Assembly (NCBI GenBank): GCA_034231615.1
Contig: CM067309.1
Coordinates: 37,289,750-37,353,749 of the forward strand
Source: Meghimatium bilineatum
Lineage: Eukaryota; Mollusca; Gastropoda; Stylommatophora; Philomycidae
Length of the DNA stretch: 64,000 nucleotides
Reading direction: 5' to 3'
Positions 1-64,000 of this stretch are shown here, piece by piece. Below the pieces are notes generated by a model. It was given only the letters and a program-made list of their open reading frames with translations, was not told the DNA's origin and did no database searches. Each line of letters opens with the position of its first letter. Within the stretch, counting starts at the first letter, position 1. A program made the position numbers and the translations under genes.

Positions 1-222
1 ATGCAAGTCGTAAAAGGTGACTAAGGAGGTTATGGGATGGAGTTGGCTGTCCTATCCCTTGTAGGGTCAGTGACCCAAAGCCATGCTGAAGTCGGATGTG
101 TCAGGCCGAAAGGCGCAGATATCGCAGCTATGCTGTAAACCATGACATTACGCATTCCGTTCTCTGGACTACATTCTGCTAATCTGCAGGAGTTTGAGAA
201 CGAACGCAGAAGAAGAAGAAGA
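1..222 (+). mobile_element. SINE family A copy, cut by the window start
   Basis: It matches the reference copy from GTAAAAGGTGACTAAGGAGG to the GAA tail. It ends about 100 bp before the first SLC25A1 exon in the window. Confidence 0.88.
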
Positions 223-328
223 CTCCATGAGTGTGTGTGTATTTTCTTTTAATGAGAATTTTTTGCTCCTGTCAGTGATATACTTGTGCTATATGAATTG
301 TATACACTCACTTGTTTATTTAAACCAG

Positions 329-466
329 GTGCTGGTGTGTCAGAAGCCATATTTGCTGTTACACCTATGGAGACTATCAAAGTGAAGTTTATTAATGACC
401 AAACATCGGCTAAACCACAATACAAGGGGTTCTTCCATGGTGTCAGATGCATTGTCAGGGAACAGG
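329..466 (+). CDS. SLC25A1: SLC25A1 internal exon (first one in the window)
   Basis: The acceptor AG is at 327-328 and the donor GTAAGT starts at 467. The exon starts with two bases of a split codon and ends in phase 1. It encodes the AGVSEAIF...PMETIKVKF...FFHG stretch with the second carrier signature. Confidence 0.95.
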
Positions 467-3400
467 GTAAGTTCCAAGATCAAGATGGAAATCAAAAGAC
501 AGATAATATCTACAATTTTTATAGCAATATTTTTTATACCAATTTTGCTACCAATGTCAAACATGGTCTTTAACGTCTCGCAGCAGAGTAAAATTGTTGC
601 ATGTAAAACAAAGTGCCTGGAAAAAGCTGCAGTGGTTACTAAACTTAGTAAAATACAGAAATTTGTAATAAAGTAGGTATAATATTCTGTATAGAGTATA
701 TCGAAAGACAGCAAGTAAAATGATTCTCTCACCTCATGAGAATGTATCCACGCCAGATACCAATAAATGTATATAATAAAAAAATACCCAGATATAAAGC
801 CAAAGGTATGCTAAGAAAACTGTGGATAGAAATCTAATTTAATCTTGAACAAACATGGTCTCAAGATGACACTTTTGACCTTGTAACGACAACTGAAGCT
901 CCAGTCCCTATGCTTAATGGCGAATGTGGATATAACCAACCATCATACCTTGGGGAAAGACAATAGACAGGGTAAGTCATACTCGCGTGTACGAGGTAGA
1001 TAAAACAGTAATGCACCAAATAATTGCTCTCAGCTAATAGAGATAGACATTGTGTACACTGAAGAAGCTACATGTTCCGTCCACTCCCACATTGAATGTT
1101 CTAATTATGTGTGTGAAATTGTGCACATTTGAGGCTAAAGCTATGGGGTATCCACTCTGAATTTAACATAACCACAGATGGTGAATGCAGAAGTATAAAA
1201 AGGTCCTAAGAATACATGGACAGAAATAGTATAGTATTGAACATAGAAGAACCGCCGAAGGCGGATGTGTTGGGCCATTGGTGCAAATAAAACGGCAACA
1301 CAACGCATTTCCATTCTCTGGATTATATTCAACTGGAAATCTTGTAGGACCATTGTCCTGTTACAAGAGAAATCCAGCTGAAGTTTGAGAATGAATGCTG
1401 AAGAAGAAGAAGAACATAGAAGAAGACAAGCTCCTCAAAACTGCCAAAAAACACAAACAAACATATTTTTACATATGAAAAAACACAATGGTTTAAAAAG
1501 TATAGTCACAGAGAGAAATGTTCCAGGAAAGAGAACAAGAGACAGACCAGGACTACCAATAGATACAAGATATCAAAGACCTTCTGAATATAACACTGGA
1601 AGAGGCTGGACAGCTAGCACAGAACTGTCAGGCCTACAGTGTGACTCAAGGACAAAGGACGTGTCACATAAATAGATAGATATCGTATATTCACATATTA
1701 ATGGCCATTGTGAATTTGTATATGTTGATAGCATGTGGCGTGCAGACATTTTCTCATGCTATCACTGGCTACTGTTTACATTCACTGATATGTTTATGAG
1801 TATATCACTGACTACTGTTTACATTCACTGATATGTTTATGATAATATCACTGGCTACTGTTTACATTCACTGATATGTTAATGATAATATCACTGGCTA
1901 CTGTTTACAGTCACTGATATGTTTATGATAATATCACTGGCTACTGTTTACATTCACTGATATGTTTATGATAATATCACTGGCTACTGTTTACATTCAC
2001 TGATATGTTTATGATAATATTACTGGCTACTGGTTACATTCACTGATATGTTTATGAGTATATCACTGACTACTGTTTACATTCACTGATATGTTTATGA
2101 TAATATCACTGGCTACTGTTTAAATTCACTGATATGTTTATGATAATATCACTGGCTACTGTTTAAATTCACTGATATGTTTATGATAATATTACTGGCT
2201 ACTGGTTACATTCACTGATGTTTATGATAATATCACTGGCTACTGTTTAAATTCACTGATATGTTTATGAGTATATCACTGACTACTGTTTACATTCACT
2301 GATATGTTTATGATAATATCACTGGCTACTGTTTACATTCACTGATATGTTTATGATAATATCACTGACTACTGTTTACATTCACTGATATGTTTATGAT
2401 AATATCACTGGCTACTGTTTACATTCACTGATATGTTTATGACACTATGAACCTACATTAATGCATTGCTACTATAGTCAGGTTAAAAATTATAGTTTGT
2501 TCTCCCTAGGACTTCGGGGCTGCTATCAAGGTCTGACAGCAACCATCATCAAGCAGGGAAGTAACCAGGCTATTCGATTCTTTGTGATGGAAACAATGAA
2601 AGATTGGTACAGGGGAGATGATAAACAGATGAAAGTACCCACTTTAGTTACCGGACTGTTCGGTGCCATTGCTGGAACAGCATCTGTGTATGGGAACACT
2701 CCAGTTGATGTTGTCAAAACAAGAATGCAGGTGAGACATCTGTCTATTCACCATTCACTCCTTGCGGAGCGTACGTTCTCAACAAACGTCTTCCATTTTT
2801 TCTGTCCTTAGTTATTGTTTCCAGTTCTTTTCATGTTCTACCCAAATTTTTTTCCTTCATTTTTTTTATTAATCTTCCTCTATTTCTCTTTCCCTATGGC
2901 TTCCAGAACAATGCTAGGTAAACAATTTGTAGTTCTTGTTTTGAGCATTTTATGTATTTTTATGACATCTCTGTTCTCAAAGTTCTTGGTCTTCCTGCTT
3001 ATTTTTCCCAGTGGGTACTTTTTAAATTCCTGTCCTGCAATAGTTTTATGTCTTTTTGGGGATCTCTATGGCACAGTAAAGCTGTTCACTGCATGTTCAA
3101 GAGGTAGCTGGTTCGAATCCTGCTTGTGATAAATTGTTTACAAAGTGGATTTTTTCTCAGAGCCGTAGGATTATAATTTTCTTCCTTTTCTTCAGCGTTC
3201 ATTCTTAAACTCCCGCTGGTTCTTTCTTATAGCAGGACAATGGTCCTACAAGATCTCTAGCAGGATGTAGTCCAGAGAATAGAAATGCGTTGTCACTTTT
3301 ATTTGCGCCAATGGTCTAACACATCCATCTTTGGCAGGGGATTATCATTTGAAGTTATGTAGTCATGTGCTATATGCATTACTCTCGGTTAGCAGTTTTA

Positions 3401-6400
3401 TGCTTAGCTGTACAATTAAATCATTCACTTATGATGCTGGAATAGTCCCTTTGGCTGTGAGCAACTAGCTCTTGGCAGCCTATATCCTTGTATGATGAAA
3501 GTACAGGTTCTCCTCAGTTATGTAACAGAGACTTGTATATGTGGTTTTTTTTTCAAAGACATGGTTGCGTTAGGGGGATTTATGGATGCATGTTTAGTCC
3601 CTGAAGGGAGACATTCCAGTGTGACAGTATCCCAGGATTACCATGTCCTACCAGGAGCGCAGCATACACTTCCGGGTCAATTATCTCATCATTTGTCTGT
3701 CAGATTTGTTGACTTATCTGCAGTGCTGGCACATCTAACATTCCTCACCACTGCCTGTCTGCCACCAAAGAACACAGGTGCAATGTGCGTGCCCTGCATG
3801 TGAATCATTTGATAGAATAAAAAAGTAAGAAATTGAGACAAAACATGAAGTGACAATGTAATTTTATTTATAGGTTAACGGTTGACTGCCTTTTCCCCAA
3901 CATTCCTTAGTCGACTTCCACGATATGTTTGGAAAGAAGACAGTGGTCCTATTGATTTCACATTGAACTAGAAGTCCAGGTACCAGATGCTGCTGCCAAA
4001 GATTTGCTCTAATAAAATGCATACTTTTTTGCAGGGTTTGGATGCTCACAAGTACAAGAACACCTGGGATTGTGCAGTAAAGATCATGAAAAATGAAGGA
4101 CCAAGAGCGTAAGTTATTTGTTAAGCATTTTTTTTTTGGTCAGCATTCATTCTCATAACTCCCACTGGACTTCTCTTGTAGCAGGGCAATGATTTCTGCT
4201 TGATTTCCAGTAGGGTGTAGTCAGAGAATAAAATGCAGTCACCATTTTATTTGCTCCAATGACCCGGCATATCCGACTGGCGGGTTAATAATTTCTGGGA
4301 GATTGACATTGTAAAATGTTAATGTTCTTGATATCAGCGTCATGGCATGTAAGACAATCTCGTAAGTTTTCTCAGTAGTCTGTTCTATTTTCTTGTTCTG
4401 TGGGCACTTTTCAGACATTAACGTTGATGATTTTATAACCCACTGCTTCCGCTGAAGACGGATGTGTCGGGCCATTGGCGCAAATGAAACGACGACACAA
4501 GGCATTTCCATTCTCTGGACTAATCCTGCTGGAAATCTAATACTAATAGGACCATGGTCCTGCTACAAGAGAGTTGAGAATGAACACCGAAGAAGAAGAA
4601 TAACCCACCGATGACCACAGACAAAATGCTGTAACATTTCCTAGATATTTCCATTTATTTCTAGGGTGCACTAAAATGCCATAATTTCACAACTATTTAT
4701 CATACCATAGTTGTTTTTTTTTAATTTGTGGACAAAAGTGAATACAAGTGTACAAATTATGTAATATTGCTTCATTTATTCATCATAAAGCTTTCGTATG
4801 GTCTCGACATGACAACCGAAAAATATTTCTAACACATTCTGTACTATTTTTATTGAAATTTTCATACATTCATAACGAGCATCCAAAGTTACGATCACAT
4901 GTGGGGAGGGGTAATGAAGGCTTAGCGTAGATATCAGAGGATTGCATGCAATCCATGTAGTAGGTGGACTAGTAATGAAGGCTTAGCGTAGATATCAGAG
5001 GATTGCATGCAATCCATGTAGTAGGTGGACTAGTAATGGAAACTGGCTGTTCAAATAATTCCACACCTCCATACAATTTTTTCCCTGGAAGGAGATGACA
5101 TCAGACAGATGTTTCTTTCGTCAATGCACAATTGGCAGATCCGCAACAAATGGTCAGCCTTCATGAATCCTGTGCCACACATTAAATGCAACTCCTATTT
5201 GCAGATTGAAATCAATTGCTTTCAACCGACCTACTTCTGCGTTCATTCTCATACTCCTACAGGTTAACAGGATGCAGTCCGGACAATGCAGTGTCGAGGT
5301 TTACAGCTTTACTATATCAACCTTTTGACCTGACACATCTGACTTCAGCATGGCTTTTGGGTTACATGGCTTCCTATTCGACCCTGAAAACATCCGTAAT
5401 CACCTTTTTATGACGTTCATGGCAGATAATGTTGTCGCTATTCTTTGCTCATCTTTTTGGCCCCGAAAACACACCGGAAGTTTCTCATCTGATGTTATCA
5501 TACAACACAAGTGTCAAAATTGTTGAACTTCCTTCATGTAACCTTGATATTGCATTTAATCGATTTGTCTTTCTTAGAGATTACCACTTTTGTTTTCTTG
5601 CTGTTTAATCACAAGACATTTCTCCTCACTTTCAGTCAGATATATATATAATGTTTTAAATATTTTTGAAATGCTGTAGGACCAAAACTATGGTACTCAT
5701 GTAAAGAACTAGACAGAAAAGTCGAAAAGTCATAATGGATTGACTTAATTGAACTCTGATTTTCCCATAAGTACCCCATCTCCCTAACAAATAGTACCAT
5801 GTTGCCTGTAGTAACTACTGTTCGTAGCATATAACTACATAACTTCAAGTGATAATTCACAGGGAACTAAAAAAAAAGCACTTTGTAAACAAGACGTCCC
5901 TAATTGCATTCAAACCTGGGACTTCTTGAGTACAAGCCAAACAGTTTAACCACTGCACCACAGAGATCCCCAACTAGACACAACAGGAGAGAGAGAGAGA
6001 GAGAGCTTAAAAACAAGATGCTGGTTATAGGTATGACATAGATGATAAATACCAGCATAAAATATAAGATGGGCATTGTTCTGAAAGATGAGGAATACCT
6101 GGAGAAAATAGACACCAAAATAGGTAATGCTGATAATGAGAATCCTGAGTGTGTCACTCTTTGTTTCCCTCCGTATGCAAGCAGTGTTTTACGTCCAGAT
6201 TAGTGTTTCTCTGGCATTTGTTGTGATGGAGGAGCTTTTGCAATTCCCTATTGATTATTTGACTCAATGTGGCTGTAGAGTACAATGCTATGTGCTGAAC
6301 AGTCTTCTACTTCAGAGAGGAGTTAACCATGACTCTCTTGCAATATTGAGGCATGTTGCAGATAAAAGGGTTGATTCCCTCCCAGTTGTCTCGATATAGA

Positions 6401-6997
6401 TCTTCAACAGGCTTCATCACATCTGAGATCATGAGTTGGGGCAGTTAGCTCTGCATCCAACCTCCTTAGCCGCTTCCAACTACATGCATTACAGTGGCAG
6501 CGTTACCATTTTGTGTTCCCCTTTCAAATCCAAACAACAAACTAGCACTAAAAAATAATATAAAAGCGATAAATAAGACAGCAGGAATGGCTAAAGAATA
6601 AAAGTAGAAATGGTCTGTGCTCTCCGAAGAGGTAAATAAATGAAAAGAAAATGTTACTTAGTGCATTAGTATTTTTTTTTTGTATTTCTCTGGTGAAATC
6701 TGATGTGTCTGGCCATTAGTGCAAATAAAATGGGTACATTGCACAGTTCCATTTTCTGGACGTCATCCTGCTGGAAATCTAATAGGATCATTGTCCTGCT
6801 ACAAGAGATCTAGCAGGAGTTTGAGAATGAATGCTGAAGATGATTGTTCCTCTACATCTTTTAATGGTTTTGTGCTATGTTCCAGGTTCTACAAGGGTAC
6901 AGTTCCACGTCTGAGCCGTGTAACTCTAGATGTTGCTATCACCTTCATGATCTACGACAACTTCATGCATTTCTTCAACAAGGTGTGGAAGACGTAA
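329..6997 (+). CDS. SLC25A1: Mitochondrial citrate (tricarboxylate) carrier, 3' part of gene
   Basis: Four exons (329-466, 2510-2730, 4035-4108, 6886-6997) join in matching phases (1, 0, 2) and encode the last 181 residues of an SLC25 carrier; the first exons lie before the window. The human protein has about 311 residues. Seen: the carrier motif P-x-[DE]-x-x-[KR] occurs as PMETIK in the first exon and PVDVVK in the second, followed by KTRMQ; family blocks [48 protein letters not shown] and a C-terminal NKVWKT also match. Known for the family: it sits in the inner mitochondrial membrane with six helices and exchanges matrix citrate for malate, feeding cytosolic acetyl-CoA and lipid synthesis. 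All introns begin GT and end AG. They hold SINEs and a 43-bp minisatellite. No frameshift or internal stop was seen. Confidence 0.96.
1253..1413 (+). mobile_element. SINE family B copy, SLC25A1 intron
   Basis: CGCCGAAGGCGGATGTGTTG to the AGAAGAAGAAGAA tail; the LINE 3' fragment at 1500 lies just after it. Confidence 0.85.
1500..1680 (+). pseudogene. LINE 3' end fragment in SLC25A1 intron
   Basis: The frame [20 protein letters not shown] ends near 1677 and is preceded by a degenerate GKRTRDRP block. This is a common tail of invertebrate LINE polyproteins. Confidence 0.55.
1761..2442 (+). repeat. Minisatellite, 43-bp unit, about 16 copies
   Basis: Unit landmarks: CACTGGCTACTGTTTACATT then CACTGATATGTTTATGATAA. 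It is in an SLC25A1 intron and ends about 70 bp before the next exon. Variants such as GAGTATATCACTGAC recur at intervals, so blocks were copied together. Confidence 0.95.
2510..2730 (+). CDS. SLC25A1: SLC25A1 internal exon
   Basis: The acceptor CCTAG ends at 2509 and the donor GTGAGA starts at 2731. The exon encodes [13 protein letters not shown] through [12 protein letters not shown], including the third carrier signature, and ends in phase 0. Confidence 0.96.
3058..3420 (+). mobile_element. tRNA-derived SINE (family D), split by a SINE B
   Basis: Box B-like GGTTCGAATCC lies at about 3111-3121 and a box A-like TATGGCACAGTAAAG just downstream of 3068. The body continues after the SINE B insertion as GGGATTATCATTTGAAG (3338 on). 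Similar bodies occur at 5826-5978 (minus) and 58076-58185. Confidence 0.72.
3175..3338 (-). mobile_element. SINE family B copy inserted into a tRNA-type SINE
   Basis: TTCTTCAGCGTTCATTC through CATCCATCTTTGGCAG. GGATTAT at 3168-3174 and 3339-3345 is a short target duplication, and the host SINE continues on both sides. Confidence 0.82.
3438..3780. mobile_element. Foldback family F, left arm copy
   Basis: AGTCCCTTTGGCTGTGAGCA, GGATTTATGGATGCATG, GTGTGACAGTATCCCAGG. Only the left arm and part of the centre are recognisable. Confidence 0.55.
4035..4108 (+). CDS. SLC25A1: SLC25A1 internal exon
   Basis: The acceptor TTTTTTGCAG ends at 4034 and the donor GTAAGT starts at 4109. It encodes [20 protein letters not shown] and a few more residues, and ends in phase 2. 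A minus-strand SINE begins about 30 bp downstream. Confidence 0.94.
4139..4284 (-). mobile_element. SINE family B copy, SLC25A1 intron
   Basis: GTCAGCATTCATTCTC through CATATCCGACTGGCGG. Confidence 0.75.
4450..4600 (+). mobile_element. SINE family B copy, SLC25A1 intron
   Basis: CGCTGAAGACGGATGTGTCG to AGAAGAAGAA; inverted relative to the copy 165 bp upstream. Confidence 0.83.
4916..5037 (+). repeat. 61-bp direct duplication
   Basis: GAAGGCTTAGCGTAGATATC through GGTGGACTAGTAAT occurs twice in tandem, almost without change. Confidence 0.9.
5233..5477 (-). mobile_element. SINE family A copy
   Basis: TTCTGCGTTCATTCTC at the left and GCTATTCTTTGCTC near the right mark a nearly full but diverged copy. 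Confidence 0.8.
5826..5978 (-). mobile_element. tRNA-derived SINE (family D)
   Basis: On the minus strand: TGGTGCAGTGG (box A), GGTTTGAATGC (box B-like), then TTACAAAGTG and ATTATCACTTGAAGTTATG. Confidence 0.78.
6690..6841 (+). mobile_element. SINE family B copy at the SLC25A1 last-exon acceptor
   Basis: CTGGTGAAATCTGATGTGTC through GAGAATGAATGCTGAAGA. It ends 45 bp before the last exon. Confidence 0.82.
6886..6997 (+). CDS. SLC25A1: SLC25A1 terminal coding exon
   Basis: The acceptor TTCCAG ends at 6885. The exon encodes [20 protein letters not shown] to NKVWKT and stops at TAA 6995-6997. A GAA-tailed SINE ends about 45 bp before the acceptor, so the branch-point region lies in or next to SINE-derived sequence. 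Confidence 0.95.
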
Positions 6998-7101
6998 CGT
7001 GGGACCACAAGACTGACAGAATTCCATTTGTAGACTAGCATGTTTCATTGATAGTTCCAGCATAATAACCTCTATGCTGATAGGCTAAATATAGAATATA
7101 A

Positions 7102-8325
7102 GATAGACTCACTTGAAGGGAAGATCATTCTGTTAGAGGATTGATGTAATATTTTCTGAAAAAGTAAGATATAAAAAACATAGACTCACTTGAAGGGAAG
7201 ATCATTCTGTTAGAGGATTGATGTAATATTTTCTGAAAAAGTAAGATATAAAAAAGATTCACTTGAAGGGAAGATCAGTCTGTTAGAAGATTGATGTAAT
7301 ATTTTCTGAAAAAGTAAGATATAAAAAAGATAGACTCACTTGAAGGGAAGATCATTCTGTTAGAGGATTGATGTAATATTTTCTGAAAAAGTAAGATATA
7401 AAAAAGATAGACTCACTTGAAGGGAAGATCATTCTGTTAGAAGATTGATGTAATATTTTCTGAAAAAGTAAGATATAAAAAAGATAGACTCACTTGAAGG
7501 GAAGATCATTCTGTTAGAAGATTGATGTAATATTTTCTGAGAAAGTAAGATATAAAAAAGATAGACTCACTTGAAGGGAAGATCATTCTGTTAGAAGATT
7601 GATGTAATATTTTCTGAGAAAGTAAGATATAAAAAAGATAGACTCACTTGAAGGGAAGATCAGTCTGTTAGAAGATTGATGTAATATTTTCTGAGAAAGT
7701 AAGATATAAAAAAGATACTCACTTGAAGGGAAGATCAGTCTGTTAGAAGATTGATGTAATATTTTCTGAGAAAGTAAGATATAAAAAAGATAGACTCACT
7801 TGAAGGGAAGATCAGTCTGTTAGAAGATTGATGTAATATTTTCTGAGAAAGTAAGATATAAAAAAGATAGACTCACTTGAAGGGAAGATCATTCTGTTAG
7901 AAGATTGATGTAATATTTTCTGAGAAAGTAAGATATAAAAAAGATAGACTCACTTGAAGGGAAGATCAGTCTGTTAGAAGATTGATGTAATATTTTCTGA
8001 GAAAGTAAGATATAAAAAAAGATAGACTCACTTGAAGGGAAGATCAGTCTGTTAGAAGATTGATGTAATATTTTCTGAGAAAGTAAGATATAAAAAAGAT
8101 AGACTCACTTGAAGGGAAGATCAGTCTGTTAGAAGATTGATGTAATATTTTCTGAGAAAGTAAGATATAAAAAAGATAAGACTCTCTTGAAGGGAAGATC
8201 AGTCTGTTAGAAGATTGATGTAATATTTTCTGAGAAAGTAAGATATAAAAAAGATAGACTCACTTGAAGGGAAGATCAGTCTGTTAGAAGATTGATATAA
8301 TATTTTCTGAGAAAGTAAGATATAT
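7102..8325 (+). repeat. Minisatellite, 77-bp unit, about 16 copies
   Basis: Unit: GATAGACTCACTTGAAGGGA, AGATCATTCTGTTAGAAGAT, TGATGTAATATTTTCTGAGA, AAGTAAGATATAAAAAA. It begins about 100 bp after the SLC25A1 stop. ATTCTG/AGTCTG and GAAAAA/GAGAAA variants are grouped by position. Confidence 0.95.
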
Positions 8326-8474
8326 AATACATAACTATTTCTTCCAATATTTCTATCATTCCCTACATAAAAAAACATGTTGGTGACCCCTAAATGGCAT
8401 AATAGTCACACCAAATTCTGAAGAATAAGAAACTATATATATATATAGTCTTTCCCTAGGTGGATGATGGAGCA

Positions 8475-8592
8475 GTTATTGATAGATTTATGTCTTATAG
8501 AGCATATTGATAGATTTATGTCTTATAGAGCAGTTATTGATAGATTTATGTCTTATAGAGCAGTTATTGATAGATTTATGTCTTATGAAGCA
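8475..8592 (+). repeat. 30-bp tandem repeat, 4 copies
   Basis: Unit GTTATTGATAGATTTATGTC then TTATAGAGCA; the second copy lacks two bases. Confidence 0.9.
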
Positions 8593-9473
8593 GATGCTGC
8601 TGAACATGTGTGTGTTGTACCATTGAGCAGTTGTGTAAGAAATTGTATATTTGCAATACCTAAATTTGTATTTGATGGAACCATTTGTAAATTTTGACAA
8701 TACATGAAATGGATAAGTCTAAGTAATAATTTTTTGTGTACTTTGACATGATTGCTGTGTTTGTAGTTCGAATTGTAATCATATTGTTATAATCACATGA
8801 TGTGCTCTTTATTGATGGGACAAGTAGATAGATACATTTAGTGATGAATTTTCTTGTGAGATATTTTGTAGAGCATTACCGGTAGTTGTTTATAGTACGT
8901 GTGTGTGTGCGCATTTATTTGAATGTTTCTGTAATAACTGACCTGATATGAAATTATTCATATTTTTTGACATTTATTAAATAATGATTCAAGTGGACCC
9001 GGGTCTTGGATCCTGGGTGCCCCCCTAGTTGGGGAGTAATGGATCTACATACAGACCAAATTTGTGTGAAATATGACCAGGAGGGACTGTACATCACAAC
9101 TATAATGTTAGTGATCTTGAAGAGATTACAAGTTTCTACTCTTTATTTTCTGGGTCTGACCTTTCATGCGGCTGGATGGATATCCAGATCTTTATTTTAA
9201 ATCTTACAGAATTGTTTGATTCTGTGAGGTTGATGACGCAATGCTCAGAGCTGAACAACCTTGTACTACAGATGGGGAACTTTGCCGTTAATATTATACA
9301 TGTTTTGTTTGTTTGAGAACCTCAGGAATTACGAGCGGTTAGCTCTTACTTCCTATGTGCAGTGGTGAGGTTTATGAGCTTTCTTTCATACCCAGGAGGC
9401 TTCACCTTTCAGCGTGGTGCAATGCCTATTGGAGGATAATATATGAATATTATACATGAGGACAAACTAAAAA

Positions 9474-9709
9474 TCTTCTTTGTTCGTTCTTAAACTCCTG
9501 AAGATTTGTGGAATGCAGTCTGGAGAGCAGCTTGGTTGGGATATTTGTGCCTTTTTACTCAACACATTTGACTTCAGCAAGGCTTCTGAGTCACTTGACT
9601 CTCTGTGGGATGGCCGACTCCATGCCCAAAACTGTCTTAGTCGCTTGTTACAACATGCATGGCAGCTAAGTGTCACTATTCTGTGCTCCGGACCTGGCAA
9701 CATGGGCGA
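9474..9709 (-). mobile_element. SINE family A copy
   Basis: A diverged near-full copy, recognised by CTTAAACTCCTGAAGA, CTTAGTCGCTTGTTAC and CTGTGCTCCGGACCTGGCAA. Confidence 0.75.
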
Positions 9710-9937
9710 AACTGAATATAAGTTGCTTCTCTTCCAGTCTTTAATCCTTTAGTCATAGGTCCTCAAGGCTTCACTGTGAGAATTGAGTTCGATAATAATA
9801 TAAAAATAAATTAGAAATAATTTGTTACTCTGTTTAGCAGCCATGTCTGTTTAATGGGGTGAAATTTAGGTGTAATTCTATAACATCTCTGCTTAATATT
9901 GACTATTGTTTCATTATTTGATGTCATACCACTCTAG

Positions 9938-10025
9938 GTCAGCCCTGTGGTAGAGTGGCTAGCAGGTTCATCTCACATACTAAACTTGATCAAACTTGCT
10001 TGTGATTAAAAGTCAATCATGAACA
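9938..10025 (+). mobile_element. Possible tRNA-derived SINE fragment
   Basis: GTCAGCCCTGTGGTAGAGTGG contains a good A box (TGGTAGAGTGG); the rest is diverged and no B box is clear. Confidence 0.4.
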
Positions 10026-10509
10026 GTAGTTAAATAGTAATGTCATTACAGGACAGGTTTCATTTATATATAGATATCAAGCTAGCACTCCAGACAGAAA
10101 TTAGATGACTTGTCACTTTCAGTAGATATCAAAGAGTATTACGCTGATGATTCCAGTTTCTCACTGGCTGAACTCTGCATCAGAGGTGCACAACTGTACA
10201 CCCCCTGTGTGTGAAACCAAACTCCCTACATTCCAGTATACATGTAGCATCATACCAGCTTGCAGCTGCTAAACAACTTTAGCATATTCCATTTTACCAA
10301 GACCCTGACCATAGATACTTTAGATGCAAGCCTGTAAATGCTATCTATCTACAATTTATCTATAAACCTGTCAGGGTCATAGGGGTACCACATTAGATGC
10401 ATCAACATGCATGAGTAAAGATCTTGTCCTTGTCTGTCCATGTTTTATTTGTCATCCGTTTCTTCCACCTTCGGCGTTCGGTGCAGTATATTTTTGACAA
10501 AGAATAACT

Positions 10510-10673
10510 GGAATGGAATCAGGTCCATTCTAACAGCATCGAATCATCTTGCAACTCGAGTAAACAGGTTTTTCTATACTTGACTAAGAGGCAGTTAGTC
10601 AAGTATGGAAAAACCCGCTTACTCGAGTTGCAAGACGATTTGGTGCCGTTAGAACGGACCTGGTTCAATTCCC
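10510..10673. repeat. Long near-perfect hairpin with tRNA-like box B
   Basis: Arms of about 78 nt (10510-10587 and 10595-10673) are reverse complements with few mismatches around a 7-nt loop. The right arm carries CCTGGTTCAATTCCC, matching a pol III B box. A single-arm relative is at 56537-56632. Confidence 0.8.
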
Positions 10674-10679
10674 GCTAGT

Positions 10680-11150
10680 CTCAAAAATAATTATGTAAAC
10701 TAAGCTGTGTTTTTTTTTTTTAGGTTGAGTGGATCAGAATGTTTTTGTTTTAAGTTTTCCTTATTGTACTGTTTCAGTTCATGTCATTCATTTTTATTAT
10801 GTAGTGCCACTTTGTTTTCTTTATATTTTACCTAACTGTATGATCAATAAGTTGTTGTTTTTATTGTTATTAATGTTCCATGGTAAATTCACATTTTTAT
10901 TGTTATTAATGTCCCATGGTAAATAAGTTGTTGTTTTTATTGTTATTACTGTTGAAGATGGACAAGGTTGATTAATTTCAGTGGGAAGTATGTCATAGTT
11001 TGATTTCCATTATCTTCTGTGTGATTACACTGAGGTTATTTTGTGTACATCCCATGTCTGTCTTTTATATAATTGAGAACTGGTCACTCACTGCAAAGTC
11101 ACCTGCTGACTACTATACCAAGTCCAAGTGATATTTTGAATGCAATCATA
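10680..11150. other. Intergenic, no feature recognised
   Basis: T-rich sequence with short imperfect repeats (TTTTTATTGTTATTAATGT near 10860-10950). No gene or named repeat seen. Confidence 0.5.
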
Positions 11151-11151
11151 C

Positions 11152-11298
11152 CGTCAAAGATGAATGTGTTGGGCGATTGGCGAAACAAAATGCATTTCCA
11201 TTCTCTGGACTACATCCTGCTGTAAATTAGTAGGTCTATTGTACTGCTACAAGAGAGAACCAGCGAGAGTTTGAGAATGAATGCTGAAGAAGAAGAAT
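11152..11298 (+). mobile_element. SINE family B copy, intergenic
   Basis: CCGTCAAAGATGAATGTGTT to GCTGAAGAAGAAGAA, slightly shortened in the middle. Confidence 0.8.
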
Positions 11299-11583
11299 GC
11301 AATCGTGGAGCTGGACCAGTTGGAAGATATGAAGTGTATTTCTTTTTCTGTGCAGGACCATCTGGCAGTGAAGCGCTGTGTTGCAAGTTGTAAGAAACGA
11401 GCGTATGTAGGGATCAAAAGAAGAGTTATCAACCAACACAGAACTCTTAACAGTCAGTTACCACATACTGAAGGACATATAAGATTGGAGAACCTATGAA
11501 CTTGTCCAGAGTGCCATGATAATGATTTGACGACTAAACAAGAATTGGAATTTAGACAATTGAATACACAGCATATGTAATAT

Positions 11584-11810
11584 CACAAGTGGAGCGTGTG
11601 GCCGTACGGCTAGAACACCGACCTCAGGTTCCTGAGGTCCCGGGTTCAATCCGCAGTTGGGACAGGATTTTTGTCTTTCGGAGAGGTGCAACAAAAAAAT
11701 TCATCTTGTACACGTCGCAGCGACAGCTTTGGCAAAGCGGCCTTTATTTCCACAGCCTTAAAAAACCCTCCCTGCACTCCTTAACAGGAAAAGATGCAAT
11801 AACGAAAGAA
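11584..11810 (+). mobile_element. tRNA-derived SINE (family E)
   Basis: The head is tRNA-like: TGGCCGTACGG (A box), CCTCAGGTTCCTGAGG arm, CCCGGGTTCAATCC (B box), followed by ACAGGATTTTTGTCTTTCGG. A central block (TTTGGCAAAGCGGCCTTTAT, CCCTCCCTGCACTCCTTAAC) recurs at 39344-39430. Not called a tRNA gene, since the arms do not close into a normal acceptor stem. Confidence 0.75.
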
Positions 11811-12650
11811 TACACAGCATATTCTGCAGAGCTGCTCACTGTACCATAAACCACAAGAAGAAAATTGTAGACAACAAAATAAGCTCTGATGAACAAGCTT
11901 AACAGCTCTGCCTTGGGCTGGTGACATGAAATGGCTGCTTTTGGGCTGGTGACATGATAGTTTTTTGAAGAAATCCATATCTGTGTATTGCTCCCAACAG
12001 GAGAACAAGGAAGGAGACAGTTGAACACATAATTCAGATGCTCAACTTACGATGTTTAAGCTGATCAGAGGATGCAGGACTGAGATGATAGCTAAGGTAC
12101 TACCACCTCTGGGAGACAGCACTCCATTCTGGTGGAATCTGATGATCTAGCATGGTCAATGATCTGTAATACAGATGAAGTTTCCTTATAAGACTGTACA
12201 TGTTTTGCAATTAAAATAAACAAGGAGTCATTAATCAATGTCCAGAGATTATGTAAGTATTGGTGTAATTGACTAAAGCTAATACACATGTGGTTGCGTC
12301 TGTGGGTCTCACCAATGGCCCACTAGACATACCACCCATGCAACAGAAAACCTTAGTGGATGATATGCTGTTATATTGAGGTTATCTTCTTATAGAAGCT
12401 TCATGGCATGTCATCTATACAGTTATGATTTTGTTTTGTTGTTTAAATGTTCATGTTTGCCTGAATATATGTATGCACCCTCTGTGGTTGGGAGGGAGCC
12501 AGAGATGTACTGCGCAGCACTGAGGAGGAGGAAACTGACATCACTGTTTTTCCTATGGCTGAGGCCCATCATAGAGGCACTGTGACTCAGGACGTGACAA
12601 TCCTTATTGAATTGAACATTTGGTTGCATGCCTGGAGCAATAGAGAAGTT
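11810..12650. other. Intergenic, no gene recognised
   Basis: GGGCTGGTGACATGA occurs twice near 11930. Short open frames have no family features. Confidence 0.45.
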
Positions 12651-12659
12651 CGGCATAAC

Positions 12660-12893
12660 CAGTAGTCAATTGGTGGCGGGGAATGAGCACAGTAAACCCT
12701 ATCTTGGCTACAGTGGCTAGGAGCAGTGCAAGGATTGAAACCTACCTTCCTGGAGGTGTGATAGTTATTATCTGCTCTGTCCCAGGGTGGGCAGAAAATC
12801 CACAGACTTCCCAGCAATATAATGCCATCTAATGGCATTAGGTCAAAGGGCATGAGTCCATGGACCGCTGGATCAGCAACCAACCAACTAAAG
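12660..12893 (-). mobile_element. SINE-like repeat family C, longest copy
   Basis: On the minus strand it starts TTGGTTGGTTGCTGATCCAG, followed by CATGCCCTTTGACC, ATGGCATTATATTGCTGG, TCTGTGGATTTTCTGCCCAC and a box B-like GGTTTCAATCC. Partial copies lie at 18821, 26373 and 35790. Confidence 0.65.
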
Positions 12894-13631
12894 CTAATAA
12901 ACTACATAATCACACTACCAGATTTTTCTCCCTCTTATGTTCTTATTGTTTCCTCTAGGATATTTCATACCACCACACTGGGTAGGAGGCGTCTGAAACC
13001 ATTACATACCGCTGTGAGCTGGTATCTTCTAGTTATTTTTTTTTTAAAACTCTGGATCAACATCCACTTTGCATAGAGAGTGAGATCTTCATTATTCGTA
13101 ACTTCTGAGGGTTTAACAAACTTGGGATGTTTTACTTGTGTTCATTCATTTCTACATATGTTCATATTTTTTTTCCTATGGATATTTCTTTACACAGGTT
13201 TTCCAGACTTATATTTGTGTGATTCAGTCCTATTTTTTGTTCCAGTATTAATGTCGTTATTAATTTAATTTATGATTCTCTAAATTCAATTGCACAAATA
13301 TGGTTTTATGTGCCAAATTAAACAGATATTTGTTTGCCTGAGATTGTTTATTAGAATTTATAATCAGATATTCAATGTTGTTTATGCGTATTGATACCCT
13401 TCCAGTAGTCACTCCAGTTGAAGCAGGCAACCATTTACCTCTCAATCTCATACTGTGTTTCTACTGACACAAGGATCATTCTGTATTAGTACAAAATAAC
13501 CATTAAAGTTATGTTTGACTTAGAATATGTCTCTAAAATAATACCCAATCTTGAAAACATGTGTACATAGGTTTCCATAGAATGTGTTGGTTCATTAAGT
13601 ACTGACATATTTTTCTGTGGTGTTTTTTATA

Positions 13632-13860
13632 AGATGATGATGAAATAATCCTTTTAGCTGTGAGCAGATATCCTTTCTGACAAAAGCACCGGTCCTCAGT
13701 TGAATAAGTGAGGTAATACTTAAACTTGTATACTATTTGCTGCCTCAGAGGCATAGTGATTGATTCCTAGGGGGTTTATGGATGTTCAGCTTATGCATGT
13801 TTAGTCCCCTGAAGGGAGGTGTTCCAGTGCAGCAGTATCTCAAGATCATCACCTTCTGTG
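13632..13860. mobile_element. Foldback family F, left arm copy
   Basis: GATGATGATGAAATAATCC, TTTCTGACAAAAGCACC, GTTTATGGATGTTCAG, TTTAGTCCCCTGAAGG. Confidence 0.58.
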
Positions 13861-14480
13861 TTTTACATTGATCCTGTGTAGACTCAATGTTAGCAGATAA
13901 CCAAGATCTAAAAAGACTTCCTCGTTGTGCACCCTGGAAACCGACTGCTTCAAAGCTCATGTAAAGCAGTATGGCTAGCGCTTAACGGATTTGTATACAG
14001 GCATTGTAGATTGAGAAAAAAGGAGACCTTTTTGCACATGACAAACAAGATCTCTGAATAAAACCTCTCAGTCCCCATAGCTAAAGCTAATTTCCAAGCC
14101 ATCATGTCCAAAGTTCACGAACATCGAGAATTGTGAGCAAGTCTTGGAGAAGTACGGCTAACATAAGTAAGACTAACATACTGAGTAATGAGAGGGCAGC
14201 ACATAGCTAGAGGGCAGCATCATGTGGAAATAGAATGGAAAAAACGCAATATGGAAATCATAACTACAGCAATGTTCAGCTTGAGAACAAGCTTCTAGTT
14301 ATCTCCAAGAAGAATGTTTTGCGGAAAAGCAGAAAATGTCTTCTGTGCCCTCAATATGTGTAGAGGCTAAGACTTGGATACGGTGAGGGCATACTGAGTA
14401 TAATGAAATACTCTTATCACCATGAAATGCTTTGAATAGAAGTATAACCAGATGACTGGGTTTTGTGGAGTAGGAGTCAA
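13860..14480 (+). repeat. Unclassified dispersed repeat, copy 1
   Basis: It shares ordered blocks with 22420-23080: CAGATAACCAAGAT, CACCCTGGAAAC, GAGAACAAGC, TCTAGT and ATGTGTAGAG. No ORF or termini recognised. Confidence 0.4.
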
Positions 14481-14721
14481 ATTTCTACTCTTTAACAAGT
14501 TCTTTTTCCTTTAATTAGAAGGAATACAATTCCTAGGAACAGAATTGTAGCTCTATTTTGTGCAAGCTCTTCCCATGTATCTTATTGAAACATGAGGTTC
14601 TGATGCTAAATTGAATTAAAAATGACATAAATGCACAAATAATGCAACATTAGTAAGGGAACAAGATGCCAGAACATGAAATAAACATAAATTCACAAAT
14701 AATGTAACATTAGTAAGGGAA

Positions 14722-15039
14722 CATACATCTCCAAAGATATCAACAGACCACAATATTTCGCCTTAGAACAGGCCACTGCAGACTGTTGGGTCACCGTTAC
14801 CAATTAAGGATCACATACATAGATGAATGTCCATGTGGATCCGGACCTCAGACCCCGGAACACATACTTCAGGACTGCCCAACATACAAAGAGCAGAGAC
14901 AGCAGACCTGGCTAGAGGATACAGACGTGAGGCAAAAGCTATGGGGCAGCCGCTCTGACCTGGAGAAGACGGTGGACTTCGTCTTGACGACAGGTCTGAC
15001 GGTATAGCATGACCACAGATGCTGAACGCAGAAGAAGAA
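14722..15039 (+). mobile_element. 5'-truncated LINE insertion with target duplication
   Basis: A 318-bp insert is bounded by GTAAGGGAA at 14713-14721 and 15040-15048. It ends in a GAAGAAGAA-type tail and interrupts a 60-bp tandem repeat. Truncated 5' end, short tail and target duplication are the marks of target-primed reverse transcription. Confidence 0.85.
14726..15007 (+). pseudogene. LINE ORF C-terminus (RNase H tail and Cys-rich end)
   Basis: The frame is fully open from the truncation to TAG at 15005-15007. Blocks: TIFRLRTGHCRLLGH, ECPCGSGPQTPEHILQDCP, then LWGSRSDLEKTVDFVLTTGL. These match the C-terminus of jockey/RTE-like LINE polyproteins with an RNase H domain. No decay is visible, so the insertion is young. 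Confidence 0.85.
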
Positions 15040-15712
15040 GTAAGGGAATAAGATACCAGAACATGAAATAAACATAAATGCACAAATAATGTAACATTAG
15101 TAAGGGAACATGATATCAGGACATGAAATAAACATAAATGCACAAATAATGTAACATTAGTAAGGGAACAAGATACCAGAACATGAAATAAATTGACGTA
15201 TCTATCAAACATATCTTCATCAGGTTATAAGTAACGCATAGTTGAAAAAATAAACGTGTGAATATCCTGACATGCTGGCAACTTTATTTATGCCTGGGGC
15301 AGTATTGACAGGTCAAACTTCACATCTTGACATTGTTCAGAATGCTAAATCTCATCTTTCTGACCAATCATAGGCCATTCCTAAACATTTAATTATATAA
15401 AAAATGTTCCTATCACATTAAGTAGCATTTATGTTTGGCTTTGAAGGTCAACAAAATCTGGCAATCTTATATTTGAATGTTTGAAATAATTCACACATGC
15501 CAATTTGTTTTTGTGAGTCCAATCAAGTTGTTTATATATGGCATTGTTTACATTTGGCTGTATTATTTATATTGTGAGGTCCAACTTTAGAATTAAAGGA
15601 ATATTATTTTACAAAAGTAAATCAGTTTTTTTTCCATATTTATGCTTGTTGTATTGGTGTCATTTTGTGGTTTCAGTAACACCAAATGGAAAATACAAAT
15701 GGAATATACAAA

Positions 15713-15868
15713 CCCGCCGAAGACGGATGTGTCATTGGCGGAAATAAAATGATGACACAGTGCATTTCCATTCTCTGGACTACATCCTGCTGAAAATCTA
15801 TAATTGATCATGGTCCTGCTACAAGAGAGATCCAGCAGGAGTTTAAGAATGAACGCTGAAGAAGAAGA
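15713..15868 (+). mobile_element. SINE family B copy, intergenic
   Basis: CCGCCGAAGACGGATGTGTC to GCTGAAGAAGAAG, well preserved. Confidence 0.85.
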
Positions 15869-15897
15869 TTATACAAACAATCTCTTGTTGTTTTTCT

Positions 15898-16014
15898 CAG
15901 GATCCTGCTGGTTCCGGAGAATGGATTGTGTTGTCATTGCTTTTACAGCTTGGCTGTGATATCAACCACTTTTCGGACACTTCCAACTTTGAATGGTTTT
16001 TGGGTCACTGACTT
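15898..16014 (-). mobile_element. Degenerate SINE family A fragment
   Basis: GGATCCTGCTGGTTCCGGAG, TTACAGCTTGGCTGTGATAT and TTTTTGGGTCACTGAC follow the family order at low identity. Confidence 0.45.
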
Positions 16015-16299
16015 ATATCGCAGCGAATGATAGAGAAGGCAGTACAACTAAACGGAGACTTCCACTCACAGAAGGTTTTTTTCTATCAACAGAAACATGG
16101 TGCTTTCTTTTCTATCAACAGAAACATGGTGCAACACTACCCTAGTGGGTGTCACTTCTAGAGATTTCTTATATGTCAATAAATGAAAAGAATGTAGTAG
16201 CCTCATACTAGGGCGAGATATCTTTTATTCATTCATTTTCCTTTAGCGTTGAAGTTAACGCATAGGGCAGAGGTAAAATCTATCCAATTCTGTCTGTTC

Positions 16300-16892
16300 C
16301 ATGATTATGCTGTTTGTAGACAGTCTCTGCACTGCCATAATCTCCATAATCATGTTGCTTGTAGTCACAGCCTCGGTCACTGCCATAATCTCCATAATCA
16401 TGTTGCTTGTAGTCACAGCCTCGGTCACTGCCATAATCTCTATAATTATGTTGCTTGTAGTCACAGCCTCGGTCACTGTCATAATCTCTATAATTATGCT
16501 GCTTGTAGTCACTGTCTCGGCACTGTCATAATCTCTATAATTATGTTGCTTGTAGTCACTGTCTCGGCACTGTCATAATCTCTATAATTATGTTGCTTGT
16601 AGTCACTGTCTCGGCACTGTCATAATCTCTATAATTATGCTGCTTGTAGTCACTGTCTCGGCACTGTCATAATCTCTATAATTATGCTGCTTGTAGTCAC
16701 TGTCTCGGCACTGTCATAATCTCTATAATTATGTTGCTTGCAGTCACAGCCTCGGTCACTGTCATAATCTCTATAATTATGCTGCTTGTAGTCACTGTCT
16801 CGGCACTGTCATAATCTCCATAATCATGGTGCTTGTAGTCACTGTCTCGGCACTGTCATAATCTCCATAATCATGTTGCTTGTAGTCACAGC
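16300..16892 (+). repeat. Minisatellite, 47-bp unit, about 12-13 copies
   Basis: Unit CATAATCTCTATAATTATGT, TGCTTGTAGTCACTGTCTCG, GCACTGT. Open frames on both strands here come from the repeat and are not genes. Confidence 0.93.
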
Positions 16893-17590
16893 AAAAGCTC
16901 CACTCTCTTCTTTGATGGTCTTTCCAATACACTGAGCTGTGAAGGCTTATTGAAGGACAACCGAACCATCCATACATATAATCGGTCCCTTGCCCTGGAA
17001 TTCTCGCTGATCAATGCCTGCACCTCAGACTTGATGGGACCAATCTTTGAGTTGTCTACTGATAGTTATTCGGAAGGAGTCTTTGGGTACAGTTATTCAT
17101 TCCGTACCTGGTGTTATGTCTTCCATCATGTGCACAGTATGTATGACATCCTCAGCACGCGCCAACCATGACTTCCCTTTTTGAAATGTACTAACTTTGA
17201 CTTTCTGAATTTTAGAATGCTGTTTGTATACATTGTCAACTGTTATTTAGAAGAAGGCTTGAGCTCTGAAAAACTACTCTGTGTTCAGTCAGTCTGACAT
17301 TCGAGTATTATTATCATCTGATCCCTGGGGTTGTTAGCTTTCACTTTTTTTTTTCCTGTGCCATGTGGTGGTAGGTACATGTCTTCCTCAGCTGTGTTGT
17401 GTTTGTATAAAGATGTAATTGATGGAGGGTTTTGGTAGGAATAGTTGTTTTCGTAAGTATTGTAGCACAAGGCATTCAATAATGTGGTGTTTTACTGTTT
17501 CCTTCTCTTTGTTGTAGTATGGTGTATGGTCTGAGGTAATTCTTTATAGGTGTTTGTTAAGTTGTACATGTGTTGTTTGCAGCCTAAATA
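16893..17590. other. Intergenic, no feature recognised
   Basis: No coding potential or named repeat is apparent between the 47-bp array and the LINE fragment. Confidence 0.4.
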
Positions 17591-17602
17591 TTGTGGTTTG
17601 AG

Positions 17603-17895
17603 GTGTAGTCTTCTTCTTCTTCATCGTTCTTCAGTCAGATATCAGGTTACAGCGCCAATAGCTTCAATAAATTGTGTGATTCGCTTCAGGTCATCCATGG
17701 AACTCCTCAAGTCTGGAAGTAGTGCCATATTTTCTCCCTCTCGTTTTGGTAGAGTTGACAGACATGAAGAATGTGTTCTGCAGTCTCTGGGCTCAGTCCA
17801 CAGTTGCACAGGTCTGTCTTGCCATTCTTCAGCTTTCGGGACATGTGGCTTCTCAGTCTGTCGTGGCCAGTTCATAGTCTAAAGATGATGGTTTG
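17603..17895 (-). pseudogene. LINE C-terminal fragment with GAA tail
   Basis: On the minus strand: TIIFRL, a stop, TGHDRLRSHMSRKLKNGKTD, CNCGLSPETAEHILHVCQLY, then after a frame break DLRSSMDDLKRITQFIEAIG and stop. The 3' end runs into GATGAAGAAGAAGAAGA (plus strand 17610-17594 region). It is related to, but distinct from, the LINE at 14722. Confidence 0.75.
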
Positions 17896-18055
17896 TTCCT
17901 TGAAAATGATAAAATGAAAATGTACACTAATTTTATGTTTAAAGGCATTTAATACATTTAAAAACATTTAATATAGTAAAATTTATAAAAATCGCATAGT
18001 ATGCTATTTGCTAGATCAGAGAGAATGACTCTATATTCAAACATGTTCACTCCAC

Positions 18056-18320
18056 CAATTCCAGTACTGGATTTGGGAGCGATGATGACAGCAGATGGAA
18101 GACAGCAATAAGAAACAGATTAAAACAGGAAAAGACAGCATTTAGAAAAAAGAATAGGCTATGAAAGAAAAAAGTTCTTCAGAGCTGCATAACGCTGATT
18201 CTAACACACGGATAAAAAGATTACTGGCAAAAATGACACAGTTCTATATTAGAATGATAAGAATACCATGGACAGCTGAAAATCTAACATGGAGGTGTTG
18301 AAAGAGTCACAAATGTCTGT
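18056..18320 (+). pseudogene. LINE reverse-transcriptase C-terminal fragment
   Basis: A translated stretch with YWIWERW-type frame breaks contains the MTADGRQQ...IRNRLKQEKTAFRKK block, then IRIPWTAENLTW. It is typical of the region after the RT core in non-LTR elements. Frames are broken. Confidence 0.6.
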
Positions 18321-18344
18321 GCTCACAGAAATGTCCTTAAATAC

Positions 18345-20262
18345 TGAACAGGGTTAAGATTCTCCACAGCCAAACGAAGAACTGATAAGAGACTGAACGT
18401 GTTGTTTTCAGATTTTGTGCATGAAACTTGTGACAAATATATGAGTAGAACTGTTGTAGTTCAGTATATAAATTATTGTTCAGATCTTCAGGATAAGCTT
18501 TTATTAGTCCTTCACAACACTGAGATGTTTGTGGTGCATCGACCAAACAAGAAAATCAAATTGCTATATCCTTATATACCTGTCCTTGTCTACTCATCTC
18601 TGTCTCAAGTTTGTCAACAATGGCGTAGGAAGCAGATATACGAAATATATCTCTGGCATTAAGAGATACCTCAGTGGCATCACCATCAATGACCACTGTC
18701 TTTCGTTTACGATTATGGGTCAAAGTTGACTTTTAATCCACACCTGGTGTTATTTCTTTTGCAGCTTCTTAAAATCTTTCAAATTAATTCCTAGATTCAT
18801 GCAAGTGATCTGCTAGTTGGTTGGTTGCTGATCCAGCAGTCCATGGGCGCATGCCCTTTGACCCAGATCTGCTAGTGAAGAATACAAATCAGCACACGTT
18901 TTCAAGTTCACATGCTCATTTTGTACAGCTTGACTGACCCTGTGAAAATGTTATAACACTTTGTCCCAAAAGACAAGCATGAGAGCAAATTCTAATTCTT
19001 GCATCTTCTGTGCAATGTTTTCTGCTTCTCTTCTGGTGTCCCCTTCTGTTACTGGTCTTCTTGTAAACATTCTAACGATTGTATAATCTGAGGATGAGAC
19101 TTTAGAATAGCTTCAGTTGCAACATCATGTGCTTCCCATCTGGTATCGGAAAGAGACTTTACCAGTGTTTCATTCACAAGGCATCCTTTCAGAATCTTCT
19201 ATCTGTTGGTTGAAGCTGAGAAAAAAGTATGAATCAGTTGCACTGTATGGAAGAAGTTTACTGCCTCTAAACAAGAGTCAATGGCACTTCTGCCTACCAG
19301 ATTTAGTAAATGGACAGCAAGGGTATGTATATAGCAAACTCATTTTTCTCTATAAGGTTTTTTGCATGCCCTTGTAGCACCCAGACATATTAGCTGCGTT
19401 ATCATAGGACTGCATTTCGAAAAATCAATATTGCAAACTTCACGTAAGTACAGGTACTAACTTGCTTAGCCATACCTTCACCTGTGTGACTTTGCAGCTC
19501 CAAGAAAGTAAAAAAGCACTCAATGGGCTCTCCATCTACCACACATCGAAGAACAACGATTAACTGATGTATATGTAAACTATCGGGTGTTGAGTTTACT
19601 GTATTGCTGAAATAACCGGAAGCCTTTACTTCATCTACAATTACTTCATGGACTTTTTGGGACATAATTTCAATCAGTTCTTCACATATAGTTTTGGATA
19701 AATAAGAAGGATTTTCTTTTCCAGAATTTCTATATTTCACAATGTGTGATGCTAAAAATTGATCAAACTGACTGACCAACTCCAGTAACCCTAGATAATT
19801 TACATTTTGTAAAGATCCAAATTTTTCATTTGTCCCTCTAAAACCCAGACAATGGTCAGCTATAGTACAAATAACCACTACTTCTCGCCTCAAAACATGT
19901 TCCCAGTAACTGTACTCTTCATTTATTTGCTCTTCTAGCTTTTGTAGTAGACCCTAGCCTTGTCGATGAGCTAGGTATATTAACAGTCTTTATGAGTAGC
20001 GCTTTGTTCATAATTATCAACATGAATGTTATTTTTCCAGTCACTGAACCCATTTTTACCAGCAAAACTTGTGGAATCTTTAGACGCAAAAAGTTTACAA
20101 ACAGAGCAGTACACAAACCCCCATGGATGGTGAATACAATAACCATTCTCTCCTGTACTGCTCATCATTTGCTCTTGTGTCATAGAAGAGTTAATGTCAT
20201 GTAGTTTACAGCTACCGGGACAATATACACATTTTTCTTGAGGACTTGTGGTGCACCCCAAA
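18345..20262 (-). pseudogene. Decayed hAT-type / ZMYM1-like transposase
   Basis: Read on the minus strand, pieces follow the order of ZMYM1-like hAT proteins. 20261-19980 has a TTF-type zinc finger (CSVCKLFAS, GFSDWKN, YEQSATHKDC). 19893-19402 (163 residues open) has FRGTNEKFGS, NYLGLLELVSQFD, KYRNSGKENPSYLSK and VDEVKASGYFS. 19330-18870 has NLVGRSAIDSCLEAVNFF and SLSDTRWEAHDVATEAILKS in another frame. 18790-18345 has NARDIFRISASYAIVDKLET, SCLVDAPQ and EGLIKAYPEDLNNNLYTELQ. Several frameshifts and stops separate the pieces and a short SINE interrupts it at 18821-18860. No terminal repeats were found. It is a domesticated-gene relative or an old transposon; dead either way. Confidence 0.8.
18821..18872 (+). 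mobile_element. Short SINE fragment (family C) inside the hAT pseudogene
   Basis: About 45-50 bp matching the TTGGTTGGTTGCTGATCCAG repeat are flanked by GATCTGCTAG on both sides (about 18811-18820 and 18866-18875). This looks like a 10-bp target duplication. Confidence 0.6.
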
Positions 20263-20569
20263 CGCTTGGTGCCCTAAGCACGTGCCTTGTTTTCCTAATG
20301 GTTAATCTAGGCCTAACATACATACATACTAGGTGTTCTGTGCAAGCTCCAACATCTGGACACATCACACAGAGGCCGAAGGTCATATGTTTAATTCAGA
20401 ATATTGATCCAGGTAGACAACACTTGCAGAGATGTCTGATATTTAATGATCACAAAAAAGTGATGTACATGTGTGTTCGTCCATCACAAGTGATGATGAC
20501 CATTTTTTACACCCACTTTTTTAAAAATAAAGTTAGAATTATGACCATATCTTACAGTTCGTAGATAGC

Positions 20570-21310
20570 TAATGAGTCATATTCGAGCTGTAAATGTCCT
20601 TGGACAGTTTGGGCATGGCATGATCACTGTAGACGGATTTAGGTCTATCCGTGACTTTATAACTACACTCCGCGGTTGAGCTGCAGCATTTCTCCTATTT
20701 TCACAAGATGATGCGTTCTTTTTATTGTAGATAACCATGTAGATCTATTTTGTGCAAGTTTTTCCCATGTATCTTGGTCTATTTCAAAGCTTTCAGTGAG
20801 GTCTTCAATGAGTCCTTGTAGCGCTTCTTTTGGCCACCTTGAGATCGTGTACCCTTCTCCAGCTCACCATAGATAAGTATATTTGGCAGACGATGGTCTG
20901 GCATACGTACCAAATGACCTGCCCAAGGAATACGTGTCGGCATCAGGATAGTGTCAATACTGGGGATACCAGATCTGCAAAGGACAGTGGTATCTGGAAT
21001 CTTGTCTTGTCATCTGATGTTCATAACTTTTCTGAGACAAGTTGTGTGAAAAAGATTGAGTTTCCTCATATAACGTCTATATACAGCCCATGTATCACTA
21101 GCGTATAACAGCACTGGAAGTCCCACTGCTCTGTAGACTTCCAGGTTACTCTAGGTTAATGCCATTTCTACACCACACATTTGCGTGCGATCTGCCGAAA
21201 GTGCTGCCTGCTTTGGCGATCCTTGTATACACTTCATCATCAACGTTGGCATCTTTACAACTTTCAATGCTACGCCATCTACTTTTATGCAGGGTTTGAG
21301 ATAGTTTTAC
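20570..21310 (-). pseudogene. LINE reverse-transcriptase C-terminal fragment with zinc-finger-like end
   Basis: On the minus strand, interrupted frames give VYTRIAKAGSTFG, LVSPVLTLS, GQVIWYVCQTIV / RMPDHRLPN, GELEKGTRSQGGQKKRYKD, then CPNCPRTF. This order (RT tail, RMPD-x-RLP, GGQKKRxKD, C-x2-C) is that of a common invertebrate LINE. Many frameshifts. Confidence 0.7.
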
Positions 21311-21552
21311 CTGGAAAGGATGAATCTCCAGGACTGTATGATTTACAAGGGACTTAAATGTCTAAAAATAGATGAACTCTCATGTATATTTTGTAATGAT
21401 AATTTATAATATTTTATACTTGAAAGTAATTTTTATTTTTAGGTATACAATGTACACTATTAATACGATATTTCTACACTAAAATTGCACCAGTTATGTA
21501 TTTGTTGGTAATGGTACAACACAGTTGGAGAGTATTTTACAGACAAACGAAC

Positions 21553-21644
21553 ATGGCCGGCCTTGGGACAACTCTACGGGGAAAACCTTTGTGGCCTTTT
21601 GTCTCTGCTGCCTTGAGAAAATGCCAGACTCCGTTAACAACACG
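21553..21644 (+). CDS. NIPSNAP: NIPSNAP exon 1, mitochondrial presequence
   Basis: The exon opens at ATG 21553 and ends before donor GTATGC at 21645, leaving two bases (CG) that complete an Arg codon with exon 2. It encodes about 30 residues rich in Arg, Lys, Ser and Thr with no acidic residue, as expected of a targeting peptide. The phase match to exon 2 supports the call. Confidence 0.85.
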
Positions 21645-24600
21645 GTATGCATTTTTTGTCGGTGTTAGACAATATGGTTAAAAGTGTTGAAAGACCATGT
21701 AAAGTTTAGATTTATGGTGTCTAATATTTGTTTACACATGTTACCTGGGGGTTATAATTTGACCAATGACCTTGACCTCACGGAGGGCCATTCAATAAAA
21801 GTGTGCAATGTTTGCATTTCTTTCTATTAGAGCTGTAATGCTTAATTAATAGAAGCATTATTGCTCAAAAATGGTGTTGTTTTATAGCCGGGCCGAAAGA
21901 TTTCCATAAAATTATGAAACATGGAATCCTTGTAGCCCAACACCGTACCACTGACACCTGGAACAAAAGGCAAGACTAACACTCCACTAAATAAATAATT
22001 TAGTGGTAGGATGAGCAGGCCCCTGACAAATAAAACTGAAAAACTGTTTCCATTTAGATTATCCACTATACCCTAACACTTATTGGTATGCCTACATATA
22101 CCTATCAACGTCCCAGCACTCTGAACATAAGCAGTGTCCTCTGTGCCTAATCCTCCTTAGTCATCTCTTGATATGCATGACAGTTAAAATATATTATTTT
22201 ACCCTTTCATGCGCAGGTAACACATGTGATAAGGCAAATGATAGAAGGGGACTCTATAAAAGTCCCAGACATGTAGGGTTTGATAACTGTTGCCAAGGCC
22301 CAAAAGGGGAACAGAGACTAGTAACAGAGATCCGTCTAGCATATTGTAAAAGATGACTAAGGAGTGAGTAGTGATGTTGGCTATCCCACTATTAGAACAT
22401 CAGTGGAGTGCTAAGGGTATTGCTCTCGGTGGACCCAGGGTTGACAGATAACCAAGATTCCAAAAGTACCTCCACCCTTTTGGTCCACCCTGGAAACAAG
22501 TACAGTAGTTTGTGCTGCTTCTGGCAAATGTTTTTGGGAGTGTGTCCGTTAATGTGGAGGCTGCAAATGGAATGAGAATTGATTGCAAAAAAACAAGAAT
22601 TATCTCAAACATCTCTGTGCCAACACATACAGCGTCACTGTCAACACACAGTGACGTAAGACAGTCCAGCTCAAGCATTGGAGCCACTGCAATTGTAACA
22701 AAATGGTAGATGTCAAGATAAATAGCGTGAGTTAAAAAGATAACATATCGAGGGCAGTACAGCACTAGGGGGAGGCGCTACAAGCTAACGGAGTGGGAGA
22801 ACTCTAAAAGGGAATCGAAACTAAAGTTTTGTTTTGCTCGAGAACAAGCATCTAGTCTCCGGTGCTCCTAAACAATGTGTAGAGACTCAAACTTGAATGA
22901 GGGGTTCATGATGTTAGTGAATAACACCTTGGCTAAGAGGGTGAACGAAACTGGGACCAACTCTACCGTTGATCCTTTCCTGTACTGGTTCAGTACCCAA
23001 TGGGCACATGCACAAGACATCTAATTACGTGAGACAGGTTTACTTGCAGCAGAACACCTCACACAAGATTGGCTAGTCGACCCAAGCCTAAATCCCAGAA
23101 TACACTACTGACTCCACGGAGACTGCCACCCAAGGACATATTTTGGCCTGAAAAGTCCAAGGACAGAGTGGGTGGAAAATGTCACAGAGTAGAGTCGATA
23201 CACATCTATCGCCTGGCGACAGATAGGAAGGCTGTCACAGAGTAGGGAAGCTCACTACTTGAATTAAAGGCATGAGGAAAATTGATGTGCTGGACCTCAG
23301 ATGGGCTGATCCATCTGAGGTGCGAATAACAGCTCTGCTGTAGAACTAACAGCACAATGTACCTTACGCTTGCTGGTGGAAATCCCACAAACTTTTGTGT
23401 TGGTTATCAGAGAGGAAGTGTAGAAGAAGAAGAACATCAATGTGAACCTAAAAATGTCTTGCTAAAATCGGATGTAGGATACTATTAAGCTAAAAGATAT
23501 TGCAGCCAAGCTGTAAAACCATGATACAGCATGTTCTCTTGACTACATTCTGCTAATCAGCAGTAGTTTGAGGTAAAATGTAGATCATTTCCACGTTTCT
23601 GCGTATAATATAACTTGTGTCAAGGGACGATGATCTAATTCATAATTAAATTCTTCTTCTTCTTCAACATTCATTCTCAAGCTCCAGCTTGATCTCTCTT
23701 GTTGTCTGACAATGACCCTACAAGATTTCAAGCAGGGTGTAGTTGAGAGAATGGAAATGCGTTGTGTCTCTGTTTTATTTGCACCCATGGCTCGATACAT
23801 CTGCCTTTGGCAGAATCAATGATTGTACTTTTTTTGTAATGATCCAGATTAGTTGAAGCATATAATGCACATGATTATATGAGATTGGTGGTGTATTCTG
23901 TTGTTGTCTGAGTGTAGGACATGTCAGATGTAGGCCCAACAGCGTTTTATATTCTATTCTTTACTTATTGTTTTATCTACCAGTTAGACTAACCTCTCTG
24001 TCACCGAGATGACACTTGACTTAATTTTTTACTTGTTTTATTTACCTACTTAATAACCTCTCTGCCACTGAGATGTTTCTTAACTTACCAGTATGTTTTT
24101 GCTTATTATTTGATCTACCTGTGTTTACCATCAGATTTCGAAATGTTCAAACAACTTCTGCCTTACAAAGAGATCGGGATGATGATGATGACTCATCTAA
24201 GGGTTGGTTCAGCAGACTCAAGAAGACACCCCAGCCAGAGCAGTCTCATTCTATGGCCCTGTCTAGTAAAGAAACAGTTTACGAAATCCAGTGTAAGTGT
24301 CTATATGTATATTTCAAAGTTTTGTATAATACTTTCCATGCCCAGGTATACAAATAAGGGCACTTTCCATGTTAACATGCGTACAACATGGACACGATCT
24401 TTTATAGTGGGGTTAATTAACCTAAAATGTAGGTCACTATTTGTTAAACTGTGACAGATTGACACCAGATACATTTTCATATTTCTGAAATGCATGTGTC
24501 AAGGAGTGCCATTCTGCCAAATCTGCGGTGTTAATTTTAAAATGAAAGTGTTTTGCATCAATCCTTAACACCACTCTAAAGGGTCACATCCATGTAGTTT

Positions 24601-27600
24601 CATGCCACACGAAACTAGAATATGTCACAGCCTGAAGCTCAAATTCCTTTACATATTGCGATTGTAAGAGCGAGGAATCCAGCGCATTTTGTCACCGAAA
24701 GTCTGGAACGAATTCTGTTGATTTTCAATGCCATATTTCATTTATGGATTATGTTCCTGCTATGATTTCTTGGAAATTACAGTTATTATCATGAAATATT
24801 ATTAAAACGTTACTTTCGGAGAATATATTAAGACATTTCATTGACTCATATGGAACAAGTATATTGTATATAATTAGGATTGTGTCAGATTTAAATATCT
24901 TCTAGGTCAGTTGTTGCACTGTGTGATATGGTACATGATCGGCAATGGTAAGTAGAATATATGTGATTTATTTGTTGTTTTAGTGTTTTATGTGATGTTA
25001 TTTTATAAGTACGTTAGTTTATTCATTGAATAACATAATAACAATATTTATCAGGAGTGCCACAGGTTGGCTTTGGAAATAATTACGTTGTCACAGGTTG
25101 GCATTGGAAATAATTATGTTGTATGTCAGGCTAGGCCTAGTCTGAACGGACCGAAATTGTATTTGGTATCTTCATGTTTTACTTGTTTATTCAGTCCATA
25201 TTATATTAGTTTGGTTAGAAACAATATATATATATACAACAGGAATAGGTATTTAAGTGGATTTTATCAGTGTTACCACACATTTCTCAAGAATATGTGT
25301 GTCAATAATTTTTGTGGGGATCTTTTACTACATTTTTTAATGTTATAGTTCCCCCAATTTTCAACTTCTCACAACTTTCATATCACACATACAACAACAA
25401 AAACCACATAATTATATGTATTATTCACTTCTTTATTTACATGTACAAAAATTATTGTGAAATCTCGAATAACAAAAAGGTTATTGTGTTTTTTTCCAAA
25501 CACGACCCAAAATAATGCAAATTGTCAAAAAAGAAGCCAGGCCCAGGGGAAAGATTGCATAATTGTAGTTCAGGATTCTAAAAGTAAACGTGGAAAAGGC
25601 AAAAATTGGGCCAGCAAGTAAGTGGAGACCACGACAATAATCCTTCTCCAAGTGGAATACATGCAGACCAGGAGTTCGAAAATGAACACAGAAGATGAAG
25701 AAGATATGGGATTAAACGTTCTCACATTTTCACATTCAAAGTGTGAACATCTGGATTGTGTACAGAATGGAGAAATGTGTATAATCCTCTGCTGTACTAG
25801 AAATGCTTCTGTTTTGAAAATGAGATGCATACTGGAACCTGTCACAATGTTGCCATCACGCTCTTGTCCCACTAAAACATATATTCATGTAACTGTAGAA
25901 CAGAAACATACAAGAAACTATTGAAGATGTGGACATGAGAATCCATCGATGCATGTCATAGATGGCATAGGTTGAAAAGACAGTAGGTGGGGTGACAACA
26001 ATTTCAATATCACTAAAATAATTGATGGGAAAATTCTAAAATGTCATAATTATTCAACTTCTCTTGTCTTACCTGTCCTAAATTCAGTTTGGATTTCTTT
26101 TGCGTACATGATACAGATTGAATCCAGGAATGTCTGTGTAATGCCTGGGCCTAAGAAGCGGGAAAAGAATAGCAACACTGTTACCTGCCATCCACATTGT
26201 AGGAGGCAATTATTGTAGTTAAGGGGTGGAGTTGGCTGTCCCATCCCATAAAGGGTCAAAATGACCAACAAACCATTTTGAAGTCAGATAATCAGGCCAA
26301 AATGTGCAGATCACAGCTTAACTGTAAGCTAAACCATGGCACGCAGCATTCTGTTCTCCAGCATAGATCCTGTTGGTTGGTTGGTTGCTGGTCCACGGGC
26401 TCATGACCTTTGGCCTAATACCATTAAATGGCATTGTATTGCTGGGAAGTCTGTGGATTTTCTGCCCACCGATTGATTGACAATCTAGCATGACCACAGA
26501 CCTGAAAGCTAAAGAAGAATACAGGATTAAATTTGAAGCTCATGCTAAACCAGATATATCATGCCAAAACGCACAGATATTACAAGTAAACTGGTGTTAT
26601 TGTTTGTCTCAGATCACTAAGACTGCAGATAGCAGAAGATTCACAGGAATTGTGAACAGTACAGCTTGTGCTTCATTTTCTACAATGGGGAAGTTTGTGC
26701 AAAGCTTTATTTTCTAACCAGAAAAACTCCAATTCTCAGAGAGGTTAAGTAGGTTTTAAGCTGTGACAACCATGACACAATACATTCCTTTCTCTGGACT
26801 ACATTCTGTTAGTCTGCAGGAGTTTGAGAATGAACACAGAAGAAGAATTGACCCTGTATAATGCTGATATTTTGTGTTTCAGTTCACGCTGTCAAACCAG
26901 AGTTCATGGAGGAGTACCTCAATCAATTGTAAGTATGTTAGACTTCGTTGCGTAAGTTTGCCATTTGTTTTTGTTTGTTTTGTCCTAGTATCTATATAAC
27001 GATAATATGTACTCACTGCTGCATAACTGAAATTCAACATGCAGAATTTAGAACAGGATAAGGAAGTTTTGCTAATCACTGGAAACACATGACACACACA
27101 AATCGACATTTTGGCCAAAAAACCTTTATCAAGAACACATTCACAACAAAATTTTTACCTCTGACCTTCTATTTTCTGTTCTTATCATTTCACCTCTGAC
27201 CTTCTAGTTGTAACTCTTCTGGGTTATATCTATTTTATCTCAGTGAGGTCAATATGTGTCTATAGTGTCGTTCTTACTCATTTTTGTTGTTGTGAATGTG
27301 TTTTGATAAATACCTTTTGGTTTTAAATGTCGATTTGTGTGTGTTATTATGTGTTTTGTTTGGCAAAACTTCATTACTCTGTTCCACATTTCGCCTATCT
27401 GTTCCAACTTCCTGCAGAGCATAAGTCCTTAACAAGCCTCTTACATCTTGTCCAATCCTCAGCTATTGCTTCTAGTTTGTTCAATGTCTTAACCATCATT
27501 TCGTTACTGTATATTAGAGCTTCTCAGAGATTCAGAAGTAAAGTGACAAATTATATCAAAAATTAGTGGCAGACAATCAAGACTTATAGGGCATGTGATG

Positions 27601-30600
27601 AGAAGAGCAAGACGTGAAATTTAGTAATCAACGGAAAGATCAAGGGGTTGGCTGTACCACCATATAGTGACCCAGAAGTCATGCTGAAGACAAATGTGTC
27701 AAGCTAAAAGATGCAGATATCGCAGCCATGCTGTAAACCATGCCACAGCTCAGTCTGTTCTCTAGGCACATCCTGCTAATCTGCAGGAGTTTCAGAATGC
27801 AAAAGTATACATTCAATGTTTTTCCAATTCTATTGTGTGTTGATGTTCATAGCTGTACAGCTAGTCAGTCTGTGCATCACAACCTGTTTACCAGCATCAC
27901 TCACACAGCGCGCAAACCTCTTCTGAATGGTGTCCCGGTTGTCATCATTACTTGACGTTTTGATGCTATTTGGGTTTCTATCAATTTGACTACAGACGCA
28001 AGACAGCAGATGAGTATTTTTAATTTTTTAGATGTTAGTAATACTAACAAAGTGAGATGTTTTCTCTGCTTCAACAGCTCCACATTTCAGCAACTGATGA
28101 AAGATAAACAAACTGGGGCTGAATTAGTGGGTAGTTTCACTGTGGAAATTGGAGATCAAGATGAGGCAGGTATGTCACCACATTAGCTACAAACTTGAAA
28201 ATCGATAAACATGTGTAGACTTTTTCATCTTCAATGATCCAGCAACAGTCAGTCTGCTAGTTCATTGTTTCTCAACTGGAAAGCTTGAAATGATGTAATT
28301 AAGTTTTGCTAATAACTAGACACACAATCACACACACAAATTTGACATTTTGACCAAAAGGCCTTTATCAATGTTACATACACATATACATCAAAACGGT
28401 GAGCAGGGATGATACAACTTGCATTCACATGTCAAGCGAGATGTAGGGGAGATTGAAGTCGAGTTGTGTGTGTAGTTATTTGCAAAACTTCATTACCCAG
28501 TTTCAAGCTTTCCTGTTGGATTTCAGTTTTACGAAGTGAGTCTGTACTAGATGCTGCAACAATCCCCTAATCTGCAGGAGATTGAAAATGAAGGCAATGA
28601 TTTATTGTGGTTCTGCAGGACAGCACCACATGCAATGGTCACTTATTGCTTCAAGGGTCTCTAGTCAAGGTAGAAAGAAGAATGGACACAAGAAATGGAT
28701 GGGGAAATGAGAAAATGTATATCTTGGAAACCCTAGGTTAGGAATAGAAATAATTTCTTGTCAGTGTGTACAAAATATAGAGTATGAATTTCATGAGAAA
28801 TAGTTGTATAAAATTCTTCATGCTTGTTTTTTGGGTACAGTACAAGTAGATGACAGACACCACATTTAATTATATCCCGTGTCTATGTTTGTCAATTTCA
28901 CTTTCATCATTTAATAATTAAAATATTTAAAAAAATTTAGGGTTGGGGTTAGGGTTAGTTATGTAAAACACAACTATCCTTACCCAAACCCTAAAATAAA
29001 TATTTAAGCTATTAAATGATGAACATGAAATTTACAAACAGACAAGTGAAATAACTCGACTATGTGGTGACGTCTACTTGTACTGTACCGTTTATTGATA
29101 TGTAAGTGTCAGCTCAGTAATGCAATGATATTTTTTCTGTTTCTGCATTCTATTACAGTTCATATTTGGCAGTATTCTGGTGGTTATCCTGTGCTAAACA
29201 ATGCTAACACCATCTACAGGACGGACTCAGTAAGTCAGTATGTCTGTACTAACTACTTGCATTACTTGTAACACTTTTATCTGCCAGCATGCTGCAGTGG
29301 CCCCTTTAGCTGGTATGGCCAAGGTAACATATTTTTGTTATCCCCTCTTTGCTAAAAATGGTTTGACTCTGAAATTGACAAGCGCCAGTACATGTCAACC
29401 ATTCCATCCAGGAGGTATATATTTTCTGTGACAATAAAAAGCTAGTACAGTGAAAGATCTCGGTTCATATTAAGCAGATGTGGCCTATTTTTTACAGAAC
29501 TTATCTCGTACATTATTTAAGGAAACAAACTTTTGCTAAAGGCGCATACAACGCAGCATCCATCGATCTGTGAGTAACTCACTGAGAGGCCCCCTCTTCC
29601 CTAGAATACCCTTTAGGGGGAGGTGGGGAAAGCTCTCAGTGCGTTATGAGAAGATCGAATCAGCTCTTGCAGACGCTTTGCATTTTTTATCTCCGCATCA
29701 CGGAAGCTCAATGAAATAAAACCTACTATTTTAAAAAAATGGATTATCATGTGATGAGGCCGCATTTGCCTAACATGTACTAAATCTCTTATTGTTGATG
29801 AATTAGAATAGGATTCAGCACAGGAGGAAATCATTGGGCAAAGAATTTAACAACTAAAGTTAACGACCAGGCCAGGTAAGGGTAACCGAGGGGCTTTGGC
29901 ATGAGGTAAAACAAGGCATATCTATTCAATCATGTGAAGCCTGGATATGGCAGAGAGCAGGAATGAAAAATCTGATGTTCAGTAGGGTTGAAGATATTTA
30001 CCAGATGATTGCTGTATGGAACGCGAAGGGCTTAGTGAGACTTCTTCTTCTTCTGCGTTCGTTCTCAAACTCCTGCAGATTAGCAGGATGTAGTCCAGAG
30101 AACGGAATGCGTTGTGTCATGGTTTACAGCATTGCTGCGATATATGCGCCTTTCGGCCTGACACATCCGACTTCAGCATGTCTTAGTGAGACAAGTAGAA
30201 CACTCTGACCATCTCCATCCACTGCATCATGGTACACCACCAGTCCTCATTATTTATTTTGCCACTGTAATATGTTTGGACCAGGAAGAGAAAGTGGTTG
30301 ACGAACAGCGCAACTCTTTCCAGCTTTAAAAAAATTAAGAGAGCATACATTAAAATTGTACACCATATGGTAAGTGAATATTGTAAAAAAAAAATTCTGA
30401 AAAGGGTTATATATCAGTTTTATATTGAAACATATTTTTCCACATAAAACTACAATTTAACTCTTTTTATATATTTAAAAAAATGTGTTTTTCTAAGTAT
30501 GAGCATCTGGTATATGTTCAGTGTGGAGGAATGTGTATAATCCTCTGCTGAGCTATAAATGCTTCCATTGTGAAAATGAGAGGCATGCTGGGACCTGTCA

Positions 30601-33600
30601 CTATGTTCCCATCACGCTCTTGTCCAAACTAAAATATACATTCATGTAACTGTAGAGCAGAAACATACAATAAACTTATTGAAGATGTGGACATGAGAAT
30701 CCATCAATGTATGTCATAGATGTCATAGGTTGATAAGACAATAGATGGGGAGTCAACAATTTCAATATCACTAAAATAATTGATGGGAAAATTCTAAAAT
30801 GTAATAATTACTCAACTTCTCTTATCTTACTGTCCTAAATCAAGTTTGGATTTCTAATACCAGATTTAATCCAGGATTCCACAGAAGACAGATGTGTTGG
30901 GCCATTGGCGCAAATAAGATGACAACACAATGCATTTCTATTCTCTGGACTACATCCTGCTGGAAATCTAATATGACCATGGTCCTACTATAAGAGAGAA
31001 CCAGCAGGAGTTCGAGAATGAACGCTGAAGAAGAATCCAGGATCACCCGTGTGTTGCCGGAGGCCTGAGAGGGAAGGAAAGAATAGCAACACTGTTACCT
31101 ATCATGAAAATCGTTGGAGGCGACTAATGAGGTAGTGGGGTGGAGTTTGGCTGTCCAATTCCATAGAGTCAAAGTGACCCAGAAGGCATGCTGAAGTTGT
31201 ATGTGTCAGGCCAAAAGACGCAGATATGACAGAGCTAATCTGTGGTGATGATGATGAAGTAATCCCTTTAACTGAAAAGGTAGCTCTTGATAGCTCATAG
31301 TCTTTCTGACAAAAGCACAGGTTCTTCTCAGTTGTGTTACTGAGGCGACTCCCTGACTCACATAAGGTTGTCTCAAAGGCATGGTTGTGTAAGGGATATT
31401 TATGCATGCATATTCAGTTCTCAAAGGAAGACTTTCCAGTGTGACGGTATCCCAGAATCAGAATTTTCCATGCCAGATGTGCAATTACAGCAGATGGATC
31501 AATAAAGCGGACAGAAGAATGATGGACTAGTTAGAATGATGAACTACACTCCTGGCAGAATGTGAGGATTCTGGGATACGACCACGTCGGAATTCCTCCC
31601 TTTCCGGACTAAACATGCATCCATAAGTCACCTAACCCAATCATACCTTTAATACAAAAAACCTTATACGAGTTTGGTTATCCAACTGACGTGTACCTGC
31701 CCTTTTGTCAGAATGTCTATGGGCTACCTGCTGACAGCTAAAAAGGGATTCATCATTGTCATCATCATCTCTACACTTAGAAAATGCTGTTTAATGTAGA
31801 AATGGTATTTGCACTAATCAAGTACACTTTACGCTTAGTTAAATCTGATTGTTTTATGTCAGGATTTCTTAGATTTTCGCAAGAAGAGAAACATGATGCT
31901 GAGATCACGAAGGAACCAGATTCTGCTAGCTTTCAGCTTTTGGCCGCCCATCCAGCCACGACCTCCGACAAATATATATGAGCTCAGGAGTTACACACTT
32001 AAAGTTTGTCAACTTTTAATAATCTACATTCTCTTCATATGAATTCAATAACTTAAAGTTTGTCAACTTTTAATAATCTACATTCTCTTCATATGAATTC
32101 AATAACTTAAAGTTTGTCAACTTTTAATAATCTACATTCTCTTCATATGAATTCAATAACTTAAAGTTTGCATATTACTGAGTGCATAAATTCTCAACAT
32201 ATGACTTCAGCTGATTAAAATTAGTAGGTTGTTAAATATCTGAATTCTCTTCATGTTGATTTAACAACTGGAGGTTAGTTTGATGTTTAATTTCTACTTT
32301 CTCTTTTTATGAGTTTATCAACTTCAGGTTAGTTTATTTATTATCTACAATTCTCAAATAAATGTAGAATTTTATAGTTTGTTTGATATTTATTATCTAC
32401 TATTCTCAAATAAATATTATTTTATAGTTTGTAAATTATCTGCAATTCTCCTCAAATAAATATAAAATTTTATAGTTTGTTTGATATTTATTATCTACAA
32501 TTCTAGAATTACTGCCTAGATTGTTACAATGCATTGTAAACTAGATTGTTATTAACACATTGAATAAAACTGTCATATGGGACTTACAAAAACTATGCAA
32601 GTCCTCTCCATATAAAAAAGAATGCCAAGAAAGGCACCAATCTGGAGTTGAGAGTAAAACTCGCCTGGCTTAGGGGACAAGAGCAGCAAATTTGTATTCC
32701 CTATATGGATTATAATACACATCTAATTTTTTTTTCCTGTTTGTTCTCAAACTCTCACTGGATATCTCCTATAGCTGGACAATGGTCTACTAGATTTTCA
32801 GCAGGATGTAGTCTAGAGAGTGGAAATGTGTTGTGCTGCCGTTTTATTTCTGCCAATGGCCAGACAGATCTGGCTTCAACATTAGTTGTTTTTAAAATAT
32901 GAAATTGGTATATTTTTTTTGCATGCATACCTTTACGTAAAAGGTAACGGTAAAGTCTCATGACAGCAACCTGCCATAACTCTTCATGTACTAAGTCACA
33001 GCATCTATTAGGTGGGGGTGGCCACCTTGCTGTCTCTACCTCCGCTAACTCATGCGTCAGGTACTCATTTACAGCTGAGTTGTGTCAAGCGAGAAATCAC
33101 GACCAGGATGTTTTGTTTTGTTTGGACGTAGTTTCGAATCTGGCGTGCTGTAACCTGGAGATAACAAGCAAGCTCACTATCAACTAGTCTACCACTAGCC
33201 TTTATGTGCATGCATGTAATAAATGCTGACAGTGTCAGAGAATTTCTTCTTCTGTGTTGTGTTCTCAAACTCCTACAGATTAATAGGAGGTAGTCCAGAG
33301 AATAAAATCACCTGTGTCATGGTTTACAGCTTAGCTTCGATATCTACACCTTTCGGCCTCATACATCCGACTTCAGCTTGACTTCTGGGTCACTTCGATC
33401 CTATATGGGATGGGATATTCATCTGCACCCCGTAACTTCCTTAGTCGTCTCTTACAATATACATGGAAGGTAAAACTGTTGCTATTCTTGTCTTCCCTTT
33501 TGGACCCAGTAACCCATGGACAAATCAGATCACTATAGCTGATAAAAATCATACTTCATTTTCCTCCCACGTGTTACCGGAGCCCGAACGAGGAGCACAG

Positions 33601-36600
33601 AATAGCAATACTGTTTATCTTCCATATATGCAGTAAGAGGCAACTAAGGAGGTTATGGGATGGAGTTGGCTACCCATATAGAGTCAAAGTGACCCAAAGT
33701 AAGGCTGAAGTCAGATGTGCCAGACTAAAAAGAGCAGATGTTGCATCAACGCTGTAAACCGCGACATAACACATTCCGTTCTCCAGACTACATCCTGCTA
33801 ATCTGCAGGAGTTTAAGAAGAAGAATACTTCTTTTTCTAGTGATGTTTGTTCCATATATTCAAAGAATAATGACAATGATATATTTGATATTGTTTTTCA
33901 GCCAGGGACAATGTACGAGTGGGGAAATTGCTGGTAAGTTACCTAGCGTGTTACATCTTGGCAGTTTCTCTTTGTGATGATGGTAGAGCTGTTGGTAAAG
34001 TTCTGGGTTAGTTTAATCCAAATTTTAACCTTGTATAAATATTATTTTTTTTAAGGGTTTGCTGCATTCATTTAATACATAAATATACATAAATACATAA
34101 ATATTGTTATTGAAAGAAGCATATGTTTATCTTTCATTTTGTTACTATTAGACTGTAAGGCCTCAGTCTAAACAAGTAGAAAACAGAAGTAATGGTTGTT
34201 TCAAAGAAACACACACCACCAAGATGTGGTATTAATATCCATGATGCAAAATTTAATCTGTGCATAAAGTCAAGTATTGTTGCACCATTTTAACAGCAGA
34301 TGGCAGATGCTCTAGTGAGGTAAAGAGCAGGATAGTACAGCCACATCAGCATTTCAAAATATGATAAACATTTTAGGCAATGGATTAGTAAAATTGCATA
34401 TGTGAGTTCGAGTGCTAGAATGTTATATTTTATGGATCCTTCTTTATGGATGTAAAGCATGGATGGTAGGACTAACACTACCCTAATCTGAAGAGAGTTA
34501 AACCCATACGGGGCAACTATGGTGGGTTGGATGGTAGGACTGACACCACCCTAATCTGGAGAGAGTTAAACCCATTTTCTGGACAAGGAAGAAGAAAATG
34601 AGTCATAAAGTGATATTTATATGTGCATTCACAAGGCTGTTTGGTTGTTATTTTTTCAAGTTATCAATTCAACTTTTAACTCTTGTATAAGAATATTCCT
34701 GGGACAAACCTATTTTATTATTCTTAGTTACTATTAAACTAAGAACGTCTGGGTTCCTGGTTTCTAAAAGGGGAGCAAAGAATAGCAACACTATTTACCT
34801 TCCATGCATGTCGTAAGAGGTGAGTAAGGAGGTTATGGGAGTTGGCTGTCCCATCCCAAATAGGGTCAAAGTGACTCAGATACCATACTGAAGTCGAATG
34901 TGTCGTGTCAAAAGATGCAGAAACTGCAGCAAAGTTGTGAACCATAGCACAGTGCACTCCGGACTACATTCTGTTGACTTATAAACAAACTGGTAAGTTC
35001 TCAAGGACTAATTTTTGTGGGTAGTAGAATGACAAACTTGTAAGTTCTCAAGGACTAATTTTTGTGGGTAGTAGAATGACAAACTTGTAAGTTCTCAAGG
35101 ACTAATTTTTGTGGGTAGTAGAATGACAAACTTGTAAGTTCTCAAGGACTAATTTTTGTGGGTAGTAGAATGACAAACTTGTTTGGATTAGATAAATAAG
35201 ACGATGTTCACTTTCTAAAACAATTTTACAAGAAAGAGTCGAGTGTGCAAGGAGAAGATGTAGGAACAAGAAAATGGATTAACAACATTAAGGATTGATC
35301 CTGACATGATTTAAGATCTGAAACTTTGAAGTGTTTGAAGAGCATTTTGTGCGGATGTTTCCAGTATGGCACCCCTCAACCCTGACGAGTTATGGGTCTT
35401 ATTATTAACGAGAAGAAGAAGATTATAATCTTCAAGTGGGTGTTGTAGGCTCGTGGTAGTGATGTGTATATGAAGGGGAGAAATGTCTAGAGAGTGTCCA
35501 TGTTATGATTTATGGTTGAAACGTACTTAAAATAGATAAATGGGTGAGAAGCAACACTACTTCTTCTGCGTTCATTCTCAAACTCCCACTGGATTCTCTT
35601 GTAGCAGAACAATGGTCCTACTAGATTTCCAGCAGGATTTAGTCCAGAGAATGGAAATATGTTGTGTCGACATTTTAATTGTGCCAAAGGCCCGGCACAT
35701 CTGTCTTCGGCAGAAACCAACACTACACACAAAGCTCAATGGACCTTATATTGGCTACATAAGACAGTGAAGTTGATTGAAGATATGGGTGGTTGATTGG
35801 TTGCTGATCCAGTGGTTCATGAACTCATGCCCTTTGACCCAAAGTCATTGTGTGATATATGCATGTATTTGTGAGCTATTGTTTTGTTCCATATGAGGTA
35901 TTCCAAATAATGTGTTCCATTTATCTGGCCCTGGAGGGAGAAAGGGAGAAGCATTTTCCTGACATCATCCAGCACTGGGCATTCAAAAAGTTGGTGGTTG
36001 ACAGTTTTGTAGGGATGGGTGTACAGCCAGTGGGCACTAAATTACAGATATAGGTGCATTTGCCAGTGTGTTGCCCGCCCGCCTTAGAGAGAGGTAAAAA
36101 ATATCGACACTGTTTACAATCCATATGTGTCATAAGAGGAGACTAAGAAGTTTATGACATGAAGTTGGCTGTTCCATCTCATAGAGGGTCAAAGTTACCC
36201 AGAAGCCATGCTGACATCGGATGTGTCAGGCCGAAATCACAGATATTGCAGCCAAGCTGTAAACTATGATACAATGAATACCATTCTCTGGACTACATCT
36301 TGCTAATCTGCAGGAGTTTGAGAACAAACACATAAATAGAAGATATATTTTAAGTGAACGAAAGAATGTAAATAGGCTAGTACGAACCTCATCTACAAAG
36401 TGCAGACTGGAAACATTAACCCAGAGATTTAAACCCAGAGGCTAAAGGAGCTTTGACTTTTTATGTGGATTACGTGTGGTTAAATTCTTCTAGAAGCTGG
36501 AACTAGCTGGTCTAGCTAGCTGCCAGTGGAGTAATATTGTTAGTAGTAGTGGAGGAGTATTCAGGTATAGCAGGATGAAACAGACACAGATGCTGAGAAC

Positions 36601-39600
36601 ATTGGACTTGTGTGATAACAGACTCAACTATCACAACTTCTATTTGCTGCATACATCAGAACCATATCAATAAAAATTATTAAAAACATGACAGAAAAAG
36701 ACAAACATAATGGCAAAAATTTGGAAAATGACAACATGAGGACAACAATTCAAAGAAAATGTTAGTTTGGATGTGCAAAGAGGCAAAACAGTATGGTAAA
36801 TTATACATCATAAAAGTTGAGGGCAAATGGACAAGAAAGGATATTGTGAGATGTAAATACCAGATGTACAGTAATTATCTGCCAGACACCACATTGACAA
36901 TTAAGATAATTGAATGTATTTATTAGTGCAGATTTGTTGAAGAAATGCTACTTATTGTGAGATTTCAGAGTTCTTTCTAATCCATCTTGTGATGTTCATT
37001 TGTCAACAATACTGATATTTTCACTCATGTTCATATAGTATGTGGGTACAGTTTTTTGCAAAACAGTGGTTCTTAACTTTTTTTTGGACTGTGGGAAAAA
37101 TTTTCTTTTGCGGTCCATCTGGTGGGGAAAAAAAAGTTTATAAAGTAATAAAAGAAATTAAATATAATGTGCTTTATTTATAAACCACCAAGGCTTTTTA
37201 AGAATTTGATCCAGCTTTATCACCATAATTCTTGTTTAACATTCAAGTGGCTGCCTTCTTGTGGCCCTCCCTGGGAGGGGCTGTGGCCACCCAATTCAAA
37301 ATATTTCTCCATGGCCTCCCTTCATCTCCGTAGTGGGGAGGGGGAGATCTATATAGCACAAGTTGAGAACCACTGCTGTTGTAAGTCATGGTTGACATTA
37401 ACCTCCCTCTCCTGACCTACTCATCCCCTCCCCCATCAATGCAGGGCCAAAGGAATAAAGTTCCGTCAAACAAACAATGAACCCGTAGCAGGTTTTTTTA
37501 CACAGATAGGCAATTTGTACTGTGTTGAGCACATCTGGGGTAAGTCTCGACCAGCCTCTTGGAATCAAGCTGACCAACTGATGCAGCTGTGTTGATGCAT
37601 TGTGTTTTTTGTGCTGAGTTGTATTTATTTCATTTTGTTGTTAGCTTGATCATTTATGCATGCGTTTGAAAAATATATTTCTTCTGACTGTCATATCTAG
37701 TGGAAAACTTTGGGGTATATATAATTTATCAGACTGTAACTTTATGTGATAAATAATTTATCAGACATGCATTTTATGATAATTATGGGATATTTTATGG
37801 GATATTTATGACATTTCAGAGGAAATAATTCATTACTAAAAACATTACAGTTAGATGTTTGCACAGTGGTTTAGACAACAAATGGTAGCTAACTGTTCAT
37901 GTTTCCTTTTGCTGATAGTGAATTATATCTTTACGGTCTAGTATAGCTTTTCCACACTAATTGCGTTGTAGTTTCTGCCTTAAATATGTAACATAATTTT
38001 CTGACTGCTGGCTGTTAGTGCCTCTTGGATGTATCAGGTTGTGTGCAATCTTGTGATTGTATTCCAAGCTCGGTGTCCCTGTCTCATTATCTGTAGAGAT
38101 CGTGTCAATATTGATTGCGTTCAAACAATTTTTGAGGAGTGGTGCATGCTTATTCCTAGTCTAACTTTGACCAACCCATGGGTTATAAATCACTGAATTG
38201 TTCACTGTGTGTGGCAGGGCACGAATGGGGACCAACGAAAAGCAACACTATTATGTGCTATGAATGTCATACGAGGGAACTAAGGGGGTTTGAGTTGGCT
38301 GTCCCTTCTCATAGATGGTTGAAGTGACCCAGGAGCTGTCAGTAAATGACATCAGTACCAGTCATTGTGGCTAGTATGGGATAAATGACGTCAGTACCAG
38401 TCATTGTGGCTAGTATGGGATAAATGACGTCAGTACCAGTCATTGTGGCTAGTATGGGATAAATGACGTCAGTACCAGTCATTGTGGCTAGTATGGAATA
38501 AATGACATCAGTACCAGTCACTGTGGCTAGTATGGGATAAATGACACCAGTACCAGTCACTGTGGCTAGGATGGGATGATGTCTTTGCCAAGATGAATTT
38601 GAGATGTATTGTTTTTTACACTATTTAAGTTAGCAGCAGTGCAAAATAAATGTCTGAAAAAAAAGTTTTTTAAATACCCAGATACTTTATAAGTTCAGAA
38701 TAAGCAAATTCTCAGGTCATTTCTGTGATGGAAAAGAAAGAAAACATGGCAAACAGTTGTGCTTCTATTTTTGTTGTTGTCACAACCACATGAATTGTGT
38801 GCACGTTTGTTATACAGTGGAATCCTGTTATAACAGCTTGGCCCGGACCAACAAAATATGTATGTAATAACAAAAATTTGCTATTTGCAAGACAAACAAT
38901 ATAGAATATATTTAATTAGGGATTTTGAAAAATGTTGTTATATCGAAAAATTTGTTATAGAAGGGTGCACTATAGAGGGATTCCACTGTATTATGTTGTA
39001 AAATATTGTCATATATTGATTTAGTTCTAACTTTCTTTATATTGTTAGACTTGAATATGGCTTTCCAACTTACAGAAGTGCGACTTAGTTACGCTTTCAC
39101 TGCTTCTAAGTAATACTAGAATTATAAAATGACATCACTGCACTTAAGGAACTTAAGCTCCTGCTTTTATAAATTAATTGAAAGTGTTTTATAGTCCAGC
39201 TGTAAATCTTGACACTACACATTCGGTTCTCTGGACTACATCCTGCTGATGATCAGGAATTTGAGAACGCAGAAGAATTGGGTATGTGCCAGTAGTGATT
39301 ATTATATCTTAGATACAAGCTAAATTCTTCCTGAGCACGTCTTGGTAACAGCTATGACAAAGCAGCCTTTATTTCCACAGCCATAAAGCCTCCCTGCACT
39401 CCTTAACAGGAAAACATGCACTAATGAAAGTTTTTTAAAATTAGACAAGCGTTGAAACTATGCAGGGTTGAAACGGACGGCTGCCCCAGTTGGAGGCACC
39501 AAAAGCAATAGCCAGGGTTGCCACAACTGAAATGAAGTCAGATTATTTAAAGGATTGACAAAGGAATTAGAGATTGCCCAGGGCACCAAAATTTACAATA

Positions 39601-42600
39601 TCAACGCTGCTTTAGACAGATTAAATTTCTAAATACACAAGCTAAAATGATAACCTTTATCTTACCCCCCCCCCCCCCCTCCCAAATCTAGTTTCTGGTG
39701 CAGTTTTGTCATCAGTGCTAAACTATATCTCTCATTATGCACCATTAACCTGTTTCCTGTATGCTCAATCTGTGATTACAACGGTGCTTGTGTTCTAGCG
39801 TCTAGTGCATTAACTCGGATTGTGTGTGTGTGCACGGAGATGGTAGTTATCAATGCTGCATGCTTTCTGTAGATATGGGTACTATATTCCTCCTCTACAT
39901 GAGGCTGCTGTGATTGAGGGGTGTTCTTCATAAGTTGGCACGGATTATTTAAAGGAGATGGCGCTCAAAATTATGGATGACATAGAACTTTACTAATGGA
40001 ACAGTATTTTTTATTCCCAAAGACATTCTTTGTTTCTATATGAGACGGTTTTTTTGTCCTCTATGCTTTCTTCTTTTTCGCATGTAACAATTGTCTTGTG
40101 AGATTGCTTCTTTCCCTATGTTTTGTCTTGTGAGATTGCTTCTTTCCCTATGTTTTGTCTTGTGAGATTGCTTCTTTCCCTATGTTTTGTCTTGTGAGAT
40201 TGCTTCTTTCCCTATGTTTTGTCTTGTGAGATTGCTTCTTTCCCTATGTTTTGTCTTGTGAGATTGCTTCTTTCCCTATGTTTTGTCTTGTGAGATTGCT
40301 TCTTTCCCTATGTTTTGTCTTGTGAGATTGCTTCTTTCCCTATGTTTTGTCTTGTGAGATTGCTTCTTTCCCTATGTTTTGTCTTGTGAGATTGCTTCTT
40401 TCCCTATGTTTTGTCTTGTGAGATTGCTTCTTTCCCTGTTTTGTCTTGTGAGATTGCTTCTTTCCCTATGTTTTGTCTTGTGAGATTGCTTCTTTCCCTA
40501 TGTTTTGTCTTGTGAGATTGCTTCTTTCCCTATGTTTTGTCTTGTGAGATTGCTTCTTTCCCTATGTAACAATTGTCTTGTCTTGTGAGATTGCTTCTTT
40601 TTTCCATATGTAACGATCGTCTTATGAGATTGCTTCGTTTTCCCTATAGAGCATTTGTTCTGTTTTTCTAATGGATCATTTCTTGTTCCCTATAAAATAT
40701 TGCAGCTTGTTCTTGGTTAGAAAAACTCTTGTTCCCATGGAATATAATGGAATATAAGGGGCAGCAGCAGTTCTACTTGAATGATTTCCGCCCGTGTGTT
40801 TCCGGGCCCGAAAGGGGAGCAAAGAATAGCAACACTTTACCTTCCATGCATGTTGTAAAAGGCAACTAAGGAGGTTATGGGATGGAGTTGGCTGTCCTAT
40901 CCCATATAGGGTCAGTGACCCAAAGCCATGCTGAAGTCGGATGTATCAGATCTGAAAGGCGCAGATATCGCAGCAATGCTGTAAACCATGACACAGCGCA
41001 TTCCGTTCTCCGGACTACATCCTGCTTATCTGCAGGAGTTTGAGAACAAACTTTCCCATACTTCTACTTTTGTTCCCTTAGAACGTGCTTATATCTGAAG
41101 TTTTGACTCTTCTATAAGCCTGACTGTTTTGTAACATGTTGTAGAGTTTTTCTCCCACTGTTGTTTCACTGCACAGTGTATTTTCTTTAGCATTTCATAT
41201 TTTGGACATTCTTTAAGAATATTCTCTTCTGTCCACCTGTCCACATATACTCATGACTGTGTTGTCAATGTTGGACTTTGTGTACATGTGGCTGTCGAGT
41301 CAGTTGTATCCTGTTCTGAATGACAACTTGTTCGGGATGTTTTATAATTTGGTAGTAATCTTGTGTTGGAGTTGACTTTCTAATTTCTGTGATCATTTGT
41401 TTCTTTTGATTATAAGTTATTGGTACATCTGGTTGATCATCAGCAGCTCCCTCTTTAGTCAGGCGATCTGCTTTGTTTCCAGGTATTCCACAATGCAATA
41501 GTATCCACTGCGTATATTTGATTACAGTTTTTCTTTTATTTTTTTGAAGTTCCGACAGATTATTTAGTATTTAATAATGCACATTAATTGTGCAAACAGT
41601 GACCCCCCCCCCCTTTTTTTGATATACCACAGGCATGACATAACAATATCCTTGTTTCCAAGACTTCCCTGGTGACATTTTGGGTAGTTTTAATATTTGA
41701 GAGATTGCATTGTATATGGTGTAAAAATTGGCACTTGTTTTTTTTTTCCTTCAGTCATGAACAAGCAGTGCACTTGCAACTATATTTGAAGCTGTCCAGA
41801 TTTTTGAAAACTTGAAGTTAAAAATCTGTCTTTGTCTTATAGAGAATTTTGACAATCTGAGTTACTTATCTTGTTGCACCATATCTCAAATTATTTTCTC
41901 TGCAAGGGCTAAGGGACTTCAGTATAGGATATCGCAGAATGAACCTGTGGCTGGATTGTTCTCACAAATAGGTGAACAGTATAATGTACATCACTTGTGG
42001 GGTAGGTACCGGTGTACATACTTATGTACACGTTTAGGTTATAGCTAAGTTTTCATGAACGCTTACACAAAATCGTACACTGCCTCATACATCTATGTGT
42101 GTTCATGAAAGGATAAACTAGAAAGTGGATTGACTTTATTGTCTTCAGGTTTTCTCCATGTATATTCCGCCTCTCAATAGAGCAGTATACTGTGTTGCGA
42201 ATGTACCACTTAGAGGATATAACTAGCTAAGAGTGATGATTTCTAGGAGTCTCTGAAATATAGCTTGGAAACAAGATGTTACTGTTTGGTGTCAATCCCA
42301 TGAATACAAGGCAAATTTCTTAATCACTCAGCATGAAGATCTAAGTAGAGGAAGGAAGAAATGTATCCAAATGCAAATGCACTGATATGCCCAGATGCAA
42401 ATGCACTGATGTGCCTAGATGCAAATGCACCGATGTGCCTAGATGCAAATTCACTGATGTGCCTAGATGCAAATGCACCAATTTTCCCAGATGCAAAAAT
42501 GTCATAAGACTGCATTCACAACTACTCCACCTACATGCCCATAAGAACTCGGTCAGAGATACTTGCATACATACAAGGGCTCATTACAAATATTTTTCCT

Positions 42601-45600
42601 ACATGAACACTTGTAGGGCTCAATGAAATATTATTTCATTTTAGTATACACACCAAATACTCGGTTCAAATTTACTAACATACACTTAAAGAGGGATCAT
42701 TCAATTATACTTCGACTAGCTCTCTTCCGCACTGCTGAGGACAGCAGAAAATTGGGTATTGACGCATCCACGGCTGCACCTCTAACGGGATATATTACTG
42801 CTGCTACTTTTAATATTTATCTCTTCATCTGTTAGCCATTGCGCCATTTGATTTCCGACTAGGGTGCTCAGGTAAGATAAAAAAATTCATTGATGTCTGC
42901 ACATAAAATTACAGCAGACATCAGAGCTTATACTGTTGTACTGTACAATATACCCAGGATCTAACATTGTCTTTCTTCGTGGCTAAATGTTGTATGATTA
43001 GCCATGTATTCTGCATGTTTGTTGTTTTCAGTGTAGCAGCACGTACAGTAATATGATTTAGCAGTGTATTCTGCATGTTTGATGTTCATAGTGTGTTAGG
43101 TATAACAATAAAAACAGTTGTATGAGGTGAAGCATGTTTGATATTCATAGTGTGTTGGGTATAACAATAAAATCAGTTGTATGAGGGGAAGCACATGCAG
43201 TAGAGGGTATTGCTTTTCAACTACCGGATATTGTTGAATGTTGTAAGCATCATTTATACATTCAGTTGTATTGCCAGTATATTGTGGATGGTTCATTTTG
43301 TGTGTGATTCGAACTGCGAGCAAGTTTATTGAGTTATGCTATAAATAAAATTAAACTATGTAAACTATGATAAAATTAATTCTGTTCTTTGGACAACATC
43401 CTGCCATCAAGCAGGAGTTTGAGAATGAATGCCGAAGTAGTGTAAATAGAAGTAGACTTCTGTGAGTGAGTGAATCTTTTGAGTATTCACACAAGTGCAA
43501 CTCAGCAATTATTTTCTGGTTTCATGGTTCACCTTTCAGCATAAGGTTCTCTTTTGTGTTTTTTATCAAAACTCCTTGAGATCATCTTGATGTAATCTGG
43601 AGAATGGAGTGTCATTGTTTAACAGCTGCAATATCTGCTCCTTTCGGCCTGATATCCAACTTCAGTGTGGCTTCTGTGTCACTTTGACCAAATATGGGAT
43701 AGGATGGGACAGTCAACTCCACTCCAAATCCTCATTAGATGCCTCATACAATATACTTGGCAGGTGTTGCTCTTCTTTGCTCCCTTTTTGGGCCCTGGCG
43801 AACATAGATGTATGTTAGGTATAGAAGAGATTATGGTGAAAGCCATGCTATGTGCCTTAAATATGGTGTCTGATATTTCATCTGTCCACCTTTCTGAGCG
43901 CTACTCTAGACTAACTACCGGTAGTTTATGCTGTTGTTATATATGTCACTGTAGAGGGTTAGTGAATTTCTTGATTATGAACTAGCATCTAAATAAATAT
44001 CCTTATTGGTCGTCGACACAAAGTGACCAATGAAAATCATGGGATTATTCAAATGTCACTTTAGAGGCATGATTCCTGATGAGTCCACAGGGTTGTAAGT
44101 GATGAGAGAAATGGCTCAGTTCACCCAGTCCGTCAGAAATCTAAAAATTATATATGCTCTGTCCCAGTCTGTTGGATATGGGTTTTGGATATGTTCAGAG
44201 AAAAGGCACTTTCTCCTCTCTGTTCTGGTCACTCATTTCCTTCATACTCTGTACATTGTCTCTTTCAGTCAGTCAAATAGTCATAATTTGCAAGAACTTA
44301 GTCATGGTTCGATGCTCAATGTAGACTGTGCATGTAAATAATGATGCTTAAAAGTTCAATTGTTGAAAAGCCATCTCCAGTACAGGCTATGCTTCAATTA
44401 TTTATTTGTATGTTAGTATTTTTTAACAAATATCACAGTCAAACCACACTAGCAGGTAATCTGAAAACATATATTACCATAGCCTCATATAACTGACTAA
44501 TATACTAATATTATGTATCCTTGTGATATGAATTTGCCTGTAACTTATTAACCATATGTACCGGTAGTTTAGTACTTCTATACTTCTAATAACACATGGG
44601 AACTAATAACCTTATGTATATATAATATGTTACTATATATATATATATATAATGTTAATGAAAATTTGATGATGAAAACAGTTATTCTATAAATTGTGTT
44701 TAATAAATATATATTGAGCATATTTTTAATTATATTCTCATAAGGGTTTTCCTATATTGCGTAATGTATTTAGATTTTTTTTAAATTGTGGTTTTAGGGG
44801 CTTATGGCAGAAAGTGTCTGCCTGAATGGCTGTTTTAGCCGCTTGTCTGAGATAAGGAGTTAATACATATGGGACATTTGCAAATGTGCATGAGTTTATA
44901 TATGCCAGATTTTTTTTGTAAAATAATTGGTTTAACAACAAATTTTATCTAAATTAACTTTATTTATGTATATTGTTTTAAATCTGGCAGTAGTTAGATT
45001 AATGATGTATAAACTGTCTACATTAATGTAGTTATTTTGGTTACTTTAATCAATTTTTAATTTATCAAAAAAAGAATAAGCCAAATTGGCAAAGAATGCA
45101 GGTAGATTGTGGAAAAAGGAACATGGCTCGGAGTTCTGATATGAATTCTTCTATGTATATTGTAAGAAGTGACTACGGAGGTTATGGAGTGGAGTTGACT
45201 GTCCCATCCCATATATGGTCAAAGTGACAAGCCATGCTATGGATGAATTTGTAGACACAACAGCACAGCTGGGCTGTAAACCATGACACAACGCATTACA
45301 TTCTCCAGACTATATCCTGCTAATCTGTAGGAGTTTGAAATGAATGCAGAAGAAGAAGAGAACATGTTGGTATGTAATCTACTCTCTGGATGACCTCAGT
45401 TTCCCAGAATAAAAGAGACAGCTGATGCGGTCATGTAATCTCTCTGAATGACCTCAATATTCCAGGGTAGAAGAAAGACCATGGCAATCTACTGGGCATA
45501 TTTATATTGCCTAGAAAATCAATACAGCCAAAAAATGCTTGAATAGGATATGCTACCAATAAAAGAAGAAAGACAACGGATAAAGTCATAATCTTCTCTC

Positions 45601-48600
45601 TTAATAACCTCAATATCACAGGGTAGAAGAAAGACAACGGATAAAGTCATAATCTTCTCTCTTAATAACCTCAATATCACAGGGTAGAAGAAAGACAACT
45701 GATAGGATCATTCCAGCCACCTACTAGTACTTCCTGTTTAGGGTTGTTACTCTACACTGAAACATTTATCTCCCCTACACTGGAACATTTATCCCTTGAT
45801 AGGATCACCATTCATCCTATCTGGATGTCTTTACACTCCATAATAGAAAAGAGACATTCATTGACATTCTCTTTGTATACACAGCAGATAGAAAATAACT
45901 GATAGGTTTAGATGACATTTTCTGTGGACACTCCAGGGTACAAGCGAAGTGACTAGGCAAGTATATTGTTGAAGGTTTGTAATGTATCACTGCAATATTT
46001 TGTTCTGAGATTGTATCATAATTGTATTACTTTTCTGTTATGATTCAAGACTAGTTAATTTTAGAAATGATTCAGGTTTCTGCTATCTGAAGATTTTCAT
46101 GTATTCAAACATTGACTTGTTACTCTATTATTAGGGTATAAGGATCTGCAGACAAGGAAGGAGACGAGAGAAGCTGCATGGAGTCGCCCAGGGTGGGATG
46201 AGTGCGTTTCTTATACAGGTACTCAATTAATTTTATGTGGGTATTACATCCAGTTATTGCGTGTCGTCTCAGCATGTTTGAGCGGAAATACTGATCAAAT
46301 ACTGTTGTAATTATCCACGCCTTCTGTTTTCATTCTCAAACTCTGACAGGCAGCAAATTTAGTCTTGAGATCAGAATGTCATGTATTAGTCTGCAGGTCA
46401 TCATCATGGCATCCTGAAAAAAATTCATATGTGCTCCGATCTCATATTCAGAAGGTGGTAACTTAGGTGCTCCGATCTCATATTCAGAATGTGGTAACAT
46501 AGGTGCTCCGATCTCATGTTGAGAATGTACATTCAGAAGTAGAATGTATATTCTCTGCTTTCTCTGTGGCGGTCAGTAGGTATGGGAATAAAGAGAGAGC
46601 TCACAACCACAGTGGTTGAACGATAAATAGTTCACAATATGCAGGATAACAAATATATTTTTGGATTCTGGGTATTTGCACAAGATCATCGTAGATCTGT
46701 ACAGTGCCATTTATCAACTCTACATGTTTGTCTTTCCCACAGCTTAGTTTTGCAATACTAGGTTCTGAGCTTGCTGCAACACATGAGAATTGTACATTTC
46801 GGTCACTTAATGGTGGTTATTAAATTCCTAATTGTTGGCATACAAATTGCAAACTCAATCTTGCTAGTTTTCAGGATGCAGGTACGTGTGGTGTTGGTTA
46901 GTGATCGCGTCCTGTTGTTCATCAGTCACAAGTGATTATAATTTACATTTAATGAATATTTGTGGCCGTCTGTGGCTATGTTGATAGCGATGCAAGACAG
47001 CAACAGAAAAGGTCAAGCATACGTGACCGTGGTTAGCTTTAAGCTTCGTGACCAGCGTGTTCGTATGACAATTAGTTCCCTCGTACAGCTGGCCTACTAT
47101 ATTCACAATATGGTTACAAACATCCACTGTTCAGTATAAGTAGTAAAAACACTGTTCAAGTTAGTTTCCAATTCCGAAGTTGGATGTGTCAGGCCATTGC
47201 AGCAAATACAACGTTGACACGGAGCATTTCCATTTTCCGAGCTATATCCTGCTGAAAATATAGTAAGGCCATTGTCCTGCTACAAGAGAGATCCAGTGGG
47301 AGTTTGAGAACAAACAAAAACTTGGTTTGTTACATCTCCTTTTTGAAATTCAGTTATGAAGCTATGTCTTTGGTAATGAGTTTGTTGATGGTTAATACGC
47401 CCTATGGCACCCACAAAGGTTCTTAGACAGTTTGGCCATGAAGTGATCACTTTAGATGGTGTTTGATCTGTTGTGTCCTTCTAGCCAGTCTGATGTTGAG
47501 CTACAACATTTCTCCTCTTTTCACAAGGTGGTGAGCCTTTTTTTGATTGTAGGGAAGCATATATCTCTATTATACGACAATCAATGAAAGTTAATACTGC
47601 TGTGAAACGGAATAACAATAGTACTTATGTAGAACACAGGTTTTTGAAGTTTCACTTGAGCACAACTGACAGACTATCACTAAGGGGCTATGGGGTGTAA
47701 GCACGAAAATATACAAATGACAATACACAAGACAATATCAATGTTTCGAACCGTTAGGTCTTAGTTAATGAATATATTAAACAGTGAAAAACAAGAAAAA
47801 CCTTGATTGTCACCTTGAATTTCGTATTGTTGACATGTCAGTACTGTGGTGGTAACATTGTTTTTACCGTATTTATTGTTTTTCAGTTTGTTTTTTATAT
47901 TCATTAACTAAGACCTAACGGTTCGAAACATTGAAAATGTCTTGTGTATTGTCATTTGTATTTTTTCATGTTTACACCCCATAGCCCCTTAGTGATAAGT
48001 CTGTCAGTTGTGTTCAAGTGAAACTTCAAAAACTTGTGTTCTATGTAAAAAATTATGTTCTATGTTCATAGCTCTGTTATGTGCAGTAACTTCCCATGTA
48101 TCATGGTCTATGGCAGAGGCTCCCACATGAAGAGGATCTGTAGGAGGTCGTATCAGTGTTCTCCCAGCAAACCACATTGTACAGTAAACTTTTAGTAGAT
48201 AATACAACTAGTAGATAATACAACTAGTAGATAATACAACTATAGTCCGTTCAGATTCGTTTGCCGAGATGTTAAACAATTTTTATCAAAAACGTATTGT
48301 TCATTTGGATTGATCATTTGAAGTTAGGTTTAGAATAATAATGTCGCTATAGAAATATTTTTTTATCAAAGAAATGTGATCCAGTATCAAAGATACCTTA
48401 TTTAACCTATATTAAAAAAAAGTTAATCTAAATTATAAACAACCGCTGGATTATGTAGATGCTTACATCTCACAGCTGATTATTAAATATAAAGGCATGA
48501 CCCTCACGGTAGAATGTGCACCGTTCTAAAAGTAGTTGTTTCCACTGTACATTTGTATAAAGCAATGTTACATATGGAAATTCCCGTTTAGCACCAAATA

Positions 48601-51600
48601 TTATTTTTCCTGAACTTAGAATTATGTGAAATCAAAAACGGCTATTTACTCGATTTCAAGTCACAAGTCAGAGGCACGTCTCAATATTTACAGAAAGTAG
48701 GCGGCACTAAGCATATTACCTTCTGCAAGTCTATGTGAGAATGAATCTGAAAGCGAAATATTTTACTGAGCATAACATTGCTATAAAGATTTATCAATAC
48801 TTCTGCAGAGAGCGTAAAAAGGGACATCTTTATTGTTCTTTATCAAATCCTGAGAAGAGAACAATGCATATTTTAGGTTTGTGTAAGCGTTCATTTGATC
48901 GAATAGTGGAAGCAAGCGGATATTTATTGCCAACAAATTCACGAAAGCAAGGAAGGAAAGAAAAGATAGACAGTTTCGATAAGGACCTAGTAAAAAGAGA
49001 AATATGTAGAATGTTTGATAAAAACGAAGAAGTGACACTTAGAAAGTTGAAGATTTGGCTGAAAACTAATAATGACATTGAAATATCAAAAACTTTATTA
49101 TGGAAAACTGTAAGAAATGCAGGCTTCACCTTTAGAAAGTATGCTGGTGGAAAAAACATTATTTGTGAAAAGCCACATCTGGTAGCTCTTAGAAGCAAGT
49201 ATTTACGTGAAGTGAAGGGAATGCGCGAGAATGGTTATGATATTGTGTATTTAGATGAAACTTGGATCAACGCTCATCATACAAATGAAAAGGAATGGCA
49301 GTTAGCAGATGGAAGTATTAAAAGATCAGTACCAAGTAGTAAAGGGCAACGTTTGATAGTTGCACATGCAGGTAGCAGACATAATGGGTTGTTGCAGAAT
49401 GCTCATCTAATTTTCATTTCAAAATCCATTGACAATAGAGACTACCACTCCGAAATGAATGGGCACATATTCGAAGACTGGATCGAAAAAAGTATTCTTC
49501 CAATATTAGATAGACCTTCTTGTCTGATAATGGACAATGCTTCATACCATAACGTAGTGAACGTAGAAGATAGAATCCCAACATCATCAAGTACAAAAGA
49601 TGCAATCAAAACGTGGCTCATAAAAGAACACATACCAGTTACCGACAGGTACTTGAAACCCGAATTGCTTAACCTTGTAAAACAGACACAACGAACAAAG
49701 ATATTTAAAATAGACAAGTTAATTGAAGAACATGGTCATAGATGTTTGAGACTACCTCCATATCATGCACACTTAAATCCTATAGAGCTAATTTGGGCAA
49801 AAGTTAAAGGACACGTAGCATCTACAAATACAACTTTCAAATTATGTGATATTGAGACACTTACAAATCAGGCTCTATCAAATATACATAAAGACTACTG
49901 GGTGAAATGTGAGGATCATGTGTTACGCCAAGAAGAGGAATATTGGAAAAAGGAAGGTTTGTTGTTTGTTCAGCCGAAAACAGTAATCGACCTATTTGAC
50001 TCGTCTGATTATGAATGATCATTACTCTGATTAAGTCTACACTAAAAAAAGTTTGATTTGCAAAATTTACAAGTTGATTTGTAAAACATTTCATTGCTCA
50101 ATACCACCCAAGCAATTCAAAAAAATGTTATAAGCAAACCATCAACCATTACTTATAAAAATTAGCCCGCTTGATTCAATACAGAAGTTCAGATATCTTG
50201 GATCAACTATTACAGACAAAATTTCCTTACATGAAGAAGTATATGTACTTATTTCAAAGGCAGCGACAACATTTGTGAAACTGACACCAAGAGCATGGAA
50301 CAATATCAAATTGACTCTACGAACAAAAGATATATTTTAAATTTTTTTTACACCTGCCACCATGTAAAATTTTGTGGACACGCCTATGGGTCATCATTGC
50401 ACTAGATTACTGTAAAATATTTTGTTTATGGTCGAAATAATATTTACATGGGCAAACATCAAAAGAATTCGCCGCTTTCAAATAACCGTTACAGCTAGAC
50501 ATCAAGTAACACATATGTTTTCGCGACATGGACATTTTAACAACGTATGCCAAAATTCATGTGAAATCATCAAGAACTTTTTGAATTATAAATCATAACA
50601 TCTCGGCAAACGATTCTGAACGGACTATAGTAGATAATACAGCTAGTAGATAATACAACTAGTAGATAATACAACTAGTAGATAATACACCTAGTAGATA
50701 ATACAGCTAGTAGATAATACAGCTAATAGATAATACAACTAAATAGTGAGGCTTTTCTTGCAGTAATTCCTCCAATATTCATCTTTACAGACATAAATGT
50801 TTGATATTGTATGCCATGTTGTCCTCCCTCCTCCCCCCTTGTGGGTTAAATGCATGGCTTGTCACAATGTCTTACTTCTGTGTCCTCTGTCAAATAATCC
50901 CCTATGAAACAAAGCAGAGATGCAGGCAGCAGATACTGTACTTTTGTCCTTCTGTGACAGATTCCTATTTGGTGGGGAATGTCAGATGTACCATCAAAAC
51001 AGATGGGTGAGCAAACCTGACGGAAGAATGATTAACTAGTTGACCCAAAAATATATGCTGCGCACCTGGCAGGACATAATGACCCTGGGATACTGCTGCA
51101 CTGGAATGCTTCCCTTTGGGGAGTAAACATGCGTCTATAAACTCCCTTAACACAGGCATACCACTGAGATAACAAACCTTATACAAGCTCTTGTGTCACC
51201 TCAGGGAAACTGAGGATGAAGTGCTTTTATCAGAAACATTGTTGGATTTCTAGAGCTACCTGCTCACAGCTAAAGAGATTACTTCATCATCATCACGTGT
51301 CAAGAGCTACCTGCTCACAGCTAAAGAAGAGATTACTTCATCATCATCACGTGTCAAGAGCTACCTGCTCACAGCTAAAGAGATTACTTCATCATCATCA
51401 CGTGTCAAGAGCTACCTGCTCACAGCTAAAGAAGAGATTACTTCATCATCATTACGTGTCAAGAGCTACCTGCTCACAGCTAAAGAGATTACTTCATCAT
51501 CATCACGTGTCAAGAGCTACCTGCTCACAGCTAAAGAGATTACTTCATCATCATCAAGTGTCAAGAGCTACCTGCTCACAGCTAAAGAGATTACATCATC

Positions 51601-54600
51601 ATCATCACGTGTCAAGAGCTACCTGCTCACAGCTAAAGAGATTACTTCATCATCATCAAGTGTCAAAAGCTACCTGCTCACAGCTAAAGAGATTACTTCA
51701 TCATCATCACGTGTCAAGAGCTACCTGCTCACAGCTAAAGAGATTACTTCATCATCATCAAGTGTCAAAAGCTACCTGCTCACAGCTAAAGAGATTACTT
51801 CATCATCATCACGTGTCAAGAGCTACCTGCTCACAGCTAAAGAGATTACTTCATCATCATCACGTGTCAAGAGCTACCTGCTCACAGCTAAAGAGATTAC
51901 TTCATCATCATCACGTGTCAAGAGCTACCTGCTCACAGCTAAAGAGATTACTTCATCATCATCACGTGTCAAGAGCTACCTGCTCACAACTAAAGAGATT
52001 ACTTCATCATCATCATCACGTGTCAAGAGCTACCTGCTCACAACTAAAGAGATTACTTCATCATCATCATCACGTGTCAAGAGCTACCTGCTCACAGCTA
52101 AAGAGATTACTTCATCATCATCACGTGTCAAGAGCTACCTGCTCACAGCTAAAGAGATTACTTCATCATCATCATCACGTGTCAAGAGCTACCTGCTCAC
52201 AACTAAAGAGATTACTTCATCATCATCATCACGTGTCAAGAGCTACCTGCTCACAACTAAAGAGATTACTTCATCATCATCATCACGTGTCAAGAGCTAC
52301 CTGCTCACAGCTAAAGAGATTACTTCATCATCATCACGTGTCAAGAGCTACCTGCTCACAGCTAAAGAGATTACTTCATCATCATCAAGTGTCAAGAGCT
52401 ACCTGCTCACAGCTAAAGAGATTACTTCATCATCATCACGTGTCAAGAGCTACCTGCTCACAGCTAAAGAGATTACTTCATCATCATCAAGTGTCAAAAG
52501 CTACCTGCTCACAGCTAAAGAGATTACTTCATCATCATCAAGTGTCAAGAGCTACCTGCTCACAGCTAAAGAGATTACATCATCATCATCACGTGTCAAG
52601 AGCTACCTGCTCACAGCTAAAGAGATTACTTCATCATCATCAAGTGTCAAAAGCTACCTGCTCACAGCTAAAGAGATTACTTCATCATCATCAAGTGTCA
52701 AAAGCTACCTGCTCACAGCTAAGGAGATACAAAGACTTTCAGTGAGATTTAACAAGTACTTTGTAGTGTTTTTCTTTTAGCCACATTGACAACACTTGCT
52801 CTTCTGCATCACACTAATGATCACACCATAAAATCTACACAATAGTATTGTTCCCTAGAGTCTACACAAGAGAAGTGTTGTTCCCTTGAGTCTACACAAG
52901 AGAAGTGTTGTTCCCTAGAATCTACACAAGAGAAGTGTTGTTCCCTAGAATCTACACAAGAGAAGTGTTGTTCCCTAGAATCTACACAAGAGAAGTGTTG
53001 TTCCCTAGAGTCTACACAAGAGAAGTGTTGTTCCCTAGAGTCTACACAAGAGAAGTGTTGTTCCCTAGAGTCTACACAAGAGAAGTGTTGTTCCATAGAG
53101 TTTACACAAGAGAAGTGTTGTTCCATAGAGTTTACACAAGAGAAGTGTTGTTCTCTTCAAATCCCAGCGCTAATTAATCTCTTTCCAGGAAGACTCATTC
53201 TTTATGTTCCATTAGTTTGTTTCTCAGGCAATTTTCTTTGATAGTGTTAACTCCATACTCAACCCTCCTTAGTTGCGTTTTACATATTGTTTAGTAATAG
53301 GTGGAAACTGCAGTAAAACTATGGTCTGATAGAGAAAATAGATGATGTTTTGCAAATCACTGAAAACACATCAATATTTCAACCAAAAGTTCACCAAGAA
53401 CACAATGTAGCGAGATGAGTAAAGTACAGCAATGCTAAATGTGAACAAAAATGCAGGAAGGGAATAAATAATAAATGCTAGTTTTTGTTTTATCATTTAT
53501 TATACAAGTGAATTTCTATAGTCCGTTCAGAATCGTTTGCCGAGATGTTATGATTTATAATTCAAAAAGTTCTTGATGATTTCACATGAATTTTGGCATA
53601 CGTTGTTAAAATGTCCATGTCGCGAAAACATATGTGTTACTTGATGTCTAGCTGTAACGGTTATTTGAAAGCGGCGAATTCTTTTGATGTTTGCCCATGT
53701 AAATATTATTTCGACCATAAACAAAATATTTTACAGTAATCTAGTGCAATGATGACCCATAGGCGTGTCCACAAAATTTTACATGGTGGCAGGTGTAAAA
53801 AAAATTTAAAATATATCTTTTGTTCGTAGAGTCAATTTGATATTGTTCCATGCTCTTGGTGTGAGTTTCACAAATGTTGTCGCTGCCTTTGAAATAAGTA
53901 CATATACTTCTTCATGTAAGGAAATTTTGTCTGTAATAGTTGATCCAAGATATCTGAACTTCTGTATTGAATCAAGCGGGCTAATTTTTATAAGTAATGG
54001 TTGATGGTTTGCTTATAACATTTTTTTGAATTGCTTGGGTGGTATTGAGCAATGAAATGTTTTACAAATCAACTTGTAAATTTTGCAAATCAAACTTTTT
54101 TTAGTGTAGACTTAATCAGAGTAATGATCATTCATAATCAGACGAGTCAAAAAGGTCGATTACTGTTTTCGGCTGAACAAACAACAAACCTTCCTTTTTC
54201 CAATATTCCTCTTCTTGGCGTAACACATGATCCTCACATTTAACCCAGTAGTCTTTATGTATATTTGATAGAGCCTGATTTGTAAGTGTCTCAATATCAC
54301 ATAATTTGAAAGTTGTATTTGTAGATGCTACGTGTCCTTTAACTTTTGCCCAAATTAGCTCTATAGGATTTAAGTGTGCATGATATGGAGGTAGTCTCAA
54401 ACATCTATGACCATGTTCTTCAATTAACTTGTCTATTTTAAATATCTTTGTTCGTTGTGTCTGTTTTACAAGGTTAAGCAATTCGGGTTTCAAGTACCTG
54501 TCGGTAACTGGTATGTGTTCTTTTATGAGCCACGTTTTGATTGCATCTTTTGTACTTGATGATGTTGGGATTCTATCTTCTACGTTCACTACGTTATGGT

Positions 54601-57600
54601 ATGAAGCATTGTCCATTATCAGACAAGAAGGTCTATCTAATATTGGAAGAATACTTTTTTCGATCCAGTCTTCGAATATGTGCCCATTCATTTCGGAGTG
54701 GTAGTCTCTATTGTCAATGGATTTTGAAATGAAAATTAGATGAGCATTCTGCAACAACCCATTATGTCTGCTACCTGCATGTGCAACTATCAAACGTTGC
54801 CCTTTACTACTTGGTACTGATCTTTTAATACTTCCATCTGCTAACTGCCATTCCTTTTCATTTGTATGATGAGCGTTGATCCAAGTTTCATCTAAATACA
54901 CAATATCATAACCATTCTCGCGCATTCCCTTCACTTCACGTAAATACTTGCTTCTAAGAGCTACCAGATGTGGCTTTTCACAAATAATGTTTTTTCCACC
55001 AGCATACTTTCTAAAGGTGAAGCCTGCATTTCTTACAGTTTTCCATAATAAAGTTTTTGATATTTCAATGTCGTTATTAGTTTTCAGCCAAATCTTCAAC
55101 TTTCTAAGTGTCACTTCTTCGTTTTTATCAAACATTCTACATATTTCTCTTTTTACTAGGTCCTTATCGAAACTGTCTATCTTTTCTTTCCTTCCTTGCT
55201 TTCGTGAATTTGTTGGCAATAAATATCCGCTTGCTTCCACTATTCGATCAAATGAACGTTTACACAAACCTAAAATATGCATTGTTCTCTTCTCAGGATT
55301 TGATAAAGAACAATAAAGATGTCCCTTTTTACGCTCTCTGCAGAAGTATTGATAAATCTTTATAGCAATGTTATGCTCAGTAAAATATTTCGCTTTCAGA
55401 TTCATTCTCACATAGACTTGCAGAAGGTAATATGCTTAGTGCCGCCTACTTTCTGTAAATATTGAGACTTGCCTCTGACTTGTGACTTGAAATCGAGTAA
55501 ATAGCCGTTTTTGATTTCACATAATTCTAAGTTCAGGAAAAATAATATTTGGTGCTAAACGGGAATTTCCATATGTAACATTGCTTTATACAAATGTACA
55601 GTGGAAACAACTACTTTTAGAACGGTGCACATTCTACCGTGAGGGTCATGCCTTTATATTTAATAATCAGCTGTGAGATGTAAGCATCTACATAATCCAG
55701 CGGTTGTTTATAATTTAGATTAACTTTTTTTTAATATAGGTTAAATAAGGTATCTTTGATACTGGATCACATTTCTTTGATAAAAAAATATTTCTATAGC
55801 GACATTATTATTCTAAACCTAACTTCAAATGATCAATCCAAATGAACAATACGTTTTTGATAAAAATAATTTAACATCTCGGCAAACGAATCTGAACGGA
55901 CTATAGTATAGGTCTCCACTGCGCTATAAATAGAGCACATTTTACATTAACGTCATTGATTTCCTATGCACAGTTACTACATACTTTGTGTCCATCTTTT
56001 GACACAAACAAGATTTTACAAAATTCTTTTCTTTTTCAATGATTTCTACTCCATTTGAGCAGCTAAGTGAACATTAGCCTTAATTCTAAAAACTAATTCT
56101 AATCCAACACCAAGGTTAATCCCAAGGTAACACTGTAAAGGTTAGGCAATACCTCGAAATTATAACAAAGGTCGCAGTGGAAACCTATACTAGAAATTGG
56201 CCCATTCCTTTCTAGCATTTGTGTTTTTCATTTATCGTTGTGATGTTAGTTGTTGGATCATCATCATTGCACTCTCGACGCTTCCATAGGTGCTCTGATC
56301 TCCACTTGAGTGTATCCACCGTTGCACAATGACTGGCACTAAGTAGGAGGCAAGAGGATTTATTAAAAATTCTTGAAACATGTAGTACGAATACGGATGT
56401 TATGTGTTTGTTACTGAGGATACTTCAATACGTGTGCGGGATGTTCGTTGTTGTAATAGTCCGTCTAGATTGGTATGTTCTCAATGACTTGAGTACACAG
56501 TTTGAATGTCTTGACAAAATCGTATTTTTTTTTCGAAGATGCGGTTAGTCAAGTACGGGAAAACCAGTTTATTCGAGTTGCAAGGCGATTCGGTGCAGTT
56601 AGAATGAACCTGGTTCAATTCCCACAATAACTGGACAGTTCTATATCTTTGTTGGGTTGATGAACATTCTTCTGTGGACACAGAAGTGCTCATGTCTGGC
56701 AGTGCAACATTTTAATTTCCGTTCCTTTATTCTGGACATGGAAAAAATAATGTTTAGAAGGAAATATTTCACCCATGTGTTGCCATTGTCCAAAAGGGGA
56801 GCAAAGACTAGCAATACTATTACCTGGCAGGTGACGACACTGTTAAAAGTAAGAAGCGATTAAGGTTTTGTGGTGGATTTTGGCTGTTGTTTCCCACATA
56901 GTCAAAATGACCCAGAAAAGGGTCAAAATGACCCAGAAACCATGCTGTGGTCGGATGAGCCAGGTTGAAAGGTGTAGATAGCACAGCTAGGCTGCAAACT
57001 ATAGTATAACACACTCCGGTCTCCAGACTGAATCCTGCTGATCTTCTGGAGTTTGAGAATTAGTGCAAAAGAAGGAAATTCCTTGTCCATTGTGATGTGA
57101 TCATAGTCAATGCTCTTTACTTTATTATATGCTATGTTATGTTCTTGATTTATTCCTACTGGTTAAAACATTGATTTGTGTGTGTTTTTTTCTGTGTGCT
57201 GCCAGTGATTCTCAAAACTTAATAAATCCTGTGTATTCAATTATATCTTTATTAGAATGCAGTAATCATGTATTTTCTGAGGTATTTTGGGACCTCTAAT
57301 GTGAAGAGAGTGTCAACTGAACCTATCATTTCATAATTTGTTTGCTCATTGTGTGTCCCTGTCATGCTTTTTAAGGTTTGAGTTGGCATATTTATATTCT
57401 TTAATGGGTGTAATTGTGTTAGTTGCTTCAGTAAATGTTTGCTGTGTTTTTATGTGTTTGACCTTCACTAACTTTGTACACAAATATCTTGTGCTTGAAT
57501 CTATCAATACAACATGTTTGTATACAGTGACAAGCGCTATAGTGCATTTCCAAATTTTTGCCATCAAACCCAATTGTCAATAATTTGTGCTCGCAATAAC

Positions 57601-58723
57601 GTGAATTTTTGCGTGTAATTTTACATTTCGTATGTGTTCCATATTTTATATTTTTGAAACTGATTTTGTTATTTGACGTTGAACTTATAAATATGTTGGA
57701 AATGTCAACTAACACTGCTGTGTCACATTTAATTCTTAAAAGTACACACACAAATGAACATGCACGATTTCTGTTAATCGAACATAAAATTAAATCTTTG
57801 AAGATTTATCAAACGTAAAATTAAATCTTTGAAAGTTTAACGAACGTAAAATTAAATCTTTGAAGATTTATCGAACGTAAAGTTAAATAATTGAAGAGAC
57901 TGTAAACAGTAATGTGCGGTATTTTTAGGTCTTGTTATTTTATAGAGCTCAAAATAGACTAAAATCTGTTGTGAATTTTTACCAAAAGAATTCTTATGAT
58001 TTTGGGTCGCACAGAAATTTCATGAATTTAAATCAACTTGTTACCAAGTTACAGGTTTTTACATTTTGAACGGGGTATATCTTTCTGGTGTAGTGGTTAA
58101 ATCATTCGCTTTGTGCTCATCTTGTTTATAAAGTGGATTTTTTTGGAGATCCCTGGGATTATCGCTTGAAACTGCAAAGTTACTTATTATGAGTGATACT
58201 TTAAGCAGGCGGCGTGCCGCTTCGTTGAGAGTGACAGAGTACATATAGGGTAACTCAAGTACAATGAAGTCAATCCTCTACACCTTTTCAACCTTGCAGA
58301 CATTTTGAAACGCACTATAATAACTTTGTGTGTGAAGTAGAACTGACATTTTGAAACACATTATAATAATTTTGTGTGTGAAGTAGAAATATTTATAAAA
58401 ACGACATGCTTCGTCTAATCGCTTATAAGCAAAAAAGGGATCTGAACTACCAATAATATGCATATTTGCTAATGCTTGGATTGTTGTTTGACAAAACTTG
58501 TTCCTAATGTTTAATTTTGTCGTGTTTTTTTAAAATGACAATTTCTTATGTAACCCTTCTCTGTTTGGAATTTAATAAACCTGAGCCCCTGCTCTTTGGT
58601 AAGGCGATTTGTTGTGATTTGTGACTAACTAGAGCTTGTTTTATTTATCTCGTCACAGTTCCCCTCATACGGCACATGACGTCAAGAATCCTCGTTCCAA
58701 CACCTTTCTCCCCACTGAAATAA
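21553..58723 (+). CDS. NIPSNAP: NIPSNAP family mitochondrial protein, complete gene with alternative exon 8
   Basis: Coding exons are 21553-21644, 24135-24292, 26883-26928, 28078-28169, 29159-29229, 31863-32003, 33902-33933, then 37445-37539 or 41907-42001, 46135-46218 and 58659-58723. Phases agree at every junction and the total is 876 nt, 291 residues (human NIPSNAP1/2 about 284-286). Seen: a basic, acid-free N-terminus typical of a mitochondrial presequence; an acidic D-rich stretch (residues 44-50) followed by GWFSRL; and family blocks [45 protein letters not shown], NEPVAGxF, QIG, [30 protein letters not shown] and [13 protein letters not shown]. Known: NIPSNAPs are matrix proteins that can move to the surface of damaged mitochondria and act as mitophagy signals. 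The ATG at 21553 (ACATGG context) was chosen over an in-frame ATG at 21496. Which paralogue (1/2 or 3) is not resolved. The gene spans 37 kb because of repeats. Confidence 0.93.
22420..23080 (+). repeat. Unclassified dispersed repeat, copy 2
   Basis: It shares ordered blocks with 13860-14480; it lies in NIPSNAP intron 1. Confidence 0.4.
23466..23576 (+). mobile_element. Degenerate SINE family A fragment
   Basis: AAATCGGATGTAGGATAC through CTGCTAATCAGCAGTAGTTT matches the 3' half of the family with small gaps. Confidence 0.55.
23651..23814 (-). mobile_element. SINE family B copy, NIPSNAP intron 1
   Basis: TTCTTCTTCTTCAACATTC through CATCTGCCTTTGGCAG. Confidence 0.82.
23820..24134. other. NIPSNAP intron 1, 3' part
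   Basis: Unremarkable T-rich intron sequence with a weak direct repeat (CTCTGTCACCGAGATG / CTCTGCCACTGAGATG near 23995 and 24060). Confidence 0.5.
24135..24292 (+). CDS. NIPSNAP: NIPSNAP exon 2
   Basis: The acceptor ATCAG ends at 24134 and the donor GTAAGT starts at 24293. It encodes [14 protein letters not shown], a run of five Asp, GWFSRLKK and [10 protein letters not shown], aligning with the vertebrate segment between the presequence and the first NIPSNAP repeat. Confidence 0.93.
24293..25740. other. NIPSNAP intron 2, 5' part
   Basis: AT-rich, with a short duplication (GTTGGCTTTGGAAATAATTA near 25070 and 25095). No gene or named repeat seen. Confidence 0.45.
25745..26102 (+). repeat. 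Duplicated segment, copy in NIPSNAP intron 2
   Basis: About 360 bp matching 30500-30856 (TGTATAATCCTCTGCTG, GAAGATGTGGACATGAGAAT, TTGATGGGAAAATTCTAAAA). In both places a SINE A follows shortly. Confidence 0.82.
26143..26372 (+). mobile_element. SINE family A copy in NIPSNAP intron 2
   Basis: GGGAAAAGAATAGCAACACT through TTCTGTTCTCCAGCATAG. A family C SINE is joined directly after it. Confidence 0.8.
26373..26472 (+). mobile_element. Repeat family C copy
   Basis: TTGGTTGGTTGCTGGTCCAC through GGATTTTCTGCCCACCG, joined to the end of a SINE A. Confidence 0.65.
26751..26848 (+). mobile_element. SINE family A 3' fragment close to NIPSNAP exon 3
   Basis: TTTAAGCTGTGACAACCATG to the AGAAGAAG tail. 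The tail ends about 35 bp before exon 3. Confidence 0.7.
26883..26928 (+). CDS. NIPSNAP: NIPSNAP exon 3 (46 nt)
   Basis: This small exon lies between acceptor TTTCAG (ends 26882) and donor GTAAGT at 26929. It encodes [15 protein letters not shown]. The first base of the Phe codon comes from exon 2. Confidence 0.92.
27060..27375. mobile_element. Foldback MITE (family G), NIPSNAP intron 3
   Basis: TTTTGCTAATCACTGGAAAC, CACACACAAATCGACATTTT and CAAGAACACATTCACAAC at the left recur inverted at 27293-27372. A second, decayed copy spans 28305-28495 and one arm lies at 53345-53405. Confidence 0.68.
27636..27800 (+). mobile_element. SINE family A partial copy, NIPSNAP intron 3
   Basis: GGGGTTGGCTGTACCACC to CTGCAGGAGTTTCAGAATG; the 5' third is missing. 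Confidence 0.75.
28078..28169 (+). CDS. NIPSNAP: NIPSNAP exon 4
   Basis: The acceptor CAACAG ends at 28077 and the donor GTATGT starts at 28170. It encodes [20 protein letters not shown] then [10 protein letters not shown], matching the family's LVGxWxxxxGDQDQ block. Confidence 0.92.
28305..28495. mobile_element. Foldback MITE (family G), decayed copy
   Basis: AGTTTTGCTAATAACTAG, CACACACAAATTTGACATTT and a right end TTATTTGCAAAACTTCATTA. Confidence 0.5.
28838..29085. mobile_element. Foldback MITE with TA duplication and telomere-like core
   Basis: Terminal repeat CAGTACAAGTAGATG at the left; CTACTTGTACTG at the right. TA lies at 28836-28837 and 29086-29087. The arms pair along most of the length, including ATCATTTAATA. 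The centre holds TTAGGGTTGGGGTTAGGGTT and, inverted, TACCCAAACCCTAAA. Confidence 0.72.
29159..29229 (+). CDS. NIPSNAP: NIPSNAP exon 5
   Basis: The acceptor ATTACAG ends at 29158 and the donor GTAAGT starts at 29230. It encodes [20 protein letters not shown] and RTDS, the end of the first half of the protein. Confidence 0.93.
30040..30181 (-). mobile_element. SINE family A partial copy, NIPSNAP intron 5
   Basis: CTTCTTCTTCTTCTGCGTTC through CCTGACACATCCGACTTCAG. It is well conserved, but the 5' half is missing. Confidence 0.85.
30500..30856 (+). repeat. Duplicated segment, copy in NIPSNAP intron 5
   Basis: The counterpart of 25745-26102. A SINE B was later inserted between this block and the SINE A that follows. 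Confidence 0.82.
30878..31033 (+). mobile_element. SINE family B, reference copy with target duplication
   Basis: A 156-bp copy is flanked by AATCCAGGAT (30868-30877 and 31034-31043). Family order: GAAGACAGATGTGTTGGGCC, ATTGGCGCAAATAAGATGAC, TTCTCTGGACTACATCCTGC, GACCATGGTCCTACTATAAG, CAGCAGGAGTTCGAGAATG, then GAAGAAGAA. From the TTCTCTGGACTACATCCTGC block onward it resembles family A; its 5' part is different. Confidence 0.88.
31051..31235 (+). mobile_element. SINE family A copy lacking its 3' end, NIPSNAP intron 5
   Basis: GAAAGAATAGCAACACTGTT to CAAAAGACGCAGATATGACA. It forms the right part of a block also found at 25745-26372. Confidence 0.75.
31241..31765. mobile_element. Foldback element (family F) with CAT-repeat ends
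   Basis: The left arm (GATGATGATGAAGTAATCCC, TTTCTGACAAAAGC, GTGACGGTATCCCAGAATC) reappears inverted on the right (GATTCTGGGATACGACCAC, CCTTTTGTCAGAATG, CATCATCATC). No coding capacity. Single arms of the same family lie at 3438-3780, 13632-13860 and 50985-51290. Confidence 0.7.
31863..32003 (+). CDS. NIPSNAP: NIPSNAP exon 6
   Basis: The acceptor TGTCAG ends at 31862. It encodes [37 protein letters not shown] and [10 protein letters not shown]. The donor is GTTTGT at 32004, weaker than the GTAAGT-type donors elsewhere in the gene. A 54-bp unit that includes the last exon bases and this donor is repeated in tandem immediately downstream. Confidence 0.92.
31998..32175 (+). repeat. 54-bp tandem repeat starting at the exon 6 donor
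   Basis: CTTAAAGTTTGTCAAC starts at 31998, 32052, 32106 and 32160 (period 54). The first copy spans the end of NIPSNAP exon 6 and its donor. Confidence 0.95.
32733..32875 (-). mobile_element. SINE family B copy, NIPSNAP intron 6
   Basis: CTGTTTGTTCTCAAACTC through GCCAGACAGATCTGGCTTC. Confidence 0.72.
33244..33518 (-). mobile_element. SINE family A copy, NIPSNAP intron 6
   Basis: TTCTTCTTCTGTGTTGTG through TTGGACCCAGTAACCC. It lies tail-outward about 50 bp from the plus-strand copy at 33571, forming an inverted pair. Confidence 0.8.
33571..33826 (+). mobile_element. SINE family A copy close to NIPSNAP exon 7
   Basis: GTGTTACCGGAGCCCGAACG through GAGTTTAAGAAGAAGAA. It ends about 75 bp before the 32-nt exon 7. 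Confidence 0.82.
33902..33933 (+). CDS. NIPSNAP: NIPSNAP exon 7 (32-nt micro-exon)
   Basis: The acceptor TTTTTCAG ends at 33901 and the donor GTAAGT starts at 33934. It encodes [10 protein letters not shown] plus two bases of a Trp codon; the vertebrate counterpart is PGTMIEWGNNW. It is short, but family match, splice sites and phase all agree. Confidence 0.9.
34747..34980 (+). mobile_element. SINE family A copy, NIPSNAP intron 7
   Basis: AAAAGGGGAGCAAAGAATAG through CTCCGGACTACATTCTGTTG. The 3' tail is missing; a 47-bp array follows. Confidence 0.8.
34992..35181 (+). repeat. 47-bp tandem repeat, 4 copies
   Basis: Unit GTAAGTTCTCAAGGACTAAT, TTTTGTGGGTAGTAGAATGA, CAAACTT, nearly identical between copies. 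Confidence 0.95.
35561..35717 (-). mobile_element. SINE family B copy with target duplication
   Basis: CAACACTAC at 35552-35560 and 35718-35726 flank TTCTTCTGCGTTCATTC...CATCTGTCTTCGGCAG. Confidence 0.86.
35790..35848 (+). mobile_element. Repeat family C short copy
   Basis: TTGATTGGTTGCTGATCCAG through CATGCCCTTTGACCCAAAG. Confidence 0.55.
36070..36340 (+). mobile_element. SINE family A copy, NIPSNAP intron 7
   Basis: GTTGCCCGCCCGCC through CTGCAGGAGTTTGAGAAC with a weak tail. Confidence 0.8.
37064..37375. mobile_element. hAT-type nonautonomous element just before exon 8a
   Basis: CAGTGGTTCTTAACTT at the left and AAGTTGAGAACCACTG at the right are the usual hAT (Charlie-like) termini. No clear 8-bp duplication remains. 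It ends 69 bp before exon 8a. Confidence 0.75.
37445..37539 (+). CDS. NIPSNAP: NIPSNAP alternative exon 8a (95 nt)
   Basis: The acceptor is strong: a C/T-rich run from about 37400 ends in TGCAG at 37444. The donor GTAAGT starts at 37540. The exon encodes [31 protein letters not shown] and the first base of a Gly codon. It has the same phases (2 in, 1 out) and length as 8b. A hAT-type MITE ends 69 bp upstream. Confidence 0.92.
38208..38338 (+). mobile_element. SINE family A 5' half
   Basis: GTGTGTGGCAGGGCACGAAT through GAAGTGACCCAGGAGCTG. A 39-bp tandem array begins directly after it. Confidence 0.7.
38344..38577 (+). repeat. 39-bp tandem repeat, 6 copies
   Basis: Unit AAATGACGTCAGTACCAGTC then ATTGTGGCTAGTATGGGAT. 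The unit contains TGACGTCA, a CRE-like palindrome, in three of the six copies; no function is claimed. Confidence 0.95.
38815..38988. mobile_element. MITE of pogo/Tigger-like type (174 bp)
   Basis: CAGTGGAATCC at the left and GGATTCCACTG at the right, flanked by TA (38813-38814 and 38989-38990). Internal TTATAACA / TGTTATAT also pair. No coding capacity. Confidence 0.82.
39193..39278 (+). mobile_element. SINE family A 3' fragment
   Basis: TATAGTCCAGCTGTAAATC to GAGAACGCAGAAGAA. Confidence 0.65.
39344..39430 (+). mobile_element. Family E SINE central block
   Basis: GCAGCCTTTATTTCCACAGC and CCTCCCTGCACTCCTTAACA match the 11740-11800 part of family E; the tRNA head is absent. Confidence 0.65.
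40093..40566 (+). repeat. Minisatellite, 32-bp unit, about 15 copies
   Basis: Unit GTCTTGTGAGATTGCTTCTT then TCCCTATGTTTT. It lies between NIPSNAP exons 8a and 8b; most copies are identical. Confidence 0.96.
40791..41050 (+). mobile_element. SINE family A full-length copy between exons 8a and 8b
   Basis: CCCGTGTGTTTCCGGGCCCG through CTGCAGGAGTTTGAGAACAA; every family landmark is present, but the GAA tail is lost. Confidence 0.88.
41150..41520 (-). pseudogene. LINE RNase H fragment between NIPSNAP exons 8a and 8b
   Basis: The minus-strand frame contains [17 protein letters not shown] (RNase H), [18 protein letters not shown] and [14 protein letters not shown]. It then degrades into stops towards 41150. 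Confidence 0.75.
41907..42001 (+). CDS. NIPSNAP: NIPSNAP alternative exon 8b (95 nt)
   Basis: The acceptor TCTGCAAG ends at 41906 and the donor GTAGGT starts at 42002. It encodes [31 protein letters not shown] and the first base of Gly. It is open in frame and identical in length and phase to 8a, with 19 of 32 residues the same. SQIGE and VHHLW resemble vertebrate NIPSNAP1 more than 8a does. The downstream intron has a 24-bp minisatellite. Confidence 0.9.
42371..42490 (+). repeat. 24-bp tandem repeat, 5 copies
   Basis: Unit ATGCAAATGCACTGATGTGC then CTAG. It begins 370 bp after exon 8b. ATGCAAAT octamers recur in each unit. Confidence 0.92.
43060..43195 (+). repeat. Direct duplication of about 65 bp
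   Basis: GCATGTTTGATGTTCATAGT, GTATAACAATAAAAACAG and TTGTATGAGGTGAAGCA occur twice. Confidence 0.8.
43366..43437 (+). mobile_element. SINE family A 3' fragment
   Basis: AACTATGATAAAATTAATTC through GAGAATGAATGCCGAAG. Confidence 0.55.
43545..43808 (-). mobile_element. SINE family A copy, diverged
   Basis: AAAACTCCTTGAGATC, CTCCTTTCGGCCTGATATCC and TTTTTGGGCCCTGGCGAACA in family order. Confidence 0.75.
45160..45360 (+). mobile_element. SINE family A copy, 5' part missing
   Basis: TGTAAGAAGTGACTACGGAG to the AGAAGAAGAG tail, with a deletion where CGGATGTGTCAGG should be. Confidence 0.78.
45564..45700 (+). repeat. 61-bp tandem repeat, just over 2 copies
   Basis: AGAAGAAAGACAACGGATAA through CCTCAATATCACAGGGT starts at 45564, 45625 and (partly) 45686. 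A diverged unit lies near 45450. Confidence 0.9.
46135..46218 (+). CDS. NIPSNAP: NIPSNAP exon 9
   Basis: The acceptor TATTAG ends at 46134 and the donor GTACTC starts at 46219. It encodes [20 protein letters not shown] and DECVSYT. The first two bases complete Gly with either exon 8a or 8b. Confidence 0.93.
46430..46530 (+). repeat. Short tandem repeat of about 36 bp, 3 copies
   Basis: GTGCTCCGATCTCATATTCA followed by GAATGTGGTAACAT, in NIPSNAP intron 9. Confidence 0.82.
47171..47313 (+). mobile_element. SINE family B copy, NIPSNAP intron 9
   Basis: TCCGAAGTTGGATGTGTCAG through GAGTTTGAGAACAAAC; the GAA tail is lost. Confidence 0.75.
47390..48130 (-). pseudogene. Fragment of the same LINE, split by a foldback insertion
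   Basis: 47390-47570 and about 48068-48130 match the 20640-20790 part of the LINE above (CATTTCTCCTxTTTTCACAAG, TTCCCATGTATC). The two halves are separated by the foldback element at about 47575-48067. Confidence 0.5.
47575..48067. mobile_element. Foldback (MITE-like) element inside a LINE fragment
   Basis: Long arms (about 47630-47780 and 47895-48045) are reverse complements: TTTGAAGTTTCACTTGAGCA, CTATCACTAAGGGGCTATGG and TCGAACCGTTAGGTCTTAG all recur inverted. Possible 8-bp duplication CTCTATTA/CTCTGTTA. No ORF of note. Confidence 0.65.
48741..50018 (+). CDS. DDE transposase, IS630-Tc1-mariner superfamily (DD83E), copy 1
   Basis: The 425-residue intact frame starts at ATG 48741; a GTG lies two codons upstream. 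Seen: an N-terminal region (about residues 40-150) with HTH-like character, then the catalytic core. Likely catalytic residues are D172 (YLDETW), D265 (IMDNASYH) and E349 (HLNPIELIW). There are 83 residues between D265 and E349, against 34 in Tc1. [19 protein letters not shown] is the usual end of the core. The role is cut-and-paste movement of its own element into TA sites. The extra residues before the Glu set it near the DD82E group I recall as Sailor; that link is from memory. Confidence 0.9.
   Translation: MNLKAKYFTEHNIAIKIYQYFCRERKKGHLYCSLSNPEKRTMHILGLCKRSFDRIVEASGYLLPTNSRKQGRKEKIDSFDKDLVKREICRMFDKNEEVTLRKLKIWLKTNNDIEISKTLLWKTVRNAGFTFRKYAGGKNIICEKPHLVALRSKYLREVKGMRENGYDIVYLDETWINAHHTNEKEWQLADGSIKRSVPSSKGQRLIVAHAGSRHNGLLQNAHLIFISKSIDNRDYHSEMNGHIFEDWIEKSILPILDRPSCLIMDNASYHNVVNVEDRIPTSSSTKDAIKTWLIKEHIPVTDRYLKPELLNLVKQTQRTKIFKIDKLIEEHGHRCLRLPPYHAHLNPIELIWAKVKGHVASTNTTFKLCDIETLTNQALSNIHKDYWVKCEDHVLRQEEEYWKKEGLLFVQPKTVIDLFDSSDYE
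50152..50340 (+). pseudogene. LINE reverse-transcriptase fragment inside transposon copy 1
   Basis: The reading frame (stop 50338-50340) contains [26 protein letters not shown] and [13 protein letters not shown]. This is a block typical of the C-terminal part of non-LTR reverse transcriptases. It lies between the transposase stop and the right terminal repeat and is also present in copy 2, so it is part of the transposon unit. Confidence 0.8.
50985..51249. mobile_element. Foldback family F, right arm that seeds a tandem array
   Basis: CCTGGGATACTGCTGCACTG, GAGTAAACATGCGTCTATAA and AAACCTTATACAAGCTC match the right arm of the 31241 element. Its final segment (AGCTACCTGCTCACAGC, CATCATCATC) is the unit amplified from 51249 on. 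Confidence 0.65.
51249..52725 (+). repeat. Tandem array of 51/54-bp units, 29 copies, grown from foldback F end
   Basis: Unit AGAGCTACCTGCTCACAGCT, AAAGAGATTACTTCATCATC, ATCACGTGTCA (51 bp), with +3 variants from extra CAT or GAA. Groups of units with the same variants (for example copies 6-9 and 25-28) show duplication of blocks. A 509-residue open frame runs through it only because period and length changes are multiples of three. Confidence 0.94.
52848..53152 (+). repeat. 30-bp tandem repeat, about 10 copies
   Basis: Unit GAGTCTACACAAGAGAAGTG then TTGTTCCCTA. There are no spacers, so it is not CRISPR-like. Variants GAATCTAC, GAGTCTAC and GAGTTTAC are grouped left to right. Confidence 0.95.
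53806..53994 (-). pseudogene. LINE reverse-transcriptase fragment inside transposon copy 2
   Basis: This is the copy-2 counterpart of the YLGSTITDK fragment in copy 1. One base differs in a Thr codon neighbourhood (ACTCACACCAAG against ACTGACACCAAG). Confidence 0.75.
54128..55405 (-). CDS. DDE transposase (DD83E), copy 2
   Basis: This is an intact 425-residue protein identical to that of copy 1. The two coding differences noticed (an AAG/AAA Lys codon and a CTA/CTT Leu codon) are silent. The gene reads against NIPSNAP, so the NIPSNAP pre-mRNA would contain one sense and one antisense transposase. Confidence 0.9.
   Translation of the reverse strand: MNLKAKYFTEHNIAIKIYQYFCRERKKGHLYCSLSNPEKRTMHILGLCKRSFDRIVEASGYLLPTNSRKQGRKEKIDSFDKDLVKREICRMFDKNEEVTLRKLKIWLKTNNDIEISKTLLWKTVRNAGFTFRKYAGGKNIICEKPHLVALRSKYLREVKGMRENGYDIVYLDETWINAHHTNEKEWQLADGSIKRSVPSSKGQRLIVAHAGSRHNGLLQNAHLIFISKSIDNRDYHSEMNGHIFEDWIEKSILPILDRPSCLIMDNASYHNVVNVEDRIPTSSSTKDAIKTWLIKEHIPVTDRYLKPELLNLVKQTQRTKIFKIDKLIEEHGHRCLRLPPYHAHLNPIELIWAKVKGHVASTNTTFKLCDIETLTNQALSNIHKDYWVKCEDHVLRQEEEYWKKEGLLFVQPKTVIDLFDSSDYE
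55909..56187. mobile_element. MITE with TA duplication next to transposon copy 2
   Basis: Terminal inverted repeats TAGGTCTCCACTGCG (left) and CGCAGTGGAAACCTA (right) are bounded by TA at 55907-55908 and 56188-56189. A single base separates its left TA from the TA of transposon copy 2. No coding capacity. Confidence 0.65.
56537..56632 (+). repeat. Single-arm relative of the 10510 hairpin
   Basis: GGTTAGTCAAGTACGGGAAA, TCGAGTTGCAAGGCGATTCG and CCTGGTTCAATTCCCAC match the right arm of the hairpin. Confidence 0.7.
56773..57075 (+). mobile_element. SINE family A copy, NIPSNAP intron 9
   Basis: CATGTGTTGCCATTGTCCAA through GAGTTTGAGAATTAGTGC; GGTCAAAATGACCCAGAAA is duplicated inside it. Confidence 0.78.
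57778..57890 (+). repeat. 31-bp tandem repeat, 3-4 copies
   Basis: Unit CGAACGTAAAATTAAATCTT then TGAAGATTTAT, with small changes. Confidence 0.85.
58076..58185 (+). mobile_element. tRNA-derived SINE (family D), NIPSNAP intron 9
   Basis: TGGTGTAGTGG (box A), then TTTATAAAGTGG and GATCCCTGGGATTATCGC. The box B segment is deleted. Confidence 0.68.
58659..58723 (+). CDS. NIPSNAP: NIPSNAP exon 10, C-terminus
   Basis: The acceptor GTCACAG ends at 58658. It encodes [20 protein letters not shown] then K and stop TAA at 58721-58723, matching the family C-terminus. An AATAAA at 58719-58724 overlaps the stop; the real poly(A) site is probably further on. Confidence 0.93.
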
Positions 58724-58939
58724 AACAGGATGGAATATTGCATGTAAAATGTAAACTTCTTATCCATTACGTATGGTTTATAAATTATGCAGTAAGATTA
58801 ACATAAATAGCTTGAGACATTAATATATTGGTGCCAGAATGTAACGTGATACGTGCAAACTGGTATTGCAAGAGCGTCTGCAGCATACCATGTATAGATT
58901 TCTGTACTTTGAACAGAAATAATGGGAAAGACTGCTGTA

Positions 58940-59540
58940 AAACTGTATGTAAATTGTACTTACGTAGAACACATAATTTTTGTAGTTTTATGACCAACAG
59001 GTGGATCAAAACCCACTTCCGTGACAACCTGAGCACATTGTCACTTTAGGCGTCATATTGTCTAATATCTGTGTTTTAGTGCTTCTGTGATAGTACCATT
59101 GTTTTTACAGTTTTTACAATTTGTTCACTTCTTCTTCTGCGTTCGTTCTCAAACTCCTGCAGATTAGCAGGATGTAGTCCAGAGAACGGAATGCATTGTG
59201 TCATGTTTTACAGCATTGCGTGATTTCTGTGACTTTCGGCCTGACACATCCGACTTCAGCATGGCTTTGGGTCACTGACCCTATATGGGATGGGGCAGCC
59301 AACTCCATCCCATAACCTCCTTAGTCGCCTTTTACGACATGCGTGTTGCTATTCTTTGCTCCCCTTTCGGGCCCTGGCAACACACGGGCGATTTGTTCAC
59401 TGTTTTGTTTTGTTATATTTTTTATAAAGACCTTATGGTTGAAATGTTGAAAATGTCTTGTATTTTGTTATTTGTGTGTTTTTGTATATATACCAAGTAG
59501 TCCAATAGACTGTTGGCCATCGTAAAACTAAAAAAATCTT
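58940..59540. mobile_element. Decayed foldback element hosting a SINE A
   Basis: GTACTTACGTAGAACACA at the left and ACCTTATGGTTGAAATGTTG, AAAATGTCTTGTATTTTG, TCTTGTGTTTGTGAGTACTA at the right echo the arms of the 47575 element. The full-length SINE A (59130-59390) sits inside it. Confidence 0.45.
59130..59390 (-). mobile_element. SINE family A, full-length reference copy
   Basis: This 261-bp copy is bounded by ATTTGTTCACT on both sides (59119-59129 and 59391-59401). On the minus strand it starts CGCCCGTGTGTTGCC and ends in GCAGAAGAAGA. Conserved landmarks: GGGGAGCAAAGAATAGCAAC, GACTAAGGAGGTTATGGGA, GGCTGTCCCATCCCATATAG, GCTGAAGTCGGATGTGTCAG, GTTCTCTGGACTACATCCTG and TCTGCAGGAGTTTGAGAACG. No clear pol III A and B boxes were recognised. 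The tail and target duplication show retroposition. Confidence 0.9.
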
Positions 59541-60167
59541 GTGTTTGTGAGTACTATTGGAACAGAAAATACTCAGGTTTCATTGTGAAATTAAAAAATG
59601 TGGTTCATTGTGGTAATCAGTGGCCACATTTTAACGGAACAAATATATTATTTAACTAAATGAACTTTCGCTAATGACAAATAAACCACAGTAACCATTG
59701 TTCTGTGTGCAACTCACTGAGAAACTGAGGGGACTCAGTGCGTTGAGTTCAGGACCGATTCATTGGCAGCAGAAGTTTTGCCATTTTAATCTCAGAGTCA
59801 CGGAAGTTGTATGAAATTACACATAATATTAAAAAGTTTGAATTTGGCCACTGATTTCCATAATGAACAAAAAATGTAAACAGATCTGTACATGACATTG
59901 CTATTCAACTATCGTTGAATTTTGAGGTACCACTAATACATCCATTCATATTGCCAGTACAAAGTAGATGATCAGCGTTCACACCACGAGCTAATTCGAC
60001 TAGTTGGGTTTATGAAGTTCACTATCAACTCTGCTACCGAGCCAACCAAATAATCCACATTGACCTTTAGTAATCTCCTTTAGTAAGGAGCTTTTTTTCA
60101 TTCCTAAAATAATTAAAATTAGGCTGCCAATGTCTGCCATTGATATTTACAATATTATGAGAGAAGG

Positions 60168-60530
60168 TTGTGTATGAAATGAGATGCTTAAGAAAAACAG
60201 TAAGTAAAACAAGAAGTGATCACATAAGAAATAAAGACATCAGAAGTGGTGTGGGGACCAGAAGTTGTGTGGGGACCAGAAGTTGTGTGGGGACACACTC
60301 AATTATGAAATTGGTCGGACAAAACAAGGAAGGACATTTTTTGGTCACTTCATGAGGATGGATCCAACATTTCCATATGTGAGAGATTATAAAAGGAAAA
60401 TGAAAAGCTGCGGAGGCAGAGGAATAGCAAAATGCTCTGTCCAAGGCATTATCAGTCTAGGCTACATTATTGCAAGGAAGAATCAAGTAGCAAGAGATAA
60501 AAGCAAAGTAAGTAATTAAAAATAGTGTCA
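60168..60530 (+). pseudogene. LINE C-terminal fragment with small internal repeat
   Basis: MRCLRKTVSKTRSDHIRNKD then, in another frame, GRTKQGRTFFGHFMRMDPT is the typical RxxIRNxxIR...WFGHVxRMDP block. A unit GGGGACCAGAAGTTGTGT is repeated about three times near 60250-60290. Confidence 0.65.
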
Positions 60531-62740
60531 AAGGTGTTGACAGATTTTATTTTAAAAAATTTGGGAGGATTATGAAAATATTGGACATAGTTCCTTAAAA
60601 TTTCAATTTAAAAAATGTAAAATTAAGAAAATGCAGATGAATTGGACATACGCTCAGAAAACCATTAAAAGATATATCCAGAAGATTAGTGACATGAACC
60701 CACAGGAGAAAAGGATGTAGGGAAGACCTAGGAACACACAGAGAAGCAAGACCATGAAGGATTTGCAAGAGTTTGAAACTTATCCAAAGGATGGAAAAAC
60801 CTTGTTCATGGCCTATACACCCAAGGCTGGATAAACACTCTTGGAGGCACAAGGAAGGGCTTGATTGATTTAACCCAAAAAGGATTTCTCCGTGATGATA
60901 GTTTCCATCTGTTAAAGTATTTTGCTATCTTAATTTCGATAAAAACTGGACATCTGAGAGTGCACTTTTTTGTTACAATGATTGTCTATTGTCTGTCATG
61001 ATGCACTCAACACAACACCTGCTTTATTCAGGCTTACAAAAACATTTTCAAATATCACATGATCAAATATCACATTTTCAAATATCACATAATAGTAGCT
61101 AACATTTGATTGCTGTGTTTAATTTTAGCAGTTCAAAATCATTTTTATCCTATAAATTAATTGCCATATTTGGCAATGTAACCCATCTTACATGTACATT
61201 TCCCTCCATAATTTTTCAGATTACAGACTTATCTGGCAATATAAAAATATTATAAGGCAGAATTTATATAAACTATTTTGTAATGTTTCCAATAAGAACG
61301 TGAAAGATGTCTTCAATATGACCTTGAAAGACATTTCAAGACAAAAATCTATTGCAAGAATTTAAGAGATTTTTTTGTAATCATTGATTTGTGATACTTG
61401 TATTAAATGTTTGAACAAGAAGCTACATTGGTCCCGCTGGAAACATGGCTCCTAATTTTCGTAGTGATTGTACGTTATTTCTTGGTTTTGATTCTCATCA
61501 CTTTTGTCTCCTCCTAGTAGATACAGCCTGTATATGCTTCCAACTAGTATAGGCTGATTCAGTTAAAACAGTATTTGTAATATTTCTACTTTTAATTTAC
61601 TTGCATACTGAGTCTTCTTGACATGTAACTTTTGACATATTTTCTTTTGTTTTCTTTATTTGTTGCTTGCTTATTCTCAGATCTGTCAATTTTGTATCAC
61701 AGAACTTCATGTCGCTTACTTTCTACCTTGTTGTACCAGATCTGTCAGTTTCTATCACAGAACCTCATGTGGCCTTCACTTTGTTGTTCTATTCTGGGTT
61801 GTTTTTAATCTTGATGAAGACTTATTTGGTTGAAATGTTGATTTCTTGTATCTGTTCCATGTAAAACTGGGAGTTAGTTATTCCTCTAGGACCAGAGACG
61901 GCACATAGAGCGCATGTCATAGATTTCTGTCTCTCGTTTCATTATAGTTTGCTTTAGATCTTCATTGTTTCTGATACCGATGGTGAAACGTACTCTTGTA
62001 ATAGTTCTATATAAAGTATTTTTTGGTCTTCCTCGTTTTCTCTTGCCCTTTGGTAAGAAAAACGTGGAGTACTAGGTTGGTATATCAAACTAATTATTTG
62101 ATGGATGCAAAGTATAAACTGTAAACAATAAAGCTCAAAGTCAGCTAGAGGCTACTGTGATGTGTTTTTTTTTTTTTTTAGACACAGCATGAACATTCCA
62201 TGAACAACCAAGCAAACTAATGTAGAAGTTGTCAGAGATGCTACAGTAAAAAGACAAATTATAACCAAATTTAGAAACAGATAGTTCAGAGTTTTAGGGC
62301 ATGTGATGATAAAAGTAAAAGCCACCGGATAAATTTGTAGTGGGGGGGGGGGAGACAAAGAGGGAAGTTATTGGATGAGTTGTCATTATGGCATGACAGA
62401 ATGTCACCGATTGAAATGATTAATCTCACAACAGACAGAGTTGTGTAGAAACATGGTCACCTATGCCACTTGACATGGCTCTTGATTGATTGATAACTCA
62501 TTTAAGTCCTTTTTGTATTTTGTTATATTTATTTATTGTACTGAGTTATTATAATTATTAATGACTGTATTCATCTACTGATGTAGTTGTTTTTTTCTGC
62601 GTAATATTTTTAAGGAGTCTTTTGTGCAGGTGTTTCATCTCAACTGGTTTGCTTGTCTGTTTTTGCAGTCAATAATTTATTTTAATGCAATTATGCAGTA
62701 ACTAAGCATTTGATAAATATTTTATAATTTTGATATCTAT
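60530..62740. other. Downstream intergenic sequence
   Basis: Mostly AT-rich. 61800-61860 holds CTTGATGAAGACTTATTTGG like the arms of foldback elements. Poly-T and poly-G runs lie at 62164 and 62342. No gene recognised. Confidence 0.4.
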
Positions 62741-62747
62741 AACCCAG

Positions 62748-63005
62748 TGGTGGAAAAATATGGCTTGTGCGCCAAATTTGGCCCACCAAGCTATTTTTTC
62801 TGGCCATGGGTTGATCTAAAAATTCTGACGGTCCAAGAACTCAGAAATTACTGCTTGGAACTCCAAAAGACTAAAAGAGAAACAAACTTTTTGGTCCCAT
62901 ATCACATGCAAACAGCCATCCGGCTCGCAAACCCCCAAAAATGGCCACCTTTGTTCGAGACATTGAATTATTTGTGGTCACCATTTTTGAAAAAAGAATG
63001 CCACC
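62748..63005. mobile_element. Possible hAT-type nonautonomous element
   Basis: It begins CAGTGGTGGAAAAATATGGC and carries GCCAAATTTGGCCCACC, like nonautonomous hAT elements. The opposite end is not clear. Confidence 0.4.
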
Positions 63006-63040
63006 AGATATAAATCTTTTATTTATACTATTAATATTGG

Positions 63041-63600
63041 GTCAACAATATCAAAGACATTCTACAACCCTATGGAATTACAACAGCAGCAACACATTTG
63101 GTGATAGAACATAGACTTTGACTCCCCTCAACGCTCATGGCACAAGTGGCTAAGAGAATAGAACATAGACTTTGACTCCCCTCAACGCTCATGGCACAAG
63201 TGGCTAAGAGAATAGAACATAGACTTTGACTCCCCACAACGCTCGTGGCACAAGTGGCTAAGACAAGACATAATACTAACAGCTTTGTTAGTAATCACAA
63301 TACTGTCAATTTCTGGACATGTGGGTGCCTGAGGAAATGAAAGCTCAGACAAGTCTACTGGTATGGGGATCATACAATCAATGGACTGATATGATGTTGT
63401 GAATGCTGTTATGGAGATAGGACAAGCGACCAATGTAACAAATACCTGTGAATCTGCAACCATGAGCAGAATATTATAACCAAAGGAGACTGATAAACCA
63501 ACACAGAGTAGATGTTGTCAGTTGCTACACATTGAGGAATATCTTGAGAAGGAGATCCAAACACTTATGAACTGATGGTTCAATGTGCAGTGAGGATGAT
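63041..63600 (+). pseudogene. Degenerate LINE RNase H-like fragment
   Basis: Plus-strand translation around 63285-63345 gives LVITILSISGHVGA then, after a stop, GNE, like the RNase H GHVGxxGNExAD motif. It lies just after a 54-bp triplication. Frames are broken. Confidence 0.4.
63107..63268 (+). repeat. 54-bp tandem repeat, 3 copies
   Basis: Unit GAACATAGACTTTGACTCCC, CTCAACGCTCATGGCACAAG, TGGCTAAGAGAATA starts at 63107, 63161 and 63215. Confidence 0.94.
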
Positions 63601-63730
63601 CTTTTGACTAACAATACTGTGGATTGACTAATCAATATCAGAGATTAAATTTGGTCAGTGAAATGTGAAGCTTGTCATACAACTGCAAAAAATCATGTTG
63701 GATTATTTTTCTCACGAGGACTGACCTTTC

Positions 63731-63860
63731 TTCTGTGTTTGTTCTCAAAGTCCCACAGGTTTTCAGGATGTAGTTGGGGAGTACCTAATGTGTTTCATCG
63801 TGGTTTACACTTCATCTGCATGACATGACTGAATCGGGCCACTTGCAACAGAAGTGTTGT
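63731..63860 (-). mobile_element. SINE family A 3' fragment, minus strand
   Basis: TTCTTCTGTGTTTGTTCTC through TTTACACTTCATCTGC, diverged. Confidence 0.55.
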
Positions 63861-64000
63861 GAAAGGGAAGCAATAAATAGCAACACTGTTTTCCTTCCAT
63901 GTGTGTCATAAGAGAAGGCTAAGGAGGTTTGAGGGTGGAGTTGGCTGTTCTATCTCGTATGTAAAAATAACCCAGCAGCCATGCTGAAGTTGGATGTGTC
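63850..64000 (+). mobile_element. SINE family A copy, cut by the window end
   Basis: GTGTTGTGAAAGGGAAGCAA through GCTGAAGTTGGATGTGTC. With the preceding fragment it forms a head-to-head pair. Confidence 0.78.

Follow-up and report, generated by a model that had tools for sequence, protein, structure and literature searches.

Two tandem versions of exon 8 in a land-snail NIPSNAP gene, very likely spliced in a mutually exclusive way

Mutually exclusive exons as such are already known. Judged by the criteria in the available text of PMC3228551, those of Dscam and of muscle myosin heavy chain are neighbouring, internal, homologous and of equal length and phase, and the reading frame forces the choice between them. 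A tandem exon pair of Ca-alpha1T is reported, in the accessible part of PMC9741552, to be conserved across protostomes and is present in molluscs. According to the available portion of PMC12842286, the mammalian NIPSNAP1 and NIPSNAP2 are mitochondrial proteins, which become exposed on damage and recruit autophagy receptors, thus acting as a mitophagy signal. They are encoded by separate genes on different chromosomes, as stated in the consulted section of PMC10824736, and the same section locates the binding of p62 in a sequence common to both proteins that excludes the NIPSNAP domain.

The stretch of DNA analysed here (64,000 nt from the land snail Meghimatium bilineatum, in the following the window) contains a complete NIPSNAP gene of 291 codons plus stop (21553–58723, + strand, as are all its exons). 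The coding part of exon 1 (21553–21644), comprising the start codon and the N-terminus, was matched by tblastn with the N-terminus of a Candidula protein (E 1.8e-4), shows a donor and joins exon 2 in frame. Exons 2 (24135–24292), 3 (26883–26928), 4 (28078–28169), 5 (29159–29229) and 6 (31863–32003) are all in frame in the full model. Exon 7 (33902–33933, donor GTAAGT), which leaves the incomplete codon TG, and exon 9 (46135–46218) are the upstream and downstream partners common to two versions of exon 8, and exon 10 (58659–58723) is the last coding exon and contains the stop. The full model holds with either version: the form with exon 8a reaches 146.5 bits for PF07978 and the form with exon 8b 143.6 bits, both above the curated cut-off of 22.3. 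The Candidula protein is 90% identical to the NIPSNAP encoded in the window.

The two versions, 8a (37445–37539) and 8b (41907–42001), are internal neighbours between exons 7 and 9. Both are 95 nt long, have the same phases, are bordered by AG and GT, lack an in-frame stop and supply a codon end G plus 31 residues. Exon 8a has the acceptor GCAG with a C/T-rich tract and the donor GTAAGT; exon 8b has the acceptor CAAG and the donor GTAGGT. They agree in 19 of 32 residues and in 59 of 95 nucleotides. Coordinates, lengths, phases, borders, open frames and residue identity had been part of the original prediction, and rechecking on the sequence gave the same values. In a tblastn search with the 8a segment, 8b was matched at E 2e-11, and beyond 8b no match below E 0.07 was found in the window. 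Taking the two strands of the window together, 83 open stretches have the form AG|95 nt|GT (46, including 8a and 8b, on the + strand and 37 on the − strand); 8b scores 105 against 8a (BLOSUM62) and the runner-up 2, therefore the resemblance is not due to chance. A third copy was found neither in the window by tblastn nor in a first-look genome search of the 1.61-Gb assembly. Over the 31 codons, nucleotide differences at positions 1, 2 and 3 number 12, 4 and 20, a pattern expected of exons under selection on the protein. For dS no value was obtained and it is taken as saturated.

The frame leaves little room for any use other than an exclusive one. As originally predicted, omission of both exons reads Trp-Val-stop, placing the first stop at codon 213 of the full model, and with both included the shifted frame runs for 21 codons before it stops at codon 264. 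These premature stops lie 77 nt (neither exon) or 114 nt (both exons) before the last exon junction. Since nonsense-mediated decay removes messages with a stop well upstream of the last exon junction, both kinds of transcript should be eliminated. We consider it very likely that this one land-snail gene gives rise to two proteins through a tandemly duplicated exon whose two copies are spliced in a mutually exclusive way, the exclusivity at the RNA level being predicted for this species from its sequence. Exon 7 would be joined to either 8a or 8b and the chosen exon to exon 9; transcripts with neither or both would be shifted in frame, stop early and be lost by decay. We infer that both exons are used in Meghimatium bilineatum, with a choice regulated by tissue or stage, and that the domain is tuned rather than deprived of its function.

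The outcome would be two proteins of 291 residues each, which differ at 13 of the 32 positions of the exon 8 segment; this segment belongs to the N-terminal half of the NIPSNAP domain. The differing columns 25, 27, 29 and 31 alternate with the conserved V28, H30 and W32, so the switch probably alters one face of a strand. Among 59 chosen segments, 8a and 8b included, G23 (59 of 59) as well as H30 and W32 (58 of 58 filled positions) are invariant in the family, and both versions keep them. The original prediction had gone further: it assumed the differing positions to be of surface type and proposed two surfaces with different partners in mitophagy. Nothing was found in support of this; p62 binding, with its site outside the NIPSNAP domain (PMC10824736, consulted section), should not depend on exon 8.

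The strongest evidence comes from comparison with relatives: database records show the exon pair in further gastropods and in bivalves. For Argopecten irradians two isoforms, X1 and X2, both automatic annotations, are placed on the same contig and are identical at 261 of 261 positions outside the exon and at 17 of 30 inside it. Four further mollusc gene models contain both segments, a before b in all four; with the gene in the window this order holds in five of five genes where it is readable. Because the linkers in three of the four are unrelated and the first copy in Tegillarca is truncated, we read these models as annotation errors, joint use of both exons being another possible reading. 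Together with the frame arithmetic, the Argopecten isoforms and the segment order in these models back the mutually exclusive use that had been predicted. Rows from sister species resemble alternative isoforms in Mytilus (262 of 269 identical outside, 17 of 32 inside) and in Patella (246 of 255 and 19 of 32). The 8a segment is identical to that of Candidula (P0001, 32 of 32). Database contigs of 951–2256 nt encode the region without interruption, for the a type P0012, P0014 and P0052 and for the b type P0013, P0029, P0034 and P0065. Introns as long as those of the window gene would not fit into these contigs, which hence probably represent spliced RNA. A protein search restricted to the 8b region returned three proteins, too few for a census. 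No b type occurs among the named rows of cephalopods (n = 2), chitons (n = 1) and heterodont bivalves (n = 4), in a set whose 90% clustering hides isoforms. In this analysis the NIPSNAP exon pair was recognised only in molluscs.

How old is the duplication? The 59 segments used for like-versus-unlike scores, tree and column counts consist of 57 picked by hand from 134 listed proteins and two from the window; they cover named molluscs, some named outgroups and a few rows without species name, with near-duplicates (e.g. Ylistrum, Saccostrea) and most arthropod rows or rows without species name, including P0121, left out. In the column counts the b label means Gln at the marker column, where the full separation of a and b is thus true by construction; separate support for the two types comes, therefore, from copy order and from the like-versus-unlike scores. 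In all 28 pairs of eight gastropod/bivalve sets, pairs which are not independent of each other, BLOSUM scores are higher for like versions than for unlike ones. Without the marker column this holds for 23 of the 28, with four losses and one tie, and by identities for 25, with two losses and one tie. Of the 15 gastropod–bivalve pairs, 12 still favour like with like by BLOSUM without the Gln column. As like versions score closer across gastropods and bivalves, the exon duplication probably predates the split of these two groups, which is Cambrian or earlier. A fuller scenario, to which we lend slightly less belief than disbelief, would have an ancestral exon giving rise to a, which kept the ancestral Leu, and to b, in which Gln was fixed where the last strand begins; in heterobranchs a His beside the invariant His would later have been replaced by Glu in the a form only, and mollusc tissues would make two chemically different NIPSNAPs.

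Within the exclusive-exon reading, separate duplications in gastropods and in bivalves, with the shared Gln convergent, are unlikely, yet a serious competitor. The free segment tree needs three changes for the b label, the distant protein P0121 has Gln at the marker column too, and the set pairs that tie or are lost without that column or by identities point the same way. In some pairs the copies within a species are closer than like copies across species, e.g. for the window and Argopecten without the marker column (208 versus 221). Against this stand the like-with-like scores over all columns, most of the gastropod–bivalve pairs without Gln and the uniform order of a before b. A single b-type clade is not rejected either (AU p 0.275). 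The tree itself speaks less for it: forcing the b types together costs 7.49 log units, and only 40% of 200 bootstrap trees require one change for the b label. Thirty-two columns are too few to resolve or date an old duplication by tree.

Turning to the exclusive use itself, one of the two exons, most likely 8b, might be rarely used or a dying duplicate, the gene in practice making one protein. The acceptor and donor of 8b indeed look weaker than those of 8a, and by a simple score from a generic matrix its donor obtains 2.9 versus 5.6. However, three donors of the same gene score below it (exon 5, 1.8; exon 6, −1.4; exon 9, 0.5). Moreover, 8b is open, has kept its phase and is identical at 28 of 32 residues to Bradybaena P0002. 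The b form is the one present in the annotated Bradybaena protein and also in proteins of Biomphalaria and Bulinus, and 8a and 8b differ mainly at third codon positions. We thus regard a dying exon as very improbable. Slightly less credible still is a control of dose, in which programmed joining or skipping of both exons would direct NIPSNAP transcripts to decay, the difference between the two proteins being secondary. Both wrong products do stop early, upstream of the last exon junction, but like copies stay closer than unlike ones between most gastropod/bivalve sets, which argues for selection on two proteins, needless for a pure dose device. That 8b stems from a second gene copy, by assembly or gene-duplication artefact, is next to negligible: no supporting point was found, exons 2–7, 9 and 10 have one match each in the 1.61-Gb assembly in a first-look search, which a divergent copy could escape, and the remaining NIPSNAP-domain match is a divergent gene on a different contig. 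In the same first-look search 8a and 8b also had one match each, both inside this gene, so the pair is an exon duplication and not a gene duplication.

How mutually exclusive choice between 8a and 8b might be made was considered from the introns. Those beside the two exons measure 3.5–4.4 kb and all splice sites are GT/AG, which tells against steric hindrance and against incompatible spliceosome types as the basis of exclusivity. Competing base-pairing within 33934–46134, which it had been proposed to look for, finds candidates in 35 inverted pairs, yet among the 25 listed at least four (I5, I10, I15, I24) overlap a dispersed-repeat motif, and several others (e.g. I1–I4, I6, I8) are taken as further parts of repeats. 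With 17 occurrences in the window, a repeat so common cannot alone single out this exon pair, and we therefore do not claim the inverted pairs as a docking or selector element. The arms of I9 (35630–35656 and 39222–39248; 27 nt, 89%) flank 8a and those of I6 (40804–40835 and 43764–43795; 32 nt, 91%) flank 8b; their pairing could loop out the one or the other exon.

What the NIPSNAP domain does biochemically is, to our knowledge, not established. With 13 of 32 positions varying and the rest of the protein identical, the pair, maintained next to each other in snails and bivalves, offers a natural experiment: the two isoforms of a single animal could reveal the residues that determine binding or activity, and the tissues concerned. 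The list of ancient tandem exon switches would gain a mitochondrial protein, and RNA data already available for molluscs allow a check. Should the switch predate the gastropod–bivalve split, the switched residues would point to a putative binding site of the domain. The NIPSNAP switch is apparently undescribed: in agreement with the original prediction, no report of exclusive NIPSNAP exons was found in the open-licence papers searched, neither PMC9741552 nor PMC5740500 has the word NIPSNAP in its main text, and PMC11036304, in its available part, discusses splicing for other proteins.

Compared with Dscam and muscle myosin heavy chain, the NIPSNAP pair is likewise neighbouring, internal, homologous, equal in length and phase and subject to a choice forced by the frame (available text of PMC3228551). 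Unlike these, the gene encodes a mitochondrial NIPSNAP, and exclusivity at the RNA level is a prediction. With Ca-alpha1T (PMC9741552, accessible part) it shares an old tandem pair kept in molluscs; that gene is unrelated, and its pair extends across protostomes, whereas the present one was seen in molluscs only. Snail NIPSNAP has the PF07978 domain and the overall length in common with animal NIPSNAP1/2. Mammals possess NIPSNAP1 and NIPSNAP2 as separate genes on different chromosomes (consulted section of PMC10824736), whereas in the snail one gene carries an exon pair; if the switch is as old as proposed, splicing would achieve in part what vertebrates obtain from these two genes.

A complete NIPSNAP gene can be read on the forward strand of the window. 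Coding exons 1 to 7 are located at 21553-21644, 24135-24292, 26883-26928, 28078-28169, 29159-29229, 31863-32003 and 33902-33933; they are followed by two alternative versions of exon 8, termed 8a (37445-37539) and 8b (41907-42001), and by exons 9 (46135-46218) and 10 (58659-58723). The full gene model was joined and translated computationally in all four combinations, and the exon coordinates and frame arithmetic of the original prediction proved correct. With either 8a or 8b the gene comprises 291 codons plus stop; skipping of both yields Trp-Val-stop, ending at codon 213, and inclusion of both leads to a stop at codon 264. Pfam PF07978 (NIPSNAP) scores 146.5 bits with the 8a form and 143.6 bits with the 8b form, at a cut-off of 22.3.

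The resemblance of 8a and 8b is more than chance. They are identical at 59 of 95 nt and at 19 of 32 residues. When the 83 open AG/95 nt/GT stretches of the window (both strands) were scored against 8a, 8b reached 105 and the runner-up 2; furthermore, tblastn with the 8a segment matched 8b at an E-value of 2e-11 and nothing else in the window below 0.07. Over 31 codons, the two differ 12, 4 and 20 times at codon positions 1, 2 and 3, which is the pattern expected for coding exons under protein selection. Both exons belong to one gene, not two. When the 8b region and the 8a protein form (exons 2 to 10) were used as queries against the host assembly (1.61 Gb, 32 contigs), each of these exons, 8a and 8b included, was matched once, in order, on one contig, and no processed copy was seen; this search was a loose first look which a divergent copy could escape. 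An example is a second, divergent NIPSNAP-domain gene on another contig (C11, locus L014, 4069-6012, reverse strand; matches of 20/63 and 17/61 residues), caught only by the family model. There, the stretch PSKIYELRVY...HLWEYGEF is unsplit; the corresponding stretch of the window gene is divided among exons 6-9.

In the probable mode of splicing, exon 7 is joined to either 8a or 8b, and the chosen exon then to exon 9. The introns are 3.5-4.4 kb long and the splice sites are of the ordinary GT/AG type, which argues against crowding and spliceosome mismatch as enforcers of the choice. As a general rule, a premature stop well before the last exon junction leads to message decay. The products with neither or both exons have a broken frame and, by arithmetic on the translations, stop 77 or 114 nt upstream of the last junction; therefore, decay should clear them. 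A search for competing pairing elements in the introns around 8a and 8b gave 35 inverted pairs. One flanks 8a and another 8b, and these could loop out either exon, which we regard as a lead only. Among the 25 pairs listed, at least four fall on a dispersed repeat, whose motif, GGAGTTTGAGAAYRAACRCA with up to 2 mismatches allowed, has 17 copies in the window, in both orientations (for instance at 189, 26819, 30054, 35567, 43414 and 59138; mean of 0.00 in 100 shuffles). Since the splice sites of 8a look better than those of 8b, one may guess that 8a is the default exon.

The protein search (best 120 of 502 matches listed) and a second search, for which 14 b-type proteins served as queries (best 120 of 676 listed, 14 of them new), extend the comparison to other molluscs. 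At the protein level, the window gene shows 90% identity with Candidula unifasciata and 87% with Bradybaena similaris, both land snails, which makes a stylommatophoran or close heterobranch the likely host. Some of the listed proteins carry an 8a-like segment, as in Candidula (32/32 identical), others an 8b-like one, as in Bradybaena (28/32), Biomphalaria (26/33) and Bulinus (26/33). The comparison is clearest in the scallop Argopecten irradians, for which isoforms X1 and X2 on the same contig, present in databases as automatic annotation, are identical in 261/261 aligned residues outside the exon and 17/30 inside. Gene models of Elysia crispata, Batillaria attramentaria, Nucella lapillus and Tegillarca granosa contain both segments, with a before b in all four. 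Three of these models have odd linkers between the segments and the a segment of Tegillarca is shortened, from which we infer the usual handling by automatic models of exons not joinable in frame. In Mytilus and in Patella, records of sister species differ in form, one being a and the other b (262/269 and 246/255 identical outside, 17/32 and 19/32 inside the segment, respectively).

Among 118 rows compared, the listing contains 21 pairs whose identity exceeds 85% outside the segment but stays below 75% within it. Three of these (P0012/P0052, P0004/P0052 and P0054/P0056, all database proteins) lack the b-type Gln on both sides and are therefore not a/b pairs. P0054 and P0056 are identical in 199/218 residues outside and 20/32 inside the segment; they may represent a further exon-8 alternative, in some other group of animals. 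No b form was found among the named rows of cephalopods (2), chitons (1) and heterodont bivalves (4), in a database whose clustering at 90% would hide isoforms.

Regarding the age of the duplication, eight sets were compared, of which six are species that have both copies (the window among them) and two are composite pairs drawn from sister species. In all 28 set comparisons, which are not independent, the BLOSUM score of like-with-like exceeded that of unlike; by identity counts like-with-like was ahead in 25 (1 tie, 2 losses). With the most telling column omitted from the BLOSUM score, like-with-like led in 23 of 28 (1 tie, 4 losses) and still in 12 of 15 gastropod-bivalve comparisons. In some set comparisons the two copies within a species are more alike than like copies across species; for the window and Argopecten, again without that column, the scores are 221 within species versus 208 between. 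The tree built from 59 segments and 32 columns has poor resolution: three changes are needed for the b label, against one in 40% of 200 bootstrap trees, and forcing a single b clade costs 7.49 log units but is not rejected (AU p 0.275). The marker column holds Gln in the 19 b rows, by definition of the label, Leu, Val or His in 31 a rows and Leu or Met in nine outgroup rows. Copy order gives the same label as Gln in all five genes with readable order; P0121, a distant protein outside the 59 segments, also has Gln there. From these comparisons we conclude that the duplication predates the heterobranch snails compared, and it probably goes back beyond the gastropod-bivalve split.

Judged by its sequence and by general knowledge of the fold, the segment is expected to cover the end of a helix followed by two strands. 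In the last stretch, 8a and 8b differ at columns 25, 27, 29 and 31, as well as at 24. The former four are interleaved with V28, H30 and W32 (the latter two invariant in 58 filled rows), a pattern suggesting that the isoforms differ on one face of the predicted strand and keep the other. Column 29, beside the invariant His, is His in 18 of 19 b rows and in nine of nine outgroup rows; it is Glu in nine rows of a type, three of them unnamed and the named ones heterobranch snails, and this Glu was apparently acquired by one copy after the duplication. The idea that the two isoforms bind different mitophagy partners found no support: p62 binds a sequence common to NIPSNAP1 and 2 that excludes the NIPSNAP domain, according to an excerpt of PMC10824736. 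In a table row of PMC11036304, a quagga-mussel protein spot named NIPSNAP1 and changed by cadmium is given as 14,360 in mass, roughly half the expected size.

Several other elements surround these exons. Two opposed transposase frames of 427 aa, about 4 kb apart within the intron between exons 9 and 10 (48735-50018, forward, Pfam DDE_3, E 4.4e-15; 54128-55411, reverse, with the same translation), form a large inverted transposon pair. Between them lies a minisatellite (51216-52745; 51-bp unit, about 28 copies), open as a 509-aa frame of amino-acid repeats whose Pfam matches look like repeat noise. One copy of the dispersed repeat ends about 45 bases upstream of the exon 3 acceptor. Upstream of NIPSNAP, a partial mitochondrial carrier gene is found at 2461-2811 (forward; PF00153, E 1.6e-15), and a 163-aa frame at 19402-19893 (reverse; DUF4371 at 22.8 bits, below the cut-off of 32.1) is perhaps a transposon remnant.

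The original prediction knew of no description of such a switch, and in the open-licence literature, at the level of search listings, we likewise found none of mutually exclusive exons or alternative isoforms of NIPSNAP, including mollusc and scallop. Tandem mutually exclusive exons as such are of a well-known kind. Published criteria are length, phase, splice sites and homology (PMC3228551, in excerpt), and 8a and 8b agree with them in each; the same source gives 0.56% of non-exclusive Drosophila X-chromosome exons (90/16,180) as also sharing these features. Within this known kind, the NIPSNAP pair is noteworthy for its probable age and for residing in an unusual gene.
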